Positions 1 through 64,000 of a stretch of DNA of 64,000 nt are shown piece by piece. The DNA is from Novosphingobium sp. G106 (GTDB taxonomy: Bacteria > Pseudomonadota > Alphaproteobacteria > Sphingomonadales > Sphingomonadaceae). The translations under genes were made by a program, and so were the position numbers. Under the pieces are notes generated by a model, which searched no databases, had not been told where the DNA came from, and saw only the letters and a list, made by a program, of their open reading frames with translations. Location: NCBI RefSeq assembly GCF_019075875.1, contig NZ_JAHOOZ010000001.1, positions 2,666,001-2,730,000 on the forward strand, read 5' to 3'. Position 1 is the stretch's first letter. Every line of letters begins with the position of its first letter.

Positions 1-1
1 G

Positions 2-1141
2 ACCGTCGAGGCCTTTGAGCTATCAATCCCACAAAGTGAACTCGACAACCTGCGCCTGAAGCTTTCGCTGACACGCCTCCCAGATCGCGAAACCGCCGAG
101 GACTGGCATCAGGGTGTTCCGCTCGATGCGATGAAGGCGCTGATCAGCTATTGGGCCGATCGCTACGACTGGCGCCGCTGTGAAAATGAACTCAACCGGC
201 GCGGCCAGAGCCGCACGCGGATCGATGGATTGAACATCCATTTCCTGCATGTTCGCTCTCCCCAACCGAACGCGACACCCCTTCTGCTGACACACGGTTG
301 GCCGGGGTCGATCATCGAGTTCCTGAAAGTCATCGCCCCCTTGAGCGATCCTGTCCGGCATGGTGGATCCTCAAGCGACGCCTTCCATCTCGTGATCCCC
401 TCCATTCCCGGCTACGGCTTTTCCGAGCATCCGCGCGAAGGCGGCTGGAGCATAGAGCGCGTGGCCCGTGCCTGGGCAGTGCTGATGGATCGTCTCGGCT
501 ACCAAGACTACATCGCACAGGGCGGCGACTGGGGCGCCGGCATATCGCTCCACATGGGTATGCAGGCGCCTGCGGGACTTGCGGGGATCCATCTCAACCT
601 GCCGGCTGGTCAGCCGACAGCCGAAGAATTGGGGGATCTCAGCGACGAAGAAGCCGAGATCATGGCTCAGGTCCGATGGCACATGACTTACAACCGATCC
701 TACTCGGAGATTCAGCGGACCCGACCGCAAACGCTTGGCTATGGCCTGGCGGATTCGCCTGCTGGCCAGGCCGCCTGGATCTATGAGAAATTTCGTACTT
801 GGACTGATTGCGCTGGCGATCCGACAAACAGCTTTTCCTACGACGAACTACTCGACAACATCATGCTGTACTGGCTGAGCAACAGCGGTGCGAGCGCTGC
901 CCGGCTCTACCACGAAAGCGACACCAACTTCGGTAGAATGCCGGTGCCCCAGCCAATCGGTGTGTCGTCCTTTCGCAAGGAAATCATGCGCTCGACGCGC
1001 AAGTGGACTGAGCGCGTCTATCCGAACTTCGTTTACTGGAACGAGGTGCCGCGCGGCGGGCATTTCGCCGCATTCGAGCAACCAATGCTGTTCGTAGAGG
1101 AGCTTCGACGCTTCAAGAGAGTGCTGAAAGCAGTGGGTTAG
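2..1141 (+). CDS. Epoxide hydrolase, alpha/beta fold (5' end outside window)
   Basis: The reading frame is open from the first bases, so the start lies upstream of the window. The visible N-terminus (FELSIPQSELDNLRLKL, then TRLPD) matches the epoxide hydrolase N-terminal (EHN) domain. The alpha/beta-hydrolase core follows, with the HGWPGS oxyanion-hole motif, the nucleophile in GGDWG (Asp codon near base 527) and the catalytic His in GGHFAAFEQP near the C-terminus. The family hydrolyses epoxides to vicinal diols through an Asp-ester intermediate. It resembles the microsomal/juvenile-hormone type of bacterial EH; the substrate is unknown. The first ATG visible (131) is too late, because it would delete the EHN motif. 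Confidence 0.9.
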   Translation, partial: TVEAFELSIPQSELDNLRLKLSLTRLPDRETAEDWHQGVPLDAMKALISYWADRYDWRRCENELNRRGQSRTRIDGLNIHFLHVRSPQPNATPLLLTHGWPGSIIEFLKVIAPLSDPVRHGGSSSDAFHLVIPSIPGYGFSEHPREGGWSIERVARAWAVLMDRLGYQDYIAQGGDWGAGISLHMGMQAPAGLAGIHLNLPAGQPTAEELGDLSDEEAEIMAQVRWHMTYNRSYSEIQRTRPQTLGYGLADSPAGQAAWIYEKFRTWTDCAGDPTNSFSYDELLDNIMLYWLSNSGASAARLYHESDTNFGRMPVPQPIGVSSFRKEIMRSTRKWTERVYPNFVYWNEVPRGGHFAAFEQPMLFVEELRRFKRVLKAVG

Positions 1142-1307
1142 CTGGTCGGCGCGCAGACACTTGCCGAGCCAGGAAATTGAACATCGCCTCAGCGAAATAA
1201 AGGGCAGCTACGGAGCGCCTCAAAAATCGAAGGAATGGCAGAAATGTCGGCGGTTCCTGCGGAACCTAGCCAACCCTCGAGCGCTTCTCGTTGGAAGGAG
1301 CAATGCC

Positions 1308-1517
1308 ATGGCTTCGATCAGGATCGAAACGCTAACGGACGCATCAAGCGGTCAGGTCTACGCCGAAGTCTATGTGGACGCGGGTTCAACGCCGGTTCTA
1401 AAATCGGAGGCTGCTTTCGCTTCTCACGACGATCTGCTCGAACAGATTCTCCAGATGTGCCGCGCGCATTTCCCTGACCATTCGCCGTTTTCGGACGACC
1501 CGACAATAGGTGTTTGA
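1308..1517 (+). CDS. Small hypothetical protein, 69 aa
   Basis: The start is placed at the second of two close ATGs behind a GGAAGGAG ribosome site (1293-1300). The frame is open further upstream (to 1161) but without a ribosome site. The product begins MASIRIETLTDASSGQ and ends in a Cys/His/Pro-containing tail; I do not recognise a family. The last 43 or so codons lie inside a 515-bp tandem duplication, so an identical 3' end recurs fused to the next gene's N-terminus (1658-2032). The function is unknown. That the original copy is intact suggests it is the ancestral gene. Confidence 0.5.
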   Translation: MASIRIETLTDASSGQVYAEVYVDAGSTPVLKSEAAFASHDDLLEQILQMCRAHFPDHSPFSDDPTIGV

Positions 1518-2418
1518 TCTGCGTAACGCATACCGGCGAAGTGCTGCCATGATCCCCAGAGCGCGAGCAGCGATACCGACATAGCAGCCATATTCGAGCA
1601 CAAGCGTTTGACCCTCAAGGCGGCAGTAAAACTGAGCTATCGCCACCGGGAGATCTCATGCGCGCCACACTATTTATCCTGCCGCTTTTTCTATCGCTTG
1701 TGGCCTGTAATATCGATCCGAGCGGCGGCGCCTCCCGCGAGACGCAGAAGAAATTCACGCCGCCGCCTTCCCTCCCCGCGCCTGCGGCTGATCCATTCAC
1801 CGCGCATGACCCTGCTTCAGGTTCCGCCGTCGATCCCGCGCTCGCCGACGACGAGCCGCGCTCGCTGATGCAGCTGCAGGTCGTGCTCGACAGACTCGGT
1901 TTCACGCCGGTTCTAAAATCGGAGGCTGCTTTCGCTTCTCACGACGATCTGCTCGAACAGATTCTCCAGATGTGCCGCGCGCATTTCCCTGACCATTCGC
2001 CGTTTTCGGACGACCCGACAATAGGTGTTTGATCTGCGTAACGCATACCGGCGAAGTGCTGCCATGATCCCCAGAGCGCGAGCAGCGATACCGACATAGC
2101 AGCCATATTCGAGCACAAGCGTTTGACCCTCAAGGCGGCAGTAAAACTGAGCTATCGCCACCGGGAGATCTCATGCGCGCCACACTATTTATCCTGCCGC
2201 TTTTTCTATCGCTTGTGGCCTGTAATATCGATCCGAGCGGCGGCGCCTCCCGCGAGACGCAGAAGAAATTCACGCCGCCGCCTTCCCTCCCCGCGCCTGC
2301 GGCTGATCCATTCACCGCGCATGACCCTGCTTCAGGTTCCGCCGTCGATCCCGCGCTCGCCGACGACGAGCCGCGCTCGCTGATGCAGCTGCAGGTCGTG
2401 CTCGACAGACTCGGTTTC
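1389..2418. repeat. Exact 515-bp tandem direct duplication
   Basis: Bases 1389-1903 are repeated at 1904-2418 with no difference that I can find. The 7-mer acgccgg stands at the start of each unit and again right after the second (1389, 1904, 2419), which is the microhomology expected of slippage or unequal recombination. Each unit carries the 3' part of the 69-aa gene, the intergenic region and the 5' part of the L,D-transpeptidase gene. The second unit leaves an intact transpeptidase with its own upstream region; the first creates a chimeric ORF. An assembly artefact is possible. Confidence 0.95.
1658..2032 (+). pseudogene. Chimeric ORF: transpeptidase N-terminus fused in frame to end of the 69-aa protein
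   Basis: The first about 83 residues equal the N-terminus of the L,D-transpeptidase at 2173 (lipoprotein signal ending LVAC, start of the peptidoglycan-binding domain). At RLGFTP the frame runs into VLKSEAAFAS, the C-terminus of the 69-aa upstream protein. The fusion is a by-product of the 515-bp duplication and happens to be in frame because both partners share TP at the acgccgg junction. It would give a 124-aa lipoprotein with no catalytic domain. It has the same upstream sequence as the intact gene, so it may be expressed, but no function is implied. Confidence 0.8.
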
Positions 2419-3324
2419 ACGCCGGGCGTCGTCGATGGAAAGGAGGGGCTATCGACGCGCAACGCCATCGCCGGTTTCCAGGAAGCGCGGGCGCTTCCGG
2501 TTTCCGGCAAGCTTGATGACGCCACCCGCCAGGCTTTGGCCAGCTGGAACAACATTCCCGCCACTCGCCTCGTCACGATACCGGCAGATTTCGCGGCAGG
2601 TCCCTTCGTAGCGCTGCCACACGATCCCGCCGAGCAAGCCAAACTCCCCGCGCTCGGTTATCAATCGCTCGATGAGAAGCTCGCCGAGCGCTTCCACACG
2701 ACACCTGAAACCCTGCGCATGCTCAATCCGGCACCGGCGGCCGGTTCATCGCCAAGCAAGGCCGATGCGAGTCTGACCGCATCTACCTTTCATGCAGGCC
2801 AGCAGGTCAGGGTGCCCAACGTCGGCGCCGACCGGATCGACGACAGCATGGTCCCTGACGCTCCTTGGCGCGACACACTGGCGTCTCTTGGCGTGGGAAC
2901 CGCTCAGCCGCAGGCCGCGAAGATCGTCGTCAGTAAATCCGCAGGTACGCTCAAGGCCTACGACGCTGCCGGCAAGCTGGTCGGCATGTACACGGCAACG
3001 ATGGGCTCGCAGCACGACCCTCTGCCGATTGGGAAGTGGAAAGTCGTAGGCGTCGCACGCAATCCGGATTTTGAATACGATCCCGCGCTGTTCTGGGATG
3101 TTTCCGACAAGTCGGCCAAACAGAAGCTTCCGCCGGGGCCCAACGGTCCAGTCGGAGTCGCCTGGATAGACATCGATAAGAAACACTACGGCATCCACGG
3201 CACACCCGAACCTTCGACGATCGGCCGGGCGGAAAGCCATGGCTGCGTCCGCCTGACCAACTGGGACGTTGCAAGACTCGCCCAGATGGTGAAGCCGGGC
3301 ACCAAGGTTCTGTTCGAGGCCTAG
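2173..3324 (+). CDS. L,D-transpeptidase lipoprotein (YkuD domain, PG-binding domain)
   Basis: A 383-aa protein with a lipoprotein signal (LSLVAC, Cys17), a peptidoglycan_binding_1 domain around residues 65-120 (LQVVLDRLGF, TRNAIAGFQ), a LysM-like stretch near 175-220 and a C-terminal YkuD domain from about 245. The catalytic signature is HGTPEPSTIG followed by SHGCVRLTN, with Cys358 as nucleophile. Family members form 3-3 cross-links in peptidoglycan or attach proteins to it, in the periplasm. The stop is one base before the M23 peptidase start, so the two are co-transcribed and probably remodel the wall together. The 5' third is duplicated upstream. Confidence 0.92.
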   Translation: MRATLFILPLFLSLVACNIDPSGGASRETQKKFTPPPSLPAPAADPFTAHDPASGSAVDPALADDEPRSLMQLQVVLDRLGFTPGVVDGKEGLSTRNAIAGFQEARALPVSGKLDDATRQALASWNNIPATRLVTIPADFAAGPFVALPHDPAEQAKLPALGYQSLDEKLAERFHTTPETLRMLNPAPAAGSSPSKADASLTASTFHAGQQVRVPNVGADRIDDSMVPDAPWRDTLASLGVGTAQPQAAKIVVSKSAGTLKAYDAAGKLVGMYTATMGSQHDPLPIGKWKVVGVARNPDFEYDPALFWDVSDKSAKQKLPPGPNGPVGVAWIDIDKKHYGIHGTPEPSTIGRAESHGCVRLTNWDVARLAQMVKPGTKVLFEA

Positions 3325-3325
3325 C

Positions 3326-3979
3326 ATGCGACCAACCTGGCAATCACGGGGTAGAGCGGCCGGCATCGGCATCACGCTTGCCGCCGCGGCTGCGTTCGTT
3401 TTTGCGGCACACTGGTTTCAGCAGCCCAGCCTTCCTTCCGAAGCGCAGAGCCAGCAGTCCTCTGGGCTAACGCGCAGCGCGGCTCCAGGCCCTCGTACTC
3501 CCGGTCCGGTGCAACAGGCATACTCAAATCTGATCGTCCCTGTGGCGCGAGTGCGTCCGGACGATCTTGTCGACACATTCTCTCAGGCCCGCGCGAACGG
3601 AGGACGGCAACACGACGCCATCGATATCCTGGCTCCACGCGGAACTCCCGTGATCGCAGCGGCATCTGGCACTGTCGAGAAGCTGTTCCTTTCGAAGGAC
3701 GGAGGAAACACCGTCTACGTCCGGTCTCCCGACGGGCAAACGCTCTACTACTACGCCCATCTCGATGGTTACGCGCCAGGCCTCACCGAAAGAACGCGGA
3801 TTGAGCAAGGCGCGCCGATCGGTACCGTCGGTTCCACCGGCAACGCCAATCCTGCAGTTCCCCACCTGCACTTTGCGATCTGGACAACCACGCCGGAACG
3901 CAAATGGTGGGAAGATGCCCTTGCGCTCAATCCTTATCCTTTGCTTGCCCGGCCCACTGAACAAATCGGCGCCAGATGA
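3326..3979 (+). CDS. M23 family metallopeptidase (LytM-type), secreted/anchored
   Basis: The 217-aa product has an N-terminal membrane segment (residues 12-30, GIGITLAAAAAFVFAAHWF), so it is anchored or exported to the periplasm. The peptidase M23 domain covers about residues 90-210. Zinc ligands are visible as His96 and Asp100 (RQHDAID), with the later HLHF motif and a further His in YYYAHLDGY. M23 enzymes cut peptide cross-bridges in peptidoglycan. The start follows the transpeptidase stop by one base, indicating translational coupling. No LysM or coiled-coil partner domain is present. Confidence 0.9.
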   Translation: MRPTWQSRGRAAGIGITLAAAAAFVFAAHWFQQPSLPSEAQSQQSSGLTRSAAPGPRTPGPVQQAYSNLIVPVARVRPDDLVDTFSQARANGGRQHDAIDILAPRGTPVIAAASGTVEKLFLSKDGGNTVYVRSPDGQTLYYYAHLDGYAPGLTERTRIEQGAPIGTVGSTGNANPAVPHLHFAIWTTTPERKWWEDALALNPYPLLARPTEQIGAR

Positions 3980-4045
3980 TATTTTGCTGATCGGGGATCG
4001 GGCTAGCAGGTCACGCATCTCCGAGAAATTGGAGGGGAAAACCTC

Positions 4046-4120
4046 ATGAAGCGTTTGATCATCTGCGTTGCCGGTATCGCTGCAATCTCGCTTGGCGGCT
4101 GCCGCAGCAGCACTCTGTAA
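4046..4120 (+). CDS. Very short lipoprotein-like peptide, 24 aa
   Basis: A GGAGGGG ribosome site (4031-4037) precedes an ATG that opens a 24-codon frame, MKRLIICVAGIAAISLGG then CRSSTL. The N-terminus is a textbook lipoprotein signal with Cys19 in an LGGC lipobox, leaving only six residues after processing. It resembles the start of entericidin-like or small lysis-type lipoproteins and may be a truncated one. Good ribosome site and signal but tiny mature part; treat as tentative. Confidence 0.4.
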   Translation: MKRLIICVAGIAAISLGGCRSSTL

Positions 4121-4388
4121 TCAATGCAACATCAGTTCCCCGGCCAAGATAGGCAATTTCGATCGCCCCCAAATAATCGAAATAAAAAAGCTGTTCTTAG
4201 ATTAATTGAATATTAATATTAATCTTGCCTGCATTAAATAAGTGCACTTTTGTACATTCATACAAACTCAATGCGAAGATGTATTTTTGCCACAGAAATT
4301 ATCTATCTAATAATACTGAATTTCAGCCGGGAACGTTCGGCCTAAAACAACCGTTGCGCCAGTCCATACTGCAACAGGAATAATCTTC
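4121..4388 (+). promoter_or_regulatory. AT-rich control region ahead of the autotransporter
   Basis: This stretch is strikingly A/T-rich against its high-G+C surroundings. It contains a perfect 8-bp inverted repeat, AGATTAAT at 4199-4206 and ATTAATCT at 4218-4225 (11-bp spacer), which is a plausible operator. GTGCAC and TGTACA palindromes follow at about 4242-4255. No coding frame is supported. It probably holds the autotransporter promoter and may be bound by a silencer or a dimeric regulator. Confidence 0.4.
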
Positions 4389-6671
4389 ATGACATTTCGC
4401 ACCTTCGCTGCCCCGGCTTCCGGGGTCCTCCCTGCTCGTGCAAGGCACTTGCTCGGCTGCGCCGCAGTGGCCCTTGCGTTTGGTGCCCTGGCTCCGTCTG
4501 CGTTTGCCGCAACCGAATGCGGTGCGCTCGTGGGGATCACCGCTGCCTGCACCGGCACCAACTTTCCGGCCGGCATCACCTATAACGCGGCCTCTGACCT
4601 GACCGTTTCGGCGCCGCAGGGTGTTTCAGTCAACACGACGACGGCTGCGACCAACGGCATCTCGGTTTCCAGCACCGGTGCGAGCACACTTAGCGGTGCC
4701 GCGGCCGTCACCACCTCGGGCGATGGCAGCAATGGCGTCAACGTCACCAGCAGCGGCGGCCCGGTGTCGGTCAACACCGGCGCAGTCACCACGTCCGGCC
4801 TCAACGCCAGCGGGATCGTGGCAGTCAGCGCCGCCGGCCCCGCAACCGTCAACGCCGGCCCGGTCACTGTAACCGGCAACGGCGGCAATGCGATCTTCGC
4901 ACAAGGCGCGGGTCCGGTCGTAGTCACAAGCAGCGGCGCCCGCGCCGCCAATTCGGCCGCAATCGTCGCGCGCTCTTCCGCCGGCACTGCCACCGTGACC
5001 AACAGCGGCATCGTGAGCTCGGTGTCGGGCGATGGTATCGATATCGGCTCGGCCACGGGCAGCACGGTCAACAACTCGGGCACGATCAGCGCAGGCTCGC
5101 GCGCCATCATCTCGAACGGCGGCGCCGCGACGATCAACAATACGGGCACAATCAATGGCGCCCTCGCGCTCACGGGCGGCGGCGATGTCGTCAATAACTC
5201 GGGCCAGTTCAATGCGGCAGGCACGAGCACCTTCGGCGCCGCCGACCGGTTCAACAACACGGGTCTCGTCGCGGTAGGCACGGCCAGCACTGTCCCCGCT
5301 ACGGTCGCGCTGAATGGTCTGACCTCATTCAACAACGCAGGTTCGATCGACATGCGCAATGGCCGCGTTGGCGACAGGCTGACGGTGTCGGGCAACTACG
5401 TCGGCAGCGGTAACGCGCAGCTGGGCGTCGACATTGCACCGGGAGCTACCGTTTCGGCGGACAGGCTCGTCATCGCCGGCAGCGCAACCGGCACGACCAG
5501 CGTGGTCGTCGCGGTTCCCGCCGGCGTGCAGCCCGTGTTCAACACCGGCACTGTCATCGTCCAGGCAGGTGCGGGATCGTCAGCGACCGCCTTCGTCGCT
5601 GCGCCTGGATCGGCGAGCGTCGGCCTCGTTGGCTTTGACGTGACCTACAATCCCGCTGCCTTTAGCTACAGCGTCACCGCCTCACCGAGCGATGCGGCCT
5701 ACGATCTGCTGCGGTACGGCACCGGCGAGCGCAATCTCTGGTACAAGTCGGCCGACGCGGTGACCGCCCACATGCAGGCTCGCCGCGACTCGTTGTGGTC
5801 GCTCGGCGACGATGCGGCCACCGGCAAGTTCTGGGTCACGATGGTGGGCTCGATCGATCATGTTCGGGGCTCGCGCAACTTCGGAACGACAGCCCAGAGC
5901 CGGGTCACGAATACCGCGTACAACCAGGACTACTTCGGCGGTCAGCTCGGGTTTGACCTCAGCGGCGGTGTAGGGTCGCGCGGCGGCTTCGCGCTCGGCG
6001 TCACCGGCGGTTACATCAATTCGCGAATGCGCCTGGGCGGAGCGACCGACCATATCGCGTTCGATGCCGTCAATGGCGGTGCCTATGCGAGCTTCACCTC
6101 GGGCAATATCTTCATCAACGCCCTGGGCAAGTACGACTACTACTGGGCCAATGCGCAGAGCCTGGCTGCGGGCTTCGACCAGAAGCTTCACGGTCATTCC
6201 TACGGCGCACGCGGCGAGGCCGGGGTACGCTTGGGCAGCAATTCATTCTTCGTCGAGCCGCTTGCCCAAATCTCCTATGTGCGGACCTCGCTCTCGCCCT
6301 TCGCCGTCCAGGGGACGAGCGTCTCCTTCGACGACCGTGACGGCCTGCGCGGCAAGGCGGGTGCCCGCATCGGCGGGGTGACCACCATCTTCGACGATAC
6401 CAAGCTCTCGTTCTACGCGGGCGCCAGCTACGTCCACGACTTCAAGGACGAAAGCTCCGTCACCTTCGCCAATGCCGGCGGCACGTTCAACGTCGCGGGC
6501 TTCCGGATGCCCGACTATGGCGAGGGCGTTGCCGGGATCAACATCGCCTCGAACCGCACGGTCAGCGGCTTCATTGAGGGCACCTACACCCGGACGTTCC
6601 ACAACGGCTCGGGCGTGGCTGACCGGCTCACGGGCGTCGGCGGCCGCGCCGGCATCAATGTGAAGCTCTAA
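4389..6671 (+). CDS. Autotransporter outer-membrane beta-barrel protein
   Basis: The 760-aa protein starts with a long signal peptide ending near SAFA/ATECG (about residue 40). A passenger of low-complexity G/S/T/N-rich repeats follows (about 41-470; many NNSGTI and NTGTI units typical of beta-helix passengers). The C-terminal autotransporter beta-domain (about 480-760) has alternating aromatic strands and ends GRAGINVKL. Type Va autotransporters thread the passenger through their own barrel, for adhesion or an unknown surface role. No protease or lipase motif is seen in the passenger. The gene stands alone between an AT-rich promoter region and a terminator. Confidence 0.88.
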   Translation: MTFRTFAAPASGVLPARARHLLGCAAVALAFGALAPSAFAATECGALVGITAACTGTNFPAGITYNAASDLTVSAPQGVSVNTTTAATNGISVSSTGASTLSGAAAVTTSGDGSNGVNVTSSGGPVSVNTGAVTTSGLNASGIVAVSAAGPATVNAGPVTVTGNGGNAIFAQGAGPVVVTSSGARAANSAAIVARSSAGTATVTNSGIVSSVSGDGIDIGSATGSTVNNSGTISAGSRAIISNGGAATINNTGTINGALALTGGGDVVNNSGQFNAAGTSTFGAADRFNNTGLVAVGTASTVPATVALNGLTSFNNAGSIDMRNGRVGDRLTVSGNYVGSGNAQLGVDIAPGATVSADRLVIAGSATGTTSVVVAVPAGVQPVFNTGTVIVQAGAGSSATAFVAAPGSASVGLVGFDVTYNPAAFSYSVTASPSDAAYDLLRYGTGERNLWYKSADAVTAHMQARRDSLWSLGDDAATGKFWVTMVGSIDHVRGSRNFGTTAQSRVTNTAYNQDYFGGQLGFDLSGGVGSRGGFALGVTGGYINSRMRLGGATDHIAFDAVNGGAYASFTSGNIFINALGKYDYYWANAQSLAAGFDQKLHGHSYGARGEAGVRLGSNSFFVEPLAQISYVRTSLSPFAVQGTSVSFDDRDGLRGKAGARIGGVTTIFDDTKLSFYAGASYVHDFKDESSVTFANAGGTFNVAGFRMPDYGEGVAGINIASNRTVSGFIEGTYTRTFHNGSGVADRLTGVGGRAGINVKL

Positions 6672-6678
6672 AATAATA

Positions 6679-6710
6679 GCCGGGGCGCCGCATTTGTGCG
6701 GTGCCCCGGC
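6679..6710 (+). terminator. Stem-loop after the autotransporter gene
   Basis: GCCGGGGCGCCGCA and TGCGGTGCCCCGGC form a 14-bp stem (one mismatch) around a 4-base loop, eight bases after the stop codon. The tail is not a clean T-run, so termination may be imperfect. Confidence 0.6.
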
Positions 6711-6828
6711 ACATTATGCATTCCCGGCCACCGTTGAATGATAAGCTCCGATCGCCTGTTCCTACTGCGGTTTCGTCGCCTGATCAGATTGGCGAGTCAT
6801 GCGGGCTACTCTCAGCGAAGGATCATCT

Positions 6829-7149
6829 ATGTTCTCTTTCCTGATCCTCGCAGCAGCCCTGCCCCAGCAGCCGCAATGCCTGCAGTTCCACTACCTGCCT
6901 GACGGCCGCGTGATCCGAAGCCAGGTCGCAGACGCTGCGGGCAGCGGCACCTCAGCGCAAAGCTTTGCCATATCGAACGGAAAGGGCGGCCACACGTCTC
7001 ACAGCAGTTCCTCGGCCAGCTCGACGGTGACCGGCTCTGGCTCGAGCGCATCGTCGAGTTCAAGCTCCACCGGCCCCGATGGACACTCTCGCTCGGTCAG
7101 TGTCACGAGGAATGCCAGAGGCTGCACGATCATAATAGATGATCGATAG
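6829..7149 (+). CDS. Hypothetical secreted Ser/Gly-rich protein, 106 aa
   Basis: The start is set at the ATG behind GCGAAGGATC. The frame also opens at 6799, but the internal start gives a hydrophobic leader, MFSFLILAAALPQQPQ. The middle (about residues 60-85) is an extreme serine tract interrupted by T, G and A, and the C-terminus contains a single Cys in NARGCTIII. No family is recognised. The leader suggests export; the serine-rich part is likely disordered. Confidence 0.5.
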   Translation: MFSFLILAAALPQQPQCLQFHYLPDGRVIRSQVADAAGSGTSAQSFAISNGKGGHTSHSSSSASSTVTGSGSSASSSSSSTGPDGHSRSVSVTRNARGCTIIIDDR

Positions 7150-7226
7150 GCGGGATCGAACACCGGTTTCGGCCGCATCACGCGACCAGAGGGCGGAATG
7201 CTGTCCCGCCCTCGTCGTGATTGAAA

Positions 7227-7394
7227 TCAGCCTTCGTCTTCCTCTTCGATGGCCTCATCGCCATCGTTGAGCGGTAGTTCCTCGTCGGTGAGAGGCTCGC
7301 CGTCCTCGTCCAGCTCTTCCAATTCGTCTTCGGCCTCGGGCATTACCTCTTCGTCGTCCGAATATCCGCCTTCGTACTCGCGGGGATCGCCCAT
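7227..7394 (-). CDS. Small, extremely acidic protein, 55 aa
   Basis: On the minus strand, AGGAG stands at good spacing before an ATG opening MGDPREYEGGYSDDEE. The rest is almost entirely Asp/Glu with a few Pro and Leu, ending EAIEEEDEG. Such polyacidic tails bind cations or basic proteins, but no family is recognised. The frame extends upstream on the same strand, but the ribosome site favours this start. The serine-rich frame on the opposite strand is its mirror image. Confidence 0.5.
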   Translation of the reverse strand: MGDPREYEGGYSDDEEVMPEAEDELEELDEDGEPLTDEELPLNDGDEAIEEEDEG

Positions 7395-7644
7395 CGTCTT
7401 GCTCCTGTCCGGCGTAATGCCGGCAGTGACAAACGCCCCGACAACATCATAGTTTCGCGGATAGTCGCCCCCCGTGCCGCAGGCCGCACTGCGCTTTCCG
7501 CGCGAATACATAGACAGCAGCCAAAAAAATTGGCGACCGAATGATGCATCGGATGGAACATGCTGCAGCGCAGCACGTTTCGAATTTGGCTCGCATCTAT
7601 CTGCAGGTGCGCTGATGCCACCAATCATAAAACCCGGAGAACCC

Positions 7645-8538
7645 ATGCACACCTCGGCTCAAGCGCCGCGCGGTCCGCGTTTCAGCGATCACGTCACGGA
7701 CGTGGGCCAGTTTCGGGTGGCTCGCTGGCATGCGCCGTCCAAAAGCGAATTCCCGCCGCTTCTCTTCTTTACGGGCATAGGCGCCAATGCCGAGCTCCTA
7801 GCTCCATTTCTGGATCGTTTGGCGAACCGGGATATCGTCACCTTCGATATGCCAGGGATTGGTGGATCGCCAAATCCGCACCGACCTTACCGACTGTCTG
7901 CTATGGCATCGGCAGCGAACCAAATCCTATCCGATCTCAAATTTTGCGAGGTCGACGTCATGGGTGTCAGCTGGGGCGGAATGTTCGCCCAGGAATTTGC
8001 CTATCGGTATCCGCGCCACGTGGGAAAGCTCATCCTGGCGGCCACTTCAGCGGGCATGCCGATTATTCCGGGCAACCTGTCGACGCTTGCAAAAATGGCG
8101 AGCTCGCTCCGCTATGCCGATCCGGCGGCGATGCTGCCTTACCTGCAGTCTCTCTACGGCGGCAGCACGCGCGATCTCGATACCTATGCCTTGCGGATGC
8201 AGGCGCCGAGCTCGAAGGGCTACCTCTACCAGCTTTTGGCAATTGCCGGCTGGACCAGCGTCCGAAAGCTGACCCAGGTGCCGACCAGAACCTTGATCCT
8301 GATGGGTTCGGAAGACAGGCTTCTGCCGCCGTCCAATGGCCGGATCCTCAAGTTCCTGCTTGGCAACGCGCAGCTCGAAATTCTGGAGGACGCCGGCCAT
8401 CTGTTCGTACTCACTCACGCTGACGCGGTCGTAACGATGATCGATCGGTTTTTAACGACGGGTGATAGCGTGAGCCGCTCCCGCAGCGCGGCGGACGGCA
8501 TGATACAGGGTGACGGGCCAGTGGCGGGATTGCGTTGA
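7645..8538 (+). CDS. PhaZ-like alpha/beta hydrolase (mcl-PHA depolymerase family)
   Basis: The start at 7645 follows CCGGAG with good spacing, giving 297 aa. The product aligns from memory with the intracellular medium-chain polyhydroxyalkanoate depolymerase PhaZ of Pseudomonas: FTGIGANAELLAPF, DMPGIGGSPNPHRPYR, GVSWGG (nucleophile Ser109), GWTS, the acid Asp224 in GSEDRLLPP and His252 in DAGHLFVLTHAD. PhaZ hydrolyses stored mcl-PHA to hydroxy acids in the cytoplasm. No PHA synthase lies in the window, so the PHA role is inferred from family resemblance; a broader esterase role is possible. Confidence 0.75.
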   Translation: MHTSAQAPRGPRFSDHVTDVGQFRVARWHAPSKSEFPPLLFFTGIGANAELLAPFLDRLANRDIVTFDMPGIGGSPNPHRPYRLSAMASAANQILSDLKFCEVDVMGVSWGGMFAQEFAYRYPRHVGKLILAATSAGMPIIPGNLSTLAKMASSLRYADPAAMLPYLQSLYGGSTRDLDTYALRMQAPSSKGYLYQLLAIAGWTSVRKLTQVPTRTLILMGSEDRLLPPSNGRILKFLLGNAQLEILEDAGHLFVLTHADAVVTMIDRFLTTGDSVSRSRSAADGMIQGDGPVAGLR

Positions 8539-8659
8539 CGAGAGTGCCGTTTGCGGATCGGCGCACGATCGCCTCCAGGGTCGGCAACGCTCTATTGCCG
8601 TCAACCCTGCATCCATTCTCCAGGCCGGGCGTTGCGCTCGGACCTATAGGAGACATGCA

Positions 8660-8926
8660 ATGGTCGATCTTACCCAAATCAGCGAGCATATGGAAATCGT
8701 CGGTGCCGACGGCGTTCACATCGGCACGGTCGACAAGGTCGAGGGCAATCGGATCAAGATGACGAAGGCCGACAGCGGCACGCACGGCGACCATCACCAC
8801 TACCTCTCAGAGGGCCTCGTTGCGGCCATCGAAGGGAACCAGGTGAGGCTCTCCGCAACTGGTGCATCGGCCTTGCTGCTTGAAGAAGAATCTGGAGGCG
8901 GCGCCCTCGCCGACAAGAACCCCTAA
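8660..8926 (+). CDS. DUF2171 domain protein
   Basis: The 88-aa product starts MVDLTQISEHMEIVGADG behind TAGGAGA and continues HIGTVDKVEGNRIKMTKAD, the hallmark of DUF2171 (PRC-barrel-like) proteins common in sphingomonads. The domain fills the protein; the tail is acidic/Gly-rich. DUF2171 proteins have no established biochemical role and are often seen near stress genes. It is followed 55 bases later by a response regulator on the same strand. Confidence 0.85.
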   Translation: MVDLTQISEHMEIVGADGVHIGTVDKVEGNRIKMTKADSGTHGDHHHYLSEGLVAAIEGNQVRLSATGASALLLEEESGGGALADKNP

Positions 8927-8981
8927 AGGGGCAAGATGCGCCGAGCGGCAGGCCGTTCGGCGCCACGATTGGGGGAATGCC

Positions 8982-9359
8982 ATGTTGCAGCGTAGCGCAC
9001 TGGAAGGCGCTAACATTCTCATCGTCGAAGATGAGGTGGAGATCTCGGGCCTTCTGCTGTCGGCAATCATCGAAGGTGGCGGTTATGTTGTAGGCCCAGC
9101 GCCTAACATCGCAGATGCGCTCCATCTCATCGACGCGGCCCACATCGACGCAGCGATTGTCGATCTTATCGTCCAGGGAACATACTGCGAAGAGGTCGCC
9201 GAAAGGCTCTCCAGCAGAAATATCCCGTTCGCTGTGACCACGGGGATCGGAGCCGACAAATCCCATCCGGCGCTGCTCGCCGCCCCTTCGATCACTAAGC
9301 CGTTCCAGGGCGAATATGTCCGAGAAGTTTTGCGGGATCTGGTCCGACAACGTCGGTAG
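8982..9359 (+). CDS. Single-domain response regulator (receiver only)
   Basis: The 125-aa product is one CheY-like receiver domain: acidic pair in ILIVEDE (residues 16-18), phospho-acceptor Asp61 in AAIVDLIV, Thr in AVTTGIG and Lys in SITKPF. No output domain follows, so it would signal by protein contact. The start follows GGGGGAATGCC. A remnant of another receiver lies directly downstream on the opposite strand (9374-9490), suggesting a former two-component cluster. The cognate kinase is not in the window. Confidence 0.85.
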   Translation: MLQRSALEGANILIVEDEVEISGLLLSAIIEGGGYVVGPAPNIADALHLIDAAHIDAAIVDLIVQGTYCEEVAERLSSRNIPFAVTTGIGADKSHPALLAAPSITKPFQGEYVREVLRDLVRQRR

Positions 9360-9373
9360 GGGCGAAGCTCGCT

Positions 9374-9490
9374 TTACCGCGGAACGGCGGGATGGAGATT
9401 GGACAGGATCTCTGCCAGTTCCGAGCTGCGAAATGGTTTGGTCAATCGGGCAACATCGGAATCGATGCCTTCGGCTTACGCGTATATGAC
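9374..9490 (-). pseudogene. Remnant of a receiver domain (C-terminal end)
   Basis: Read on the minus strand, 9475 down to the stop at 9374 gives AEGIDSDVARLTKPFRSSEL and onward to NLHPAVPR. This is the typical alpha5 end of a receiver from a hybrid kinase or response regulator, including the conserved Lys in LTKPF. An in-frame stop (9476-9478) precedes it, with VIYA, the expected beta5 residues, just before that. Only about 37 codons are recognisable. The remaining stretch to 9765 shows no gene. Confidence 0.55.
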
Positions 9491-9765
9491 CCGGCTCGGA
9501 GATTTCATTCCACGTCTCAATTAATCGCTGGCTTGCATGAGCGTATGGCGGGTTTCGGGGAGCCGATCTGGAGCGCCGAAGGGCCGCTTTGTTGGCGGAT
9601 GCTGTAACGAAGGAAGGGCAATAGCATTCCCAGCGCGGATCGTGCAGACAGCGGCCTGTGAGCGAAACTGCGAGAGTTTGGGATGCGGCGGTGAACTGTC
9701 TCGACAATGAATCGATGATGATCTCCGAACGCAGTTCTGGCCTGAACCGGGTGCAACGCTGACCG

Positions 9766-10311
9766 ATGCCGATCGGGGATGACGATCCCGACGCCGACGT
9801 TCTCGCCGCAGCATTGAGCGGCAATTCCCGCGCGTTTGAAGCGCTGCTACGGCGTCATTACGACCGTATCTACGGCCTAGCCTGGCAGCTCACCGGATCA
9901 CGCGCCGACGCCGATGACGTCGCGCAGGACGTTTGCTGCATCCTCGTCGAGAAGCTGGGCAGTTTCCAGGGCAGAGCGAAGTTCACGACCTGGCTCTGCG
10001 GCATCGTGTTCAATGCCTGTCGCGATCTTCGCCGCCGGCGCCGGTCGCTGCGCGGCCTGGCGGAACGCTTCGCGGTCATGGCCAGCCTGGCCCGCGGGCC
10101 CGACGGGCGCGACCTGCACGACGCGATGTGGATCAAGAGCGCGATAGCGCGCCTGAAGCCGGTCTATCGCGAGACCGCCGTCCTCGTCGCCGGCCAGCAG
10201 CTTACCCATGCCGAGGCGGCGGAAATCCTGGGCGTGGCCGAGACGACGATATCCTGGCGGATGCATGAAATCCGCCGCCAGCTCACAGCCGAGCCGCTTG
10301 GCGAAGGCTGA
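9766..10311 (+). CDS. ECF-type RNA polymerase sigma factor
   Basis: The 181-aa product has sigma region 2 (ALLRRHYDRIYGLAWQLTG, then ADDVAQDVCCILVEKLGSF and the TWLCGIVFNACRDLRRRRR stretch, residues about 30-95) and region 4 (RETAVLVAGQQLTHAEAAEI, then GVAETTISWRMHEIRRQL, about 130-175). These are the two domains of group 4 sigma factors. The gene is 96 bases upstream of a vWA lipoprotein and a membrane TPR protein on the same strand. No classical zinc-binding anti-sigma is present, so one of those neighbours may control it. Confidence 0.9.
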   Translation: MPIGDDDPDADVLAAALSGNSRAFEALLRRHYDRIYGLAWQLTGSRADADDVAQDVCCILVEKLGSFQGRAKFTTWLCGIVFNACRDLRRRRRSLRGLAERFAVMASLARGPDGRDLHDAMWIKSAIARLKPVYRETAVLVAGQQLTHAEAAEILGVAETTISWRMHEIRRQLTAEPLGEG

Positions 10312-10407
10312 TACAAAAAATTTCTAGGCTTACCCAAGGATAGGCCGCCGGCGCGCGTCACAGTGACATGCGGGCAATTTTGCGCCGCTGTTGCCAAGGA
10401 ATGTTCC

Positions 10408-12154
10408 ATGTCACGCTGTCACCAATTGCTCGCAGGCGCATCATTGGCCCTGCTGCTCGTCTCCTGCACGAAGTCCGGCGTTGAGTCGGTCCAGTCCTCG
10501 TCCGCCGCGGCCTCGGAAGGCGATGTTGTCGTTACCGCGCGGCGCGTCGAATCCGCCGCGGACGAATTCCGCGGCCGCAACGCCAAGGCTGATGCTCCTG
10601 TCCCCCCTGATGGCGCCGCCCCCGCCGCTGGCCGCGCCGTCGATGATCGTGTCAGGCAGGGTCGCGCCGGGCTACGTGGTTTCAGAGCCGCGCCCGCAAA
10701 TGCCCTATTACCAGGATGTCGGACGCGACAAGTTCACGACAGTGGCGGAAAACCCGTTCAAGGTCGCCCGCGAGGAACCGGTCTCGACCTTCTCGATCGA
10801 TGTCGACACCGCTTCCTATTCGTTCGTCCGCGCCTCGCTCAATCAGAACGTGCTGCCCCAGCCCGCAGCGGTGCGGACCGAGGAGATGATCAATTATTTC
10901 CCTTACGCCTATGCCGCACCACAATCGGCCCAGCAGCCCTTCAGCACCAATGTCGCGGTTTTCCCGAGCCCTTGGACCGAGGGACGCAAGCTCGTGCGGA
11001 TCGGCATCCGCGGCTACGAGATCCAGCGCGCGACGCGGCCGCGGGCGAACCTCGTCTTCCTGATCGACACTTCCGGATCGATGTACGCACCGAACAAGCT
11101 GCCGCTGGTCAAGCAGTCGCTGGCAATGCTGCTCGACCAACTCGGCGCCGATGACCGCGTGGCGATCGTGACCTATGCCGGCAGCGCGGGTACCGCGCTT
11201 GAGCCGACACCGGCTAGCCAGAAGGGCCGCATCCTGGCTGCGCTCGAACATCTGGAGGCCGGCGGCGGAACCGCCGGGGCCGAAGGCATCCGGCAGGCCT
11301 ATGCGCTAGCCGAACGGAACCTCGATCCCGAAGGCGTCAACCGCGTGATCCTCGCCACCGACGGTGATTTCAACATCGGTATCACCAACCAGGACGAATT
11401 GAAGGGCTATATCGAGCGCGAGCGCGGAAAGGGCGTGTTCCTCTCGGTGCTCGGCTTCGGCATGGGCAACTACAACGATGCCCTGATGCAGACCCTCGCG
11501 CAGAACGGCAACGGTGCCGCAGCCTACATCGACACGATCGGTGAAGCACGCAAGACGCTAGTCGACGAGGCCAGTTCGACGCTGTTCCCGATCGCCAAGG
11601 ACGTGAAGATCCAGGTCGAATTCAATCCCGCGACAGTCTCCGAATACCGGCTGGTGGGATACGAGACGCGGATGCTGAACCGCGACGACTTTGACAACGA
11701 CAAAGTCGACGCGGGCGATGTCGGCTCGGGCCAGACCGTGACCGCGATTTATGAGATCGTGCCCGTCGGCGGGCCGCGCGCGATCGGAGACCTGCGCTAT
11801 GCGGCGCCCACGCGGCAGCCGGGAGTAGCGACCGGCAACGAGTATGGCTTCGTCAAGATCCGCTACAAGCTGCCGAAATCGGACACCAGCCGGCTGATCT
11901 CGACGCCGATCAACCGCCAGGTCGAATTCGCGCGTTTCCAGGACGCACCGCAGGACGCACGTTTCGCCGCCGGCGTCGCGGGCTTCGCCGAGCTTCTGCG
12001 CGGTGGCAAGTACAGCGGCCAGATGACCTACGACGACGTGCTGCGGATCACCACCGCCGCGCGCGGTGAGGACAGCTTTGGCTATCGATCGGAACTGGTC
12101 CAGCTCATCCGCCAGGCCAAGAGCGCGGCAACCCTCGCGCGGCTCGATCGCTAG
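10408..12154 (+). CDS. vWA domain lipoprotein, YfbK type, disrupted by +1 frameshift
   Basis: The N-terminus in one frame (from ATG 10408) is a lipoprotein signal, SLALLLVSC, followed by GDVVVTARRVES. The rest continues one base out of phase. Removing one C from the C6 run at 10602-10607 joins the two as APVPLMAPPPPLAAPSM, giving about 581 aa. The body matches the N-terminal vWF_A domain (VAENPFKVAREEPVSTFSID), a VWA domain with MIDAS motif DTSGSM, and a C-terminal DUF3520 region. YfbK proteins are periplasmic and of unclear role. VVTARR resembles a TonB box. The break may be sequencing error, phase variation or decay. Confidence 0.8.
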
Positions 12155-12319
12155 GGCAGAAGCGAGCGTGGTGGGCGTCATCGCCGCCACGCTCGCGAAG
12201 CGCTTTCGGCCCGATGCCATTTGCAGCTATAAGGCCGACTGATGCCTTGCTTCCCACCTCTTGGACGACACCACCGCACCGCTCTCGATCGGGCGAAGCG
12301 CTGCGCCAGGGCCATCTAA

Positions 12320-13450
12320 GTGACGCAGGACGATCCGCTCTCGGCCCTGCTGCCCAAACCGCCGTTGCCACGGCCGGATCGCCGCGAGGCTGCGATCGGC
12401 GAGGCGATGCGGCGTTTCGATGGGGAAGAAGCCACGCCTGCTGGTGGTCGGTCGCCGCGCGCGGGGCGGAGCTGGCTGGCGACACCTTGGGGCCGCCCGC
12501 AGATCGGCGCGGTTCTGGCCACCGCACTCGTCGGCCTGATCGCATTGCCGCTCTGGGTATCGCGCGACCGGCATCCCGAGTTGACCAACCCAGGCGCAAC
12601 GACCTTCGCCGTCGCGCCTACAGCCCCGGCTCGCGCCCCAATCGCCGAGCAGGCCGAGCCTCCGCCGCCGATCGTTGCGGCTCCCCCCGCAACCAACAGC
12701 GCCGCCCTGCCCGGCATGCAGGCAGAGCAGCGGGCTGTCACAAGCCAGGCCGACAAGGCCGAAGCTGCGCCCAGAGCGGTAGGTGCGCTCGTAGCCTCTT
12801 CCGCCAAGCCGGAGGAGGCGGTCGTTTCGGTCTCGCGCCGGACGGCGAACCTCGCGCCGCCCGCAATCGTCCTCGCCGAGCCTGTGCCAGTGCCGGCACC
12901 GCCCCCACCACCGGCGGCCCCGGCCATGGCCCGGGCCGCCACCTCAAGCGCACGCGAGCGCGATGAAGGCTCCGACGACGTCATCGTCACGGCGAGGCGC
13001 GTTGAGGGCTGGAAGGCGAGCCCGGCGTCCCGGCAGCCGCGAGCGCGGCGGACTTCACAGGCTGGCGACTGGAACGCTTGTACAGTCAACGACCCCACGC
13101 GCAGTTTGGGCGGCTGCACCGAACCCGCATCGGGGCATGTCGCCGAAGGACTGGCGCGCGCCTGGCGGGGCGATCTCGACGGGGCCATCGCCGCCTTTGA
13201 TCAGGCGATAGCGGCTTCGCAGCAACCGGGTCTCTCCTATCTCAACCGCGGTCTGGTCTACGACCGCAAAGGCGATCGCGAACGCGCCGTAGCCGATCTG
13301 GATCGCGCGATCCGCCAGGCGCCGAATTCAGCCCGCGCTTACTATAACCGCAGCCTCGTGTTCCAGCGAAAGGGCGAAAAGGGCCGTGCAGAAGCCGATG
13401 CCGATCGCGCGATCGAGTTGGATCCGCGCTATAATGCTGTGATCCGCTAG
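12320..13450 (+). CDS. Membrane-anchored TPR protein, possible partner of the ECF sigma factor
   Basis: A GTG start right after an upstream stop codon opens a 376-aa frame. A cytoplasmic head (DPLSALLPKPPLPRPDRRE, residues 1-55) precedes one membrane helix (IGAVLATALVGLIALPLWV, about 62-80), a long Pro/Ala-rich linker and three TPR motifs at the C-terminus (about 270-376; NRGLVYDRKGDRERAVADL, then NRSLVFQRKGEKGRAEADAD). The linker carries DDVIVTARRVE, nearly the same TonB-box-like motif as in the vWA protein. A sigma-binding head, membrane helix and periplasmic sensor is the anti-sigma layout, but that role is inference. Confidence 0.7.
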   Translation: MTQDDPLSALLPKPPLPRPDRREAAIGEAMRRFDGEEATPAGGRSPRAGRSWLATPWGRPQIGAVLATALVGLIALPLWVSRDRHPELTNPGATTFAVAPTAPARAPIAEQAEPPPPIVAAPPATNSAALPGMQAEQRAVTSQADKAEAAPRAVGALVASSAKPEEAVVSVSRRTANLAPPAIVLAEPVPVPAPPPPPAAPAMARAATSSARERDEGSDDVIVTARRVEGWKASPASRQPRARRTSQAGDWNACTVNDPTRSLGGCTEPASGHVAEGLARAWRGDLDGAIAAFDQAIAASQQPGLSYLNRGLVYDRKGDRERAVADLDRAIRQAPNSARAYYNRSLVFQRKGEKGRAEADADRAIELDPRYNAVIR

Positions 13451-13750
13451 AACGCACTTGGCTTAGTATTATGAATGAACGGCAGATAACAGGGAGCTTC
13501 GTCGAGCACCCCTATGTCAGCTTTGTCGGCGGCGGCGTACCTCACGCTCTATGCGTCCAAAGAAAATTGAAGCGGCGCCAACAAGGCGCAGTGGCGCAGC
13601 GCCAAGGTCGATCTTTCCATCCTCATAATCGCGGCTAGCCCGCTCTTGCCGAAGCCGATACAGTACGGCATCATCTAAACTGCAAGTATTCCAGACCACT
13701 TCCGGATTGCGGATAATCTCGACCTAGAACAATATTGAGGGGTAAAAATA
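13451..13750. other. Intergenic, no supported gene
   Basis: No frame here has a ribosome site, family match or convincing length. TTGAGGGG just before 13751 belongs to the next gene. Confidence 0.5.
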
Positions 13751-13996
13751 ATGACGCGAGTACCGCAGACACCGTTGATTCCAAACAATTCACTTATTAC
13801 GCCGACCCCCGAGGAAGGGAGGGCGCTAGCGATCATGCTCGCTCGCCATTCGATTCATGCAATCCAGGGCGAATTGGAAACTTTACAAGCTGGCCGCGCC
13901 CAGTATGCGCATGATCCGGAAGGCTTAATCGCAGCTAGCCACGTTATCGCAGTTGAATTTGCCACGATAGCAGCAGCTAACAATTATTGGCGTTAA
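13751..13996 (+). CDS. Hypothetical protein, 81 aa
   Basis: A GAGGGG ribosome site lies about 10 bases before the ATG. The product reads MTRVPQTPLIPNNSLITPTP, then a predicted helical part with EEGRALAIMLARHSIHAIQG and a short alanine-rich end, NNYWR. I see no motif or membrane segment and do not recognise a family. The local base use is less G+C-rich than the flanking genes, which fits a small accessory gene. Confidence 0.45.
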   Translation: MTRVPQTPLIPNNSLITPTPEEGRALAIMLARHSIHAIQGELETLQAGRAQYAHDPEGLIAASHVIAVEFATIAAANNYWR

Positions 13997-14233
13997 TCCA
14001 TTTTTGCGACGGTTCGATTTAGCCCCGGCGGGATCCGAGCCCTCGGCATGAACAGAGGACAGCTTCAAAGCGCGCACTAAAGGCGGTCGAATGGCAGAAA
14101 TGCCAGCGATCTGCGCCGGTCGAACGCCTCAAGGGCGTTGGATCAATGCTTTCTACGATGCGGGGGTGCGCAGCGCCAACATCACCAGTTGGCTTTGATC
14201 GATTCGAGCGAAACACTACGCGGAAGACTTGTG

Positions 14234-15464
14234 TCATGCCGCTTCGAACGCGATCAGCAGTTTGTGCGGCCCATAGACGAGGAAATGGGACATCCACGCA
14301 ACGGGCTCATGCGTGTCAGCGAGACGGATGTTGAGCAGGCGTTGCAGCAGCGTTGCAAAGGCGATGCGCAACTCTCCGCGCGCGAGCTGGTTGCCGAGGC
14401 AGAAATGCGGCCCTGCTCCGAACGTTAGGTGGCTGCGACTGTTGGACCGTGTTGCATCAAGCACGTCAGGGTTGAGGAACTGCCGGGGGATCGCGGTTGG
14501 CGCCACCGAACCGCAGGACGACGATCGCACCTTTCGGAATTGCGGTTCCACCGATGTCTATGTCATTGAACGCTCGACGATAAAGCCCCTGGACGGGGGC
14601 TTCAAGACGCAGCACTTCCTCGATGAAATTAGCGATTCCGGCGGGATCGGCGCGCAGTCGATCTTGCAGCCCGGGCACTGTCGCGAGGTGGTGCATGACA
14701 CTTGTCATTGCGAGCGCAGTCGAATCATTGCCAGCGACGAGCAGGATCAGAATGATCGAGACCATTTCGCGCATGGACATTTTTCGACCGTGATCCTCGG
14801 CGTGGACGAGGTCGCTCAGTAGACAGTCGGCGGGGTGTTCCTGAAACTCCTTAATCTTCCGCGCGATGAAGCTCTGCAGTTCGGTAATCTTGTAGGTAAT
14901 GGCAATCTGTTGTTCTTCGGTATTGCCGGGATTGCTCTCGGCGATCACCGCGTCCGAGCATTCCTTGAACCAGTCGATGTCATCGAGTTCAACGCCGAGC
15001 TGGCTGGCGATCACGAGGATCGGTACGCGAGCGGCGAAGTCCGCGTAGAAGTCGCATGTACCTCTGGCGATGAACCCGTCGATCATTCCGTCGATGATGC
15101 TCTGAAGATAGTCCTCCATTTGACGCACACGCGACACTGTGAAGGCCTTGTCCACCAGCGAGCGATGGAATGTGTGGAGCGGTGGGTCCGAGACGGTCAG
15201 CGTGTTCATCGGCAGCACGCCGTGAGTTTCGTAGATATCGTCGAGCTTGGTTTGATAGCTTTTGGAATCGAACGACAGCAGCAGGCCGGTCACGTTTGAC
15301 AAATTCTGTGTATCACCCGCCCATTTGCGCACTTCGTCATAGCCGGTGACGATGTAATAGCCGCAGCTCTCGTCGAAATAGACTGGGCCAGCTTCGCGCA
15401 CCGCAGCATAGGCGGCGAACGGGCAGCGCTGCACATCCTCGTCGATGAAGCTGATCTGCGACAT
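14234..15464 (-). pseudogene. Cytochrome P450, broken by a +1 frameshift near the 3' end
   Basis: The start at 15464 follows GGAGAAGG. The first frame holds the I-helix AGNDST, the K-helix ExxR (EEVLRLEAP) and stops soon after VVLRFGGANRD. The next frame continues RQFLNPDVLDATRSNSRSHL and the heme loop FGAGPHFCLGNQLARGE. Taking one base from the run of five G at 14485-14489 (plus strand) restores a single 409-aa P450, the normal bacterial length. P450s hydroxylate substrates with O2 and need a ferredoxin pair, not seen here. Neighbouring VOC and NTF2-like genes on the same strand suggest a small catabolic set. Sequencing error is possible. Confidence 0.85.
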
Positions 15465-15492
15465 GCCTTCTCCATCCATTAGTTATTAATTT

Positions 15493-16041
15493 TCAGAGTA
15501 ATGCGAAAATTTCGTCGAAGTCGCGGCGCGGTCGCCTGCCGTCCCATTGTTGATGTGCAGCGCGCATCTTCTCGCATGCGGCCTCGAACACGGCGGTGTC
15601 TTCCACAAGCTCCAGGTAGCAACCCATCAATGCGCGCGTGTCCAGGTAGCAGAAACGGCCGACGCCCTCGACGAAGGCTGAATAGCAAGGCTCTGCGCCT
15701 GCGGCGACGTAGCGATCATGGATGGCGTCGTAGCCGTCGTGGAACATCAGCATATGATGCAGCACGCCGCCCCGAGGGATCTGTCCATCGGAATTGGCCA
15801 ATGCTTCTGTATAAGCCGAGGCGCCGCCGCTCAACTGCTGGACGACCTCGATATGGATGTCGCCAAGATAGCCATAGGCCAAGCGAAAGCGGATATGCGT
15901 GGGCTTGCCCCGGTGAAGCTGCCGCTCGGGCTCGTATTCCGCATAGTAGAAAGGACCCGCGCCGGCGATGTCGATCCAGTAGTCGAGCGATGCCTCGAGG
16001 TCGGGCGTGACATAGCCCATCTGGCTCAGCCGTCGTTTCAT
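15493..16041 (-). CDS. VOC (glyoxalase/bleomycin-resistance) superfamily protein
   Basis: The 182-aa product has the paired beta-alpha-beta-beta-beta layout of VOC proteins: MGYVTPDLEASLDYWIDIAG at the start, HIEVVQQL in the first module, then GVLHHMLMFHDGYDAIHDRY and YLDTRALMGCYLELVED. Possible metal ligands are His in HIEVV, His in LHHML and Glu in YLELVE. Members include dioxygenases, isomerases and epimerases. It lies 28 bases upstream of the P450 gene on the same strand and is probably co-transcribed with it. The substrate is unknown. Confidence 0.75.
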   Translation of the reverse strand: MKRRLSQMGYVTPDLEASLDYWIDIAGAGPFYYAEYEPERQLHRGKPTHIRFRLAYGYLGDIHIEVVQQLSGGASAYTEALANSDGQIPRGGVLHHMLMFHDGYDAIHDRYVAAGAEPCYSAFVEGVGRFCYLDTRALMGCYLELVEDTAVFEAACEKMRAAHQQWDGRRPRRDFDEIFALL

Positions 16042-16290
16042 GCCTTTGTCTCCCAGTCCCGTGCTTGTTTTCGCAGGATGCCGGCGGGAGGCAAGGCGGA
16101 ACTGTTGGCAAACGCTCGACCTTCGACGCCCCGCCTTGGAGAAGCGCTAGCTCCCGAAAAACATCGGAATCCTTTTCGGCTAGCTTAACGGATGCCAGCT
16201 TACAGGCGCCTAGCCAAGATTGTGGGACGTCCGCCTTGTCTGCGGCTGCGGCAAACATCGGGAAATGAGCAGATCGAGGCTCTAACGCAT

Positions 16291-16674
16291 CTAGTCCTCA
16301 ATCTTCTCGACGAGGTGAACGCGCGAAGGGCCGGGATCGAACGCATCGGCAAAATATTGCGTCTCCCTGCAAACCGACCCGCCTCGAAATTCCATTATGC
16401 TGACGACGTAAGAGGGAACATCGTCGTAAGTAAGGACGTACTCCGTGACCCACAGATTACCGTCCCCCACGATCCGATGAACCGAAAAACGCTTCTTGCT
16501 GGGTTGCGCTGAGCGGCTTTCCTGAATGCGATGCCTCCCGCGAATTCGTTCGCCCGACTGAGGGTAATCGAGCACAGCATTTTCATGATAGATTTCATGC
16601 TCCACGGTGAAATCATTCGCGTCAGATGCGTCCCAATGACGTTTCAGCGCTGCCCTTATGGTCAGGCTATCCAT
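16291..16674 (-). CDS. NTF2-like/SnoaL-type protein, 127 aa
   Basis: GAGGAATT precedes the ATG at 16674 (a GTG three bases earlier is an alternative). The product begins MDSLTIRAALKRHWDASDAN and carries HENAVLDYPQSGERIRGR, the typical cone-shaped NTF2-fold signature of small dehydratases, isomerases and ligand-binding proteins. The core then runs VTEYVLTYDDVPSYVVSIMEF. Same strand as the VOC and P450 genes, 250 bases upstream of them. No catalytic pair can be assigned with certainty. Confidence 0.65.
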   Translation of the reverse strand: MDSLTIRAALKRHWDASDANDFTVEHEIYHENAVLDYPQSGERIRGRHRIQESRSAQPSKKRFSVHRIVGDGNLWVTEYVLTYDDVPSYVVSIMEFRGGSVCRETQYFADAFDPGPSRVHLVEKIED

Positions 16675-16947
16675 CACAATTCCTCGTTGGCTGCTGCTCG
16701 GTCATGACCGTTTTCGGATGTCGGCAAAAGAAGGTCGAGTGACCATTATGTCGGTGATTTCACCTCATCGATCGCGCTCTCATCCTTGGCTCGGTCATTG
16801 ATAATCGCACCGCCATGGATGCAATTGCGCGGGCGTTTCCCGCAACCTTACCGGTTCAGAGACGTATGCATATTTGCTGCCGCTGCTTTATCGAGAGCCC
16901 CCCCGCTAGCGCCTGGCGGCGGCAATTCCCTTCCGGCCTACACGCGG

Positions 16948-17745
16948 TCATTCGAACGCTTGCTCCCGCTGCTGGGCCTTGCGCTCCTGGCCTTTGCGGA
17001 TCAGGCGTGGCCGCATAGTCAAGAAAACGATCCCCACAATTGGAATACAAAACGACAACAACCAAGCGTCAAAGGGCGAAGGCTTCAAGGCAGAAATGCT
17101 GAAAAGCATGAATGCGAAGGGACGCACGCCCCATTGTCCGCTCGACCAGTTCAACGTGAACTGGACGAAGCCGAGCAAGCTGCCAATGATCCAGAACCAT
17201 CGGTAGCGAATGCCTTTCGACCGGAACGCCAGGAACGCAGCCACCAATCCTGTAGCGAACACAATCGCCATCGCTGCGAGCCAGATGTAATGGATTGCCC
17301 CTCGCCCGGCGAAGCTGAAATCGCCCGCAGCAGTCGGCCGTACCGCGGACGGCACCGCATGCCATCCGACGATCTGTTCGGACCGGCTTGCCTGCTGCAG
17401 GATGATCTGGACCGCGACCCATTTGCCGCCCGATCCAAGTTCATAGTTCATAGCTTTCGTCGTGGCCCTCTGCCCACCCTCGCTCATAGAAGATACGCCC
17501 ACTGACACCAGCTCAGGCTCACCGGCAGCGGGCATTATCGCTTTGACCTTGCCCTCTATCTGCTTCGTGTAAGCATAGAGCTTGGGATCGATTTGGGACC
17601 TTACGCCATCGACATTTCCGGACATTAGGCCGGCGATAAAATTCGTGGCAAGTGCACGATCTTCCTTCGTCGACAACTTGTCGTTCCATTGGCTTTGAGA
17701 GCAGCCTGCCAGAATGATCGTCAGAATGATAAATAGCTTCCGCAC
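16948..17745 (-). CDS. Lipoprotein-like protein with C-terminal membrane helices, unknown function
   Basis: A GTG at 17745 behind AGAGGGG is preferred over the ATG at 17787, which lacks a ribosome site. It gives VRKLFIILTIILAGCSQSQ, a lipoprotein signal. A soluble domain of about 110 residues follows, then four hydrophobic stretches (IWLAAMAIVFATGLVAAFLA, WFWIIGSLLGFVQFTLNW, FAFMLFSISAL and LLSFCIPIVGIVFLTM), and a basic tail. Lipidation plus several membrane helices is unusual. No family recognised. Confidence 0.6.
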   Translation of the reverse strand: MRKLFIILTIILAGCSQSQWNDKLSTKEDRALATNFIAGLMSGNVDGVRSQIDPKLYAYTKQIEGKVKAIMPAAGEPELVSVGVSSMSEGGQRATTKAMNYELGSGGKWVAVQIILQQASRSEQIVGWHAVPSAVRPTAAGDFSFAGRGAIHYIWLAAMAIVFATGLVAAFLAFRSKGIRYRWFWIIGSLLGFVQFTLNWSSGQWGVRPFAFMLFSISALKPSPFDAWLLSFCIPIVGIVFLTMRPRLIRKGQERKAQQREQAFE

Positions 17746-17805
17746 GGGCCCCTCTACCTTTTTGAATGCATGATAGCCGCTTGCCATTTGGCGCCGGCCA
17801 TTGAC

Positions 17806-19626
17806 TTACGAACTCAGTCCGTAAGAGGCGACGTCGCCGGCAATGTCCGGCTGGATGTTGGCGGCAGTGGCCTTGTCCGCAGCCCCGGCCTCGGCCTGCC
17901 CGAGGCGGATCCTGGTAAGGCCCCGCATATAGAGCGACCAGGCTTGCCGCGGCTCTAGCTGGATAGCTGCGTCATAGTCGGCAAGCGCGGCGGCAAGGTC
18001 GCCCCTGCGAAAGAAGACCAGCCCCCTGCTGTCCAGAAAGGCCGCTTTCGCACCGCCGCGCTTTATCGCCCGGTTGCAATCGTCGAGCGCCTTGTCGAGT
18101 TCGGTGTTGGCCAGAGCGCGGACCCAGCAGCGTCCGTTCAATAGCTCTCCAAGCCGGGAATCCTCGTGGTGGACTGCGATCACGCCGTCGTAGAGCGCTA
18201 TCGCCCGCGCGGGCTGGCCGAGGCGCTCGAAAAGAAACGCGAGTTGGCTCATGTCTAGCGATGTGGGCGGCGTCAAACGCGACGCAGCTTCCGCGTCAAC
18301 CAGCGCACCGGCGCGGTCTTTGTCACGAAGGCGCATGAAGCCGCGCACCGTCAGCAGCTCGGCGTCGTTCGGATCGATTTCGAGTGCTCTTGCCATGTCC
18401 GCGCGCGCCGCTGAGGCCTGGCCGCTTGCGCCGTACGCCTTCGCCCGGTCGCGGAAGTAGCCGGCGGTTCCCGGCGCCATGTCGATGGCCTTTGTCAGGT
18501 CGGCGATCGCGCCCGCAAACGCGCGCTGGGCAAGACGCGCACTCCCGCGGCGTGCGAAATCGTCTGCCGTTTTCGGGTCCGCTCCGGCATTCGACACCGC
18601 TTCTACGCGACGCGTGCCCTCCGGAATTGCTGCTGGCGATGCATCGGAGACCACAGATGCCGGCTCCGATGAAGTGATGAACGGCCTTCCGCCGCTGTAG
18701 GTGAAGTAGATGCGGTGCTGCGCGCGCGCGACGTAGAGGTGATGCGCGAGGACGAAATCGGCGCCCAGCAACATGTCAGGCGCACCGTTACCCTGAACGA
18801 TATCGCCATCGATCACGCTAAGGTGGGTCTTCAGTATCTGCTCGTCGCCGATCCCCACACTGGCCACCGGCACGACCCAGCCGGATTTGGTCGAACGGCC
18901 AAAACCGCCGATGCGCTCCTCAGGCGTCACGCCCGGACCGGAAAGATCGATGCCGGCGCGCTCGGCGGCTCTGCGGCTGATGAGCGAAGTCGGTGCGCCG
19001 GTGTCCAGCACCGCCTCGACCTTAGCCCCGTTGATCGTGACCGGAAGGCGGAACTGATGATCGTTCGGATTTTCGCCGCTGTTCAAGGGGACTACGAAAT
19101 ATGGCTTTGTTCCAGCCCAATAGGCCAGCGGGCCGTCGCAGTCCTTCGGGTGAATGAGCTTCACCGAACCGTTGGCCAGGTCGAACTCCGTATCTGCAAG
19201 CCCCAAAAGATTGCGGCCAATCAAGCCGTTGCCGGCGTCGCTGCCACCCACAAGAAACTGAATGTTCGTGATGTTCTGGCCGACGATGCCGAACGACTTG
19301 ACGGTCGTAACGCCTGCCGATGCCGTACCGCCGATCCCAACCAGGTAGAACCCCGGCGGCGCGGCGCCGACCTTGAGATCGAGCTCCGCCGCCTTGGCGG
19401 CCGACATGATGCTGAAGAAGGCGCCGCTATCGAGCCAGAAGCTCGTGTCCTTTCCATTGATCTTGACTGGGACGCTCGCGCGTAGCCCCCGCATGGTCAC
19501 CGGCAGATTGGCCATAATTCCCAGCGAACAGATAGGAGCGGCTTGAGCGGTCGCGCCTGCGATCAGAGTCCAGGCCATGGCCGAAGCGGCGCCGAACTTG
19601 CGGCACCAACTCGTGACTGCGAACAC
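17806..19626 (-). CDS. Double retropepsin-like aspartic protease with TPR domain
   Basis: The 606-aa product has a signal peptide ending near ATAQA/AP (about residue 29) and two pepsin-like retroviral-type lobes. Their catalytic Asp are Asp66 in FWLDSGAFFS and Asp208 in AVLDTGAPTS, each with the expected downstream hydrophobic-Gly motif (LIGRNLLG, MLLGADFV). From about 350 to 600 there are TPR-like repeats (GSARLAQRAFAGAIADLTKA, then RGLVFFRRGDLAAALADYDA). Two DTG/DSG lobes in one chain could form a pepsin-like active site without dimerising. A periplasmic protease with TPR docking is inferred. Confidence 0.8.
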   Translation of the reverse strand: MFAVTSWCRKFGAASAMAWTLIAGATAQAAPICSLGIMANLPVTMRGLRASVPVKINGKDTSFWLDSGAFFSIMSAAKAAELDLKVGAAPPGFYLVGIGGTASAGVTTVKSFGIVGQNITNIQFLVGGSDAGNGLIGRNLLGLADTEFDLANGSVKLIHPKDCDGPLAYWAGTKPYFVVPLNSGENPNDHQFRLPVTINGAKVEAVLDTGAPTSLISRRAAERAGIDLSGPGVTPEERIGGFGRSTKSGWVVPVASVGIGDEQILKTHLSVIDGDIVQGNGAPDMLLGADFVLAHHLYVARAQHRIYFTYSGGRPFITSSEPASVVSDASPAAIPEGTRRVEAVSNAGADPKTADDFARRGSARLAQRAFAGAIADLTKAIDMAPGTAGYFRDRAKAYGASGQASAARADMARALEIDPNDAELLTVRGFMRLRDKDRAGALVDAEAASRLTPPTSLDMSQLAFLFERLGQPARAIALYDGVIAVHHEDSRLGELLNGRCWVRALANTELDKALDDCNRAIKRGGAKAAFLDSRGLVFFRRGDLAAALADYDAAIQLEPRQAWSLYMRGLTRIRLGQAEAGAADKATAANIQPDIAGDVASYGLSS

Positions 19627-19925
19627 CCGGTCTCTCCCTTGAGATCAAAGTGCCCTGAATTTCCCCTTCGCTCGTGATACCGAGGACCTTTCGGAAGAAA
19701 AGTTAATTCTGATCCATAGTGGCGTGTGTCACCACGAAAACCATGGACCGATCTTGAGTCTTTCATCCCTCTGCCACGGCGATTTTGAGAGTAGACTTTC
19801 CGAGCACAACCCTGCCCCTGGCGGATGAACGAATGGCAGGTTTCAGTGATTGCCAATCGGCATGCGAACGGCAGGTATGGCGGCGTTTCAGGCTCTAGGT
19901 GCGGAGCCTCGCCGGCATAACTCCC
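19627..19925. other. Intergenic between the protease and arsR-like genes
   Basis: No gene is supported. A short GAATGGC-containing motif (19849-19856), seen in other intergenic parts of the window, is present. Confidence 0.4.
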
Positions 19926-19968
19926 TTGACCATTATATTTCCATATAGATATATAACCATATGGAAAT
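19926..19968 (+). promoter_or_regulatory. Promoter and operator overlapping the ArsR-type start codon
   Basis: A TTGACC -35-like box (19926-19931) is followed 17 bases later by an A/T-rich -10 region. ATTTCCATAT (19937-19946) and ATATGGAAAT (19959-19968) form a perfect 10-bp inverted repeat with a 12-bp spacer, and the right arm contains the ATG. No ribosome site precedes the ATG, so the message may be leaderless. The repeat is a likely autoregulatory operator. Confidence 0.6.
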
Positions 19969-20299
19969 CGAATCACCTCATCTAGATGCGGCCTTCATGG
20001 CTCTCAGCGATCCGACCCGCCGCGCCATCCTTGCCCGGCTCACCGTTGGCGAGGCGACCGTCCAGGAGCTGGCGCAACCCTTCGCGCTTAGCCAGCCGGC
20101 GATTTCCAAGCATCTCAAGGTTCTGGAAGCCGCGGGCTTCATCGAGACCGGCCGCGAAGCGCAGCGCCGACCGCGCCGCATCAAACAGGAAACGCTCAAG
20201 CAAGTCGCCGACTGGATTGAACCCTTCCGCACCCTTTGGGAAAGCCGTTTCGACAACCTCGAGCGCCATCTTGCAGCCAAATCTCAAAAGGAGAAGTGA
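19961..20299 (+). CDS. ArsR/SmtB-family winged-helix regulator
   Basis: The 112-aa product has the ArsR fold: LSDPTRRAILARL, then the recognition helix in PFALSQPAISKHLKVLEAAGF (about residues 42-62) and the wing. It lacks the CxC metal motif, so it probably belongs to the non-metal class often paired with AHSA1 proteins. The start overlaps a perfect inverted repeat. The next gene (AHSA1-like) begins two bases after this stop and has its ribosome site inside this gene's end, so they form an operon. Confidence 0.9.
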   Translation: MEIESPHLDAAFMALSDPTRRAILARLTVGEATVQELAQPFALSQPAISKHLKVLEAAGFIETGREAQRRPRRIKQETLKQVADWIEPFRTLWESRFDNLERHLAAKSQKEK

Positions 20300-20301
20300 C
20301 G

Positions 20302-20769
20302 ATGCCAGACAACGATACGACGACGAAGGCCAGCGGTTTCGAAATCGACCGCGCCGCACACACGCTTCGCTTCGTGCGGGAGCTTGCAGCTCCTCGCGAG
20401 GCCGTTTTCGAAGCCTGGACCACACCCCAGGAACTGGCGCTCTGGTGGGACGCGGGCGGCGAACGCCTGACTGTCTGTGAAATCGATCTGCGGCCGGGCG
20501 GCAGCTTCCGCTTCGTCGCGCCCAGCCACATGCACATGCCGTTCACCGGAACCTACGTCGAGATCTCTCCTCCCGAACGGCTGGTGTTCGAAGCTATGGA
20601 CGCTATCGGGCGGGTCATGCTCGCCGATTTGGGCGGTGCTACGCAGATGACCGTCGAGATCGTCTGCAACTCTGCCGAGCACCTTGATCACTACGTCAAG
20701 CTCGGAGTCGCGAACGGAACCGCGAAGACCTGCGACCACCTGGTGAACTTCGTGAAGACCCAAGGGTAG
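20302..20769 (+). CDS. SRPBCC/AHSA1-like domain protein
   Basis: The start at 20302 follows AAAAGGAGAAG. The 155-aa product shows the AHSA1 pattern: VRELAAPREAVFEAWTTPQE, LALWWDAGG, IDLRPGGSFRFVAPS, FTGTYVEISPPERLVFE. The fold makes a hydrophobic ligand pocket; partners of ArsR regulators in this arrangement are usually small stress or ligand-binding proteins. No enzymatic residues can be assigned. It is translationally linked to the ArsR gene upstream. Confidence 0.85.
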   Translation: MPDNDTTTKASGFEIDRAAHTLRFVRELAAPREAVFEAWTTPQELALWWDAGGERLTVCEIDLRPGGSFRFVAPSHMHMPFTGTYVEISPPERLVFEAMDAIGRVMLADLGGATQMTVEIVCNSAEHLDHYVKLGVANGTAKTCDHLVNFVKTQG

Positions 20770-20789
20770 CGGATGGGCGCAATCTGCGC

Positions 20790-21128
20790 TCAGGCGTAGC
20801 AGCCGCAGCCGAATGTCGCCTTGCCGCTATCATTCAAGACCAGTGTTTCCACTACGTCTCGGCCCAGTTCATCGCCGTAGTGTATGGAGATCGTCCGGTA
20901 GCCGATGAACGCTTGTTTGAGGTAAAATCTGAGCTCCGGGCGCTTTTGGAGGGCCGGCCCCCAATAGTCCTTCAGAGCGGCCCGGCCTCGGATTACGCCT
21001 TGCCCGACCATCTTGACCGCGTTCGGCGATCGGAATTCGGCATCGTCTGTATAGTGGTCGAGCACGCGCTCGATGTCGTGGCTATTCCAGTCAGCGATCC
21101 ACTGCCCGGCGAAGCTTTCAATGTCCAT
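20790..21128 (-). CDS. NTF2-like/SnoaL domain protein, 112 aa
   Basis: A strong AAGGAGGG precedes the ATG at 21128 (an upstream in-frame start exists, but without a ribosome site). The product, MDIESFAGQWIADWNSHDIE then DHYTDDAEFRSPNAVKMVG, is a typical SnoaL-like fold with GVIRGRAALKDYW. It ends in the odd Cys-Gly-Cys of ATFGCGCYA. Convergent with the ArsR/AHSA1 operon. The role is unknown. Confidence 0.7.
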   Translation of the reverse strand: MDIESFAGQWIADWNSHDIERVLDHYTDDAEFRSPNAVKMVGQGVIRGRAALKDYWGPALQKRPELRFYLKQAFIGYRTISIHYGDELGRDVVETLVLNDSGKATFGCGCYA

Positions 21129-21305
21129 CAAGACCCTCCTTGGGGGGCGCCAGCTAGCATCGTATCTATCCCAATTATCCCAGCGAGAGCAGGTCAATAG
21201 TCGCAGATTGTAGCTCAGAAGTTAGATAGCGCGGTCGATTGGGCGCGATGAACCAATGACGGCTAACAAGGCTCGGCGAAGGCCAGCTCAACGTAAGCGG
21301 TGTTC

Positions 21306-22823
21306 TCAGCCCACGGCAGTCCAGGGCATGAGATCGCCGACGCCATTTGCGGGGTGACCGTTGGCGAGCTTGGCAAGCGTCTCGGTCAGCCAGGCATGGG
21401 GATTGATGGCGCTAAGCTTGCAGTTCTCGATGAGCGTGGCGATCACCGCCCAGTTGTCGCCGCCCTCGTCGGAGCCTGCGAAAAGGGCATTCTTCCGGCC
21501 CAGCGCCAGCGGCCGGATCGATCGCTCAACGGTATTGTTGTCCAGATCGATACGGCCGTCGTCCAGGAAGCGCGCGAGGCCGTCCCAGCGGGTGAGCGTG
21601 TAGCGGATCGCCTCGCCGAGCTTGCTCTTGGCGCTGACCTGGCGGTTCCGGGCCTCGAGATACTGGCGTAGGTCGTCGACGATGGCGCGGCTGCGATCGT
21701 GACGAACGGCGCGTCGCTCCTCGGCCGGTGATCCCCGTATCTCATCTTCGATGGTGTAGAGCGCGGCGACACGACGCAGGACCTCGGTGGCGACCGGGGA
21801 GCTGTCGGCCAGTTCGTAGAACTTACGGCGAGCGTGTGCCCAGCAGAAGGCCAGGCTCACTTGGCCCCGACGCCGGGCGAGTGCGGCGTAGCCGCCGTAG
21901 CCATCGACCTGCAGGATGCCGGCAAAATCGCCCAGATGAGCTTCGGGCCGCTCCGCCTTGCGATCCGCGGCATAGACATAGGCGACCATTGGCGGATCCT
22001 CGCCGCCGCACGGTCGGTCGTTGCGGGCATAAGCCCATATCTGGCCAGTTTTGGTTCGACCACGCCCCGGATCAAGCACCGGCGCCGTCGTCTCGTCGGC
22101 GAAGAGTCTTGCCGATCGTCGGAGCCGTTCGAGCACATGATCGCGCAAGGGGCGAAGGTACCAGGCCGCTCGCCCGACCCAGTCCGCCAGCGTCGATCGG
22201 TCAAGCTCAATGCCCTGCCGAGCGTAGATCTGGGCCTGCCGATATAAAGGCAGGTGATCGGCGTACTTGGACACTAGAACCTGGGCGATCAGCGCCTCGG
22301 TCGGAATGCCGCCTTCGACGATCCTGGCTGGCGCCGGAGCCTGCACGACCGCAGTCTCGCACGAACGGCAGCCGTAGCGCGGCCGGCGGGTGACCAGCAC
22401 GCGGAATGTGGTCGGCACGACATCGAGCCGCTCGGATACGTCCTCGTCAATCTGATGGAGCGCGCCGCCGCAGCAGGGGCAAGCCTTGTCCTCGACATCG
22501 ACGACCTGTTCGATCCGTTCGAGATGCGACGGGAGCGACCCACGGTTGGTTTTGCGGGGACGCTCATTGCGCTGACGCCCGCCACTGGCATCGACGGCGG
22601 CTTCGGCGCAGCCCAGCGCTGTCTCGACGTCCTCGAGCGCGAGCTGGAGCTGATCGTCATCGAGCTGCTCGGAACTACGGCCGAACCGATGGCGCTGGAA
22701 AGCCTCGATGATCGCCCTCAGGCGATCGACTTCCGCGTCGGTCTTCTCAAGCTTGCGGGCCTGTTCGAGGACGAGCGCCCGCAGCGCATCGACATCGTCT
22801 GGGAGGTCCGCTTCCGTGAGCAT
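21306..22823 (-). CDS. tnpC: IS66 transposase TnpC
   Basis: The 505-aa product has the usual IS66 order: N-terminal leucine-zipper-like helix (ALRALVLEQARKLEKTDAEV), zinc-finger region (CPCCGGAL, then YGCRSCET) and a DDE domain with VDGYGGYAAL and CWAHARRKFYEL. The C-terminal segment is KLSAINPHAWLTETLAKL. The length is normal and no frameshift is seen, so the element may be active. Confidence 0.95.
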   Translation of the reverse strand: MLTEADLPDDVDALRALVLEQARKLEKTDAEVDRLRAIIEAFQRHRFGRSSEQLDDDQLQLALEDVETALGCAEAAVDASGGRQRNERPRKTNRGSLPSHLERIEQVVDVEDKACPCCGGALHQIDEDVSERLDVVPTTFRVLVTRRPRYGCRSCETAVVQAPAPARIVEGGIPTEALIAQVLVSKYADHLPLYRQAQIYARQGIELDRSTLADWVGRAAWYLRPLRDHVLERLRRSARLFADETTAPVLDPGRGRTKTGQIWAYARNDRPCGGEDPPMVAYVYAADRKAERPEAHLGDFAGILQVDGYGGYAALARRRGQVSLAFCWAHARRKFYELADSSPVATEVLRRVAALYTIEDEIRGSPAEERRAVRHDRSRAIVDDLRQYLEARNRQVSAKSKLGEAIRYTLTRWDGLARFLDDGRIDLDNNTVERSIRPLALGRKNALFAGSDEGGDNWAVIATLIENCKLSAINPHAWLTETLAKLANGHPANGVGDLMPWTAVG

Positions 22824-22854
22824 GGAAGCAGTGAATCAGCCAGCGAACGCCCCG

Positions 22855-23211
22855 TCAACCGGCGATCTGCGGGGCCATCGGTCGGCGTCCACCATGGACC
22901 CGGCGCCAGTCGAGACCCTCGAGCAAAGCTCCGAGTTGCGCGGCCGTCAGGCGCATCACGCCGTCCTGGATGCCGGGCCACTTGAAGCCCCCCTGCTCGA
23001 GCTTCTTGGCCATCAAGCACAGGCCGGTACCGTCCCACCAGATCAGCTTGATCCGGTCTGCGCGCTTGGCCCGGAAGACGTAGATCACGCCCGAAAAGGG
23101 ATCGCCGCCGTACTCGGCACCGACCAGCGCCGCCAAGGCGTCTGGACCTTTGCGAAAATCCACGGGCCGCGTCGCAACCATTACTCGCGCACCGGCGCCG
23201 GGTCCGATCAT
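22855..23211 (-). CDS. tnpB: IS66 accessory protein TnpB (Orf2)
   Basis: The 118-aa product carries VMVATRPVDFRKGPDALAAL and VIYVFRAKRADRIKLIWWDG, then LCLMAKKLEQGGFKWP, the consensus of IS66 Orf2 proteins, which are required for transposition by an unknown mechanism. It overlaps the upstream tnpA end by four bases (ATGA), showing coupling. Confidence 0.95.
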   Translation of the reverse strand: MIGPGAGARVMVATRPVDFRKGPDALAALVGAEYGGDPFSGVIYVFRAKRADRIKLIWWDGTGLCLMAKKLEQGGFKWPGIQDGVMRLTAAQLGALLEGLDWRRVHGGRRPMAPQIAG

Positions 23212-23663
23212 CGCGTTGCCTTGAGCGCTTCGATTACCGCCGCGATTAGCCCCTTATCCGCACCGCGCGCGATCCTCACCGCCACGCCGTCGATCTCTAG
23301 CTCTACCGCACTTGGAGGCGCCGCCCGTCGCCGGCGTGGTCGCTTCGCGACCGGTGTTGCTTCGGGCGAAGGCCGTTGCTCGATCACTGCGGGAACGAAG
23401 AGAGGCGCCGGGGCTGATGAGGCTGGCAGCGGCACCCCTCGCGCCTCTATCTCCTTGCGCAACTCCCGGCGCCAGGTGAACAGCTGCGAGGGACAGATGC
23501 CATGCCGGCGAGCAACGGCGCTGATGGTCTCTTGGCCCGAATAGCTCTCCGCTACGATCGAGACCTTTACCTCTGGCGGCCAATCACGGCGCTTGCCCGC
23601 GCCGGTGAAGACCTCGAACCGCTGAACAACGCTAGTGCCAGCATCATCACATGACATCGTCAT
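23208..23663 (-). CDS. tnpA: IS66 TnpA (Orf1), helix-turn-helix protein
   Basis: The 151-aa product has an HTH near residues 30-70 (RRDWPPEVKVSIVAESYSGQ, SAVARRHGICPSQLFTWRRE) of the IS3/IS66 type and a C-terminal DGVAVRIARGADKGLIAAVI part. It is the first gene of the IS operon. Confidence 0.92.
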   Translation of the reverse strand: MTMSCDDAGTSVVQRFEVFTGAGKRRDWPPEVKVSIVAESYSGQETISAVARRHGICPSQLFTWRRELRKEIEARGVPLPASSAPAPLFVPAVIEQRPSPEATPVAKRPRRRRAAPPSAVELEIDGVAVRIARGADKGLIAAVIEALKATR

Positions 23664-23764
23664 AGCACCAGCGACCTCCGCCCGACCAAGGGCGGCGAGA
23701 CTCTGCGCTCCGGATCACGGCCGCAAGGTGGGGCTCAAGCTCCGCTTACAGCTCAACGTCGCCT

Positions 23765-24547
23765 TCAGGCGCCCCAGTGATCGAGCTGCTGCGTGGCAAG
23801 CTCGATCAGGCGTTCCCTGCCGAAGCTCGGATCGTGGCCAGCATGCACGATCTGGATGGGAGTATCGAGCAGTCGCTTCAGCGATCGGGCGTAATCCGGA
23901 ATGCTCGAGTGGTGCAGCACATCAATTAGTGGACCATCATAGAGCGTGTCGCCAGAAAACAGTGTGCCGGTAGCTCTTTCGAGCAACCCTATCGAGCCGG
24001 GCGAATGACCAGGCAGATGCATCACCTCAAAATGCCGATCCCCCAGATCGATGATGTCACCATCTTCGACTGGTCGTACTTTGGAGGCCGGGCGCAGCTT
24101 GTAGGCACGCAGATCGAAGTCTGGCGATGGCACGGCTTCGATAATCGGACCCTCGATCTCATATCCGGGCACCGAGGGGAACCGCAGACTCCTCATCTCG
24201 AGCGGATCGAAATCCGCGTCGGCCAAGGTAAAATCACCCGAGCACAAGCGTAGTCCATCGAGCTCGGAACTGTGCACGAGGCAGCAATCGAATTCATGGT
24301 GGCCACCGATATGGTCAATATGCGTATGAGTTGCGATCGCGGTGGCCGGGCGGTCCAGGATGTCGCGCGCGAACTCACGCAGGCTTGCAATTCCCATTCC
24401 CGTGTCAATCACGAGATCGCTGTCGCGCCCCCGCACGTGCCAAATGTTACAGCGTAGCAATGCTGGAACGTGCGGCTCCCAGATGTGCGTAATGCCATCA
24501 GAGAGGCTTGCGCGTTCAAACCACTCGCTTGCCACCTTGAACGTCAC
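23765..24547 (-). CDS. MBL-fold metallo-hydrolase
   Basis: The 260-aa product has the metallo-beta-lactamase metal motif THTHIDHIGG (His74, His76, Asp78, His79), followed by MHLPGHSPGSIGL and LFSGDTLYD, which supply further ligands, and a late His in IVHAGHDPSFG. The group includes lactonases, glyoxalase II-like hydrolases and others; the substrate cannot be told from sequence. The stop is 15 bases from the IS66 end, so the insertion spared it. Confidence 0.88.
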   Translation of the reverse strand: MTFKVASEWFERASLSDGITHIWEPHVPALLRCNIWHVRGRDSDLVIDTGMGIASLREFARDILDRPATAIATHTHIDHIGGHHEFDCCLVHSSELDGLRLCSGDFTLADADFDPLEMRSLRFPSVPGYEIEGPIIEAVPSPDFDLRAYKLRPASKVRPVEDGDIIDLGDRHFEVMHLPGHSPGSIGLLERATGTLFSGDTLYDGPLIDVLHHSSIPDYARSLKRLLDTPIQIVHAGHDPSFGRERLIELATQQLDHWGA

Positions 24548-24677
24548 GGCTCACCCTCAGCTGGTCCGACAGCCAGAGCCTACCTTGCTGCTATCCCCGC
24601 GCATACATGAACCATTGGCAGCTTGCGACGGCCCGATTCAAGCGCGGGATGGCAGCAACGTCGGCGGATGGCAAACC

Positions 24678-25358
24678 TCACACAAGCAATGAAATCTTGC
24701 ACGCCTCCCGCTCTCCGCATTGAATGCAAGGCTCGCTCTTCCACATCGGATCGGTCCGAATTTGAAATAGGTTTACTGGAGCATTCGTCAGGGCAAGAAA
24801 TGCCGCTAGCGGTAGCTCTAAGCTAAGGCCGCAACGCCTGCATTCTAGGGTAAGCCCGATCCCATCTTGTAAGGCCTCACTTATGAGAAATGGCCAGATC
24901 CAACTCTTTGGAATCTCGTCCCGTGTGATCGGCGGACCCGCTTCGCGTTGCTCCGCCAGCATATTGGCAATGTCGTAGCCGCGGCCAACGCAGAGCCTCG
25001 CCCAATTTGTTTCCGAGATGAGCGAGGTGAGACGTGAAGGAGCACGCTCGAGTACTTCATATCTTGCAACGTGACCCGCATGGAGAAGATCAGCAACGCG
25101 CCGGGCAATGCTGTCTCTGGCCGTCGCTTCTTTTTCGCATTTGTCGAAACGAGAACGCACCCGGGTGGCGAATTCCTTAGTCTGACCGACGTAAATGGGA
25201 GTGCCAGCGGTATTGCCACTTCTGTCGGGGCGACGAGGATCCCTGATCAGGTAGGTGATCCAGCCGCCTTCGCGCTCAGCATTTCGAGCACGTTCGACCT
25301 CGTCCCGGATGAGTTCTGCTATACGCCGGCGGTCCGGGTCACGCTGATAACGTACCAT
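24678..25358 (-). CDS. GIY-YIG nuclease-like protein with zinc-ribbon tail
   Basis: GGAG precedes the ATG at 25358. The 226-aa product has a GIY-YIG-like module at about residues 33-120: WITYLIRDP, then PIYVGQTKEFATRVRSRFDK with the conserved Tyr, Gly and Arg. A Glu that could be catalytic lies in LISETNW. The C-terminal part contains two CxxC pairs (CRRCG and CIQCGE) about 40 residues apart, a likely zinc ribbon. Single GIY-YIG proteins with a zinc tail are poorly described. It stands alone, with no restriction partner nearby. Confidence 0.65.
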   Translation of the reverse strand: MVRYQRDPDRRRIAELIRDEVERARNAEREGGWITYLIRDPRRPDRSGNTAGTPIYVGQTKEFATRVRSRFDKCEKEATARDSIARRVADLLHAGHVARYEVLERAPSRLTSLISETNWARLCVGRGYDIANMLAEQREAGPPITRDEIPKSWIWPFLISEALQDGIGLTLECRRCGLSLELPLAAFLALTNAPVNLFQIRTDPMWKSEPCIQCGEREACKISLLV

Positions 25359-25517
25359 CTACTCCAATTAGCAGAAAAGGCGCCGAACGCCTTGGATGAG
25401 TGTGAAATACAGCATGAACGTAGGACGGCTTTCGGGGATCGCTATCGCGAACTTCAATGGCTGCTAAGTCGGCGGGCGCTGCCCCGAGCGCCACACCGTC
25501 AATTGTTAGGTGGTTGA

Positions 25518-26273
25518 TCAGCCGCCCGCAGCTTCCTTATCTATAACATTAAGCCAAGCGCTGACATGAGCAGCAACGGTTGAGGGATCTTCCAGCAATA
25601 CGAAATGCCCCGCACCGGGCAAGATCGCGAGCTTTGCGGCCTGCAATCGCTCGGCAATCTCGTATTGCATTTCGGGGGTACAGAGCTTGTCCTCGCTTCC
25701 CGCCAATACAAGACTCGGCACTGTAAGGTATCGTATCCGATCGCGACTGTCGGTACGCGATAGGCCGATCTCCGTCTGGTCGACCAGCAGCTTTGCCCCC
25801 CCGTCGACAGCCATGGTCACGATCAGATCTTGAAGCGGGCGGTCATCGAGATGCCGGGGACCGACATAGCGCGACCACATCACTTCGCGGATGTAATGGT
25901 CGATATCCCTTGCCCCCTGCACAGCTTCGTCCCGGCGATCGGCATGGAACTCCGTCCGGACATCCCTTGCATTGCTGGCGACCAAAGCCAGGCCCAAGAC
26001 GCGGTCTGACGCCAGCGCTGCCATCTCCAAGGCCACTATGCCGCCTAGCGAAAAGCCGAGCAGGGCGAACCGGGGCGGTGCTTCGGCGAGAATGCGCTCC
26101 GCCATGCTCCTGACGTCCCTCTCTCCCATTGGAACTTTCACCTCGGTGGCGCGATCCGGCAAACGATCGAGCAGAGGCGCGAAGACTCGGGCATCGCACA
26201 ACGTTCCCGGCAGCAGAAATAGTGGCACCCGCCCGATCGCTCCGTTCATCTCGGCCGGATTTTCGTCGTCCAT
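25518..26273 (-). CDS. Alpha/beta hydrolase, divergent from the bicupin gene
   Basis: The start is set at 26273 (MDDENPAEMNGAIGRVPLFL); the frame is open further upstream but without a ribosome site. The 251-aa product has LLPGTLCDARVF (oxyanion loop), nucleophile Ser75 in GFSLGG, acid Asp in AGSEDKLCTP and His in GAGHFVLLEDP. It resembles esterases or C-C bond hydrolases. Operator A (26327-26340) lies between this gene and the divergent bicupin gene, so it may be under the same LacI-type control. Confidence 0.8.
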   Translation of the reverse strand: MDDENPAEMNGAIGRVPLFLLPGTLCDARVFAPLLDRLPDRATEVKVPMGERDVRSMAERILAEAPPRFALLGFSLGGIVALEMAALASDRVLGLALVASNARDVRTEFHADRRDEAVQGARDIDHYIREVMWSRYVGPRHLDDRPLQDLIVTMAVDGGAKLLVDQTEIGLSRTDSRDRIRYLTVPSLVLAGSEDKLCTPEMQYEIAERLQAAKLAILPGAGHFVLLEDPSTVAAHVSAWLNVIDKEAAGG

Positions 26274-26326
26274 CACCGTAATTCCCCATGCGCCTTGCAA
26301 GCTGCTCGCGAATCTTCTAGCTATTA

Positions 26327-26340
26327 TGCATTCGGATGCA
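26327..26340. promoter_or_regulatory. Operator copy A, TGCATTCGGATGCA
   Basis: One base off the perfect palindrome TGCATTCGAATGCA found at three other promoters of this cluster. It is 60 bases before the bicupin start and 53 before the divergent hydrolase start. Confidence 0.75.
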
Positions 26341-26400
26341 AGGCGCGCCGTAGCGGCGCGCATCGGAGATTTGAGCGTGACCCTTTGGACGCAGGAAGCC

Positions 26401-27405
26401 ATGAACGCGCGATTGGTGCGCTATGCCGATTTGATACCATGTCGGACGGCCTTCATTGACACTAAGACGCCGGGATCGACCGAGAAGGAAAATTTCACGA
26501 TCATCGGCGCCGGTGTTTCGGAAAGCGCGGACCAGCATGTCCACATCACCGAGAAGCACGGCTTCAATATTGGTGCCGCGCGCCAGCCGTTCGGTTGCGT
26601 CAATTCGCAGCATAGCCACGATACGGCCGAAGTATTCATGATCCATTCGGGCCGCTGGCGCCTGCTGTTCGGCCCGAACTGCGAGGATGGTTCGCTGGAA
26701 ATTGGGCCGGGCGATGTATGCTCGGTACCGATCCACATGTTCCGCGGTTTCGAGAAGGTCGATGAAGGCAAAGGCATGCTGTTCACCGTGCTTGGCGAGG
26801 ACGACCCGGGCAAGGTGACCTGGGCGCCGGCAGTGTTCGAAGCGGCGGCCGATCATGGGCTCAAGCTCACGAAGGGCGGGATGTTGATCGATACGTCGGA
26901 CGGCGACTACAAGCTCAAGGAAGTTGAACTGGAAGATGGGATCGATCCCGATGCCATCGCGGAGCTAAGGACGCCGCCGCTGGAAAAGCTGCAGGAGTGC
27001 ATCGCGACCTACGACAGCGTCAGGCAGGCTCCCAATCCGCATTCGCCGCTCGCGGCCGAAGGCGTCGAGGAAGCCGGCATAATCACGCCCCGGCCGACGC
27101 GCGACGGCTTCCCGGCAGGCCCTATTTCGGGCTGGTGGCCGCAGGACTTCAACCTGCGCCTCCTGACCTTACAGACCGGCGCCTACGTCCCGCTGCACAG
27201 CCGCCAGGAAGCCGAAGTCCTCATCGTCCAAGAAGGCACACTGGAAGTCAGTTGGGCCGATGGCGCGATCGTTATGGGCGCCGGCGATACGCTGACGGTG
27301 CCGATCGGCCTTGTGCACGCCTTCCGCAACACCGCCTCCGTACCGGCCGTCGCCTTCGTGGCGCGCGGCACGGAGGACCCTGGGCTTCCCGTGTTCCAGA
27401 GCTGA
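26401..27405 (+). CDS. Bicupin protein (dioxygenase-like), putative catabolic enzyme
   Basis: AGGAAG at 26393-26398 fixes the ATG at 26401, giving 334 aa. Two cupin modules are visible: the first with His71, His73 and Glu77 in QHSHDTAEVF and a later His in PIHMFRGFE; the second with VPLHSRQEAEVLIVQEG and GLVHAFRN. Such metal-binding bicupins include gentisate- and related ring-cleaving dioxygenases and isomerases. It does not match one named enzyme clearly. Operator A upstream ties it to the LacI regulon. A bidirectional terminator follows. Confidence 0.7.
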   Translation: MNARLVRYADLIPCRTAFIDTKTPGSTEKENFTIIGAGVSESADQHVHITEKHGFNIGAARQPFGCVNSQHSHDTAEVFMIHSGRWRLLFGPNCEDGSLEIGPGDVCSVPIHMFRGFEKVDEGKGMLFTVLGEDDPGKVTWAPAVFEAAADHGLKLTKGGMLIDTSDGDYKLKEVELEDGIDPDAIAELRTPPLEKLQECIATYDSVRQAPNPHSPLAAEGVEEAGIITPRPTRDGFPAGPISGWWPQDFNLRLLTLQTGAYVPLHSRQEAEVLIVQEGTLEVSWADGAIVMGAGDTLTVPIGLVHAFRNTASVPAVAFVARGTEDPGLPVFQS

Positions 27406-27447
27406 GCGATAGAACGCCAACGGCGCGGTTGGCGCCGCATCGACAAC

Positions 27448-27490
27448 AAAAAAGGGGGCGCCGGCCCACACCGGCGCCCCTTTTCCGTTT
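27448..27490. terminator. Bidirectional terminator between bicupin and hisD-like genes
   Basis: A-run, GGGGCGCCGG (27455-27464), 6-base loop, CCGGCGCCCC (27471-27480), then TTTT. The structure serves the convergent genes on both strands. Confidence 0.88.
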
Positions 27491-27518
27491 CCGCCTGAAT
27501 CGGCAGGTTTGCGACCCG

Positions 27519-28820
27519 TCAGGCTGGCGTCTTGAGGCGATCGAAACGAATGGCGGCGGCCTTCTGGTGGCCTTCGAGACCTTCGCTGCCGCTCTGGCGA
27601 ATGGCCGGCGGCGCCACTGCGCGGATCGCGGACTCCTCGAGCCACTGATAAGTCGCGATCTTCACATAGGATCCGACCCACAGACCGCCCGTGTACTTGC
27701 CCGCGCCCATCGTCGGCAGCGTGTGGTTGGTGCCGACGTTCTTGTCCGAATAGACGACGCTGGCGTTCTCGCCGATGAACAGCGAGCCGTAGTTGCGCAG
27801 TTTCTTGGCAAAGGCGTGGGGATCGGCCGTGTGCACCTGGAGATGCTCGGCAGCGACGTAGTCGGAATAGGCGATCATCGCGGCCTCGTCCGCACAGAAG
27901 ACGATCTCGCCATAATTGGCCCAGCTTTCCGCCGCGACCTTGGCGGTGGCAAGGGTCTCTAGCTGGCGCGCGACCTCGGCCTTCGTCGCTTCGGCCAACG
28001 CGCGATCGGTGGTGATCAGGCCAACCCGCGTGCGGACGTCATGTTCCGCCTGGCCGAGAAGGTCCGTGGCGATCAGTTCGGGATTGCCCGTCGCATCGGC
28101 GACGACGAAGATCTCCGAAGGACCCGCAAGCTGGTCAATCCCGACAGGACCGAACACCTGGCGCTTGGCCTCGTTCACGAAGGCATTGCCCGGCCCCATG
28201 ATCTTGTCGACCTGCGGCACCTTCTCAGTGCCATAGGCCATGGCAGCGATCGCCTGGGCGCCGCCGATAAGGAAGATTCGGTCCGCGCCCGACAGGTGGC
28301 AGCCGGCGACCATGGCCTTGTGCGCATTGGGCGGCAGGCAAGCAACGACCTCGTCGCAGCCCGCGACCTTGCCCGGGACGATCGTCATGATCGGCGCGGA
28401 AAGGAGCGGGAAACGGCCGCCGGGCACATAGGCGCCGACGCGCTGGATCGGAATGACGCGGTGGCCCAGGTGAAGGCCCGGAATCGGCTCCACTTCCAGC
28501 GGCAGGATCGTCGAAAGCTGCGCTTCGGCGAAACGGCGGACGTTTTCGATGGCAAATTCCGTATCCGCACGTGTCTGCGGATCGAGCAGATCCAGGGCCT
28601 GCTGCCTTTCGGCGGGCGTGACTTCGAACTGTTCCAAGTTCGAATTGTCGAACTTGCTCGCATATTCGCGCACGGCCGCATCGCCGCGTTCGCGCACATC
28701 TTTCAGGATGCCCGTGACGAGGCCGGCAACCTGGTTATTGTCAGCGTGCTGATCCTGAACCGGGGTCTTGATGTATTCGAGCTTGCCTTCGAGGGCCGGC
28801 GGGGCGGGAACGCGGGTCAT
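27519..28820 (-). CDS. Histidinol dehydrogenase-like oxidoreductase 1 (HisD/HpsN family)
   Basis: The start at 28820 follows GAAGGATT. The 433-aa product carries all HisD family hallmarks: [26 protein letters not shown] (zinc ligands Gln and His), AAEHLQV (catalytic Glu-His), GTNHTLPT and LEGHQKAA. HisD relatives use NAD to oxidise an alcohol in two steps to a carboxylate. In a catabolic cluster without other his genes, this is more likely a relative such as sulfopropanediol 3-dehydrogenase than biosynthetic HisD. A second paralogue lies at 36406-37743. Operator B separates it from divergent lacI. Confidence 0.85.
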
Positions 28821-28870
28821 GTTTGAATCCTTCAGCTGGCGTGCTGCCGGTGCAGATTCGTGCGCCATAA

Positions 28871-28884
28871 TGCATTCGAATGCA
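28871..28884. promoter_or_regulatory. Operator copy B, perfect palindrome TGCATTCGAATGCA
   Basis: It lies between the divergent hisD-like gene (start 28820) and lacI-family gene (start 28978), placed to control both and give autoregulation. Confidence 0.85.
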
Positions 28885-28977
28885 ACTGTCATTCAAAACT
28901 CGCTGGACGTATGCACCTGTTTCGTATTCTTGCGGGATGTATAGAATGAATGCGCGAGTGTGCCTGTCAGGGAAGCC

Positions 28978-30003
28978 ATGGATCAGCCTGTAAAATCGAC
29001 CCAGCCGCTGCGTCGGGCGACGTCCTATGACGTCGCGCGCGCCGCGGGGGTCTCGCAATCCGCCGTATCCCGCTGCTTCGCACCTGGCGGCAGCATCGCG
29101 CCGGCCACGCGCAAGCGCATCGAAAAAGTGGCGGCAGAGCTCGGCTATCGGCCGAATGCGCTGGCACAGGGCCTGATATCGGGGCGGACCAACATGGTCG
29201 CCGTGCTGATCTCCAGCGCGACCAATCTCTATTACCCGGAAGTGTTGGAAGAACTGACCCGCCGGCTGACCGAGCGCGACACCCGCGTGCTGCTGTTTTC
29301 GCTGCGCTCCGAAGGCGAGGTAGACGACGTGCTGGACCAGGTCTGGCGGCATAGCGTCGACGGCGTCATATCTGCTGCGCGCCTGTCCGATGCGCAGATC
29401 CAGCTGTTCGAGGATCACCGAGTGCCTCTGGTCCTCTACAACCGCATGCCGGCCAAGGCACGTGCCGCCAGCGTCTGCTGCGATTCCGCTGCGGGCGAAA
29501 CCGAACTGGTCGAGCGGTTGCTGGCAGCGGGGCATCGCGATTTCGGCATCATCGCCGGCCCTGAGGATTCCTACGTCGGCGAGGAGCGGCGGCGAGCGGC
29601 GCTCGATCGCCTGGCCGCCGCGGGTTTCGACAAGGTGCCCGTCGTCCGCGGCGATTTCAGCTATACCGGCGGCGGCGAAGGACTGCGCCAGTTGATGGCG
29701 GACAAATCAGGCCTCGATGCGATCATCTGCGGCAACGACCAGATGGCAATCGGCGCGATCGACGCCGCGCGCGAGGACTTCAAGCTGACAATACCCGACG
29801 ACCTCTCGATCGTCGGCTTCGACGGCACGGCGCCTGCCAGCTGGTCAAGCTACCGCGTGACCTCGATCCGCCAACCCGTGCGCCGCATGACCGAAGCGGC
29901 GGTGTCGATGCTGATCGAACGCATCGAGAATGACACGGTATCGGCCGAGCGCCGGCTTTTCGCAGGCGAACTGGTCGCCGGAGCATCCGCACGAATCGGC
30001 TGA
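28978..30003 (+). CDS. LacI-family transcriptional regulator, predicted master of the cluster
   Basis: The start at 28978 follows CAGGGAAGCC; a GTG in frame at 28960 is less likely. The 341-aa product has the N-terminal LacI helix-turn-helix (SYDVARAAGVSQSAVSRCF, residues 16-34), the hinge PNALAQGL and a periplasmic-binding-like effector domain (VLISSATNLYYPEVLEEL to the C-terminus). The palindrome TGCATTCGAATGCA with a central CG and dyad symmetry is the style of LacI operators and flanks this gene. The effector is unknown; presumably it is the pathway substrate or an intermediate. Confidence 0.9.
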   Translation: MDQPVKSTQPLRRATSYDVARAAGVSQSAVSRCFAPGGSIAPATRKRIEKVAAELGYRPNALAQGLISGRTNMVAVLISSATNLYYPEVLEELTRRLTERDTRVLLFSLRSEGEVDDVLDQVWRHSVDGVISAARLSDAQIQLFEDHRVPLVLYNRMPAKARAASVCCDSAAGETELVERLLAAGHRDFGIIAGPEDSYVGEERRRAALDRLAAAGFDKVPVVRGDFSYTGGGEGLRQLMADKSGLDAIICGNDQMAIGAIDAAREDFKLTIPDDLSIVGFDGTAPASWSSYRVTSIRQPVRRMTEAAVSMLIERIENDTVSAERRLFAGELVAGASARIG

Positions 30004-30011
30004 CAACGCAG

Positions 30012-30025
30012 CGCATTCGGAAGCA
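30012..30025. promoter_or_regulatory. Degenerate operator-like site, CGCATTCGGAAGCA
   Basis: Three bases differ from the palindrome consensus. It lies 8 bases after the lacI-type stop and about 160 bases before operator D, and could be an auxiliary half-strength site for looping; equally it may be chance. Confidence 0.3.
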
Positions 30026-30182
30026 AAAATATCACACTTCGATCGGCTGCGGATGGCTGAAGCGCCCTGCCCCACCCTTCATTTGGCATCGCCACGCAGC
30101 GGAATTTTCTCTACTATTTACACCTATATCAGCATCTTAATGGATTGCCCGCACGCGCGAACCAACTGCCTCAATGGAGGAA

Positions 30183-30196
30183 TGCATCCGAATGCA
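30183..30196. promoter_or_regulatory. Operator copy D, TGCATCCGAATGCA
   Basis: One mismatch from the perfect palindrome, 93 bases before the TonB receptor start and downstream of lacI. Confidence 0.75.
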
Positions 30197-30288
30197 TTTT
30201 GTCATGGACGCGTCATGCGCGACTTGGTAGCGTACCCCTTACCGAAAAGGCCAAGAGGGCCGCACCGGCAGGGAAAAAGGGTTACCGC

Positions 30289-32607
30289 ATGAGCAATCGT
30301 TTCTGGTTCGGCAGCGTGTCGGCACTGACCATGGCATTGTGCACTTCGGCTGCTATGGCTCAGGATACGTCAGCCGCCGCTCCTGACGATACCTCCGCGT
30401 CGACCGGCATGGCCGACATCGTCGTTACCGCCCAGCGCCGCAGCGAACGCCTCCAGGACGTGCCGCTTTCCGTGACCGCGCTCAGCGGCGACGATCTTTC
30501 CCGCAGTCGCATTACCGATGCCAGCCGCCTGCAGCTCCTGTCGCCGGGCCTGACCTGGGGCCAGCAGGGCGCCGACTCCTTCCCCGCCATCCGCGGCGTG
30601 CGTACCCAGCTCGTCAGCGCGCAGAGCGATCCGGTCATCGGCTTCTACCTCGACGGCGTCTACCAGAGCCGCACCCAGCAGCAGTCGATCCCGCTGTTCG
30701 ACATCGCCCGCGTCGAGGTCCAGCGCGGCCCGCAGGGCACGCTCTATGGCCGCAACACTTTTGGTGGCAACATCTCGGTCGTCAGCCAGCTACCGACCAA
30801 GAACTTCGAGGCCGGCTTCAACGCCGCTGCCGGCAGCTACAACCTGCGCCAGTTCGATGCCTTCGTGAACCTGCCCGTGACCGATACGCTGCAAGTCCGC
30901 GTCGCCGGCTACCACAGCGAGCATGACGGCTACGTCCGCTCGACCACCAATCCCGATATTCGCTTCAACGACGAGAACCAGTCGGCCCTGCGCGCCAGCC
31001 TGCTGTTTACTCCGACCGAGCAGTTCGAGGTCCAGGTCCACGCCGGCTATTGGGAACGCAACGATGCCGGCGGCGGCGCGTATGGCTACAAGACCGTCGG
31101 CACGCTGATCAATCCGGCGACTGGCACGCGCTCAATCAACGGTCAGCCCTATGCGGTGAACCCGTCGGTCCGCAACGGCACGCGCTTCGTCAACGGCGTC
31201 GACATCGGCGTGCCGGTGACCGGCGACGAATACAACGTGCAGTGGGACTACCAGCCGACCGAATATCTGCGCGAGAAGTACGTCAACGGCCAGCTCTCCT
31301 ACGATTTCGGCGGCGTCGCGATCAAGTCGATCACCGGCTATACCAAGTTCCGCTCGCGCCGCAGCGGCGACCTCGACCAGTCGTCGGTGGTCTTCCCTGC
31401 CCCTGGCGTAGCCAGCGCTTTCGCGGGCTCGGGCATCCAGCAACCCGACACCGACGTGAAGACCTTCAGCCAGGAACTACAGCTGTCTTCGACCGACAAG
31501 AGCTCGCCGCTCCAGTGGATCGCCGGTGCCTATTACTTCCACGATATGCTCAACGAGCTCTACAGCCAGGTCTATACCGCGCCGACGGCGACCGCGCTTG
31601 GCACCCGCTCGCGTACGCAGATCGATACCAAGGCCTATGCGCTCTATGGCCAGGCGACCTATTCGCTGATCCCCGATACCCTGCGCCTGACCGCCGGCGT
31701 CCGCTATTCGGACGAGACCAAGAACTACGTGATCACCAACTTCACGGCGCCGGTCGGCACGTTCAACTTCAATACCCAGACTGCCGCACGCGGTGCGGGC
31801 CAGGCGAAGTTCAATAAGGTGACCTGGCGTGCTGGCGCGGAATTCAATGTCACGCGCGACAACATGATCTACGCATCGGTCTCGACCGGTTTCGAGTCGG
31901 GTGGCATCAACAACAATTCGAGCAACGCGCTGATCCCGCAGAGCTACGCGCCGCAGACCGTGACCGCCTATGAGCTGGGTTCGAAGAACAAGTTCGCCGA
32001 TGGCCGCGTGATCCTCAACGCCAGCCTGTTCTACAACAAGTACAAGGATCTGCAGATCACGATCCTCGATCCGCTGACGAACCTTTCGTACTACGCCAGC
32101 GCCGGCGCGGCGCGCAGCTATGGTGCCGAGTTCGAACTGAAGACGCTGCCGGTCGACGGCCTGCATGTCGATCTGACGGCGGCGCTGCTCAATGCCAAGT
32201 TCACCAAGTACGTTCGCCCGAACCCGTTCGGCGACACCACGACGGTCAACCTGGCCGGCAAGCGCGTGCCGACCTCGCCGACGCTGAAGACCACCGCGAG
32301 CATCTCCTACGACGCCGACCTGGGCAGCGCCGGCACGATCTCGCCGCGCGTCGACGTACTCTATTCGACCAAGTACTACTCGACCGACTACAACACCGTG
32401 CTCGACCTTCAGAAGTCCTATGCCACGGTCGATGCAAGCCTGCGCTATACGCCGGAATCGGGCGCCTTCTATCTTGAAGGCTTCGTGAACAATCTGACCG
32501 ACAAGGCCGTTATCTATTCGGCGACGCTCGGCGGTGCCGCCCGCGTCCAGGAATCGTTCAGCCCGCCCCGCGTCTGGGGCGTGCGCCTGGGCGCCAAGCT
32601 GCGCTAA
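30289..32607 (+). CDS. TonB-dependent receptor of the LacI regulon
   Basis: The ATG at 30289 (AAAAAGGG upstream) gives a signal peptide ending near AAMAQ (residue 25) and 772 aa in all. The TonB box DIVVTAQRR (residues 43-51) and the plug (LQDVPLSVTALSGDDLSRSR; GVYQSRTQQQSIPLFDIARV; QRGPQGTLYGRNTFGG) are followed by a 22-strand barrel type C-terminus ending GVRLGAKLR. It should import a substrate over the outer membrane using TonB energy. The MFS gene begins 39 bases downstream, so the two form an uptake operon under operator D. Confidence 0.92.
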   Translation: MSNRFWFGSVSALTMALCTSAAMAQDTSAAAPDDTSASTGMADIVVTAQRRSERLQDVPLSVTALSGDDLSRSRITDASRLQLLSPGLTWGQQGADSFPAIRGVRTQLVSAQSDPVIGFYLDGVYQSRTQQQSIPLFDIARVEVQRGPQGTLYGRNTFGGNISVVSQLPTKNFEAGFNAAAGSYNLRQFDAFVNLPVTDTLQVRVAGYHSEHDGYVRSTTNPDIRFNDENQSALRASLLFTPTEQFEVQVHAGYWERNDAGGGAYGYKTVGTLINPATGTRSINGQPYAVNPSVRNGTRFVNGVDIGVPVTGDEYNVQWDYQPTEYLREKYVNGQLSYDFGGVAIKSITGYTKFRSRRSGDLDQSSVVFPAPGVASAFAGSGIQQPDTDVKTFSQELQLSSTDKSSPLQWIAGAYYFHDMLNELYSQVYTAPTATALGTRSRTQIDTKAYALYGQATYSLIPDTLRLTAGVRYSDETKNYVITNFTAPVGTFNFNTQTAARGAGQAKFNKVTWRAGAEFNVTRDNMIYASVSTGFESGGINNNSSNALIPQSYAPQTVTAYELGSKNKFADGRVILNASLFYNKYKDLQITILDPLTNLSYYASAGAARSYGAEFELKTLPVDGLHVDLTAALLNAKFTKYVRPNPFGDTTTVNLAGKRVPTSPTLKTTASISYDADLGSAGTISPRVDVLYSTKYYSTDYNTVLDLQKSYATVDASLRYTPESGAFYLEGFVNNLTDKAVIYSATLGGAARVQESFSPPRVWGVRLGAKLR

Positions 32608-32646
32608 GCCTGCGGATCGAATGCAGGGGCTGGGAAAGGACCGAAT

Positions 32647-33990
32647 ATGAAGCCTGCCCAGCCCCCGATACCTGATCCGACCGATACGATCGATCAAGCG
32701 CTGGCCGTCGGCACCGACGGCGGCGCGCTGCTCTTTGACGACGCCGCCCTCCCCCCTACCGAGCCGGCGTCGCAGGAAGGCCACTATCCCCCTCTCTCCC
32801 GGGGAATAGTGGCCTTCGCCTTTCTGATGGTCGCGGAATTCTTCTACAGCTGGGCGTGGAATTCGGTCGACGTGCTGCGGCCCTATATTCGCGAGAGCCT
32901 GGGCCTGACCTTGACCGAGGCCGGTTCGGGCTATTCGGCGCAGGGCGCCGGCGCGTTGATCGGCGCCGTGGTCATGGGCCAGCTCGCCGACCGCTTCGGC
33001 CGCCGCAAGATGCTCGCTGTGGTCATGATCGGCTATGGCCTGACGCTCGCCGCGGGCACGCTCGTCACCAGCTACGTCGCCTATCTCGCCGATCGCTTCG
33101 TGCTCGGCCTGTTCATGGGCGGCATCTTCCCGATCGTCGTCGGCATCTATGTCGGCCTGTTTGCCAGCAATGTCGCCGGACGGCTGGCGAGCCTGATCAA
33201 TGCCATCTTCGGCTGCGCGGTGACGCTTCTGGGCGTGGCCAGCGGCGCCGTGGGCGGGGACTGGAAATGGCTGCTCTGGATCGGCGGAATTCCGCCCGTG
33301 CTGCTGGCGGGCTTCGCCTTCGTGCTGATCCCGAAGACTGCCGACGCGCGCGGCCCCGCCTCGGGCAGCAAGCCGCGAGCGCCCGTGCTCGACCTCTTCG
33401 CCCGCGGCGTGCGCCTGCAGACTCTGGCGCTGGCCGCGCTGATGGGCCTCAACTTCTTCGGCTATCAGGCCTTCAGCGGCTGGCTGACGACCTACCTGCG
33501 CGATGTCCGCCATCTGAGCCCGACGATCCTGGGCGATCTCGTAGCCTGGCAGTTCGCCGCGAACATTCTCGGCGGCTTCTTCTGGGGTTGGGCCGGCGAC
33601 AAGTTCGGCCGCCGGTTCAACGCGCTGGGCTTCCTCGGTGCGGCGATCGCCATCGTCGTCTACCTCAATCTCGGCGCCAATGTCGTCGTGCTGGGATCGG
33701 TCGGCGCACTCTATGGTTTCATGCTGTCCTCGAGCGTGGTCTGGGGACCCTGGCTGACCGAACTCTACCCGCCGCACCTCAAGTCGACCGCCGCCTCGAT
33801 CTTCAACTGGGGCCGCATCGTCAGCTTCTTCGCGCCGCTGGTCACCGGGTCGCTCGCCACGAGCTTCGGCCTTGGTGCGACTATGGGAGTGGCGAGTGTA
33901 ACCTTCGTCATCGCCGGCCTCATCTGGCTGGCCTTGCCCGAAACGCACGCGAACCCGCTGCTGCCCGGCCGCCGCCTGAATACGCGCTGA
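32647..33990 (+). CDS. MFS transporter, inner-membrane partner of the TonB receptor
   Basis: GGAAAGGA precedes the ATG. The 447-aa product has a long hydrophilic N-terminus (to about residue 55), then about 12 membrane helices with the MFS signature GQLADRFGRRKML (helix 2-3 loop), the equivalent GWAGDKFGRRFN in the second half and PETHANPLLPG at the end. It resembles the aromatic acid/sugar-acid porter groups (AAHS or related). Cluster position suggests uptake of the compound brought in by the receptor; the substrate is unknown. Confidence 0.88.
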   Translation: MKPAQPPIPDPTDTIDQALAVGTDGGALLFDDAALPPTEPASQEGHYPPLSRGIVAFAFLMVAEFFYSWAWNSVDVLRPYIRESLGLTLTEAGSGYSAQGAGALIGAVVMGQLADRFGRRKMLAVVMIGYGLTLAAGTLVTSYVAYLADRFVLGLFMGGIFPIVVGIYVGLFASNVAGRLASLINAIFGCAVTLLGVASGAVGGDWKWLLWIGGIPPVLLAGFAFVLIPKTADARGPASGSKPRAPVLDLFARGVRLQTLALAALMGLNFFGYQAFSGWLTTYLRDVRHLSPTILGDLVAWQFAANILGGFFWGWAGDKFGRRFNALGFLGAAIAIVVYLNLGANVVVLGSVGALYGFMLSSSVVWGPWLTELYPPHLKSTAASIFNWGRIVSFFAPLVTGSLATSFGLGATMGVASVTFVIAGLIWLALPETHANPLLPGRRLNTR

Positions 33991-33995
33991 TCTGC

Positions 33996-34879
33996 TCAGA
34001 CCTGCGGCGGGACCGAGCTTTCTACCGAATGGTTGAGCGATATCCCCGCCGAGGCCGCGATCAGCGCACCGATCGCGAGGCACTGGATCAACGCCAGCCG
34101 CTCTCCCAGGATCGCCAGCGCGGCAAAGGCCCCGATTGCCGGCTCCAGGCTGACGACCACGCCGAAGACATGGCGCGGGAGCCGTTTTAGCGCAATCATC
34201 TCGAGCGAAAACGGGATGGCGCTCGCCAGAACGGCAACCACAGCGCCGGTGGCAAGGGTCGCCGGCTCAGCCAGGCGAGTACCGGCCGTCACGAAGCCCA
34301 CGGGAACCGCGATCAGCGCTGCGACGCAAATGCCGAGGCAGACCACCTGGCTTTCGGGCAGCACCTCGCTCGCGCGCTTGCCGGTGACGATGTAGAGTGC
34401 CCAGGCCAGCGCCGCGGCCAGGACGAACGCCAGCCCGACGGGATCGATCGCCGCATGGCTCGACCCGGGTAAAGTAGGCTACCCACCCCAAGCGCGGCGC
34501 AGCCAATCCACAGGTAGTCCGCCTTGCGAACTGAATAGTAGATCGCCACGCCCAACGGCCCGAGGAACTCGATCGCTATGGCAATGCCCAGCGGCAGCGT
34601 CCGCAAAGCCATGTAGAAACACAGGTTCATGCAGGCGATCGTCGCGCCATAGGGCACGACGACGGCCCAGCCGGCGCGGCCGATCCGCCAGCGCCAGGGT
34701 CGGAATACCGCGATCAGCAGCAGCGCCGAAAGCCCGAGCCGGAGCGCATTGGCGCCAGAAGCTCCGGCCAACGGAAACAGGCCTTTGGCGAAGGAATTGC
34801 CAACGCAGACCGAGACCATGGCCGCGATCAACGGGGCAAGGCCGCCGAGCAAGCCCAGCCGCCCGGCGCGAACGGTCAT
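33996..34879 (-). pseudogene. EamA/RhtA-type transporter, broken by a 1-base deletion
   Basis: The first part (from ATG 34879, overlapping the aldolase stop as ATGA) gives membrane helices through GVGSLLYPG. The remainder (LPESQVVCLGICVAALIAVP to PPQV*) is in another frame. Adding one base at 34464-34466 (CCCGGG context) makes a continuous EamA protein with a LAFVLAAALAWALYIVTGKR middle and the second EamA repeat FGVVVSLEPAIGAFAALAIL. RhtA-like proteins export amino or organic acids. It is the last gene of the hisD2-SDR-aldolase operon. Sequencing error is possible. Confidence 0.7.
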
Positions 34880-35631
34880 CCCTTGACCTGCGCGACCAGC
34901 GCGGCGGCGCCTGCCAGCATGAAGCCGTGATCTGAGCCGAGCAGGAACAGGCTAGCGCCCTTCTCGGCCCAGGTCGGCACGTCTGCGATCCGCGCTACGA
35001 ACATGCCGGTACGCCGGCCATGGCGCATACCGGCGGCGCAAACCTTCTCGACCGCCGCGACCACTTGCGGATCGTCCTGATTGGTGACGCCGTAAGCGAC
35101 GGTGAGATCGACCCGGCCCACAAACAGCGCATCGACGCCGTCCACGCCGGCGATCTCGTCGATCGCGTCGATGGCTTCGGGATCCTCGATCTGGAGCACG
35201 ACCATGGTGCGCGCCGCACTGGCGGACATATGTTCGACCATGGGCTTGGTCGTGTAGGAAGCCGCCCGCGACGACCCGGCATAGCCGCGTCCGCCGGCGC
35301 CGTAGTGGCTGAGCCGAACCGCTGCGCGCGCTTCGTCGGCCGAGCGGACATGCGGGATGACCACCCCGGTTGCACCGCAATCGAGCGCGTTGAGGATATG
35401 CTCGGGCGCGGCCGAAGGGACGCGCACCAGCACGTCCATGCCTGCGGCGCGCGCGGCCATGATGCAGGCGTCGATCGCGGTCCGATCAAAGGGCGCATGT
35501 TCGGCATCCAGACACAGGCAATCGAGTTCGCTAAGCCCCAGCACTTCGACGACGATCGGCGAAGGCGTCTTCACGAAAGTGCCGACGATGGTTTCACCCT
35601 CAGCCAGCCGCTGTTTCAGGTTGCCGCTCAT
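34876..35631 (-). CDS. HpcH/HpaI family aldolase
   Basis: The start at 35631 overlaps the SDR stop (ATGA). The 251-aa product matches the class II pyruvate aldolase HpcH/HpaI at each catalytic position I recall from E. coli HpaI: His45, Arg70, Glu149 and Asp175 (QIEDPEAID and VGRVDLTVAYG). These enzymes split 4-hydroxy-2-oxo acids to pyruvate plus an aldehyde. In this operon it would do the carbon-carbon cleavage after oxidation by HisD-like and SDR enzymes. The specific substrate is unknown. Confidence 0.9.
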   Translation of the reverse strand: MSGNLKQRLAEGETIVGTFVKTPSPIVVEVLGLSELDCLCLDAEHAPFDRTAIDACIMAARAAGMDVLVRVPSAAPEHILNALDCGATGVVIPHVRSADEARAAVRLSHYGAGGRGYAGSSRAASYTTKPMVEHMSASAARTMVVLQIEDPEAIDAIDEIAGVDGVDALFVGRVDLTVAYGVTNQDDPQVVAAVEKVCAAGMRHGRRTGMFVARIADVPTWAEKGASLFLLGSDHGFMLAGAAALVAQVKG

Positions 35632-36404
35632 TCCGCCGTCCATCCTCCGTCGACCACCAGCGAGGTGCCGGTCATCAGGCTCGATGCGTCTGAGGCAAGG
35701 AACACCGCCGCCCCCATCAGATCCTCGACCTGGCCGATGCGCCCGAGCTTGATCTTGTCGAGCACGCTTTGCTTGAACGCCGTATCTTCGAAAAACGGCT
35801 TCGTCATCGGCGTTTCGATGAATGTCGGCGCGATCGTGTTCGACCGGATGCCATGCGGCGCGAGATCCAAGGCAAAGCTTTTGCTCATGCCTTCGAGCGC
35901 CCATTTCGAGGCGCAATAGAGCGACCGGTTGGGTCCACCCACATGCCCCATCTGGCTGCCGATGTGGATCAGGCTGCCACCACTCACCTTTTCGACGAGC
36001 ATTTTCTGGACGCAGGCCTGGGCGACGAAGAAGGCGCTTTTGACATTGAGCCCGAGAACCGCATCGTAGTCGGCCTCGCTCACCTCCGTCATCGGCTTCG
36101 GACGATTGGTTCCCGCGTTGTTGATCAGGACGTGGAAAGCCGGCCGGTCAGTGAAGAAGCGCGAAACAGCCGCGAGGTCGGAGACATCGAGCGCAGCAGC
36201 TTCGGCCTGCCCCCCGGCCCGCCGTATCGCTTCGGCTACCGACGCGATCTCGTCACTGGAGCGCGCTGCCAGAGTAACCGCAGCGCCAGCCTCCGCCAAG
36301 GCCGCGGCCATCGCCCCGCCAATCCCGCGTCCGGCACCGGTCACGAGAGCCCGCCGCCCGTCGAGGCGAAAGCTGGGCGTTCGCGGCAACGGGACGGCGG
36401 ACAT
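35628..36404 (-). CDS. Short-chain dehydrogenase/reductase
   Basis: The 258-aa product has the SDR cofactor motif TGAGRGIG (residues 22-29), NNAG, and catalytic Ser150, Tyr163 and Lys167 (GSQMGHVGGPNRSLYCASK). It ends with GTSLVVDGGW, the usual FabG-like C-terminus. It starts one base after the hisD-like gene's stop, overlaps the aldolase start, and belongs to the same operon under operator E. Likely an NAD(P)-dependent alcohol or sugar-acid dehydrogenase. Confidence 0.9.
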   Translation of the reverse strand: MSAVPLPRTPSFRLDGRRALVTGAGRGIGGAMAAALAEAGAAVTLAARSSDEIASVAEAIRRAGGQAEAAALDVSDLAAVSRFFTDRPAFHVLINNAGTNRPKPMTEVSEADYDAVLGLNVKSAFFVAQACVQKMLVEKVSGGSLIHIGSQMGHVGGPNRSLYCASKWALEGMSKSFALDLAPHGIRSNTIAPTFIETPMTKPFFEDTAFKQSVLDKIKLGRIGQVEDLMGAAVFLASDASSLMTGTSLVVDGGWTAE

Positions 36405-36405
36405 G

Positions 36406-37743
36406 TCAGGCGTCGACGGCGGTCAGGTCGGACGGCGTTGCCGTGCCCGCATAGGGCACCTCGCGGTGGCCATAGCGGCGCACGCGGATGTTCGCCTGCT
36501 CGCCATGGCCAGCGAAGCCCTCGAGCCCACAGAGGCGGCTGCAATATTCGCCGATCAGCGCTGAGGCGTCGTCGGTCAGGACCTTCTGGTAAGTGCAGGT
36601 CTTGATGAACTTGCCGACCCAGAGCCCGCCCGTATAGCGCGCGGCCTTCTTGGTAGGTAGCGTGTGGTTGGTGCCAATCACTTTGTCGCCGAACGACACG
36701 TTGGTCCGTGCGCCGAGGAACAGCGCGCCGTAGTTGGTCATGTTCTTGAGGAAATAGTCGGGATCGGCGGTCATGACCTGGACGTGCTCGCTGGAGATCT
36801 CGTCGGCGATGCGCACCATCTCGGCATCGTCCTCGGCGACGATGACTTCGCCATAGGCCTCCCAGGCCTTGCGGGCGATGTCGGCGGTGGGCAACACGTA
36901 GAGCAGCTTCTCGATCCAGGCGATCGTCTCGTGCGCCAGCTTTTCGGACGTGGTCAGCAGGATCGCCGGGCTGTCGGGGCCATGTTCGGCCTGGCCGAGC
37001 AGGTCGGTCGCAGCCAGTTCGCCATCGCAGCCGATCTCGTCGGCGATCACCAGGGTTTCGGTCGGGCCGGCAAACAGGTCGATGCCGACACGGCCGAACA
37101 GCTGGCGCTTGGCTTCGGCGACAAAGGCGTTGCCCGGTCCGACGAGGATGTCGACCGGGGCGATCGACTGGGTGCCGAGGCCCATCGCGGCAACCGCCTG
37201 GATGCCGCCCAGGCAATAGATCTCGTCGGCGCCGGCCATCGCCTGCGCCGCGACGATCGCGGGAGCCGGCTTGCCACCGAACGGCGGGGCGCAGGTCACG
37301 ACGCGCGGCACGCCGGCGACCTTGGCGGTGATCACCGACATGTGCGCGGAGGCCAGCAGCGGATACTTGCCGCCCGGAACGTAGCAACCCGCGGCATTAA
37401 GCGGCAGGTTCTTGTGGCCGAGGATCACGCCCGGCAAGGTCTCGACCTCGACATCGGTGATGCTGGCGCGCTGGATCTGCGCGAAATTGCGGACCTGCGC
37501 CTGGGCGAACTCTATATCCTTGATGTCCTGCGGCGAGAGCGTGTCGATGCAGGCCTGGATCTCCGCCGGAGTAAGCCGGTAGGAAGCGCGGTCCCACTTG
37601 TCGAACTTGATCGACAGCTCGCGCACCGCGTCGTCGCCGCGCTTTTCGATATCGGCGAGGATGCCTTCGACGGTGTCGCGGACCTGGCGATTGTTCTCAG
37701 CCTTGGCTTCTGCGGTTGCGCCGCGCTTCAGATAGATGGCCAT
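36406..37743 (-). CDS. Histidinol dehydrogenase-like oxidoreductase 2 (HpsN-like)
   Basis: The start at 37743 follows CGGAGAG. The 445-aa product reads [74 protein letters not shown] and GTNHTLPT. It recalls sulfopropanediol 3-dehydrogenase (HpsN) more than HisD, and is clearly diverged from the paralogue at 27519. Both would perform alcohol-to-acid oxidation. No sulfo-lyase is present, so a sulfonate substrate is not proven. It heads a four-gene operon; operator E lies 12 bases before its ATG, overlapping the start region. Confidence 0.87.
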
Positions 37744-37755
37744 GGGACTCTCCGA

Positions 37756-37769
37756 TGCATTCGAATGCA
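37756..37769. promoter_or_regulatory. Operator copy E, perfect palindrome TGCATTCGAATGCA
   Basis: It sits directly upstream of the hisD2 start (12 bases), where binding would block RNA polymerase or initiation. Confidence 0.85.
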
Positions 37770-37896
37770 AAACTGCTAGATCATGTCGGCACGGAAGGCA
37801 AGGCGCTTGCAAGAGGCCGGCGAAATCGGGGATGCGGCAGCTTGGTGCCTGGAAGGTGTGGCATTGGCTGCCACCTTCGAGGCACGCAAAAACCGC

Positions 37897-39060
37897 TCAC
37901 TCGGCCGCGTCGGCGGCCTTCTGCATGTCTGCAAGCTTGATCTGTACGAGCATCGACAGTTCGTCGTAGACGATCCATTCGTCGACGATCTTGCCATCGA
38001 TCACATGATAATGGGTGACGCCCATGACGAACAGGTGATGCCCGGTCGGCGCACCGAGCGAGCCGTAGCCCATGTGGTGCCCGTCCATCGTCCAGCGCAC
38101 GGCATATTTGACGCCGCCCTCCTCGCTTTCGACCGAGGAAATGTGCTGCGGAACGTAAGCACAGTCGGGGATCAGCGCGACGAGCTTGATTGTCTGGTGC
38201 AGCACCGCGGCAATACCGTAGAGTTCGCGCATCAGCGGCCCGTGCCACTGCACGGTCGGCGCGTAGATTTCGTGGATCCGGCCGAACATGCGCTTGTTGA
38301 AGATGTGATGGAGATCGCGCAGGAACTGGGCTTCACCGTCGTTGTGCGCGATCGACACGTCGGCTTCGGTCTCAGGCGGGTACTGGCCGAGCAGGCGACG
38401 GTTTTCGGCCAAATCGACGACCTTCTCGCCGGTCTCGAACTTCTTGCGCGCGATGTCGGCGGCATAGCCATGCGGGTCGATCCCGAGCTGGATCAGAGGC
38501 CCCATGTTGTCGCGGACAATCCACTCCTTGTAGATCTTGTTCTCCAGGATCATGCAGTCGGCAACGGTTCGCGTTATGAAGCTGCGGCCGGTCGGCTTGC
38601 CGTACATACCGTATTCGGTGTGGCGACCGGAGCCGTTGGTCATGTGGCTGGTGTAGAAGCCGTCGACATCGTTGCCGTTCCAGATCACCTGAATGGCGCG
38701 ACCGCGTCGATCGGGGAATTCCGATAATCGCTGGATCGTATCGCGAATGTGGGTTTCGCGATCATACATCGTGCCCAGCGTCGTGTAGGCGACGCAATTA
38801 TGCGTGTAGTGGGTGTAGATCAGGCCAACGTCTCGCTCGTCCCAGATCTTGTGGGTGCAGCGAACGATGTAATCGACGATATCGGTGTAGCAATCGTCGA
38901 AACCGCGCATGGACTGGACGCGAGGACGGTTTTCGGGAACGAGCTCCTGAAAATCGCGGCGCTCGACCTGTAGTACCGCGCGCGGATCTTCCGACACGCG
39001 GGCAGCGAGCTTGGTTCCCGTTGCCGGGTCCTTCGGCGCCTTGCTATCATCCTCGCTCAT
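37897..39060 (-). CDS. Double SnoaL/NTF2-like domain protein in the LacI regulon
   Basis: GAGGAGG precedes the ATG at 39060. The 387-aa product has two SnoaL-like halves: MRGFDDCYTDIVDYIVRCTH then YTHYTHNCVAYTTLGTMYDR with GMYGKPTGRSFITRTVADCM, and RDLHHIFNKRMFGRIHEIYA then YAVRWTMDGHHMGYGSLGAP. Many His and Asp residues could be catalytic or bind metal. SnoaL folds include dehydratases and cyclases. Operator F lies 72 bases upstream. A lyase or isomerase step in the same pathway is likely but not shown. Confidence 0.7.
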   Translation of the reverse strand: MSEDDSKAPKDPATGTKLAARVSEDPRAVLQVERRDFQELVPENRPRVQSMRGFDDCYTDIVDYIVRCTHKIWDERDVGLIYTHYTHNCVAYTTLGTMYDRETHIRDTIQRLSEFPDRRGRAIQVIWNGNDVDGFYTSHMTNGSGRHTEYGMYGKPTGRSFITRTVADCMILENKIYKEWIVRDNMGPLIQLGIDPHGYAADIARKKFETGEKVVDLAENRRLLGQYPPETEADVSIAHNDGEAQFLRDLHHIFNKRMFGRIHEIYAPTVQWHGPLMRELYGIAAVLHQTIKLVALIPDCAYVPQHISSVESEEGGVKYAVRWTMDGHHMGYGSLGAPTGHHLFVMGVTHYHVIDGKIVDEWIVYDELSMLVQIKLADMQKAADAAE

Positions 39061-39131
39061 AAATCCTCCTCGCTCGGCTACGCACCTGGTTCCAGCTTGA
39101 GGATGCCCATCAAAAAGCAAACACCCTCTTT

Positions 39132-39145
39132 TGCATTCGAATGCA
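39132..39145. promoter_or_regulatory. Operator copy F, perfect palindrome TGCATTCGAATGCA
   Basis: It lies 72 bases before the double SnoaL gene start and is the right-hand edge of the regulon. Confidence 0.85.
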
Positions 39146-39440
39146 TCTACTATAGCCGAAGCGAGCCCATTGCAAGGCGTCCTGAGGCTATGCCTCGCGG
39201 TCGGGCAAGAGAAGCTCGGTCAACGCCCGAACAATCTGAAATTAGCCCTTTCAAATGATCTAGTGGAGAAGGCTCGATGGAATTCTCGAGCAAAGTGGCT
39301 CGTAGCATATTTGTCGGCGACGATTGTTAGTGCGGCACAGGTCCGATTTCCCAGCTATTTCCGCCGATATGATCCCGGTGAACGAATGCCGGTAACAGGG
39401 ACACGTGAATTGGTTCGGAATGACTGCAAAGTCGGCGACA

Positions 39441-40823
39441 TCAGGCGGATTTTTCCGTGCCGCCAAGCGTAAACCAGGCCGTTATCCCAGCGGCCGCAGC
39501 GCAAGCTGCCGAAATAACGGCGCCGGTCTGAAAAGCGCCGATCAGGTCGTCTCCCGTCCGAGAGATGACGGCACCTGCCAGCGATGTTGCGATCAAGCCG
39601 CCAGTTCGCGAGATGGCGCTATTGAAACCGGACGCCGTGCCCGTGTGCCGCTCATCGACCGAGGCCAGCACCGCAGTGGTGAGCGGCGCCACCGCTCCTG
39701 CCATGCCAAAGGCGATGATGGCCATGCCGGGTAGAACGCTCGTCCAGTAGCTTGCTTGCGGATCAGCCTGCACAAGCAGCGCGAAGCCGACGCCAGTGAC
39801 GATCGGACCGATCGTAAGCGGCCAGCGCGGGCCGATCGCCTCGGTCGTCCGGCCGGCCAGCCGCGAAGCCAAGCCGACTACGATCGAAAACGGTAGTAGC
39901 GCCAGTCCCGCCTGCGTCGGGCTGTAGCCGCTCCCGACGATCAGCAAGTAGGGCAGGAGCATCAGTAGCCCGCCGAGAGCGCCGTAGAGCAGGAATGTCA
40001 GAACTGTCAGGCCGACAAAAGCTTTCGAACCGAACAGAACGAGCGGCATCATCGCTTTGTCTTGCAGACGCCGTTCGTTGAGCACGAAGAGGACCATGAA
40101 GGCGATGCCTGCGGTGGCGCCCGCTGCCATCGCCGCCGTCACGTCGTGACGCGTCGACCATGCGGTGAGCGTCCAGGTAAGGGCACCCAGTCCTCCAGTC
40201 GCAAGCACCGCGCCGCGCCAGTCGAGTACGTCTTGCCCTCGATCGGTTTCCGCCACGAAGCGCATGAAAATGACAATCGCGCTGACTGCAACCGGCACGT
40301 TGAGGTAGAAGATACTGCGCCAGCCGACCACGTCGATCAGCCAGCCTCCGAGCGGCGGCCCGATTGCACTCGCGATAGCACCGGCAGCAGCCCAAGTCCC
40401 GACTGCTCGTCCCCGCGCTTCTCCCTCGAAGGCGCTTCCCAAGATGCCGAGACTGTTGGGCATCAGCAGTGCGGCGCCGATCCCTTGCAACGCTCGAAAC
40501 GCTAGAAAAGCGGCAAGCGACGGCGAGAGTGCGCAGCCGATCGAGGCCGCGGTGAACAGAGCGACGCCGATAACCAACATCCGCCGACGGCCATAATGAT
40601 CTCCGAGCGCGCCGCCGATCAGCAGCAACGCCGATAGAGGCAGCAAGTAGGCGTTGATCGCCCAGGATAGATCGCCCGCGGTGCCGCCCAGATTCTTGCC
40701 GATTGCAGGCAATGCGACGTTCGTTACCGAGCCGTCGATGAAAGCCAGGCTCGAGGCTAACATAGTCGCTGCGATGGTCCAGCGCGGGTGCGCAACCGAC
40801 CGTCCCCTTGTGGATTGAACCAC
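39441..40823 (-). CDS. DHA2/EmrB-type MFS drug-efflux transporter
   Basis: I place the start at GTG 40823 (VVQSTRGRSVAHPRWTIAAT), because the frame upstream is poor in features; this start lacks a strong ribosome site. The 460-aa product has MFS motif A, GGALGDHYGRRRMLVIG, motif B-like FRALQGIGAALLMP and the 14-helix motif GGWLIDVVGWRSIFYLNVP, with about 14 hydrophobic helices. The family exports drugs by proton antiport. It ends LGGTEKSA. A single gene, with no TetR neighbour seen. Confidence 0.85.
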   Translation of the reverse strand: MVQSTRGRSVAHPRWTIAATMLASSLAFIDGSVTNVALPAIGKNLGGTAGDLSWAINAYLLPLSALLLIGGALGDHYGRRRMLVIGVALFTAASIGCALSPSLAAFLAFRALQGIGAALLMPNSLGILGSAFEGEARGRAVGTWAAAGAIASAIGPPLGGWLIDVVGWRSIFYLNVPVAVSAIVIFMRFVAETDRGQDVLDWRGAVLATGGLGALTWTLTAWSTRHDVTAAMAAGATAGIAFMVLFVLNERRLQDKAMMPLVLFGSKAFVGLTVLTFLLYGALGGLLMLLPYLLIVGSGYSPTQAGLALLPFSIVVGLASRLAGRTTEAIGPRWPLTIGPIVTGVGFALLVQADPQASYWTSVLPGMAIIAFGMAGAVAPLTTAVLASVDERHTGTASGFNSAISRTGGLIATSLAGAVISRTGDDLIGAFQTGAVISAACAAAAGITAWFTLGGTEKSA

Positions 40824-41237
40824 GCCGGTATCGCAGGAACCTGACAGCCCCGTGTTCAAGCCTCGATCTCCATTATAGTCCCCAAGCGCGCGGGATTGCC
40901 GCCAATTGCGGTAGTTTCGAATGGCCCGATTTCCCAGACCCACATGATCGACCGGAGGGGGGACGAAAACAGCATCGCGATACGAGAAGCAAGCAAGCAT
41001 CGCCAGACCTTCAGGGGATCCGCCACGGGGTCATGATGTGCGTTCCCCCACCGCCGATATGTTCATAAAGCTTGAAATAGGGCTCGAGCGGTTGGCGAGA
41101 ATGCCAAAAAGAAGCGCAGGTTGAGAACTCCCAATGTATCTTATCTTTATTTTTTCGTTATTTAGCAAGAAGCCGAACTGCGTCTTTGTTCGGCGCATGG
41201 CGTCTTTTCCCTGAAGTGCGAAAGGGACTTGCAACGA
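40824..41237. other. Intergenic, no supported gene
   Basis: Between the efflux gene and the hypothetical gene at 41238. AT-rich around 41120-41170, a possible promoter zone; no family match in any frame. Confidence 0.45.
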
Positions 41238-42050
41238 ATGACCATTGAGTTGGGAGAGCTGGCTTCATTCGTCGTAAAAACCGAAGATCTGCGGATTCTG
41301 GATCAGCTCATACCCGATGAACCGCAGCCGGTCTCCATCGACTGGATCAATCGGGCAACCAACCAGAAGATGCGCAAAACTAGTGTGCAGCTGTTGCTTC
41401 GCACGCTCGGCGAAGCTGATGTGTCTGAAAGCATCCACCGTTTGCGCAACACCTCGGGGATGCGATTTCATTTTCGAAATGAGTTTGATCGAGATCGCTT
41501 CTCGTTCGCATTCAGGCAAGCGCGAGCCAGTATGGATGTTCCGTTACGTTTCTTGACGGCGGCGATGTTCGAAAGCCTGGAAAGCGCGCGCGCTGCGGTG
41601 GCGGCACTGAAGGCAAGTGGTATCCCTCAGGAGGCTATCTATCTGTCTTGGCAGTATGCGAACGTCGAGCCGCAGGATGCGTTGCCCGGTCACAGCAAGC
41701 GGAGTGTTGCCGCGGCGGTCGCTGGCGGGGGCATTGCGGGGGTCATCGCTGCTAGCGGCGCTGTCGTTCTTCTGAGCGGTTTGGGTCCAGCGGCTGCGGC
41801 CGGCGCGCTTGCGGCTTCAGCATTGAATGGCCTTGCAGGTATGAGCGCCGCTATCGGGGCCACCGGCGGCGCAATGGCACGGATGCTCAGCGATCCCGAT
41901 GTCGAGGGCCGTGGCCGCGACTCCTTTCAGCAGACCTTCCGCAAACGGCACGTGATGGTGTCGGTCGATGTTCGCCAGGCAAAAGGCAAAGACCAGCTCA
42001 TCGATCAGGTTTTGACGCGGCTCGGGGGACAGGCTCAGTTTCGAGGCTAA
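41238..42050 (+). CDS. Hypothetical protein with glycine-rich hydrophobic core, 270 aa
   Basis: AAAGGGA precedes the ATG at 41238. The product starts MTIELGELASFVVKTEDLRI with a folded N-terminal part (to about 150). A hydrophobic, glycine/alanine-rich segment follows (about 155-218; AAAVAGGGIAGVIAASGAVV, LSGLGPAAAAGALAASALNG), like a glycine-zipper or hydrophobic hairpin, then a charged tail. Glycine-zipper domains insert in membranes. No family is recognised. A terminator follows. Confidence 0.5.
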   Translation: MTIELGELASFVVKTEDLRILDQLIPDEPQPVSIDWINRATNQKMRKTSVQLLLRTLGEADVSESIHRLRNTSGMRFHFRNEFDRDRFSFAFRQARASMDVPLRFLTAAMFESLESARAAVAALKASGIPQEAIYLSWQYANVEPQDALPGHSKRSVAAAVAGGGIAGVIAASGAVVLLSGLGPAAAAGALAASALNGLAGMSAAIGATGGAMARMLSDPDVEGRGRDSFQQTFRKRHVMVSVDVRQAKGKDQLIDQVLTRLGGQAQFRG

Positions 42051-42067
42051 GCCCGTGACACTCCATG

Positions 42068-42100
42068 AGGCGCTCGAATTTGGTCATTTGAGCGCCTTTC
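42068..42100 (+). terminator. Stem-loop terminator after the hypothetical gene
   Basis: AGGCGCTC (42068-42075) pairs with GAGCGCCT (42090-42097), followed by TTCG. Moderate strength. Confidence 0.55.
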
Positions 42101-42403
42101 GCGTGGACCGATCCGCCTAATCTGAGGTTGTAAATACATCCAAATTCGAGATCGGGTACCGCTCGTGAAGTCCACCGCGCCCACATAATGAGCAAGCTCA
42201 CACGGCGGAACGGCGGCAGTCGCTCCGATCTGGCGTTAGAAGGAGGTAAGGCGCTTAAACACTTGGGAAAATTTAATGTTCGCAGCTCCGCCAGCAAACG
42301 GCGAAAGTACGCCAAAGCGTCATAAGAGCGTAATCACGAGTCCCGAAACTGTCATCAAGCAAGCTTACCGGTCACGTTAACCAATGTGAATCGGAGATTA
42401 ACG
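42101..42403. other. Intergenic upstream of the PEP-CTERM gene
   Basis: No gene is supported; the CGGAGATT ribosome site of the next gene stands at 42391-42398. Confidence 0.4.
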
Positions 42404-43873
42404 ATGGATCGCGTTCGCGGATTGATTGTCGGCTTTGCTGCGTTAGCAACTCTGACAACGGCCACTTCCACACAGGCCGCGATTACGCTGCTCGCGATTG
42501 GCGATCTCGGCGGAACCTCCGATCTTTCGGGCCTCAACTACATACTGGAAAACGGAGTTCCTGCCAACGTGCTTGGCGGTATGGGATCAGGCCTTACTTA
42601 TGCCGGGGGCAACACCTTCCTGGCCGTTCCGGATCGCGGGCCGAACGCGCTGACCTACAATACCGCAGTCGACAACACGGCGTCGTACATCAGCCGTTTC
42701 AACACGGTGAACATGCAACTGGTAGCAGCGGCGCCAGGCTCTTCGTTACCATTCACGCTGACTCCGACGCTTGCCAGCACAACGCTTCTGTACAGCTCCA
42801 ACGCCCTGACCTACGGTACCGGCGCCGGCCTCGGTACCCAGATCGACGGCGTGACGCCACTCGGATCCGGCGCACCGGTGGTCAACGATGCCTCACATTT
42901 CTATTTCTCGGGGCGATCTGACAATTTTGGCCCCGGCAATTCGGGTAATCCGCTCGACGCCCGCTTCGATCCTGAATCGATCCGCGTGTCGAACGATGGC
43001 AAGAGCGTCTTCATCTCAGACGAATATGGCCCTTACGTTCGCCAGTTCGATCGCCAGACTGGCGCACTGGTCAAGACCTTCACTCTACCCTCCAATCTCG
43101 ATGTGGCGAACCTCTCGCCCGTGGGTGACACCGAAATCGCAGGCAACACTAGCGGCCGGGTCGCCAATAAGGGAATGGAAGGCTTGGCGATCACGCCGGA
43201 CGGTAAGACGCTGGTCGGCATCATGCAGGCTCCGCTGATCCAGGACGCGGCCAACTCGGCAACCGCCAACATGTTGCGCATTGTGACGATCGACATCGCC
43301 ACCGGCGAGACGCACGAATATGGCTATATGCTCACCAAGGGTTCGGGCGTGAGCGACATCGTTGCAATCAACGGCCACCAATTCTTGGTCGACGAGCGCG
43401 ATGGTAAGGGTCTGGGCGACGGCAGCACTGCCAAGGTGAAGCAGCTTTTCTCCATCGACATTTCGGGCGCGACGGACATCACTAACCTTGCTGGCGCAGC
43501 TGCTGCAGCTGCTGTGGTCACTAAGGGCGCACCGGCTGTTCTCGATCTCGTAACGGCGCTCACGAACTACGGAATTGCCGCAACGCAGATCCCGGCCAAG
43601 ATCGAAGGCATCACCTTTGGCCAAGACGTCCTGGTCAATGGCGTAACAACGCACACTCTGTACGTCGCCAACGACAACGATTTCCTGCCCAGCACCGCGG
43701 GCAGCAACAAGTTCTTTGTCTTCGGGTTCACCAATGCCGACCTGCCGGGCTTCGTGGCACAGAGCATTTCCGTGCCTGAGCCCTCGACCTGGATGATGAT
43801 GATCGGTGGCATCGGCATGATCGGCATGATGCTGCGTCGTCGCAAGCAGGTTGCACCATTGAGGTTTGCCTGA
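42404..43873 (+). CDS. PEP-CTERM exported protein with esterase-like/phytase-type beta-propeller
   Basis: The 489-aa product has a signal peptide (ending TSTQA/A, about residue 25). A body of repeated beta strands matches the esterase-like activity of phytase domain: FLAVPDRGPNALTYN, RFDPESIRVSNDGKSVFISD, EYGPYVRQFDRQTGALVKTF, GMEGLAITPDGKTLVGIMQA. It ends in a PEP-CTERM sorting tail, VPEPSTWMMMIGGIG, then a hydrophobic stretch and LRRRK. Exosortase would cut and anchor it to the envelope or biofilm matrix. No exosortase gene is in the window. Confidence 0.9.
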   Translation: MDRVRGLIVGFAALATLTTATSTQAAITLLAIGDLGGTSDLSGLNYILENGVPANVLGGMGSGLTYAGGNTFLAVPDRGPNALTYNTAVDNTASYISRFNTVNMQLVAAAPGSSLPFTLTPTLASTTLLYSSNALTYGTGAGLGTQIDGVTPLGSGAPVVNDASHFYFSGRSDNFGPGNSGNPLDARFDPESIRVSNDGKSVFISDEYGPYVRQFDRQTGALVKTFTLPSNLDVANLSPVGDTEIAGNTSGRVANKGMEGLAITPDGKTLVGIMQAPLIQDAANSATANMLRIVTIDIATGETHEYGYMLTKGSGVSDIVAINGHQFLVDERDGKGLGDGSTAKVKQLFSIDISGATDITNLAGAAAAAAVVTKGAPAVLDLVTALTNYGIAATQIPAKIEGITFGQDVLVNGVTTHTLYVANDNDFLPSTAGSNKFFVFGFTNADLPGFVAQSISVPEPSTWMMMIGGIGMIGMMLRRRKQVAPLRFA

Positions 43874-44200
43874 CGTGAGGGTGGCAGTGGAAACGAAAGT
43901 TATTCCGTCGGAAATTACTCAAAGTTAAGACCAACAACGCTCTATGCGTCCGTGCTGTCGCCATGATCCAGGCCCCCCAAGCCATTGACCAGATCGTGGC
44001 GGCAGCACACCCGGGATATCCGCCATGGCAACGAGTGTTGGGCTTCAGGCAATCCAGTTGATGCGGGAAAGTCTGCAAATTCGGCGAACCAAGCTCGGGC
44101 CCCGCAACGCAATTTTGGCATTTTCGCCATCAAGCCCTCATTCTTTCTTGATTTGTTCGGCTAGACGCACAAGGAGTATCGCGACGGCGGCATAGGCGCA
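43874..44200. other. Intergenic, no supported gene
   Basis: A minus-strand frame of 63 codons (43942-44133) begins MMAKMPKLRCGARAWFAEFA, but has no ribosome site or known family; not called. Confidence 0.4.
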
Positions 44201-45910
44201 GTGCCCTCGCCCATTGTGAAGGGGGAAGCGATCGCTAGCGCCAAGGGATTGCCTGCCGTTCTGCTCGCGGCCGTGGTCCTGTCGCTTTTGATTTGCGCAG
44301 GCCTGCTCGTCTATGGTTCGGGCCGGGGTTTGGACCTGACTGACGAGATCTTCTATTTGGTCTGGACGCATGATCCCAATGCCTACTGGCTGATCTACCA
44401 ACCCTTCGGCTATCTGCTTCACCCGCTGTTCAATCTGGTGGGGGGCGATCTCCAGACCTATCGCCTTGCGGGCTTCTCGATCGCCGCGGCGGCGGGCGTC
44501 GTTCTTGGCTGGTCGCTTTCTCCTGCAGGAAAGGCGCCGCCGGTTTTCGCGCTCTACGGAGCCGCGGCCGCGCTGACGATCTTCTTCCCGTGGATCATTA
44601 CGCCGAGCTACAATTCGGCGGCAAACGTCGGCGCGCTGCTAATCCTCGCGGGTATTTTGAACGCCTTCGCAGATCGGCAGGCACGGCGCCATATTGGGGC
44701 AGTCGCTGCAGCCGTGGGGCTGTGTCTGGCGGCGTTTTCCAAGCCGCCGCTATTTGCAATTGGTGTAGCGGTGATGCTCTTGGGCGCATTCTCCTCGAGG
44801 CGCCAACCGGCCGCTCTCCCGCTGGTTGCTGCCCCTTTGCTCGGAGCCTCTCTGATTTGCCTATTCCTCGCTCCAGCGGAATTGCCCGGCCTCGTCCGGC
44901 GGATGGCCGCAAGTCAGGATATCCTGGCTCTGCCCAACACGCCTTTCGGCTTGCCCGCTAAGATACTGCGGGATTGGGGCGAGGTCCCGCTCGCCTTGAG
45001 CGGGGCTGCCCTCGCGGCCGCAATGAGTTTCGTACTCAGGCGAACCCGCTGGTTCGCATGGCCGGGCTATGCGGCTGTCGCGCTGAGCCTGTCTTACGCT
45101 TGGGATGCTGCCACGGACGTAACGGATGGCGACACTCCCGACTTCATCGGCCTCGCGCTGGTGCTGTTGGCGGCGGGATACGCCGGCGTGGTTCAGCATC
45201 GGGATGGCGCCAGGCTGCCGACAATCGGGCTATTGCTCGCAGCCCCTGGTGCGGTCGCACTCGGGACGTTCAACAATCAATGGTCGCAATTCAATTTCAG
45301 CATGGCCTTCCCCTTGCTTGCGATTTTCACTCTTGCCTCGGCCGATCCAGCGTCCTGGCGGAGAAGAATTGCGCAGGCGCTGTGCGCTCTCGGTCCGCCT
45401 GCCGTCATGGTGCTCGCTGCCTCTAATCCCTACAGCCTGCCGGTCTCGATCTTTGAGCAGCAAACGTCAATTTATCCGCCACTCGTTCACGGTTCTCTCC
45501 TGGTGGACGAAGAGACGGCCCGTTTCGTCAACTCGGCGCGGGGACTCGCGCGAGGGGCTCTTCTGATCGACCTTTCAGGAACAGGGCCGGGCGTAAGCGC
45601 AGTTCTTGACGCGCGCGCCCCGGTGGTCGCCTGGTTGAACCCCGCCAGCCCGGCGGGACCCGACATAGTCTGGTCACGGCTCACGTCGGAGGAGCGCGAA
45701 AACGCTTGGTTCGTTGGGCCAATGTGGAAGGCCTTCGAGAGCTCGACTCCCGCCAAGTGGCTCGCCGCACACAAAGCAGATTATTGCGCGAGGACGCTAC
45801 CGCCCATGGTTTTCTGGAAAGAAGAGCGGACACTGCAGATTTGGCGACCCTGCGGAAATGGGTCGCGCATCATGGCGAAACCGCAGGCCCATGCCGTCGC
45901 GACTTTCTGA
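44201..45910 (+). CDS. Polytopic membrane protein, GT-C/ArnT-like layout
   Basis: A GTG opens a 569-aa frame. The first helix (VLLAAVVLSLLICAGLLVYG) leads into a periplasmic loop GRGLDLTDEIFYLVWTHDP, whose DE resembles the first-loop acidic pair of GT-C glycosyltransferases. About ten further helices follow, then a soluble C-terminal domain of about 140 residues. Polyprenyl-phosphate sugar transferases (GT39/ArnT-like) share this plan. The ribosome site is weak and the start is uncertain. No glycan cluster surrounds it, so the donor and acceptor are unknown. Confidence 0.6.
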   Translation: MPSPIVKGEAIASAKGLPAVLLAAVVLSLLICAGLLVYGSGRGLDLTDEIFYLVWTHDPNAYWLIYQPFGYLLHPLFNLVGGDLQTYRLAGFSIAAAAGVVLGWSLSPAGKAPPVFALYGAAAALTIFFPWIITPSYNSAANVGALLILAGILNAFADRQARRHIGAVAAAVGLCLAAFSKPPLFAIGVAVMLLGAFSSRRQPAALPLVAAPLLGASLICLFLAPAELPGLVRRMAASQDILALPNTPFGLPAKILRDWGEVPLALSGAALAAAMSFVLRRTRWFAWPGYAAVALSLSYAWDAATDVTDGDTPDFIGLALVLLAAGYAGVVQHRDGARLPTIGLLLAAPGAVALGTFNNQWSQFNFSMAFPLLAIFTLASADPASWRRRIAQALCALGPPAVMVLAASNPYSLPVSIFEQQTSIYPPLVHGSLLVDEETARFVNSARGLARGALLIDLSGTGPGVSAVLDARAPVVAWLNPASPAGPDIVWSRLTSEERENAWFVGPMWKAFESSTPAKWLAAHKADYCARTLPPMVFWKEERTLQIWRPCGNGSRIMAKPQAHAVATF

Positions 45911-46020
45911 GAGAAGTCGCACTGAACCGGGCGTCGGTCAGCTATGTTTGAACGGCCGGTTCGAGTCGGTGGAATCTCCACATTGAACGACGGGTGTGTT
46001 GGCGGCGACTGCCTCGATGA

Positions 46021-46173
46021 TCGAGCTATAGGGCTTGCCCGTTCCGATTAAAGGCGCCGATTACAGCCATAGCCCCTTCGCGTGCCGCAAAGGCTGCCGC
46101 AGGCGACAAGGCGGCTGAAGCCGGCAAGGCTGCAGAAGCCGTAGGCGACAAGGCCAAAGACGCCGCCCACTGA
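46021..46173 (+). pseudogene. C-terminal remnant of an Ala/Lys/Glu-rich small protein
   Basis: The plus-strand frame ending at the stop 46171-46173 reads RAAKAAAGDKAAEAGKAAEA, VGDKAKDAAH. This is a KAAE/GDKA repeat helix typical of small LEA- or apolipoprotein-like proteins. No start codon or signal precedes it. A true Rho-independent terminator follows 12 bases later, showing this was the end of a real plus-strand gene. The N-terminal half appears lost. Confidence 0.45.
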
Positions 46174-46185
46174 CGGCGCAAACGG

Positions 46186-46222
46186 AACCCGGGCGTATGG
46201 ACCCGCCCGGGTTCTATTTTCT
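46186..46222 (+). terminator. Rho-independent terminator
   Basis: AACCCGGGCG and CGCCCGGGTT form a perfect 10-bp stem with an 8-base loop, followed by CTATTTTCTT. Confidence 0.85.
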
Positions 46223-46548
46223 TGAAATGAGCCAATATGATCATGCCTCGGCGCAATTCGGCGCAAAAATTGACGGCAAGCGAGAGATAATTGGCCGAAG
46301 CCGGTGAAAGGAATCCCTCCGTGTCGATGAGGTACCGAGCCAGCAGCAATGCGGAAAGCAGGAGCTCGACGCCGAGAGAAATCCCAAGGCGTCGATAGAC
46401 AAGCGCCCCCGGCGCAGCTCCAATGTAGTGCCGGAACCAACGGGCCCTGACTCCACAGTACAATCGGGAATAAGCGTTCGGATCCACAGTGTACCGCCCG
46501 CATTTCGTCGAGATTGTCTAAGGTCGTCCAGGGTAATGAAAGTCCAGG
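46223..46548. other. Intergenic, no supported gene
   Basis: Minus-strand frames overlap here, including one hydrophobic stretch (LGVELLLSALLLARYLIDTE), but none has a ribosome site or family; not called. Confidence 0.4.
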
Positions 46549-47331
46549 TCAAGAGCCAAAGTCCTTCATGACTTCGCCGACGGGGCAGCACCGGATCTTC
46601 ATTGCCACAATTGCGTCGAGGACCCCGTCATGGACGCTCGCCAACAGCTCGTCGACCGCGGGATGGGCTGGCACGATATCGTGAAAGACAAGAATAGCCC
46701 ATCTGTTGCTCGCTCGTGCCCTGTCTATGTAGCTGGTGAGCTGTTGCAGTGTCGCAGCGTCGAAGCCAGCCGCCAGTGCCTGCAAGCGGAAAGGGTACCG
46801 TTTCACCCATTCTGGCGGATTCGGGGGGCCTTCACTCGTGCGCGCCGAAACAATATGCTGTGAGCGCAGAACCGCTTCAAAGCGGCGCAATTGCCGATTT
46901 GCTGAACCGGGGCCGAGGTCGGTAACGTCACATGGGTACGCGAAATCGTGCGAAGCGCTTATCCCTTCCCAGATATCTATTGCCCGGTTCATCGGATCAA
47001 TCTGACTGCGCGCATAGCTGCGCCAATCGTTGCCATCGATATCGCAGGGGTGTGTCACGGTGTGATTGGCAAGCTCATGTCCCCTCGCCGCGGCACGCTG
47101 CCATTCTGCAACACGTTCGCGGACGTTCTCCAGCGTGAGATAGAACGTGCCGCGAAGCCCCCGCGATTCCAAAGCCGGTATTGCGAGATCGAGATGGCTG
47201 TCGAGACCGTCATCGTAGGTCAGGCTCACGACACCGCCTCGCCAGGTGGACGAACGGGCTGAGCCCGGAAATGCTGCCGCGCCGATGACGAGCGTGAGGA
47301 GCGCAGCTCGGCGATCTAACATCTTTCCCAA
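46549..47331 (-). CDS. Polysaccharide deacetylase (NodB-like), exported
   Basis: The 260-aa product has a signal peptide (LLTLVIGAAAFPGSARSS). The NodB domain shows TYDDG (Asp40, Asp41) and HELANHTVTHP (His90, His94), the metal-binding triad, with later FAYPCDVTDL and VFHDIVPAHP. Members remove acetyl groups from chitin, peptidoglycan or exopolysaccharide. Single gene; substrate unknown. The start may be ATG at 47331 or the Met four codons later. Confidence 0.9.
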   Translation of the reverse strand: MGKMLDRRAALLTLVIGAAAFPGSARSSTWRGGVVSLTYDDGLDSHLDLAIPALESRGLRGTFYLTLENVRERVAEWQRAAARGHELANHTVTHPCDIDGNDWRSYARSQIDPMNRAIDIWEGISASHDFAYPCDVTDLGPGSANRQLRRFEAVLRSQHIVSARTSEGPPNPPEWVKRYPFRLQALAAGFDAATLQQLTSYIDRARASNRWAILVFHDIVPAHPAVDELLASVHDGVLDAIVAMKIRCCPVGEVMKDFGS

Positions 47332-47584
47332 TGGGCCTAGATCGGCAGGATTCCCTTCAGCTGCTATAGACAGGAACTCTCTGTAAAAGAGGCGATGCTA
47401 ATCACGAACGCTGGGAGCCCAACGAACTTCATGTAGCGCTGCGCCCATATCGGTATGAACTTCATCAACTTCTCTCGCGCAGTCGGCCCTGAACGATCGT
47501 CCGCTGATAGGGCATATGCGGGAGGGCCTCAATGACAGAAAAGGCGGCGCGGGCAGACGTTATCGGATCAGGGCGCTCTCTCGA

Positions 47585-48007
47585 TCAGCCTTGCCACGGG
47601 GACATTGCTGCAAGCCACCTGTTGTGGTCGTCTGCGGTCTCTTCTGCCCTCGCAAACGCAATTCCCGCGTAGGCGACGGCAGCGCCGATAGAGTACCAAC
47701 CAGTAGCTTGGAAGTAGCCCGCGCCCGCATGCAGCAATGGGCTGAACCAAAGAAGCAGTGTGCCGCTGAAGACGATCACGCCTGCGAACCCAGCCGCTAT
47801 CAGCCGCTGATTGCTTGCTGTCGTCGGTCGCGGCCTTATCGACGGGGCGATGTAGTTTGGGCGCCGATCTGTTGAACGCGGCAAAACTGACACGGCGCCC
47901 AAAAGCGCCCCGAGCGCCACGGCAGCAGGGCGAAAGCCCTGAAGCAAATAGCAGCTCGCGATCAGTCCAACGGGGTTCGCCCAAGGCGCCAAAAACCGCA
48001 TTGCCAT
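47585..48007 (-). CDS. Hypothetical small membrane protein, 140 aa
   Basis: Three or four hydrophobic segments are visible: LIASCYLLQGFRPAAVALGA with LLGAVSVLP, LIAAGFAGVIVFSGTLLLWF, and GWYSIGAAVAYAGIAFA. GAGG stands before ATG 48001, with ATG 48007 an alternative. No family is recognised. The competing longer frame on the same strand looks like a shadow because it lacks the hydrophobic pattern. Confidence 0.5.
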   Translation of the reverse strand: MAMRFLAPWANPVGLIASCYLLQGFRPAAVALGALLGAVSVLPRSTDRRPNYIAPSIRPRPTTASNQRLIAAGFAGVIVFSGTLLLWFSPLLHAGAGYFQATGWYSIGAAVAYAGIAFARAEETADDHNRWLAAMSPWQG

Positions 48008-48254
48008 CCTCTATTTGCTCGCGAATGTCGGCGAAGCACGACGCCGGCTTAGGAGACACGGGTTTCCAAGAGATTAGTCGAGGATCACGCAACGGGATTT
48101 ATGTCATCCGCTGGCGCCCACCCTTGTCACCTGAATGGCCGTCCGCTTTCCGGCGCGTTCGCTGTTGCACCCAACGGCCAGAATGTCGGCGTCTGCGGAA
48201 ACGGCTCTTCCCTCAATGGTCACTATCTTCTGCAGTATACTCAGCAAAGTTCGA

Positions 48255-50810
48255 TCAATCGCCAAAGCGGTACTTCAGTCTGAAGCCAAACATGCGCGGT
48301 TGGTTCACGTGCCCGCCATCCGCACCGATCGTCTGGAAGCCCGAACCGGGGAAGAGGATACGTCCTTGATTGGTGACATTGGTCATGTAGAAAGCAAGGT
48401 CAAAGGGATTACCCAGCACTTGGTGCCAATCAACGTTGAGATTGAGTTGGTTCTGGGCAGAGACGAGATAGAGCGGCGAGGAATTCGGCGATTCTGCGCG
48501 ATTTGCATCGGCGTGGGTGAAAGTCGCGCTCAAGGATAGCCGACCGACGCTCTCGCTCAGCGGCAAAATGTAAGAGCCGGTGACCACGACGGTATTCTTG
48601 GGCGACAGCGGCAATGGATCGCCAACGTTGGCGGTCGGGTTTACGTTGTCGTAGAAGATCGGCGCAGGCGGCACGGTGATCTGGAGCACCTTGGTGTTGA
48701 GATAAGTGTAGCCCACGTCGAGCTGCAGACCTTCAAGCAGCTTGAATGACGAGTCGACCTCGACACCCCAAATTCTAGAATGACCCGCATTGATGTTTGG
48801 CGAGTTGCTCGGAATGACACCCTGATACGCCGCCGAGACGGTTGGATTTATGGTGATCTGCTGGTTGTGGAAGTCGTTATAGAAACCAGCGATATTGAAA
48901 TAACCGGAGACTGTGCCACGAAAACTCGTCTTTGCACCGACCTCGTACAGGTCCAGCTTCTCCGGCCCCACTGTTTCGAAACCGACGCTGTTCGAGGTCA
49001 CCGAACCTGCGCGGTAGCCCCGCGCCCACTTCAGATAGAGCAAGATGTCATCGGTCGGCTTGTAGTCGAGATCGATCAGCCAGGTGGGCCGTTTCGAGCT
49101 GATTTGCCGCGTGACGTTGCAGTCGTTGGGATTGTTCGTGAACAGCGCGTACTGATTCACGTTTGAGGAATTCACCGTAACACCGGCTGGCGCTTTGTTG
49201 AACAAGAGGACATTCTGACAATATGCTCCCTGCTGCGTGATATTCAGCGCCTGGGCAAGGTCAGTCATCTTATCCCAAGTGTAGCGAACACCGCCCGTCA
49301 GGCTGAGCTGATCGGTGAGCTTGTAGGTGGCCTGGGCATAAAGCGCCTTGTCGTTGAACGTGTCCTTGGTGTTGGCCTCCGAGGTAGAGCCCACTGCCAC
49401 GGGGAAAAATACGCCCGGCGCAACCTGGAACGGCAAAGTCAGCGGCTGGCAGATATTGGCCTTTATGTCCGAACAGTTGTTGAAAATATCGACGAGCTGC
49501 GAGTTCCAGCCGAGCGGATGCGCGAGCTCGATATAGCCGCCCGCCTGCCAGGTGAAGCGATTGTCACTGCTATGACCTTGGAACTGAAGTTCTTCGGAGA
49601 AGGAGTTCTCTGCCGTGGTCCAGGAATAGTATCCCTGCTGGAGCTGGATCGTCCTCAGCCCTCCTCCGACCGGCGGATTTTGCGCTCCAGCCAAGGGGAA
49701 GCCGGGATAGACGCGGTAGTTATCGCCCCACAGACTGAAGCTTGCGGACTCATAGTACTCTTGATACGAGGCGATGTTCTTGATCGTGAGATTGTCGCTT
49801 GCGCTCCAGGTGGTGGTATTGATGACCGACCATTGCTTGATGAGCTCAAGAGGATTGGGATCATTGTTCTCGACATCCCAGATACCATCCCCACGGGCGT
49901 TCTGCCGCGCAATCTGCGCGCATGCCGCGGGAGCGAAAACTGGTGCGAGCCCTGTAGTAGCTGTGTTGCCGTTTTGATCCGTACAGGTGGCAAGTTTTTG
50001 AATGGCGCCATGCGTGTTCGAGCGGCTGTAGCTGGCCACGGTGTAGTTCTCTAGGTTGGGCGTAAGATTGCCGACGATGCTCAGTCGCGCGGCGAAGTAA
50101 TTCGTGTTCGCGAAATCAGATGGTCCTATTCCGCTGTGATTCTTGAGGTAGCCGTCCGCCTTGTTATAGTCGATGCCGCCTCGGACCTTGAACGTATCGC
50201 TTAGCGGCACATTGAGCACGGCCTGAACGCGATGCGCATTGTAATTGCCGATTGTCCCTTCGACGTACCCTTCGAGCTTGTCGGTCGGCTTTTGCGGCAC
50301 CAGCAAGATCGCGCCGCCGGTCGTATTACGGCCAAACAGCGTGCCTTGCGGGCCTTTGAGTACCTGAACGTTCTGAAGGTCGAACATTGAACCTACGCCG
50401 GCGCCGTTGCCGGACGTCGTGGGGCCAAGCGCGCGCGGCGCGGCGACATCGGCGAAATATACCCCGACCGTAGGCGCGGTATGGTAGGCTTGGGTAAAAC
50501 CGCGAATAACGAAGCTGGCCTTCTCGGGGCCGAACTGTGAGTTGATGGTCAGGGACGGCACGAAAGAACCGAGATCGGCCGTGCTGACGATGTTGTGCTG
50601 GCTGAGCTGTTCGGGATTCAGCACAGTGATCGAGATCGGAACATCCTGCAAACGTTCCTCAGAACGCCTTGCGGTCACGATGATGTCATTGCCGCTCTCG
50701 CTTGCATTAGCCTGCGCCGCGGTGTCGCTCTGGGCGAACACCGGAGTAGCAAAGCTCAGGAGCGCGCCGGTCGAAAGTGCCGTAGCAATGCGCAGGTGCG
50801 ACTTAGGCAT
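48255..50810 (-). CDS. TonB-dependent receptor
   Basis: The start at 50810 (MPKSHLRIATALSTGALLSF) follows AACGAGG and gives a signal peptide ending near PVFAQ. The TonB box DIIVTARR leads into SEERLQDVPISITVLNPEQL, the plug has VQVLKGPQGTLFGRNTTGG, and the C-terminus ends FGFRLKYRFGD, typical of barrel ends. At 851 aa it is full length. Nearby genes give no substrate clue. The palindromic operator of the LacI regulon is absent upstream, so this receptor is separately controlled. Confidence 0.92.
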   Translation of the reverse strand: MPKSHLRIATALSTGALLSFATPVFAQSDTAAQANASESGNDIIVTARRSEERLQDVPISITVLNPEQLSQHNIVSTADLGSFVPSLTINSQFGPEKASFVIRGFTQAYHTAPTVGVYFADVAAPRALGPTTSGNGAGVGSMFDLQNVQVLKGPQGTLFGRNTTGGAILLVPQKPTDKLEGYVEGTIGNYNAHRVQAVLNVPLSDTFKVRGGIDYNKADGYLKNHSGIGPSDFANTNYFAARLSIVGNLTPNLENYTVASYSRSNTHGAIQKLATCTDQNGNTATTGLAPVFAPAACAQIARQNARGDGIWDVENNDPNPLELIKQWSVINTTTWSASDNLTIKNIASYQEYYESASFSLWGDNYRVYPGFPLAGAQNPPVGGGLRTIQLQQGYYSWTTAENSFSEELQFQGHSSDNRFTWQAGGYIELAHPLGWNSQLVDIFNNCSDIKANICQPLTLPFQVAPGVFFPVAVGSTSEANTKDTFNDKALYAQATYKLTDQLSLTGGVRYTWDKMTDLAQALNITQQGAYCQNVLLFNKAPAGVTVNSSNVNQYALFTNNPNDCNVTRQISSKRPTWLIDLDYKPTDDILLYLKWARGYRAGSVTSNSVGFETVGPEKLDLYEVGAKTSFRGTVSGYFNIAGFYNDFHNQQITINPTVSAAYQGVIPSNSPNINAGHSRIWGVEVDSSFKLLEGLQLDVGYTYLNTKVLQITVPPAPIFYDNVNPTANVGDPLPLSPKNTVVVTGSYILPLSESVGRLSLSATFTHADANRAESPNSSPLYLVSAQNQLNLNVDWHQVLGNPFDLAFYMTNVTNQGRILFPGSGFQTIGADGGHVNQPRMFGFRLKYRFGD

Positions 50811-51176
50811 CCTCGTTCTCCCTCGGTATGCCGTGGAAGCTGTTGCCGCATCCATCGGCCGCATTTGTCTTTCGACAAGCTTACCCCAGCCGCGTTCGTG
50901 GCAGTGTTAATTCTTCGTCATGTTCTGCATCATGCCGCGAGCCATCGACGCCTACCGCTAATCTGCCAACCAGTGTTGGTTTCGGCGAAGTCAGGACAGG
51001 CTTCTGGCTCGGCGACCCGCCCTTCCTTGCATTTTCAGGTGAACGAGTGGCCGCTTTCAGGGAACAGCCTTTGCCTGCCCAACGTCCGTAATGTCGGCGG
51101 GCGTTGACAGCAGCCCATAGCGTCCGGTTCGCCGTGTCGACCGGGAAGGTCGGTCAGTCGTCTCACGCGCGCTAAT
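50811..51176. other. Intergenic between the TonB receptor and Nudix fragment
   Basis: No gene is supported. A CGAGTGGCCGCTTTC motif (51043-51057) resembles degenerate copies in other intergenic regions. Confidence 0.4.
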
Positions 51177-51490
51177 CTATAGGGTGCGAGAAAGCGGCAG
51201 TACCTGGTAGCGCGTCAACGGGGCGAGAGGCATTGCTTCCGCAGTCTCAAGATCAACCCAAACCGCTTCTTCAATTTCTGCTCTCGGGACAGGATCGTGC
51301 GAGACGCGCACGTGAAAAATTTCAGCTTCCACAGTGTAGCCCGTTTCGTTGGCGGCAGGTGCGGTGAAACAACCGAGATGCCGCGCAACGTCTTCATCCA
51401 GCGATAGGCCGATTTCTTCGCGTAGCTCCCGGCGCAGTGCGGCCGCAGGGCTTTCCTCACCTTCGATTTTGCCGCCGGCCTGCATGAACC
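51177..51490 (-). pseudogene. Nudix hydrolase, C-terminal part cut off by IS66
   Basis: The frame from the IS66 edge gives MQAGGKIEGEESPAAALRRE then LREEIGL, the complete Nudix box (GX5EX7REUXEEXGU), and continues to the natural end PLSRTL. The N-terminal part is found at 54322-54420 on the other side of the IS. Removing the IS and one 8-bp target copy joins them into about 134 aa, normal for a small Nudix enzyme. The pair hydrolysed a nucleoside diphosphate derivative before the insertion. Confidence 0.9.
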
Positions 51491-51561
51491 GTAGCCATCC
51501 GGCGAAGGCCGCAGGATAGGATGAGCGGTGCTATATCAGTTCCTGCGAAGGGAGCTGACGG

Positions 51562-51828
51562 ATGGCCGAGCCTGAGATGGACACCGAGCTGATTGACGAG
51601 GCGGTGTTGGCGCTGCTGTTTCTGACACTGCACAAAGATCGGACCTCAGAGCCGCTTTGGCGTGCGTGGAAGTCGTTCGACTGGGATGCGATGGCTCGCC
51701 TGCACGCGAAGGAGCTGATTTTCGATCCGGTTGGTCAGGCGAAGTCCGTCGTGTTGACGCAGGAGGGGCGGCGACGCTGCGAAGAGGCATATTATCGCCT
51801 CTTTGCCAGGCGGGATCGTCAGGCCTGA
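51562..51828 (+). CDS. DUF6429 family protein, IS66 passenger
   Basis: CGAAGGGAG precedes the ATG. The 88-aa product, MDTELIDEAVLALLFLTLHK (from residue 6) then RAWKSFDWDAMARLHAKEL and VLTQEGRRRCEEAYYRLFAR, matches DUF6429, often found next to IS66 transposases. It is convergent with tnpC and overlaps its end by ten bases. Possibly a winged-helix-like regulator; the role is unknown. Confidence 0.8.
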   Translation: MAEPEMDTELIDEAVLALLFLTLHKDRTSEPLWRAWKSFDWDAMARLHAKELIFDPVGQAKSVVLTQEGRRRCEEAYYRLFARRDRQA

Positions 51829-53457
51829 GCGGCTACAGCGTTCCAGTTCCAGGGCAGCAGTTGGTCGAGCTGCCGGGCGGGATGCCCAGCGATGCGGGCG
51901 AGCACGTCTGCGAGCCAAGCCTGCGGATCGACATCGTTCAGGCGAGCGGTCTGGATCATCGTGTAGAGCACCGCGGCGCGCTGGCCGCCACGATCGGATC
52001 CGCAAAACAGCCAGGCCTTCCTTCCGAGCGGCACGCAGCGCAGAGCGCGTTCCGCAGCGTTGTTGGTCAGGCAGACCCGGCCGTCGTCAAGGAAGCGGGT
52101 GAAGGCGTCCCAGCGCCGGAGCATGTAGTTGATGGCCTTGGCGAGATCGTGGTTGCGCGACAGCCTGGTGAGCTGTGTGGTGAGCCAAGCATGGAGCTCA
52201 GCCATGAAGGGCGCGCTCAGTTCCTGGCGTACAGCGAGCCGCTCGGCCGCGTCTTTGCCGTTAATGCCGCGCTCGACATCGAACAGGGCATCGATCCGCT
52301 GCACAGCCTCGAGCGCGATCGGATAGATGATGCCGGCTTGCTCGCCGCGGCTCTTCTTGCGGGCCGCACTGGCAACGTCGGCCAGTTCGAAGAACTTGCG
52401 CCGCGCGTGGGCGAAGCAGCTAGCCTCGAGCACGGGCGCTGGCATGCGTCCGGGAGCGTAGAGCTCTCCGTAGCCGCCATAAGCATCGGCCTGCAGGATC
52501 CCTGACCACGACGCGAGATGCGCCCTTGGATGTTCGCCGCGCCGATCGCGCGAGTAGTGGAACAGTGCCGCGGGCGGATCGGCGCCGGCGAACGGCCGAT
52601 CATCGCGCACGTAGACCCACAGTCTGGCAGTATCGGTCTTCACCTTGGCCATGACGGGCACGGTCGTATCGTCGCCATGCAATCGCTCGGCGGCGAGGAC
52701 CTGCGCCTCGATGAGGCGATAGAGCGGCATTAGCGCAAAGGCGGCGGCACCGACTTGGTCGGCAAGCGTCGAGGTGCTGAGCGGCACCCCCTCGCGGGCG
52801 AAGCGCTCAGCCTGGCGGTTGAGGGGCTGGTGCTGGCCGTACTTCTCGAACAGCAGCATGGCGAGGAAGCTGGGGCCAGCCCAGCCACGCGGCACGACGT
52901 GGAAGGGCGCCGGCGGCTGTGTGATCGTCTCGCAGTCGCGACAGGAGAATTTCTCGCGCACGGTCTGGACGACCTTCCAGGCGCGCGGGATCACCTCGAG
53001 CGTCTCGGTGACGTCCTCGCCAAGCTTGGACAGCCTGCTGCCGCCGCAGGCCGGGCAAGAGCACGGCGCCGGCACGATGACCCGCTCGCGCGGCAGGTGC
53101 TGGGGAAACGGCTTCCCTGGCCGGCCGCTTGCGTTCGAAGGCGGTGACGGTCGCGGTCTTCTCGGCCGCGACCTCGGCAGCCAGATCGTCCTCGGCGGCG
53201 TCGGCCTCGAGATCTTCGAGCTGCAGTTCCATCTGGTCGAGCAGGCGGCGGGTGCGCTCGGCGCTGGCGCCGTACTGCTCGCGCCTGAGCTTGGCGATTT
53301 GCAGCTTGAGGTGCGCGATCACGGCCTCGGTGGCGCTCTCGCGGGCATGGGCATTGGCGAGCTTGGCCTCGGCCTCATTGGCCCGCTGGGTCGCACTCGC
53401 CAGCAGCGCCTTGAGCGCTTCGATATCGTCAGGAAGGGGCGAAACGGCGGCTTCCAT
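51819..53457 (-). pseudogene. tnpC: IS66 TnpC, broken by a +1 frameshift
   Basis: The N-terminal part from ATG 53457 (MEAAVSPLPDDIEALKALLA) runs to FERKRPAREA and then loses frame. The zinc-finger, DDE and C-terminal parts continue in another frame (CPACGGSRLSKLGE, ILQADAYGGYGELY, CFAHARRKFFELAD, MIQTARLNDVDPQAWLADVL). One extra base in GGG (CCC on plus strand, 53115-53117) explains it: restoring it reads RPARKPFPQHLPRERV, the usual IS66 linker. As it stands the IS would be inactive. Confidence 0.9.
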
Positions 53458-53529
53458 GACCGCGATGGAATCACAGAATGGGGTCCGAATGAAGCCCAAA
53501 ATGCGCGGGCGACGAAGAAAGCGAACGCG

Positions 53530-53871
53530 TTATCCGGCGCTCTGCGGACGCCAGGAATACTGCGGGTTCCGCCAGTCGATCCCGTCGAGCAGGCAGGCGA
53601 GTTGCGAGGCTGTCAGCGACACCATCCCGTCCTTCGCCGAAGGCCAGACGAAGCGTCCCTTCTCGAGCCGCTTGGCGTAGAGCGACATGCCGATCCCATC
53701 GTGCCAGATCAGCTTCACCAGAGATCCGGCGCGCCCGCGGAACACGAACAGATCGCCGCCATGGGGATCGCGCTTGAGGCCCTGTTGGACCAGCAAGGCC
53801 AGTCCCTGCATCCCCTTGCGCATATCCGTGTGCCCCATCGCAATCCACACCCGCGCACCCGAAGGGATCAT
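53530..53871 (-). CDS. tnpB: IS66 TnpB (Orf2)
   Basis: The 113-aa product, with GHTDMRKGMQGLALLVQQGL, GGDLFVFRGRAGSLVKLIWH and MSLYAKRLEKGRFVWP, is a full-length IS66 Orf2. It overlaps tnpA by four bases. Confidence 0.95.
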   Translation of the reverse strand: MIPSGARVWIAMGHTDMRKGMQGLALLVQQGLKRDPHGGDLFVFRGRAGSLVKLIWHDGIGMSLYAKRLEKGRFVWPSAKDGMVSLTASQLACLLDGIDWRNPQYSWRPQSAG

Positions 53872-54236
53872 CGCAGCGCCTTCAACGCTGAGGCCACCAG
53901 CGCCGGCGAAGCCGAAGCAAAGATGCTGATCCGCTTGCCGCGCGCCAGGTCGATGACGATCGCCGGTTGCACACCCGCGTGCGGGCCCTCCGCATCCTCG
54001 ATCATCACGGCCGCGGCGAAACCGGGAGCCGCCAGATCGTCCAGCTCGGGCTCGGAGTGAGCATCGCGCAGCTTACGCCTCCACGTGTAGACCAGCGCGG
54101 TCGACACATCACGTCGCCGTGCGACCTCGGCGACGCAGGCCCCGGGCGCGAAGGCCTCGCTCAGGATCTCCAGCCGTTCCTCGTCGCTCCAACGGCGGCG
54201 CCGCTCCGGCCCGGAAAACACCGTGATCTGACCCAT
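53868..54236 (-). CDS. tnpA: IS66 TnpA (Orf1)
   Basis: The 122-aa product has the HTH WSDEERLEILSEAFAPGA, then VAEVARRRDVSTALVYTWRR. The C-terminus IVIDLARGKRISIFASASPA is typical of Orf1. First gene of the IS operon. Confidence 0.93.
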   Translation of the reverse strand: MGQITVFSGPERRRRWSDEERLEILSEAFAPGACVAEVARRRDVSTALVYTWRRKLRDAHSEPELDDLAAPGFAAAVMIEDAEGPHAGVQPAIVIDLARGKRISIFASASPALVASALKALR

Positions 54237-54321
54237 CGACCGCTCCTAAGCGCACTCTTAGGAGCGCACTTAAGACCGGTCGCTCACCTCATCGGCAAGG
54301 CGGGGCCCGCCGGATGGGTAC

Positions 54322-54420
54322 CATGAACCAGCGGGTGCCGGTTTTCCGAACGAGAAGCATGCGACCTTTCCCATCATCAATAAGGGCTGCAGCGACGCGG
54401 ATCGTTCCAGAGTTCGTCAT
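54322..54420 (-). pseudogene. Nudix hydrolase, N-terminal part beyond the IS66
   Basis: From ATG 54420 the frame reads MTNSGTIRVAAALIDDGKG then RMLLVRKTGTRWFM. That is exactly the N-terminal strand, including VRK and RWFM, that should precede QAGGKIEGEE at 51490. The IS lies between the two copies of CATGAACC. Together the two parts form one Nudix gene read right to left. Confidence 0.9.
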
Positions 54421-54567
54421 GCGCAAATCTATAGCGGCAAGAATGGTGCGCCTGTCCACTTGAACCGACGACCGCTAATGAGATGCAATCAAGTGCGCTC
54501 CAAAGTCGGTTTGTCGGCGTGTCCGGCCGAGAGCCCCATGAGGGAGCGGGCAATCTTCCGTTCGCTC

Positions 54568-55665
54568 CTACACCAAGGAATAGCTCGTGCTGCGCCCTCC
54601 CGCTTCGTCGCGCGTAAGGAGACCTTTCTTCACCAGATCGATGATGTCGCGTCCCGCGGTATCCTGTGACGTCTTCGCGAACTTGGCGTATTTCGAACTG
54701 GTGAGCTTGCCTTCAATGCCATTGAGCATCCGGTTGAGCACCTTGCGCTGACGTTCATTGATAGAGGTATCAGCAACGCGTTCCCAGAAGAGCGCTTTCT
54801 TCATGACGGAGCCGAGCAGTTCCTCGGCCCTGGTGAAGGCGCGGTCCAGGCATTCCAGGAACCAGCGCAACCATTCGGTGATGTCGAGATCCCCTTTCTG
54901 GGTTTTCTCGAGCATTTCGTAATAGGCAGTTCGTTCGACGCGGATCTGCGCAGACATGCTGTAGAAGCGTTGCGAGGTGCCTTCGGAACGGGCCAAGGCG
55001 AGATCGGCAATGGCACGCGCGATCCGCCCGTTCCCATCTTCGAACGGATGGATGGTAACGAACCATAGGTGTGCGACACCCGCCTTGAGAACCGGATCGA
55101 TCCTGCGCTCGGCCTCGAACCATTTGAGAAAAGCCTTCATTTCCCGATAGATCTGCTTTGCCGGAGGTGCCTGGTAGTGAACCTTCTCACGGCCGAAGGG
55201 CCCGGACACAACCTGCATCGGCCCCTGGCTGTCGTCCCGCCAAGTGCCTGCTCTGATCTTGGTGAGGCCGCTCCTACCAGCAGGAAACAAGGCAGCATGC
55301 CAGCCGAATAAACGGTCGGCGTTTAGCGGATCTTCGTAGTTCTGGGCGGCATCGAGCATCATGTCCACCACGCCCTCTACGTCTCGATCAGCGGGAACCA
55401 GGCCAGCAATGTCGAGACCAAGCCGACGCGCGATCGAAGATCGCACCTGATCTTTGTCGAGAATTTCCCCCTCGATTTCGGAGGATTTCACGACTTCCTC
55501 GGTCAGGCTGTGGAGCGAGGCTTCCGTGCGCAGCGCAAAACCGAGCGCTTCCATCCGCCCCAGCAGACGACCCTGCCGATGACGGACCTCGGCGAGCAGG
55601 GTTGCAAGCTGATCATCCTGCCACCTGAAGACCGGCCAATTTTCGCGTTCATGGATATAGGTCAT
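54568..55665 (-). CDS. Fic-domain protein (AMPylator class) with own inhibitory motif
   Basis: The 365-aa product opens with a DUF4172-like helix bundle (YIHERENWPVFRWQDDQLAT). The inhibitory (S/T)xxxE(G/N) motif is SSEIEG at residues 61-66, so it is a class II Fic. The Fic core HPFEDGNGRIAR stands at residues 206-217 and a winged-helix C-terminus (TSSKYAKFAKTSQDTAGRDI, IDLVKKGLLTRDEAGG) follows. Fic enzymes AMPylate proteins; class II proteins in bacteria often regulate genes or act in toxin-like pairs. The start is ATG 55665 (GTG 55671 alternative). It lies in the mobile zone beside an integrase. Confidence 0.9.
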   Translation of the reverse strand: MTYIHERENWPVFRWQDDQLATLLAEVRHRQGRLLGRMEALGFALRTEASLHSLTEEVVKSSEIEGEILDKDQVRSSIARRLGLDIAGLVPADRDVEGVVDMMLDAAQNYEDPLNADRLFGWHAALFPAGRSGLTKIRAGTWRDDSQGPMQVVSGPFGREKVHYQAPPAKQIYREMKAFLKWFEAERRIDPVLKAGVAHLWFVTIHPFEDGNGRIARAIADLALARSEGTSQRFYSMSAQIRVERTAYYEMLEKTQKGDLDITEWLRWFLECLDRAFTRAEELLGSVMKKALFWERVADTSINERQRKVLNRMLNGIEGKLTSSKYAKFAKTSQDTAGRDIIDLVKKGLLTRDEAGGRSTSYSLV

Positions 55666-55735
55666 ATTCACCGCACATTATGCAGAGTTTATACCGTGCA
55701 TTCGCCGCAAACAAAAGCCCTATTGGCCGCATATT

Positions 55736-55764
55736 TGCGGAGAATATCCCCTCTTTTCTCCGCA
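55736..55764. promoter_or_regulatory. Inverted repeat upstream of fic
   Basis: TGCGGAGAA and TTCTCCGCA form a perfect 9-bp inverted repeat with an 11-bp spacer. The shorter CCGCATATTTGCGG lies just before it. It lies between the divergent fic and integrase genes and may be an operator, perhaps for the Fic winged helix. Confidence 0.45.
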
Positions 55765-55891
55765 TGCTCTGTGCCTGGGAGTGATCCAATCCGCTGAAGC
55801 GAACTCGCCAGTTGGACTCAGTTGGACATCTCTTGCGCCGATTCCCATTATCAGATTATGGCGCAGCGCTAATCACTTATCGGTCTTTCTA

Positions 55892-57247
55892 GTGTCTCAG
55901 TCCAGTTCCATTACCCTTTCCGCAATCGGCCAACTACTCTCGGGGCGGCTTCATGATACCCATACGCCCGGTCTTTTTCTGGAGGCGACCAAAGGCGGGA
56001 AAAAGGTCTGGAAATACCGTCGTCGCTCTGCGGGGAACAAAGCCATCATCACGATGCGGCTGGGAACCTTCCCTACAAACAGCATTGCAGATGCGCGGGA
56101 GTGGGCGCGCGAGCTCAACGCGCAGACTGAAGGCGGACTCGATCCCCGAGAAGAGCAACGTGAGCTGATCCGCCAGCAAGACATGACCGTTGAAATCGCG
56201 CATGGTCTCTATCTGGCCGCTGCGCGAGAAGGCCGGGCATCCCGTGCCAAAAGACCCAACAAGCCCCGGACGATCGGGGACAAGCTGGAGATCTACACGC
56301 GCGATATCGCGCCAATGCTCGGCAAATGCTCAGTCTTCGATATCACGGAAAACGATCTGATCCGCCTCGTCGAGACCAAGGGAAAGACCGCCAAGATCAG
56401 GGCGAACCGCTTGGCGGCCGAACTCAAAGTCTTTTTCGGATGGGCATCGGGGCTTCGCGGCCTTGAGGTTGGTCTGCAACGCGATCCTGCAGCGCGCCTC
56501 GGTGACCTTCGCTTTCCCGAGACGTCCCGTGACAGAATTCTCGGTCTCGACGAACTTGAGTGGTTCCTCGTGGCCGTAGCCGAAGAACCGCGAGACTTTC
56601 GTAGAGGAATGCTGGCATGGCTTCTGACCGCAACTCGCTTCAATGAGGTGGTCCGTGCGCGAACGGACGAGATTTCGGACGGTACATGGACCATTCCGTC
56701 GGATCGCTCGAAGAATTCAAAAGCTCATGTCATCGCTTTAGGCCCTTGGGGACAGAGCCTGATGGCATCCACAGGAGACTGGGTTTTCCCGGCCGAGAAA
56801 GTGAATGGACCACGCAAAACGGGCTGGTACGTAGCTCGAAACCGAGTGCATGCGAGAATGGAAGCACTCGCTGGGCGGCCTATTGCCAGATTCACACCGC
56901 ACGATTTGCGGCGCACTGCCCGGAGCAATACGAAACGGCTCAAAGTCGATTTCGACACTGCAGAAGCGATGATGAACCATCAGAAGACTGGCTTGGAACG
57001 CATCTACGACGTTTACGGCCTCGAGGAAGAGAAAGCCGCCTGGTTCCTCCTGTGGGAGCGCGAGATCGTTCGCCTCGCCCAAAAGTCAGGGGTTGCGGAA
57101 AAGCTCGAAATCCCCAACCTCGACCTCCCAGCGGCAAGCACAGGCCAACAATCAAGCTGGCAAGCATACCTGGGGCACCAAGCCACCCGCATCACCGTAA
57201 GCTATTCCTCGCGACCCGTATCCGCACGCGGCAGGACTTCCGCCTGA
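55892..57247 (+). CDS. int: Tyrosine-type site-specific integrase (P4 family)
   Basis: The start is uncertain; GTG 55892 fits the N-terminal arm-binding DUF4102 domain (SSITLSAIGQLLSGRLHDTH, then GLFLEATKGGKKVWKYRRRS). Catalytic residues are visible as Arg in LLTATRFNEV, HDLRRT and Tyr in YDVYGLEEE after MMNHQKTGLERI. P4-type integrases insert islands into tRNA 3' ends. A tRNA-Gln 3' half stands 274 bases downstream, which marks this as the edge of an island extending to the left. The protein carries an extra C-terminal tail beyond the usual end. Confidence 0.88.
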   Translation: MSQSSSITLSAIGQLLSGRLHDTHTPGLFLEATKGGKKVWKYRRRSAGNKAIITMRLGTFPTNSIADAREWARELNAQTEGGLDPREEQRELIRQQDMTVEIAHGLYLAAAREGRASRAKRPNKPRTIGDKLEIYTRDIAPMLGKCSVFDITENDLIRLVETKGKTAKIRANRLAAELKVFFGWASGLRGLEVGLQRDPAARLGDLRFPETSRDRILGLDELEWFLVAVAEEPRDFRRGMLAWLLTATRFNEVVRARTDEISDGTWTIPSDRSKNSKAHVIALGPWGQSLMASTGDWVFPAEKVNGPRKTGWYVARNRVHARMEALAGRPIARFTPHDLRRTARSNTKRLKVDFDTAEAMMNHQKTGLERIYDVYGLEEEKAAWFLLWEREIVRLAQKSGVAEKLEIPNLDLPAASTGQQSSWQAYLGHQATRITVSYSSRPVSARGRTSA

Positions 57248-57300
57248 GTTACCACAAAGCCCCCATTGCCGGAGGCAAGCTTATCGTTACGCCACCCGAT

Positions 57301-57347
57301 GAGCTGAACGGCACGTAGCCGACCTCATCGAGAATGACGACAATCAC
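57301..57347 (-). pseudogene. Trace of an IS21 IstB ATPase
   Basis: On the minus strand the stretch reads VIVVILDEVGYVPFSS, matching the Walker B motif of IstB (LLILDELGYVPFS). It is only about 16 residues and bounded by stops, so the call is tentative. Confidence 0.3.
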
Positions 57348-57520
57348 AAGAGGAAGTTATGAGTGGTCTGCTGCCCGGCGGAACGAGAAGCACACCCGAA
57401 CTGGTGCCAGGATTCATGCCAGGATTTTTCATTGACCTCCTGTCCGCCTCGGCTAAACAATAAAAACCCTCAGATTTCTGCGGGTTTCAGTGACTCAAAA
57501 GCTGGCCGGATTGGACCGGG

Positions 57521-57571
57521 AACGGTTTTTGGTACCGGCATTCGCAGGTTCGAATCCTGCCGCCCCAGCCA
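57521..57571 (+). tRNA. 3' half of tRNA-Gln(UUG), attachment-site remnant
   Basis: The stretch starts in the anticodon stem, has the UUG anticodon loop (GGTTTTTGGTACC), the T-arm GCAGGTTCGAATCCTGC and the acceptor end CGCCCCAGCCA. The D-arm and 5' acceptor strand (should be TGGGGCG) are absent upstream, so it is not a functional tRNA. This is what island integration at tRNA-Gln leaves at one junction. Confidence 0.85.
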
Positions 57572-57802
57572 GCGGATATTCAATATCTGTTCCAGTGCAG
57601 TGATTTACGGCGATTTATGGCGCCTTGCCGCGAACCGGGTTTGCAATCGACCAGCCTCGACGAGACCCTGTCACGCCAGGATTTGCGCCGCGATTTCAAG
57701 CGCCCGAGAGCGCGAAATCGTCGATGGCAAGCGTAATTACGTTCAATCCCGCTCAAATTGATTCCACCGATTTGTTCAGACCTTGCCCGCGCGGGCCGCG
57801 CT

Positions 57803-58627
57803 TCAGAACTCCGGGACGAAGTGGCGACCGACCAGCGTGGCCTGATCGTCATAGGCGTGCTTGTCCGACTGCTTGGGCAGCTTGACCAGTTCCTTCTCGA
57901 TCCGCTCGTAAGGAATGAGCCGGAGGAGATGGCTGATGAGATTGAGGCGCCCCCGCCGCTTTTCGTCGGTCCGCACGATATGCCATCGCGACTGTTCGGT
58001 GTCGGTCGCCTCGAGCATCTCGTCGCGCGCCTTCGAATAATCGTACCAGCGGTCGTAAGCCTCGACATCCATCGGACTGAGCTTCCATTGCCGCAGCGGA
58101 TCCTCGATGCGCGCCCGGAAGCGCCGCGTCTGCTCTTCCTCGCTGACTTCCAGCCAGAACTTGATGAGCTGGATGCCGCTTTCCATGATGTAGTTCTCTA
58201 TTTCAGGGCATCCCTCAAGGAAGCGCTTTGCCTGCTGCTTCGTGCAGAAGCCCATCACCCGTTCGACGCCAGCCCGGTTGTACCAGCTGCGGTCGAAGAT
58301 GACGATTTCGCCGGCCGAGGGGAAATGCTCGATATACCTCTGCATGAACATCTGGCTCTTCTGCCGCTCCGACGGTGTGGGCAACGCCACGACCCGGAAG
58401 ACGCGGGGGCTCACGCGTTCGGTGATGGCCTTGATCGTGCCGCCCTTCCCCGCTGCATCGCGGCCCTCGAACACCACGATGCCGCGATAATTGGTCTGCT
58501 TGATCCACTCCTGCAGATGGCAGAGCTCCACCTGCAGCTTACGGAGATGCGCTTCGTATTCCTTGCGCTTCAGGGGTTCCTGGCCGCCGGCTTCGAGGTC
58601 CCTGGACTGCTTGTGCTTCTTTCCCAT
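57803..58627 (-). CDS. ppk2: Polyphosphate kinase 2
   Basis: The start at 58627 follows GAGGTG. The 274-aa product has the PPK2 Walker A, FEGRDAAGKGGTIK (residues 53-66), Walker B-like IVIFDRSWYNRAGVE and the lid region KLSPMDVEAYDRWYDYSKAR. PPK2 enzymes transfer phosphate between polyphosphate and (d)NDP/NMP. With an NRK-less N-terminus it could be class I; class is not certain. It lies just outside the tRNA-Gln scar, in the host part. Confidence 0.92.
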   Translation of the reverse strand: MGKKHKQSRDLEAGGQEPLKRKEYEAHLRKLQVELCHLQEWIKQTNYRGIVVFEGRDAAGKGGTIKAITERVSPRVFRVVALPTPSERQKSQMFMQRYIEHFPSAGEIVIFDRSWYNRAGVERVMGFCTKQQAKRFLEGCPEIENYIMESGIQLIKFWLEVSEEEQTRRFRARIEDPLRQWKLSPMDVEAYDRWYDYSKARDEMLEATDTEQSRWHIVRTDEKRRGRLNLISHLLRLIPYERIEKELVKLPKQSDKHAYDDQATLVGRHFVPEF

Positions 58628-58879
58628 GATCATCACCTCGGTGCTGCTTCCACGATCATTTCGAGGCTTCGAAGGCCGCGAACATGTCTTCCAGATTGTC
58701 GACTCCATCTGGGCCAAACTGAGCGTGGAGGGGCTCGGCAAACTCAAGGCACTCTCACCGGTCGATGCCGACGGCGCACTGCGCAAGTAAGACCGACCAC
58801 TTGGCCGGGTTCTATTCCAGCCCGGACAAATGAAGCCCCCCTGACACTGCAATGCCCCATCAAACCGCCGAGGACCAGG

Positions 58880-59530
58880 ATGTCACCTTCGTGCTGCCGG
58901 ATACTGATCGCCGACGATCACGAGGTGATACGCCAAGGCGTTTGCGCGGTTCTAAAGATTCGCGAGGGCTGGCAGATCGCCGGAGAGGCTGCAAACGGCG
59001 TCGACGCTTTGAGGCTCGCGCACGAGACTCGGCCCGACATAGCCATTCTCGACTATTCGCTGCCACAGATGGACGGGCTGGCGCTGACCCGAGCGATAAA
59101 GCGCGAACTGCCCGGCATCGAAATCCTGATCTACACGATGCACGACCGTGAGAGCATCCTGATCGAGGTCCTGGAGGCGGGCGCGCTTGGCTACGTGCTG
59201 AAATCCGATGCCACCGCGGACCTGATTGCGGCGGTCGAGGCTATGGCCAAGCACAAGCGCTATCTCTCGGCCACGATAGCGGAAAGACTGGAGAACTACT
59301 TCTTCGAGCGGGGCCGCGATATCGGTATCACCCCTGTGCTCACGCCGCGCGAACGCGAGGTCGTCCAACTCATCGCCGACGGCAATATCAACAAGCAGAT
59401 CGCCCACAGGCTGAACATCAGCGTCAAGACCGTGGAGACTCATCGCGCCTCGCTGATGCACAAGCTCAAGATGCGGACAACCGCCGACGTCGTGCGATAC
59501 GCGATACGCAATAGCATGGTTTGCCCATGA
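58880..59530 (+). CDS. NarL/FixJ-family response regulator
   Basis: GAGGA precedes ATG 58880. The 216-aa product has a receiver (LIADDHEVIRQG, phospho-acceptor Asp58 in IAILDYSLPQMDG, Lys in YVLKSDA) and a LuxR-type HTH (LTPREREVVQLIADG, then NKQIAHRLNISVKTVETHRA). Its kinase is not seen. Divergent from ppk2. Confidence 0.92.
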   Translation: MSPSCCRILIADDHEVIRQGVCAVLKIREGWQIAGEAANGVDALRLAHETRPDIAILDYSLPQMDGLALTRAIKRELPGIEILIYTMHDRESILIEVLEAGALGYVLKSDATADLIAAVEAMAKHKRYLSATIAERLENYFFERGRDIGITPVLTPREREVVQLIADGNINKQIAHRLNISVKTVETHRASLMHKLKMRTTADVVRYAIRNSMVCP

Positions 59531-59592
59531 CCCAGCCCTCGTCGGCAATCACAGCCGCCGATGACCAGGCCGCGCGACGACGCCTGCCAGCT

Positions 59593-60606
59593 TTAGCTGC
59601 CGGCCCCCACGAGAATCTCCGACAGTCTGCGCTCCCAGGCGAAGGCGTGGGCGACGATCGCGTCGAGATCTGCATGACGCGGTACCCAGGGCAGCGTCGC
59701 CTGGATCAGCGAATTGTCCGAGATCAGCGAATCGGGATCGCCGGCGCGCCGCGGGGCAAGGCGGCGGTCGATGCGGCCACCCGTGACCCGATCGACCGCG
59801 TCGAGCACCTCGAGCACCGAGAAGCCGCGGCCGTAGCCACAGTTCATCGTCAGCGAACGCGCGGGTTCGGCGATCAGCGCTTCCAAGGCGAGGACATGCG
59901 CTGCCGCAAGGTCGGAGACGTGGATATAGTCGCGCACGCCGGTGCCGTCAGGCGTCGCATAGTCGGTGCCGAAGACGTCGACATGGCCGCGCTTGCCCAG
60001 CGCCGCTTCGACCGCGACCTTGATCAGATGCGTCGCGCCCGCGGTCGACTGGCCGGTGCGTGCTTCGGGATCGGCACCGGCCACGTTGAAATAGCGCAAG
60101 GCGCCATAGTTGATCGCATGCGCACGAGCGACGTCGGCGAGCATCAGTTCTGTCATCAGCTTGGACGTGCCGTAAGGGTTGATCGGCACCTTGGGGCTGT
60201 CTTCCGTCACGGGGGACACTTCGGGAATGCCATAGGTCGCCGCGGTCGAGCTGAAGAGGAAATGCGGCACACCCGCCGCCACCGCAGCTTCGATCAGCGC
60301 GCAGCTGCCCGCGGTGTTGTTGCGGTAGTACTTCAGCGGATCGGTGACCGATTCAGGAACGACGATGGAACCGGCGAAATGCATCATCGCGCCGATGCCC
60401 CGTTCCGCACAGATCCGCGCCACGAGCGCCCTGTCGGCGACATCGCCTTCGTAAAAGGCCGCAGCGGCGGGCACTGCCCAGCGGAAGCCGGTCGAAAGAT
60501 TGTCGATCACCGCGACGGGCCAGCCGGCGTCGAGCAGCGCAAGCACGGCGTGGCTGCCGATGTAGCCTGCGCCGCCGGTGACGAGTACGGGAACCTTCTG
60601 GGTCAT
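59593..60606 (-). CDS. galE: UDP-glucose 4-epimerase
   Basis: The 337-aa product has the NAD motif GGAGYIGSH (residues 11-19), catalytic Tyr145 and Lys149 in YGTSK, MHFAGSIVVPESV and LRYFNVAGADP. GalE interconverts UDP-glucose and UDP-galactose for envelope or exopolysaccharide sugars. It ends just short of the regulator gene and starts about 140 bases from the RTX fragment. Confidence 0.95.
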   Translation of the reverse strand: MTQKVPVLVTGGAGYIGSHAVLALLDAGWPVAVIDNLSTGFRWAVPAAAAFYEGDVADRALVARICAERGIGAMMHFAGSIVVPESVTDPLKYYRNNTAGSCALIEAAVAAGVPHFLFSSTAATYGIPEVSPVTEDSPKVPINPYGTSKLMTELMLADVARAHAINYGALRYFNVAGADPEARTGQSTAGATHLIKVAVEAALGKRGHVDVFGTDYATPDGTGVRDYIHVSDLAAAHVLALEALIAEPARSLTMNCGYGRGFSVLEVLDAVDRVTGGRIDRRLAPRRAGDPDSLISDNSLIQATLPWVPRHADLDAIVAHAFAWERRLSEILVGAGS

Positions 60607-60747
60607 GAGCGTCGCTTGCCTTCGTCAGGAAGATGGTCGCCGGAACCCTTCCGGCACAACCACTGCAAGCGTATGACGTCCGGCGCGCGGTTTTCAATCT
60701 GCCGGAGCGGAAAGACTAGGCCGGGTCGGTATAGTCGAACACATAGC

Positions 60748-63727
60748 CCAGCGAACTACGCGGTCACCGTCAATGTCGACGATACCACGCTCGGCAGCAC
60801 GCCGGACGCGAGCGTCAATTTCTCGCTCAACCTCACGGATGTTGCCGAAGGTCCGCAGCCGACCGTGCGCATCACCGAAGTGGCGCCGTGGGCGAGCGGC
60901 AGCAGCCCGGGCGGGGCCGACTGGTTCGAAGTGACCAACACCGGTGCCGTCGCGGTGAACCTCACCGGCTGGAAGATGGACGACAACTCCAATGCCTTCG
61001 GCAACGCGGTCGCGCTCAGTGGCGTCACCAACCTCGCCGTGGGCGAATCGGTGATCTTCATCGAAGCGCCCGCCGGTGCCAGCGCGTCGCAGATCGCCGC
61101 GCTCAAGGCGGCTTTCATCGACACCTGGTTCGGCGGCCATCCGCCAGTCAACCTGCAGATCGGCACCTACTGCGGCAGCGGCGTCGGCCTCAGCACCGGC
61201 GGTGACGCGGTCAATCTCTACAACGCCAGCGGGGTCCTGCAGGCCAATGTGAGCTTCGGCGCTTCGCCGAACGGTCCCTTCCCGACTTTCGACAACACCG
61301 CCGGCCTCAACAATGCCGCGATCACGACGGTCAGCTCGGTCGGCACCAACGGCGCTTTCAACGCGGCGCACGATGGTGCCGAAGTCGGTTCGCCTGGCGG
61401 CGACCTCGTCCTCGGCAACAACGGCCCGCTGTTCAGCTCGCCTTCGGCTTTCGCCGTCGACGAGAACCAGACCGCGGCGGCGCACCTGACTGCGACCGAC
61501 GCCGATGGCGACCACCTGACCTACTCGATCTCGGGCGGCCTCGACGCCGACCTCTTCACGATCGACGCCGAAACCGGCGTGATCAGCTTCAAGGCGGCGC
61601 CGAACTTCGAAGCCCCGACCGACGCCGATCACGACGGGGTCTATGAAATCGACGTCGCGGTCGACGACGGCCACGGCCTCGTCGGCGAAGACAGCATCAA
61701 GGTGACCGTAAGCAATGTCAACGAAGGCCCGCTGTTCAGCTCGCCCTCGACTTTCGCAGCCGACGAGAATCAGACTGCAGCAGCGCAGCTGGCCGCGACG
61801 GATGCCGACGGCGACCACCTGACTTACTCGATCTCGGGCGGCCTCGACGCCGACCTGTTCACGATCGATACCGCGACCGGTGCGATCAGCTTCAAGGCTG
61901 CGCCGAACTTCGAGGCCCCGGCCGATGCCGATCACGACAACGTCTATGAGATCGACGTCGCGGTCGACGACGGCCATGGCCTCGTCGGCGAGGACAGCAT
62001 CAAGGTCACCGTCGGCAACGTCAACGAAGGCCCGCTGTTCACCTCGCCTTCGGCCTTCGCGGTCGGCGAGAACCAGACCGCGGCGGCGCAGCTGACTGCC
62101 ACCGACCCGGACGGCGACCACCTGACCTACACGATCTCGGGTGGCCTCGATGCCGACCTGTTCACGATCGATGCGGCCACCGGAGTGATCACCTTCAAGG
62201 CAGCGCCGGACTTCGACGCTCCAAGCGATGCGAACCACGACAACGTCTATGAAATCGACGTAGCGGTGGACGACGGTCACGGCCTCGTCGGCGAGGACAG
62301 CATCAAGGTCACCGTCGGCAACCTGAACGAGGCCCCGGCACTGACGGGTGCCCAGGCCGTGCTGGCGAACGGCACCGAGGATCTGTCCTACGTCGTGTCG
62401 GCGGCCAGCCTGCTCCAGGGCTTCACCGATGCCGACGGCGACACGCTTTCGGTGGTCGGCCTGACGGCGAACCACGGTGTAGTTGTCGACAACCACGACG
62501 GCACGTTCACGATCACGCCGGCGGCGAACTACAACGGTGCGGTGTCGTTGTCCTACACCGTGTCGGACGGCAACGGCGGCAGCCTCGCGGCTTCGCAGGG
62601 CTTTGCTCTCGCGGCGGTCAACGATGCGCCGACCGCGCTGGCGCTCAGCAACTCGACGCTTCCCGAGCAGCGGCCGAACAACACGCTCGTGGGCACGCTG
62701 ATCCCGACCGACGTCGATAACGCCTCGGGCTTCACCTATACCCTGCTCGATAGCGCCGGCGGCCGCTTCTACCTGAACTCGGCCACGGGACAGGTCTTCG
62801 TCGGCAACGGCTCGCTGCTCGATTACGAAGCCTCGACCCACTACACCATCGACGTCCAGGTCAAGGACGCGGCCGGGGCGACCTTCCACCAGCAGCTGAC
62901 CATCAACCTCACCAACGTGGTCGAGAACCAGTCCTACTCGGGCACCGCGGCGGCCAACGTCTTCACCGCGCCGACCGAGGACAACTGGACCGTCGACGGC
63001 AAGGGCGGCGCCGACGTCATCACCACGCTCTCGGGGAGCGACACGATCTTTGCCGGTGCCGGCAACGACACGGTCCACACCGGCGGCGGCAACGACGTGA
63101 TCTACTTCACCGGTGCCGGCGGCGGCTTCGACGCCATCGACGGCGGTGCGGGCAATGACACGATCCTGGTGAATGCGGTCAACACGGTGATCGGGCTGAG
63201 TTCGATCAGCGGCATCGAGACGATCTCGGCGGGCGGTTTTGCCGGGGTCAAGATCTCGGGCACGACCGGCGACGACGTGCTCGACTTCTCGGGGGGCGAC
63301 CTTGGTCGGCATCACCTCGATCAACGGCGGCACGGGCAACGACACGCTGACCGGCAGCGCCGGCGACGACCACATCGACGGCGGCCTGGGCACCGACGTC
63401 CTGACCGGCGGCGCGGGCAACGACACCTTCGTCTTCACTGCCGCGGGCCACACCAAGAACGGCGGTGCCTTCGCCGATCACATCACCGACTTCGCGCTCG
63501 GCGACCTGATCGACCTCAGCACCATCGACGCCAACGGCACCCTCGCCGGCAACCAGGCCTTCACCTTCATCGGCGAAGCCGCCTTCACCGGCCTGGGCCA
63601 GCTGCGGATCGGCATGGACAACGGCCACGTTGCCATCTTCGGCAACATCTCGGGCAACGCCAACGCCGAGTTCGAGATCATCCTCGACAACAACCATGCC
63701 ATGCAGGCGTCAGACTTCATCCTCTGA
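60748..63727 (+). pseudogene. RTX/cadherin-type secreted adhesin, no 5' end, +1 frameshift
   Basis: The frame becomes protein-like at ANYAVTVNVDDTTLG and has no start or signal near. Domains in order are a Calx-beta/cadherin-type end, a lamin-tail-like domain (RITEVAPWASGSSPG, GWKMDDNSNAFGNAV), three near-identical 101-residue cadherin repeats, two further cadherin-like domains and RTX nonapeptides (GGAGNDT, GGGNDV). A serralysin-type C-terminus ends SDFIL, a type I secretion signal. Taking one G from G6 at 63291-63296 restores TLVGITSINGGTGNDTLTG. The missing 5' end suggests a truncated gene or an assembly join. Confidence 0.8.
61423..62331 (+). repeat. Three tandem 303-bp cadherin repeats
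   Basis: Units start at 61423, 61726 and 62029, each encoding about 101 residues beginning GPLF(S/T)SPS and ending NVNE or NLNE. They differ at scattered positions only, which indicates recent internal duplication or gene conversion. Confidence 0.9.
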
Positions 63728-63756
63728 ACGCCCGCTCAACACCCAAACACACTCAC

Positions 63757-63791
63757 GGCGCGCTCCCCAAAAGGAGCGCGCCGTTTCGTTC
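63757..63791 (+). terminator. Rho-independent terminator after the adhesin
   Basis: GGCGCGCTCC and GGAGCGCGCC form a perfect 10-bp stem with loop CCAAAA, followed by GTTTCGTT. Confidence 0.88.
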
Positions 63792-63815
63792 GTTGGGATA
63801 CGAAAAGAGGAAGAG

Positions 63816-64000
63816 TCAGGCCGGACCGAGCGAGCAGGAGTCGTCGGTAGTCTCAACCCTGCGCATTTCGCGCCGCTCGGCATGATCGAAGCGCCGTCCG
63901 CGATGCACGGTGCAGCGGTTGTCGGCCATGACGAGATCGCCCGGCTGCCAGTGGTGGCTATAGACATGCTCGCGCTGGCCGATGTGCTCGATCAGTTCGT
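63816..64000 (-). CDS. TauD/TfdA-family Fe(II)/2-oxoglutarate dioxygenase, C-terminal end
   Basis: The frame enters from the right window edge and reads HVYSHHWQPGDLVMADNRCT, VHRGRRFD and REMRRVETTDD to a stop at 63816. This is the GDLVMxDNRxxxHR end of TauD/TfdA enzymes, with the second metal His in TVHRGR and the 2-oxoglutarate-binding Arg in REMRRV. The rest lies beyond the window. Confidence 0.85.
   Translation of the reverse strand, partial: ELIEHIGQREHVYSHHWQPGDLVMADNRCTVHRGRRFDHAERREMRRVETTDDSCSLGPA

Follow-up and report, generated by a model that had tools for sequence, protein, structure and literature searches.

A putative LacI-type regulon marked by one palindromic operator in a catabolic gene cluster of Novosphingobium sp. 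G106

A cluster of uptake and catabolic genes in Novosphingobium sp. G106 most probably forms a local LacI-type regulon, in which the LacI-family protein encoded within the cluster is predicted to act on five sites of the palindrome TGCATTCGAATGCA and so to govern one catabolic pathway; this reading as a whole is held with high confidence. Judged by sequence, this 14-letter switch, which recurs with its regulator and genes in many distant bacteria, is very probably the mark of a real system controlling the breakdown of a compound, and comparison with related loci strongly supports a LacI regulon. The sites, their specificity, and the conservation of site, regulator helix and genes are computed. 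Coordinates are positions in the window, the whole 64,000-nt stretch of DNA that was analysed; site distances run from site centre to start codon, with start codons of our own choosing.

25518..26273, minus strand: alpha/beta hydrolase (Pfam; start codon chosen by us)
26327..26340: operator copy 1, TGCATTCGGATGCA, one mismatch, between the divergent hydrolase and bicupin genes
26401..27405, plus strand: bicupin (Pfam, alignments)
27455..27480, minus strand: terminator-like hairpin between the convergent bicupin and HisD1 genes (from a consensus scan, whose sites are fewer than in shuffles)
27519..28820, minus strand: HisD1, HpsN-like dehydrogenase (Pfam PF00815, PDB relatives; motif GRFPL)
28871..28884: operator copy 2, exact, between the divergent HisD1 and LacI genes
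28978..30003, plus strand: LacI-family regulator (Pfam; recognition helix GVSQSAVSR; GTG start at 28960 also possible)
30183..30196: operator copy 3, TGCATCCGAATGCA, one mismatch, upstream of the TonB receptor gene
30289..32607, plus strand: TonB-dependent receptor (Pfam)
32647..33990, plus strand: MFS transporter (Pfam; nearest NCBIfam model, aromatic acid/H+ symport, under cut-off)
33996..34879, minus strand: EamA-like transporter gene (open reading frames; name from the first-pass annotation)
34876..35628, minus strand: HpcH/HpaI aldolase (Pfam, PDB relatives)
35628..36404, minus strand: short-chain dehydrogenase, SDR (Pfam)
36406..37743, minus strand: HisD2, HpsN-like dehydrogenase (Pfam, PDB relatives; motif GKYPL)
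37756..37769: operator copy 4, exact, about 20 bp upstream of HisD2
37897..39060, minus strand: double SnoaL-like protein with two NTF2-fold domains (Pfam, SnoaL-type structures)
39132..39145: operator copy 5, exact, about 79 bp (site centre to start codon) upstream of the double SnoaL gene

The first-pass annotation had named these genes and had placed five copies of the palindrome at 26327, 28871, 30183, 37756 and 39132, upstream of five transcription units. Its gene identities match Pfam for the ten proteins scanned (the EamA-like gene, which is broken across two reading frames at 34313-34879 and 33996-34364, lies outside that set), the five positions hold, three being exact and two carrying one mismatch, and every one of them stands upstream of genes of these units. 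It had also reported no further copy of that quality in the window, and the remaining three matches indeed have three mismatches each. Window counts allow up to three mismatches, and at that level there are eight matches against a shuffle mean of 3.66, so only copies with zero or one mismatch are informative. The genome scan that it had proposed, with up to two mismatches over 7,227,927 bases in five contigs, gave a density that is not random: no copy with at most one mismatch lies outside the cluster, and at two or fewer there are 11 places (the five cluster copies and six with exactly two mismatches), compared to three for the reversed pattern. The wider core TGCATNCGNATGCA occurs five times exactly in the genome, always in the cluster, and five more times with one mismatch (control 1).

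Copy 1 is centred about 67 bp from the bicupin start codon and about 61 bp from that of the divergent hydrolase, and a site at this place recurs in many sphingomonad and Devosia loci; copy 2 lies about 58 bp from HisD1 and about 100 bp from LacI. Copy 3 is about 99 bp from the TonB receptor, the corresponding spacing being 90-107 bp in the seven loci with such a site (distances of up to 160 bp counted), and for HisD2 the spacing ranges from 20 to 106 bp across 11 sites, with a median of 29. A promoter scan returned two promoter-like matches, fewer than in shuffles (2.6), with none at a site.

In analyzing the cluster proteins, the regulator was found to carry PF00356 and PF13377 above cut-off, a helix-turn-helix joined to a periplasmic-binding-type effector domain. 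The hydrolase is nearest to the NCBIfam models PcaDC and BioH, both scoring far under cut-off. The bicupin has invariant H71, H73 and E77 in its N-terminal cupin in alignments and a bicupin fold (AF2 mean pLDDT 88.3); a fold search matched dioxygenase, decarboxylase and storage-protein bicupins without separating them, and a sequence profile search was similarly mixed, with quercetinase ranked first. The double SnoaL model has an AF2 mean pLDDT of 87.9. Relatives of the EMRT-2 amidase, at 36-42% identity, are found at several places in the genome, none of them in this cluster.

The comparison across sphingomonads proposed in the first-pass annotation was carried out, and site, regulator and genes recur there and beyond; the regulon is not confined to sphingomonads. 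In 92 loci (1.76 Mb) fetched through the bicupin, which are not independent since one protein retrieved them and many are close kin, TGCATTCGAATGCA occurs 33 times exactly and 133 times with at most one mismatch, while 300 half-site permutations of the palindrome gave means of 0 and 0.19 and maxima of 0 and 5 in the same loci. Of these 133 sites, 99 precede a cluster-assigned gene by no more than 250 bp; for 33 there is no assigned gene close by, and 31 of those are near the start of Devosia-type loci (the ABC binding-protein gene of locus L058 begins at 706). No site with at most one mismatch was found in 33 of the 92 loci, some of which hold forms with two or three mismatches. The palindrome stands upstream of regulator and target genes and is conserved in orthologous loci. 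Across 99 genomes of the genus, 18 of the 20 exact copies have a bicupin gene of the cluster's family no more than 13 kb away, and an exact site is present in 8/9 bicupin-positive genomes as opposed to 2/90 bicupin-negative ones (Fisher p 2e-9); genome-wide specificity of the operator for its target genes is therefore seen in the genome itself and in those 18 copies. Among 397 genomes of the family, 13 hold at least three near-sites, seven of them with no double-SnoaL match (counted by eye), a point against the reading. Beyond sphingomonads, Devosia, Woeseia-type Gammaproteobacteria, an Ensifer (three exact sites), a Pantoea and a Klebsiella plasmid, whose cluster likewise has exact sites, carry the operator core, which Deinococcus and Priestia hold in a weaker form; the 18 gaps inspected for sites were picked after earlier matches had been seen.

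What recurs is a cassette of bicupin, alpha/beta hydrolase, HpcH or RraA aldolase, HpsN-like dehydrogenases, SDR, double SnoaL and exchangeable transporters, present in Pseudomonadota, Deinococcota and Bacillota on both chromosomes and plasmids. The 82 loci of at least 16 kb contain the hydrolase in 74, HisD-like genes in 69, SnoaL in 72, LacI in 75 and HpcH or RraA in 68 (33 with HpcH only, 34 with RraA only, one with both), counts that may run low due to frame errors in the references ABH_25, HPCH_30 and SDR_33. The ABC binding protein of one Devosia locus has only weak PDB relatives, of sugar type. Some cassette hosts come from coral, an alga, leaves and a lichen according to record titles and sources, which were not weighed against other habitats.

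The suggestion that the cluster LacI binds the palindrome is supported by finding LacI, helix and site together in many genera. Binding by LacI is a prediction, and the alternative, in which another protein, global or unrelated, binds these sites and LacI is a bystander with a different operator, is considered improbable. Against it, the genome has its near-exact sites in the cluster and nowhere else, TGCATNCGNATGCA at one mismatch or fewer is present in 75/85 loci with a LacI match compared to 4/13 without, and the recognition helix is nearly invariant (GVSQSAVSR in 82 of 93 LacI matches, with five of the other 11 being pieces under 220 aa). The genome encodes four LacI-type proteins, one of them in this cluster, and the two read among the other three differ in this helix. 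Palindromes with a central CG are of the LacI-operator type, and TGCATTCGAATGCA is one of them. In its favor, ten of the 85 LacI-bearing loci are without the near-exact core (L102-L106 and L109, which are Grimontia-type, and L086, L097, L165 and L166); as the six Grimontia-type LacI proteins keep GVSQSAVSR, the helix does not always come with the site, which slightly weakens the main reading as well. The four site-bearing loci without a LacI match may end, as locus or contig, before the LacI gene. Outside such clusters the genus has two exact sites, one upstream of a gene that we read as transketolase-like. In keeping with LacI as the binder, the LacI-less clusters of Vibrio, Thioclava and Salinivibrio gave no site. 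In a tree read for the cluster LacI rows, these fall into more than one lineage, so a single ancestral regulator does not follow; the own-paralog rows, with branch lengths of 8-10, are probably wrong frames.

With LacI as the preferred binder, the regulator (28978-30003) most likely occupies TGCATTCGAATGCA, within the wider core, at the five promoters and would repress the uptake and catabolic genes as well as its own, until binding of the substrate or an early intermediate releases them; binding, repression as the sign of control, the effector and every reaction step that follows are what we infer. The enzymes would make up one catabolic pathway for a polyhydroxylated compound, entering through the TonB receptor and MFS transporter here, with an ABC transporter of sugar type taking this role in Devosia and roseobacters. 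Oxidation of a CH2OH adjoining a C-OH to the carboxylate is probably the work of the HpsN-like enzymes, the core may be opened or hydrolysed by the bicupin and the alpha/beta hydrolase, and a final cut by the HpcH aldolase (RraA in other lineages) would yield pyruvate and a short keto acid; a keto acid of four carbons is suggested as the product by OtnK/OtnC genes adjoining related clusters. The first-pass annotation spoke of an undescribed catabolic pathway, and as a recurring cassette this is well supported: in searches of one open-access collection, no described pathway with this gene set and no paper on the operator came up, and the operator strings searched were absent from its papers apart from a 12-base piece in a chicken promoter paper.

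Gadusol and mycosporine-type sunscreens are 2-methoxy-1,3-diketone rings with a tertiary C-OH and a CH2OH. That the regulon is a catabolic route for such compounds is a doubtful proposal, with these hints in its support: clusters with OtnK/OtnC but no HisD, the exchange of HpcH and RraA, a MetE-like gene in 7 of the 8 loci without hydrolase versus 26/74 with it (few independent lineages), and coral, alga, leaf and lichen hosts. By presumed chemistry, a methyl keto ester would arise when the bicupin cuts the methoxy-enol bond, the methyl would be removed by the BioH-like hydrolase or the MetE-like protein, and the HpcH/RraA aldolase could then give pyruvate and 3-oxo-tetronate, fed to OtnK/OtnC; alternatively, HisD would oxidise the CH2OH before the aldolase gives pyruvate and an oxaloacetate-type acid. 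The amino acid arm may be released by an amidase present in many relatives. A mycosporine search of the same kind, in one open-access collection, found no bacterial catabolic cluster.

Degradation of ascorbate or a close derivative, with the bicupin as enediol dioxygenase, the hydrolase as oxalyl esterase and the HpsN-like enzymes taking threonate to tartrate, is quite improbable. Reductones are substrates of cupin dioxygenases, and tetronate Otn genes adjoin the bicupin-aldolase-hydrolase trio in Vibrio, Salinivibrio, Thioclava and Ensifer records, both of which are in keeping with ascorbate. It is only a weak rival because the aldolase, HpcH or RraA in 68/82 loci, is left without a role; in addition, the listed features of the four Otn loci include no threonate 2-dehydrogenase (the gene table is incomplete), and the published ascorbate route uses other enzymes.

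The best PDB matches of the HisD-like proteins by sequence are sulfopropanediol (DHPS) dehydrogenases, 8v35 for HisD2 and 8wwe for HisD1. The HpsN zinc and catalytic set (Glu318, His319, Gln248, His251, Asp352, His411) appears to be kept, as judged by sequence pattern: Glu-His in 47/47 HisD1 and 52/61 HisD2 relatives, QAEH in 47/47 and 57/61, a further ten-residue pattern in 47/47 and 60/61, and a C-terminal GH in 43/47 and 59/61. In these dehydrogenases the motif GRY[AS]H holds the sulfonate-recognising His126, according to PMC11382572. A sulfonate (DHPS) or other organosulfur pathway, to which these relatives and patterns would point, is very improbable and was rejected on this motif, as the His is missing from HisD1 (GRFPL), HisD2 (GKYPL) and all 108 relatives with a readable motif (one more being unreadable), and no sulfonate lyase is found among the scanned genes of the cluster. 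A role in histidine biosynthesis was also rejected: the genome has three PF00815 genes, and since the third, outside the cluster, scores higher (544 bits versus 457 and 444), HisD1 and HisD2 are probably not the biosynthetic HisD. The NCBIfam hisD model does not separate the cluster proteins, as both exceed its cut-off. A GRASY motif read for the third gene stems from a wrong frame and is left out of account.

In further comparing the cluster to known systems, the catabolic cluster hpsRNOUPsuyAB (PMC11382572) likewise combines a HisD-fold zinc dehydrogenase, HpsN or DHPS-3-dehydrogenase, with a regulator and a transporter of the MFS type; the window cluster differs in the key sulfonate His, in the addition of bicupin, SnoaL and aldolase, and in having no sulfolactate lyase among its scanned genes. 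The LacI local regulons that PMC4052901 reconstructed through comparative genomics resemble it in palindromic operators adjoining the controlled genes, frequent autoregulation and sugar-type transport, whereas the words histidinol, hisd, cupin, snoal, sphingomon and novosphingobium are absent from the main text of that source. If the regulon is real, one operator string would be a tracer for a catabolic cassette of three or more phyla, chromosomal as well as plasmid-borne, would help in delimiting the gene set of the pathway and would provide a sensor for its substrate.

OtnK/OtnC/OtnI tetronate catabolism touches the cassette: four plasmid records have otnK and an aldolase gene next to the trio, and a single genome of the genus carries the same as a fragment (the L126 protein used as OtnI reference is a guess from its position). 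Unlike these, the ten profile-scanned proteins of the window cluster include no Otn gene product. SwHKA is the hydroxyketoacid aldolase of Rhizorhabdus wittichii RW1, PDB 6r62 (PMC10099721). Swit_5035, which matches 6r62 over its length (544 bits), lies on pSWIT02 between hydrolase and bicupin genes of the cluster's family; it is about 30% identical to the window HpcH over 208 residues, and HisD, SnoaL and LacI matches are absent from this RW1 stretch. The uses cited for SwHKA are synthetic, and the pathway, if true, would provide it with a possible physiological context.

The cluster is predicted from its sequence to be a LacI regulon in which the logic is ordinary and the gene set is unusual. 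The first-pass annotation had claimed five copies of the palindrome TGCATTCGAATGCA, at 26327, 28871, 30183, 37756 and 39132, and these were borne out, three being exact and two carrying one mismatch. The genome scan it had proposed (7.23 Mb in 5 contigs, up to two mismatches) returned, beyond the five cluster copies, six places at exactly two mismatches and no closer match, while a reversed-pattern control gave three places at up to two mismatches. The core form TGCATNCGNATGCA, with two variable positions freed, occurs exactly five times in the genome, every time inside the cluster, and five further copies with one mismatch lie outside it.

The gene identities originally assigned match Pfam and NCBIfam scans for ten proteins: an alpha/beta hydrolase, a cupin, two Histidinol_dh proteins, LacI, a TonB receptor, an MFS protein, an HpcH aldolase, an SDR and a SnoaL protein. 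The modeled cupin protein (pLDDT 88.3) resembles bicupin structures and the modeled SnoaL protein (pLDDT 87.9) resembles SnoaL/NTF2-type structures; such model-based fold matches leave the reaction unfixed. An EamA-like transporter gene is split, as a result of either a frameshift or a sequencing error, and a transposase-like gene set is located to the left of the cluster, some 2 kb away:
33996-34879, minus strand, split EamA-like transporter gene (overlapping frames 34313-34879 and 33996-34364)
21306-23663, minus strand, IS66-type transposase-like gene set (ORFs only)

Comparison across genomes indicates that the regulon claim was right, and that it reaches more broadly than was first seen. 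A bicupin-queried scan gave at least 80 loci from Sphingomonas, Sphingobium, Novosphingobium, Devosia, Halomonas, Grimontia, Woeseiaceae and others, across which both the palindrome and the adjoining genes recur. In 92 loci (80 from the scan and 12 plasmid stretches), 33 exact and 133 near-exact sites (at most one mismatch to TGCATTCGAATGCA) are found; 300 half-site-permuted palindromes gave means of 0 and 0.19, respectively, with maxima of 0 and 5. At least one near-exact site is present in 59 of the 92; among the remaining loci, weaker versions (two or three mismatches) occur in some, and others have none. Spacing from site to start codon, counted to 160 bp, is conserved (TonB receptor 90-107 bp, HisD1 46-74 bp, bicupin 40-127 bp); the bases flanking the central CG differ by lineage, with TGCAT, CG and ATGCA mostly constant.

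Within the genus, bicupin is present in 9 of 99 genomes, and 18 of the 20 exact palindromes in the 99 are on the bicupin contig, no more than 13 kb from bicupin, in eight of those nine genomes. In G479, the ninth, there is no site, and the 15 kb examined there gave no LacI. Of the two stray exact copies, one is in G414 and the other in G399, a genome lacking a bicupin match, where it sits at 7178 of the stretch L186, upstream of what we read as a transketolase-like gene. By our count, 13 of 397 family genomes hold at least three near-exact sites, and double SnoaL is matched in six and unmatched in seven; therefore, a count of near-exact sites is by itself a less specific guide than one of exact sites.

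The genome of the window encodes four LacI-type proteins, and the recognition helices of the two others examined differ from that of the cluster LacI. Among 93 LacI matches in the loci, the helix reads GVSQSAVSR in 82, GVSESAVSR in two and GVSQSMVSR in one, the eight without a match including five fragments shorter than 220 aa; beyond this set, the Klebsiella LacI has GVSQSAVSR and those of Ensifer and Priestia have GVSQSTVSR. In the LacI tree, the window protein falls in a supported sphingomonad group and the Devosia and roseobacter proteins in a separate one; thus, operator and helix persist through considerable divergence. When six more plasmid stretches are added (98 loci), LacI is matched in 85, of which 57 have a TGCATTCGAATGCA site and 75 a TGCATNCGNATGCA site with at most one mismatch, whereas of the 13 loci without a LacI match, four have a site and nine do not, figures which are counts and not independent trials because the loci are kin. 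The four with a site are L043, L059, L081 and L108, where the available stretch may stop short of the LacI gene. The ten LacI loci with no TGCATNCGNATGCA at up to one mismatch are L086, L097, L165, L166 and six Grimontia-type loci (L102-L106, L109). The latter are the chief result against a strict LacI-site rule, since the cluster is present there along with a LacI whose helix is likewise GVSQSAVSR, yet there is no near-exact operator core; perhaps their site has been altered or lost.

In plasmid records, where 18 gaps picked after earlier matches had been seen were tested, a site lies close to the LacI gene or its neighbors in Klebsiella michiganensis (exact), Ensifer NER9 (three exact), Pantoea, Martelella and Deinococcus, and in a more divergent form in Priestia. 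Clusters without LacI in Vibrio, Thioclava and Salinivibrio gave a best match of five mismatches in the tested gap, and Roseibium (L165) has LacI and no good site in the tested gaps. The exact Klebsiella operator is at 3048 of L163, between the LacI and HisD genes. This plasmid is typed conjugative and carries a tightly packed HisD-SDR-MFS-hydrolase-aldolase-cupin series; the cassette may be transferred between classes.

The closest solved relatives of HisD1 and HisD2 are DHPS dehydrogenases. In contrast to HpsN, whose diagnostic motif terminates in His126 according to PMC11382572, the window enzymes have GRFPL (HisD1) and GKYPL (HisD2) without this residue, and the motif His is found in none of 108 HisD-like relatives with a readable motif. 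Patterns for zinc and catalytic residues are retained in most relatives, and HisD1 and HisD2 are putative four-electron alcohol dehydrogenases of another small polyhydroxylated substrate.

Among the 82 of 98 loci of at least 16 kb, all selected through bicupin, hydrolase is present in 74, SnoaL in 72, HisD-like in 69, aldolase in 68, SDR in 62, amidase in 41, MetE-like in 33 and OtnK in five. The aldolase is HpcH only in 33, RraA only in 34 and both in one, an exchange which suggests a single retro-aldol step on a 4-hydroxy-2-oxo acid. In four plasmid records (L124, L126, L162, L164), the bicupin-aldolase-hydrolase trio adjoins otnK and an OtnC-type aldolase without a HisD match; L124 and L162 carry an annotated otnI, and a TIM-barrel protein takes its place in a third. 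A G407 genome fragment holds LacI, an exact site, the trio and 62 OtnK residues, and together these neighborhoods suggest that the trio can give a four-carbon keto acid. The locus of the fifth OtnK match (L094) does contain a HisD. A mycosporine or gadusol as the substrate class, a reading argued from chemistry, seems rather unlikely. Swit_5035 of RW1 (pSWIT02, L114, 17225-17980), located between hydrolase and bicupin genes in a trio of this kind, is by sequence the crystallized aldolase SwHKA (6r62); the available text of PMC10099721 gives no natural pathway for it, and its natural role may be in a pathway of the kind predicted for the cluster.
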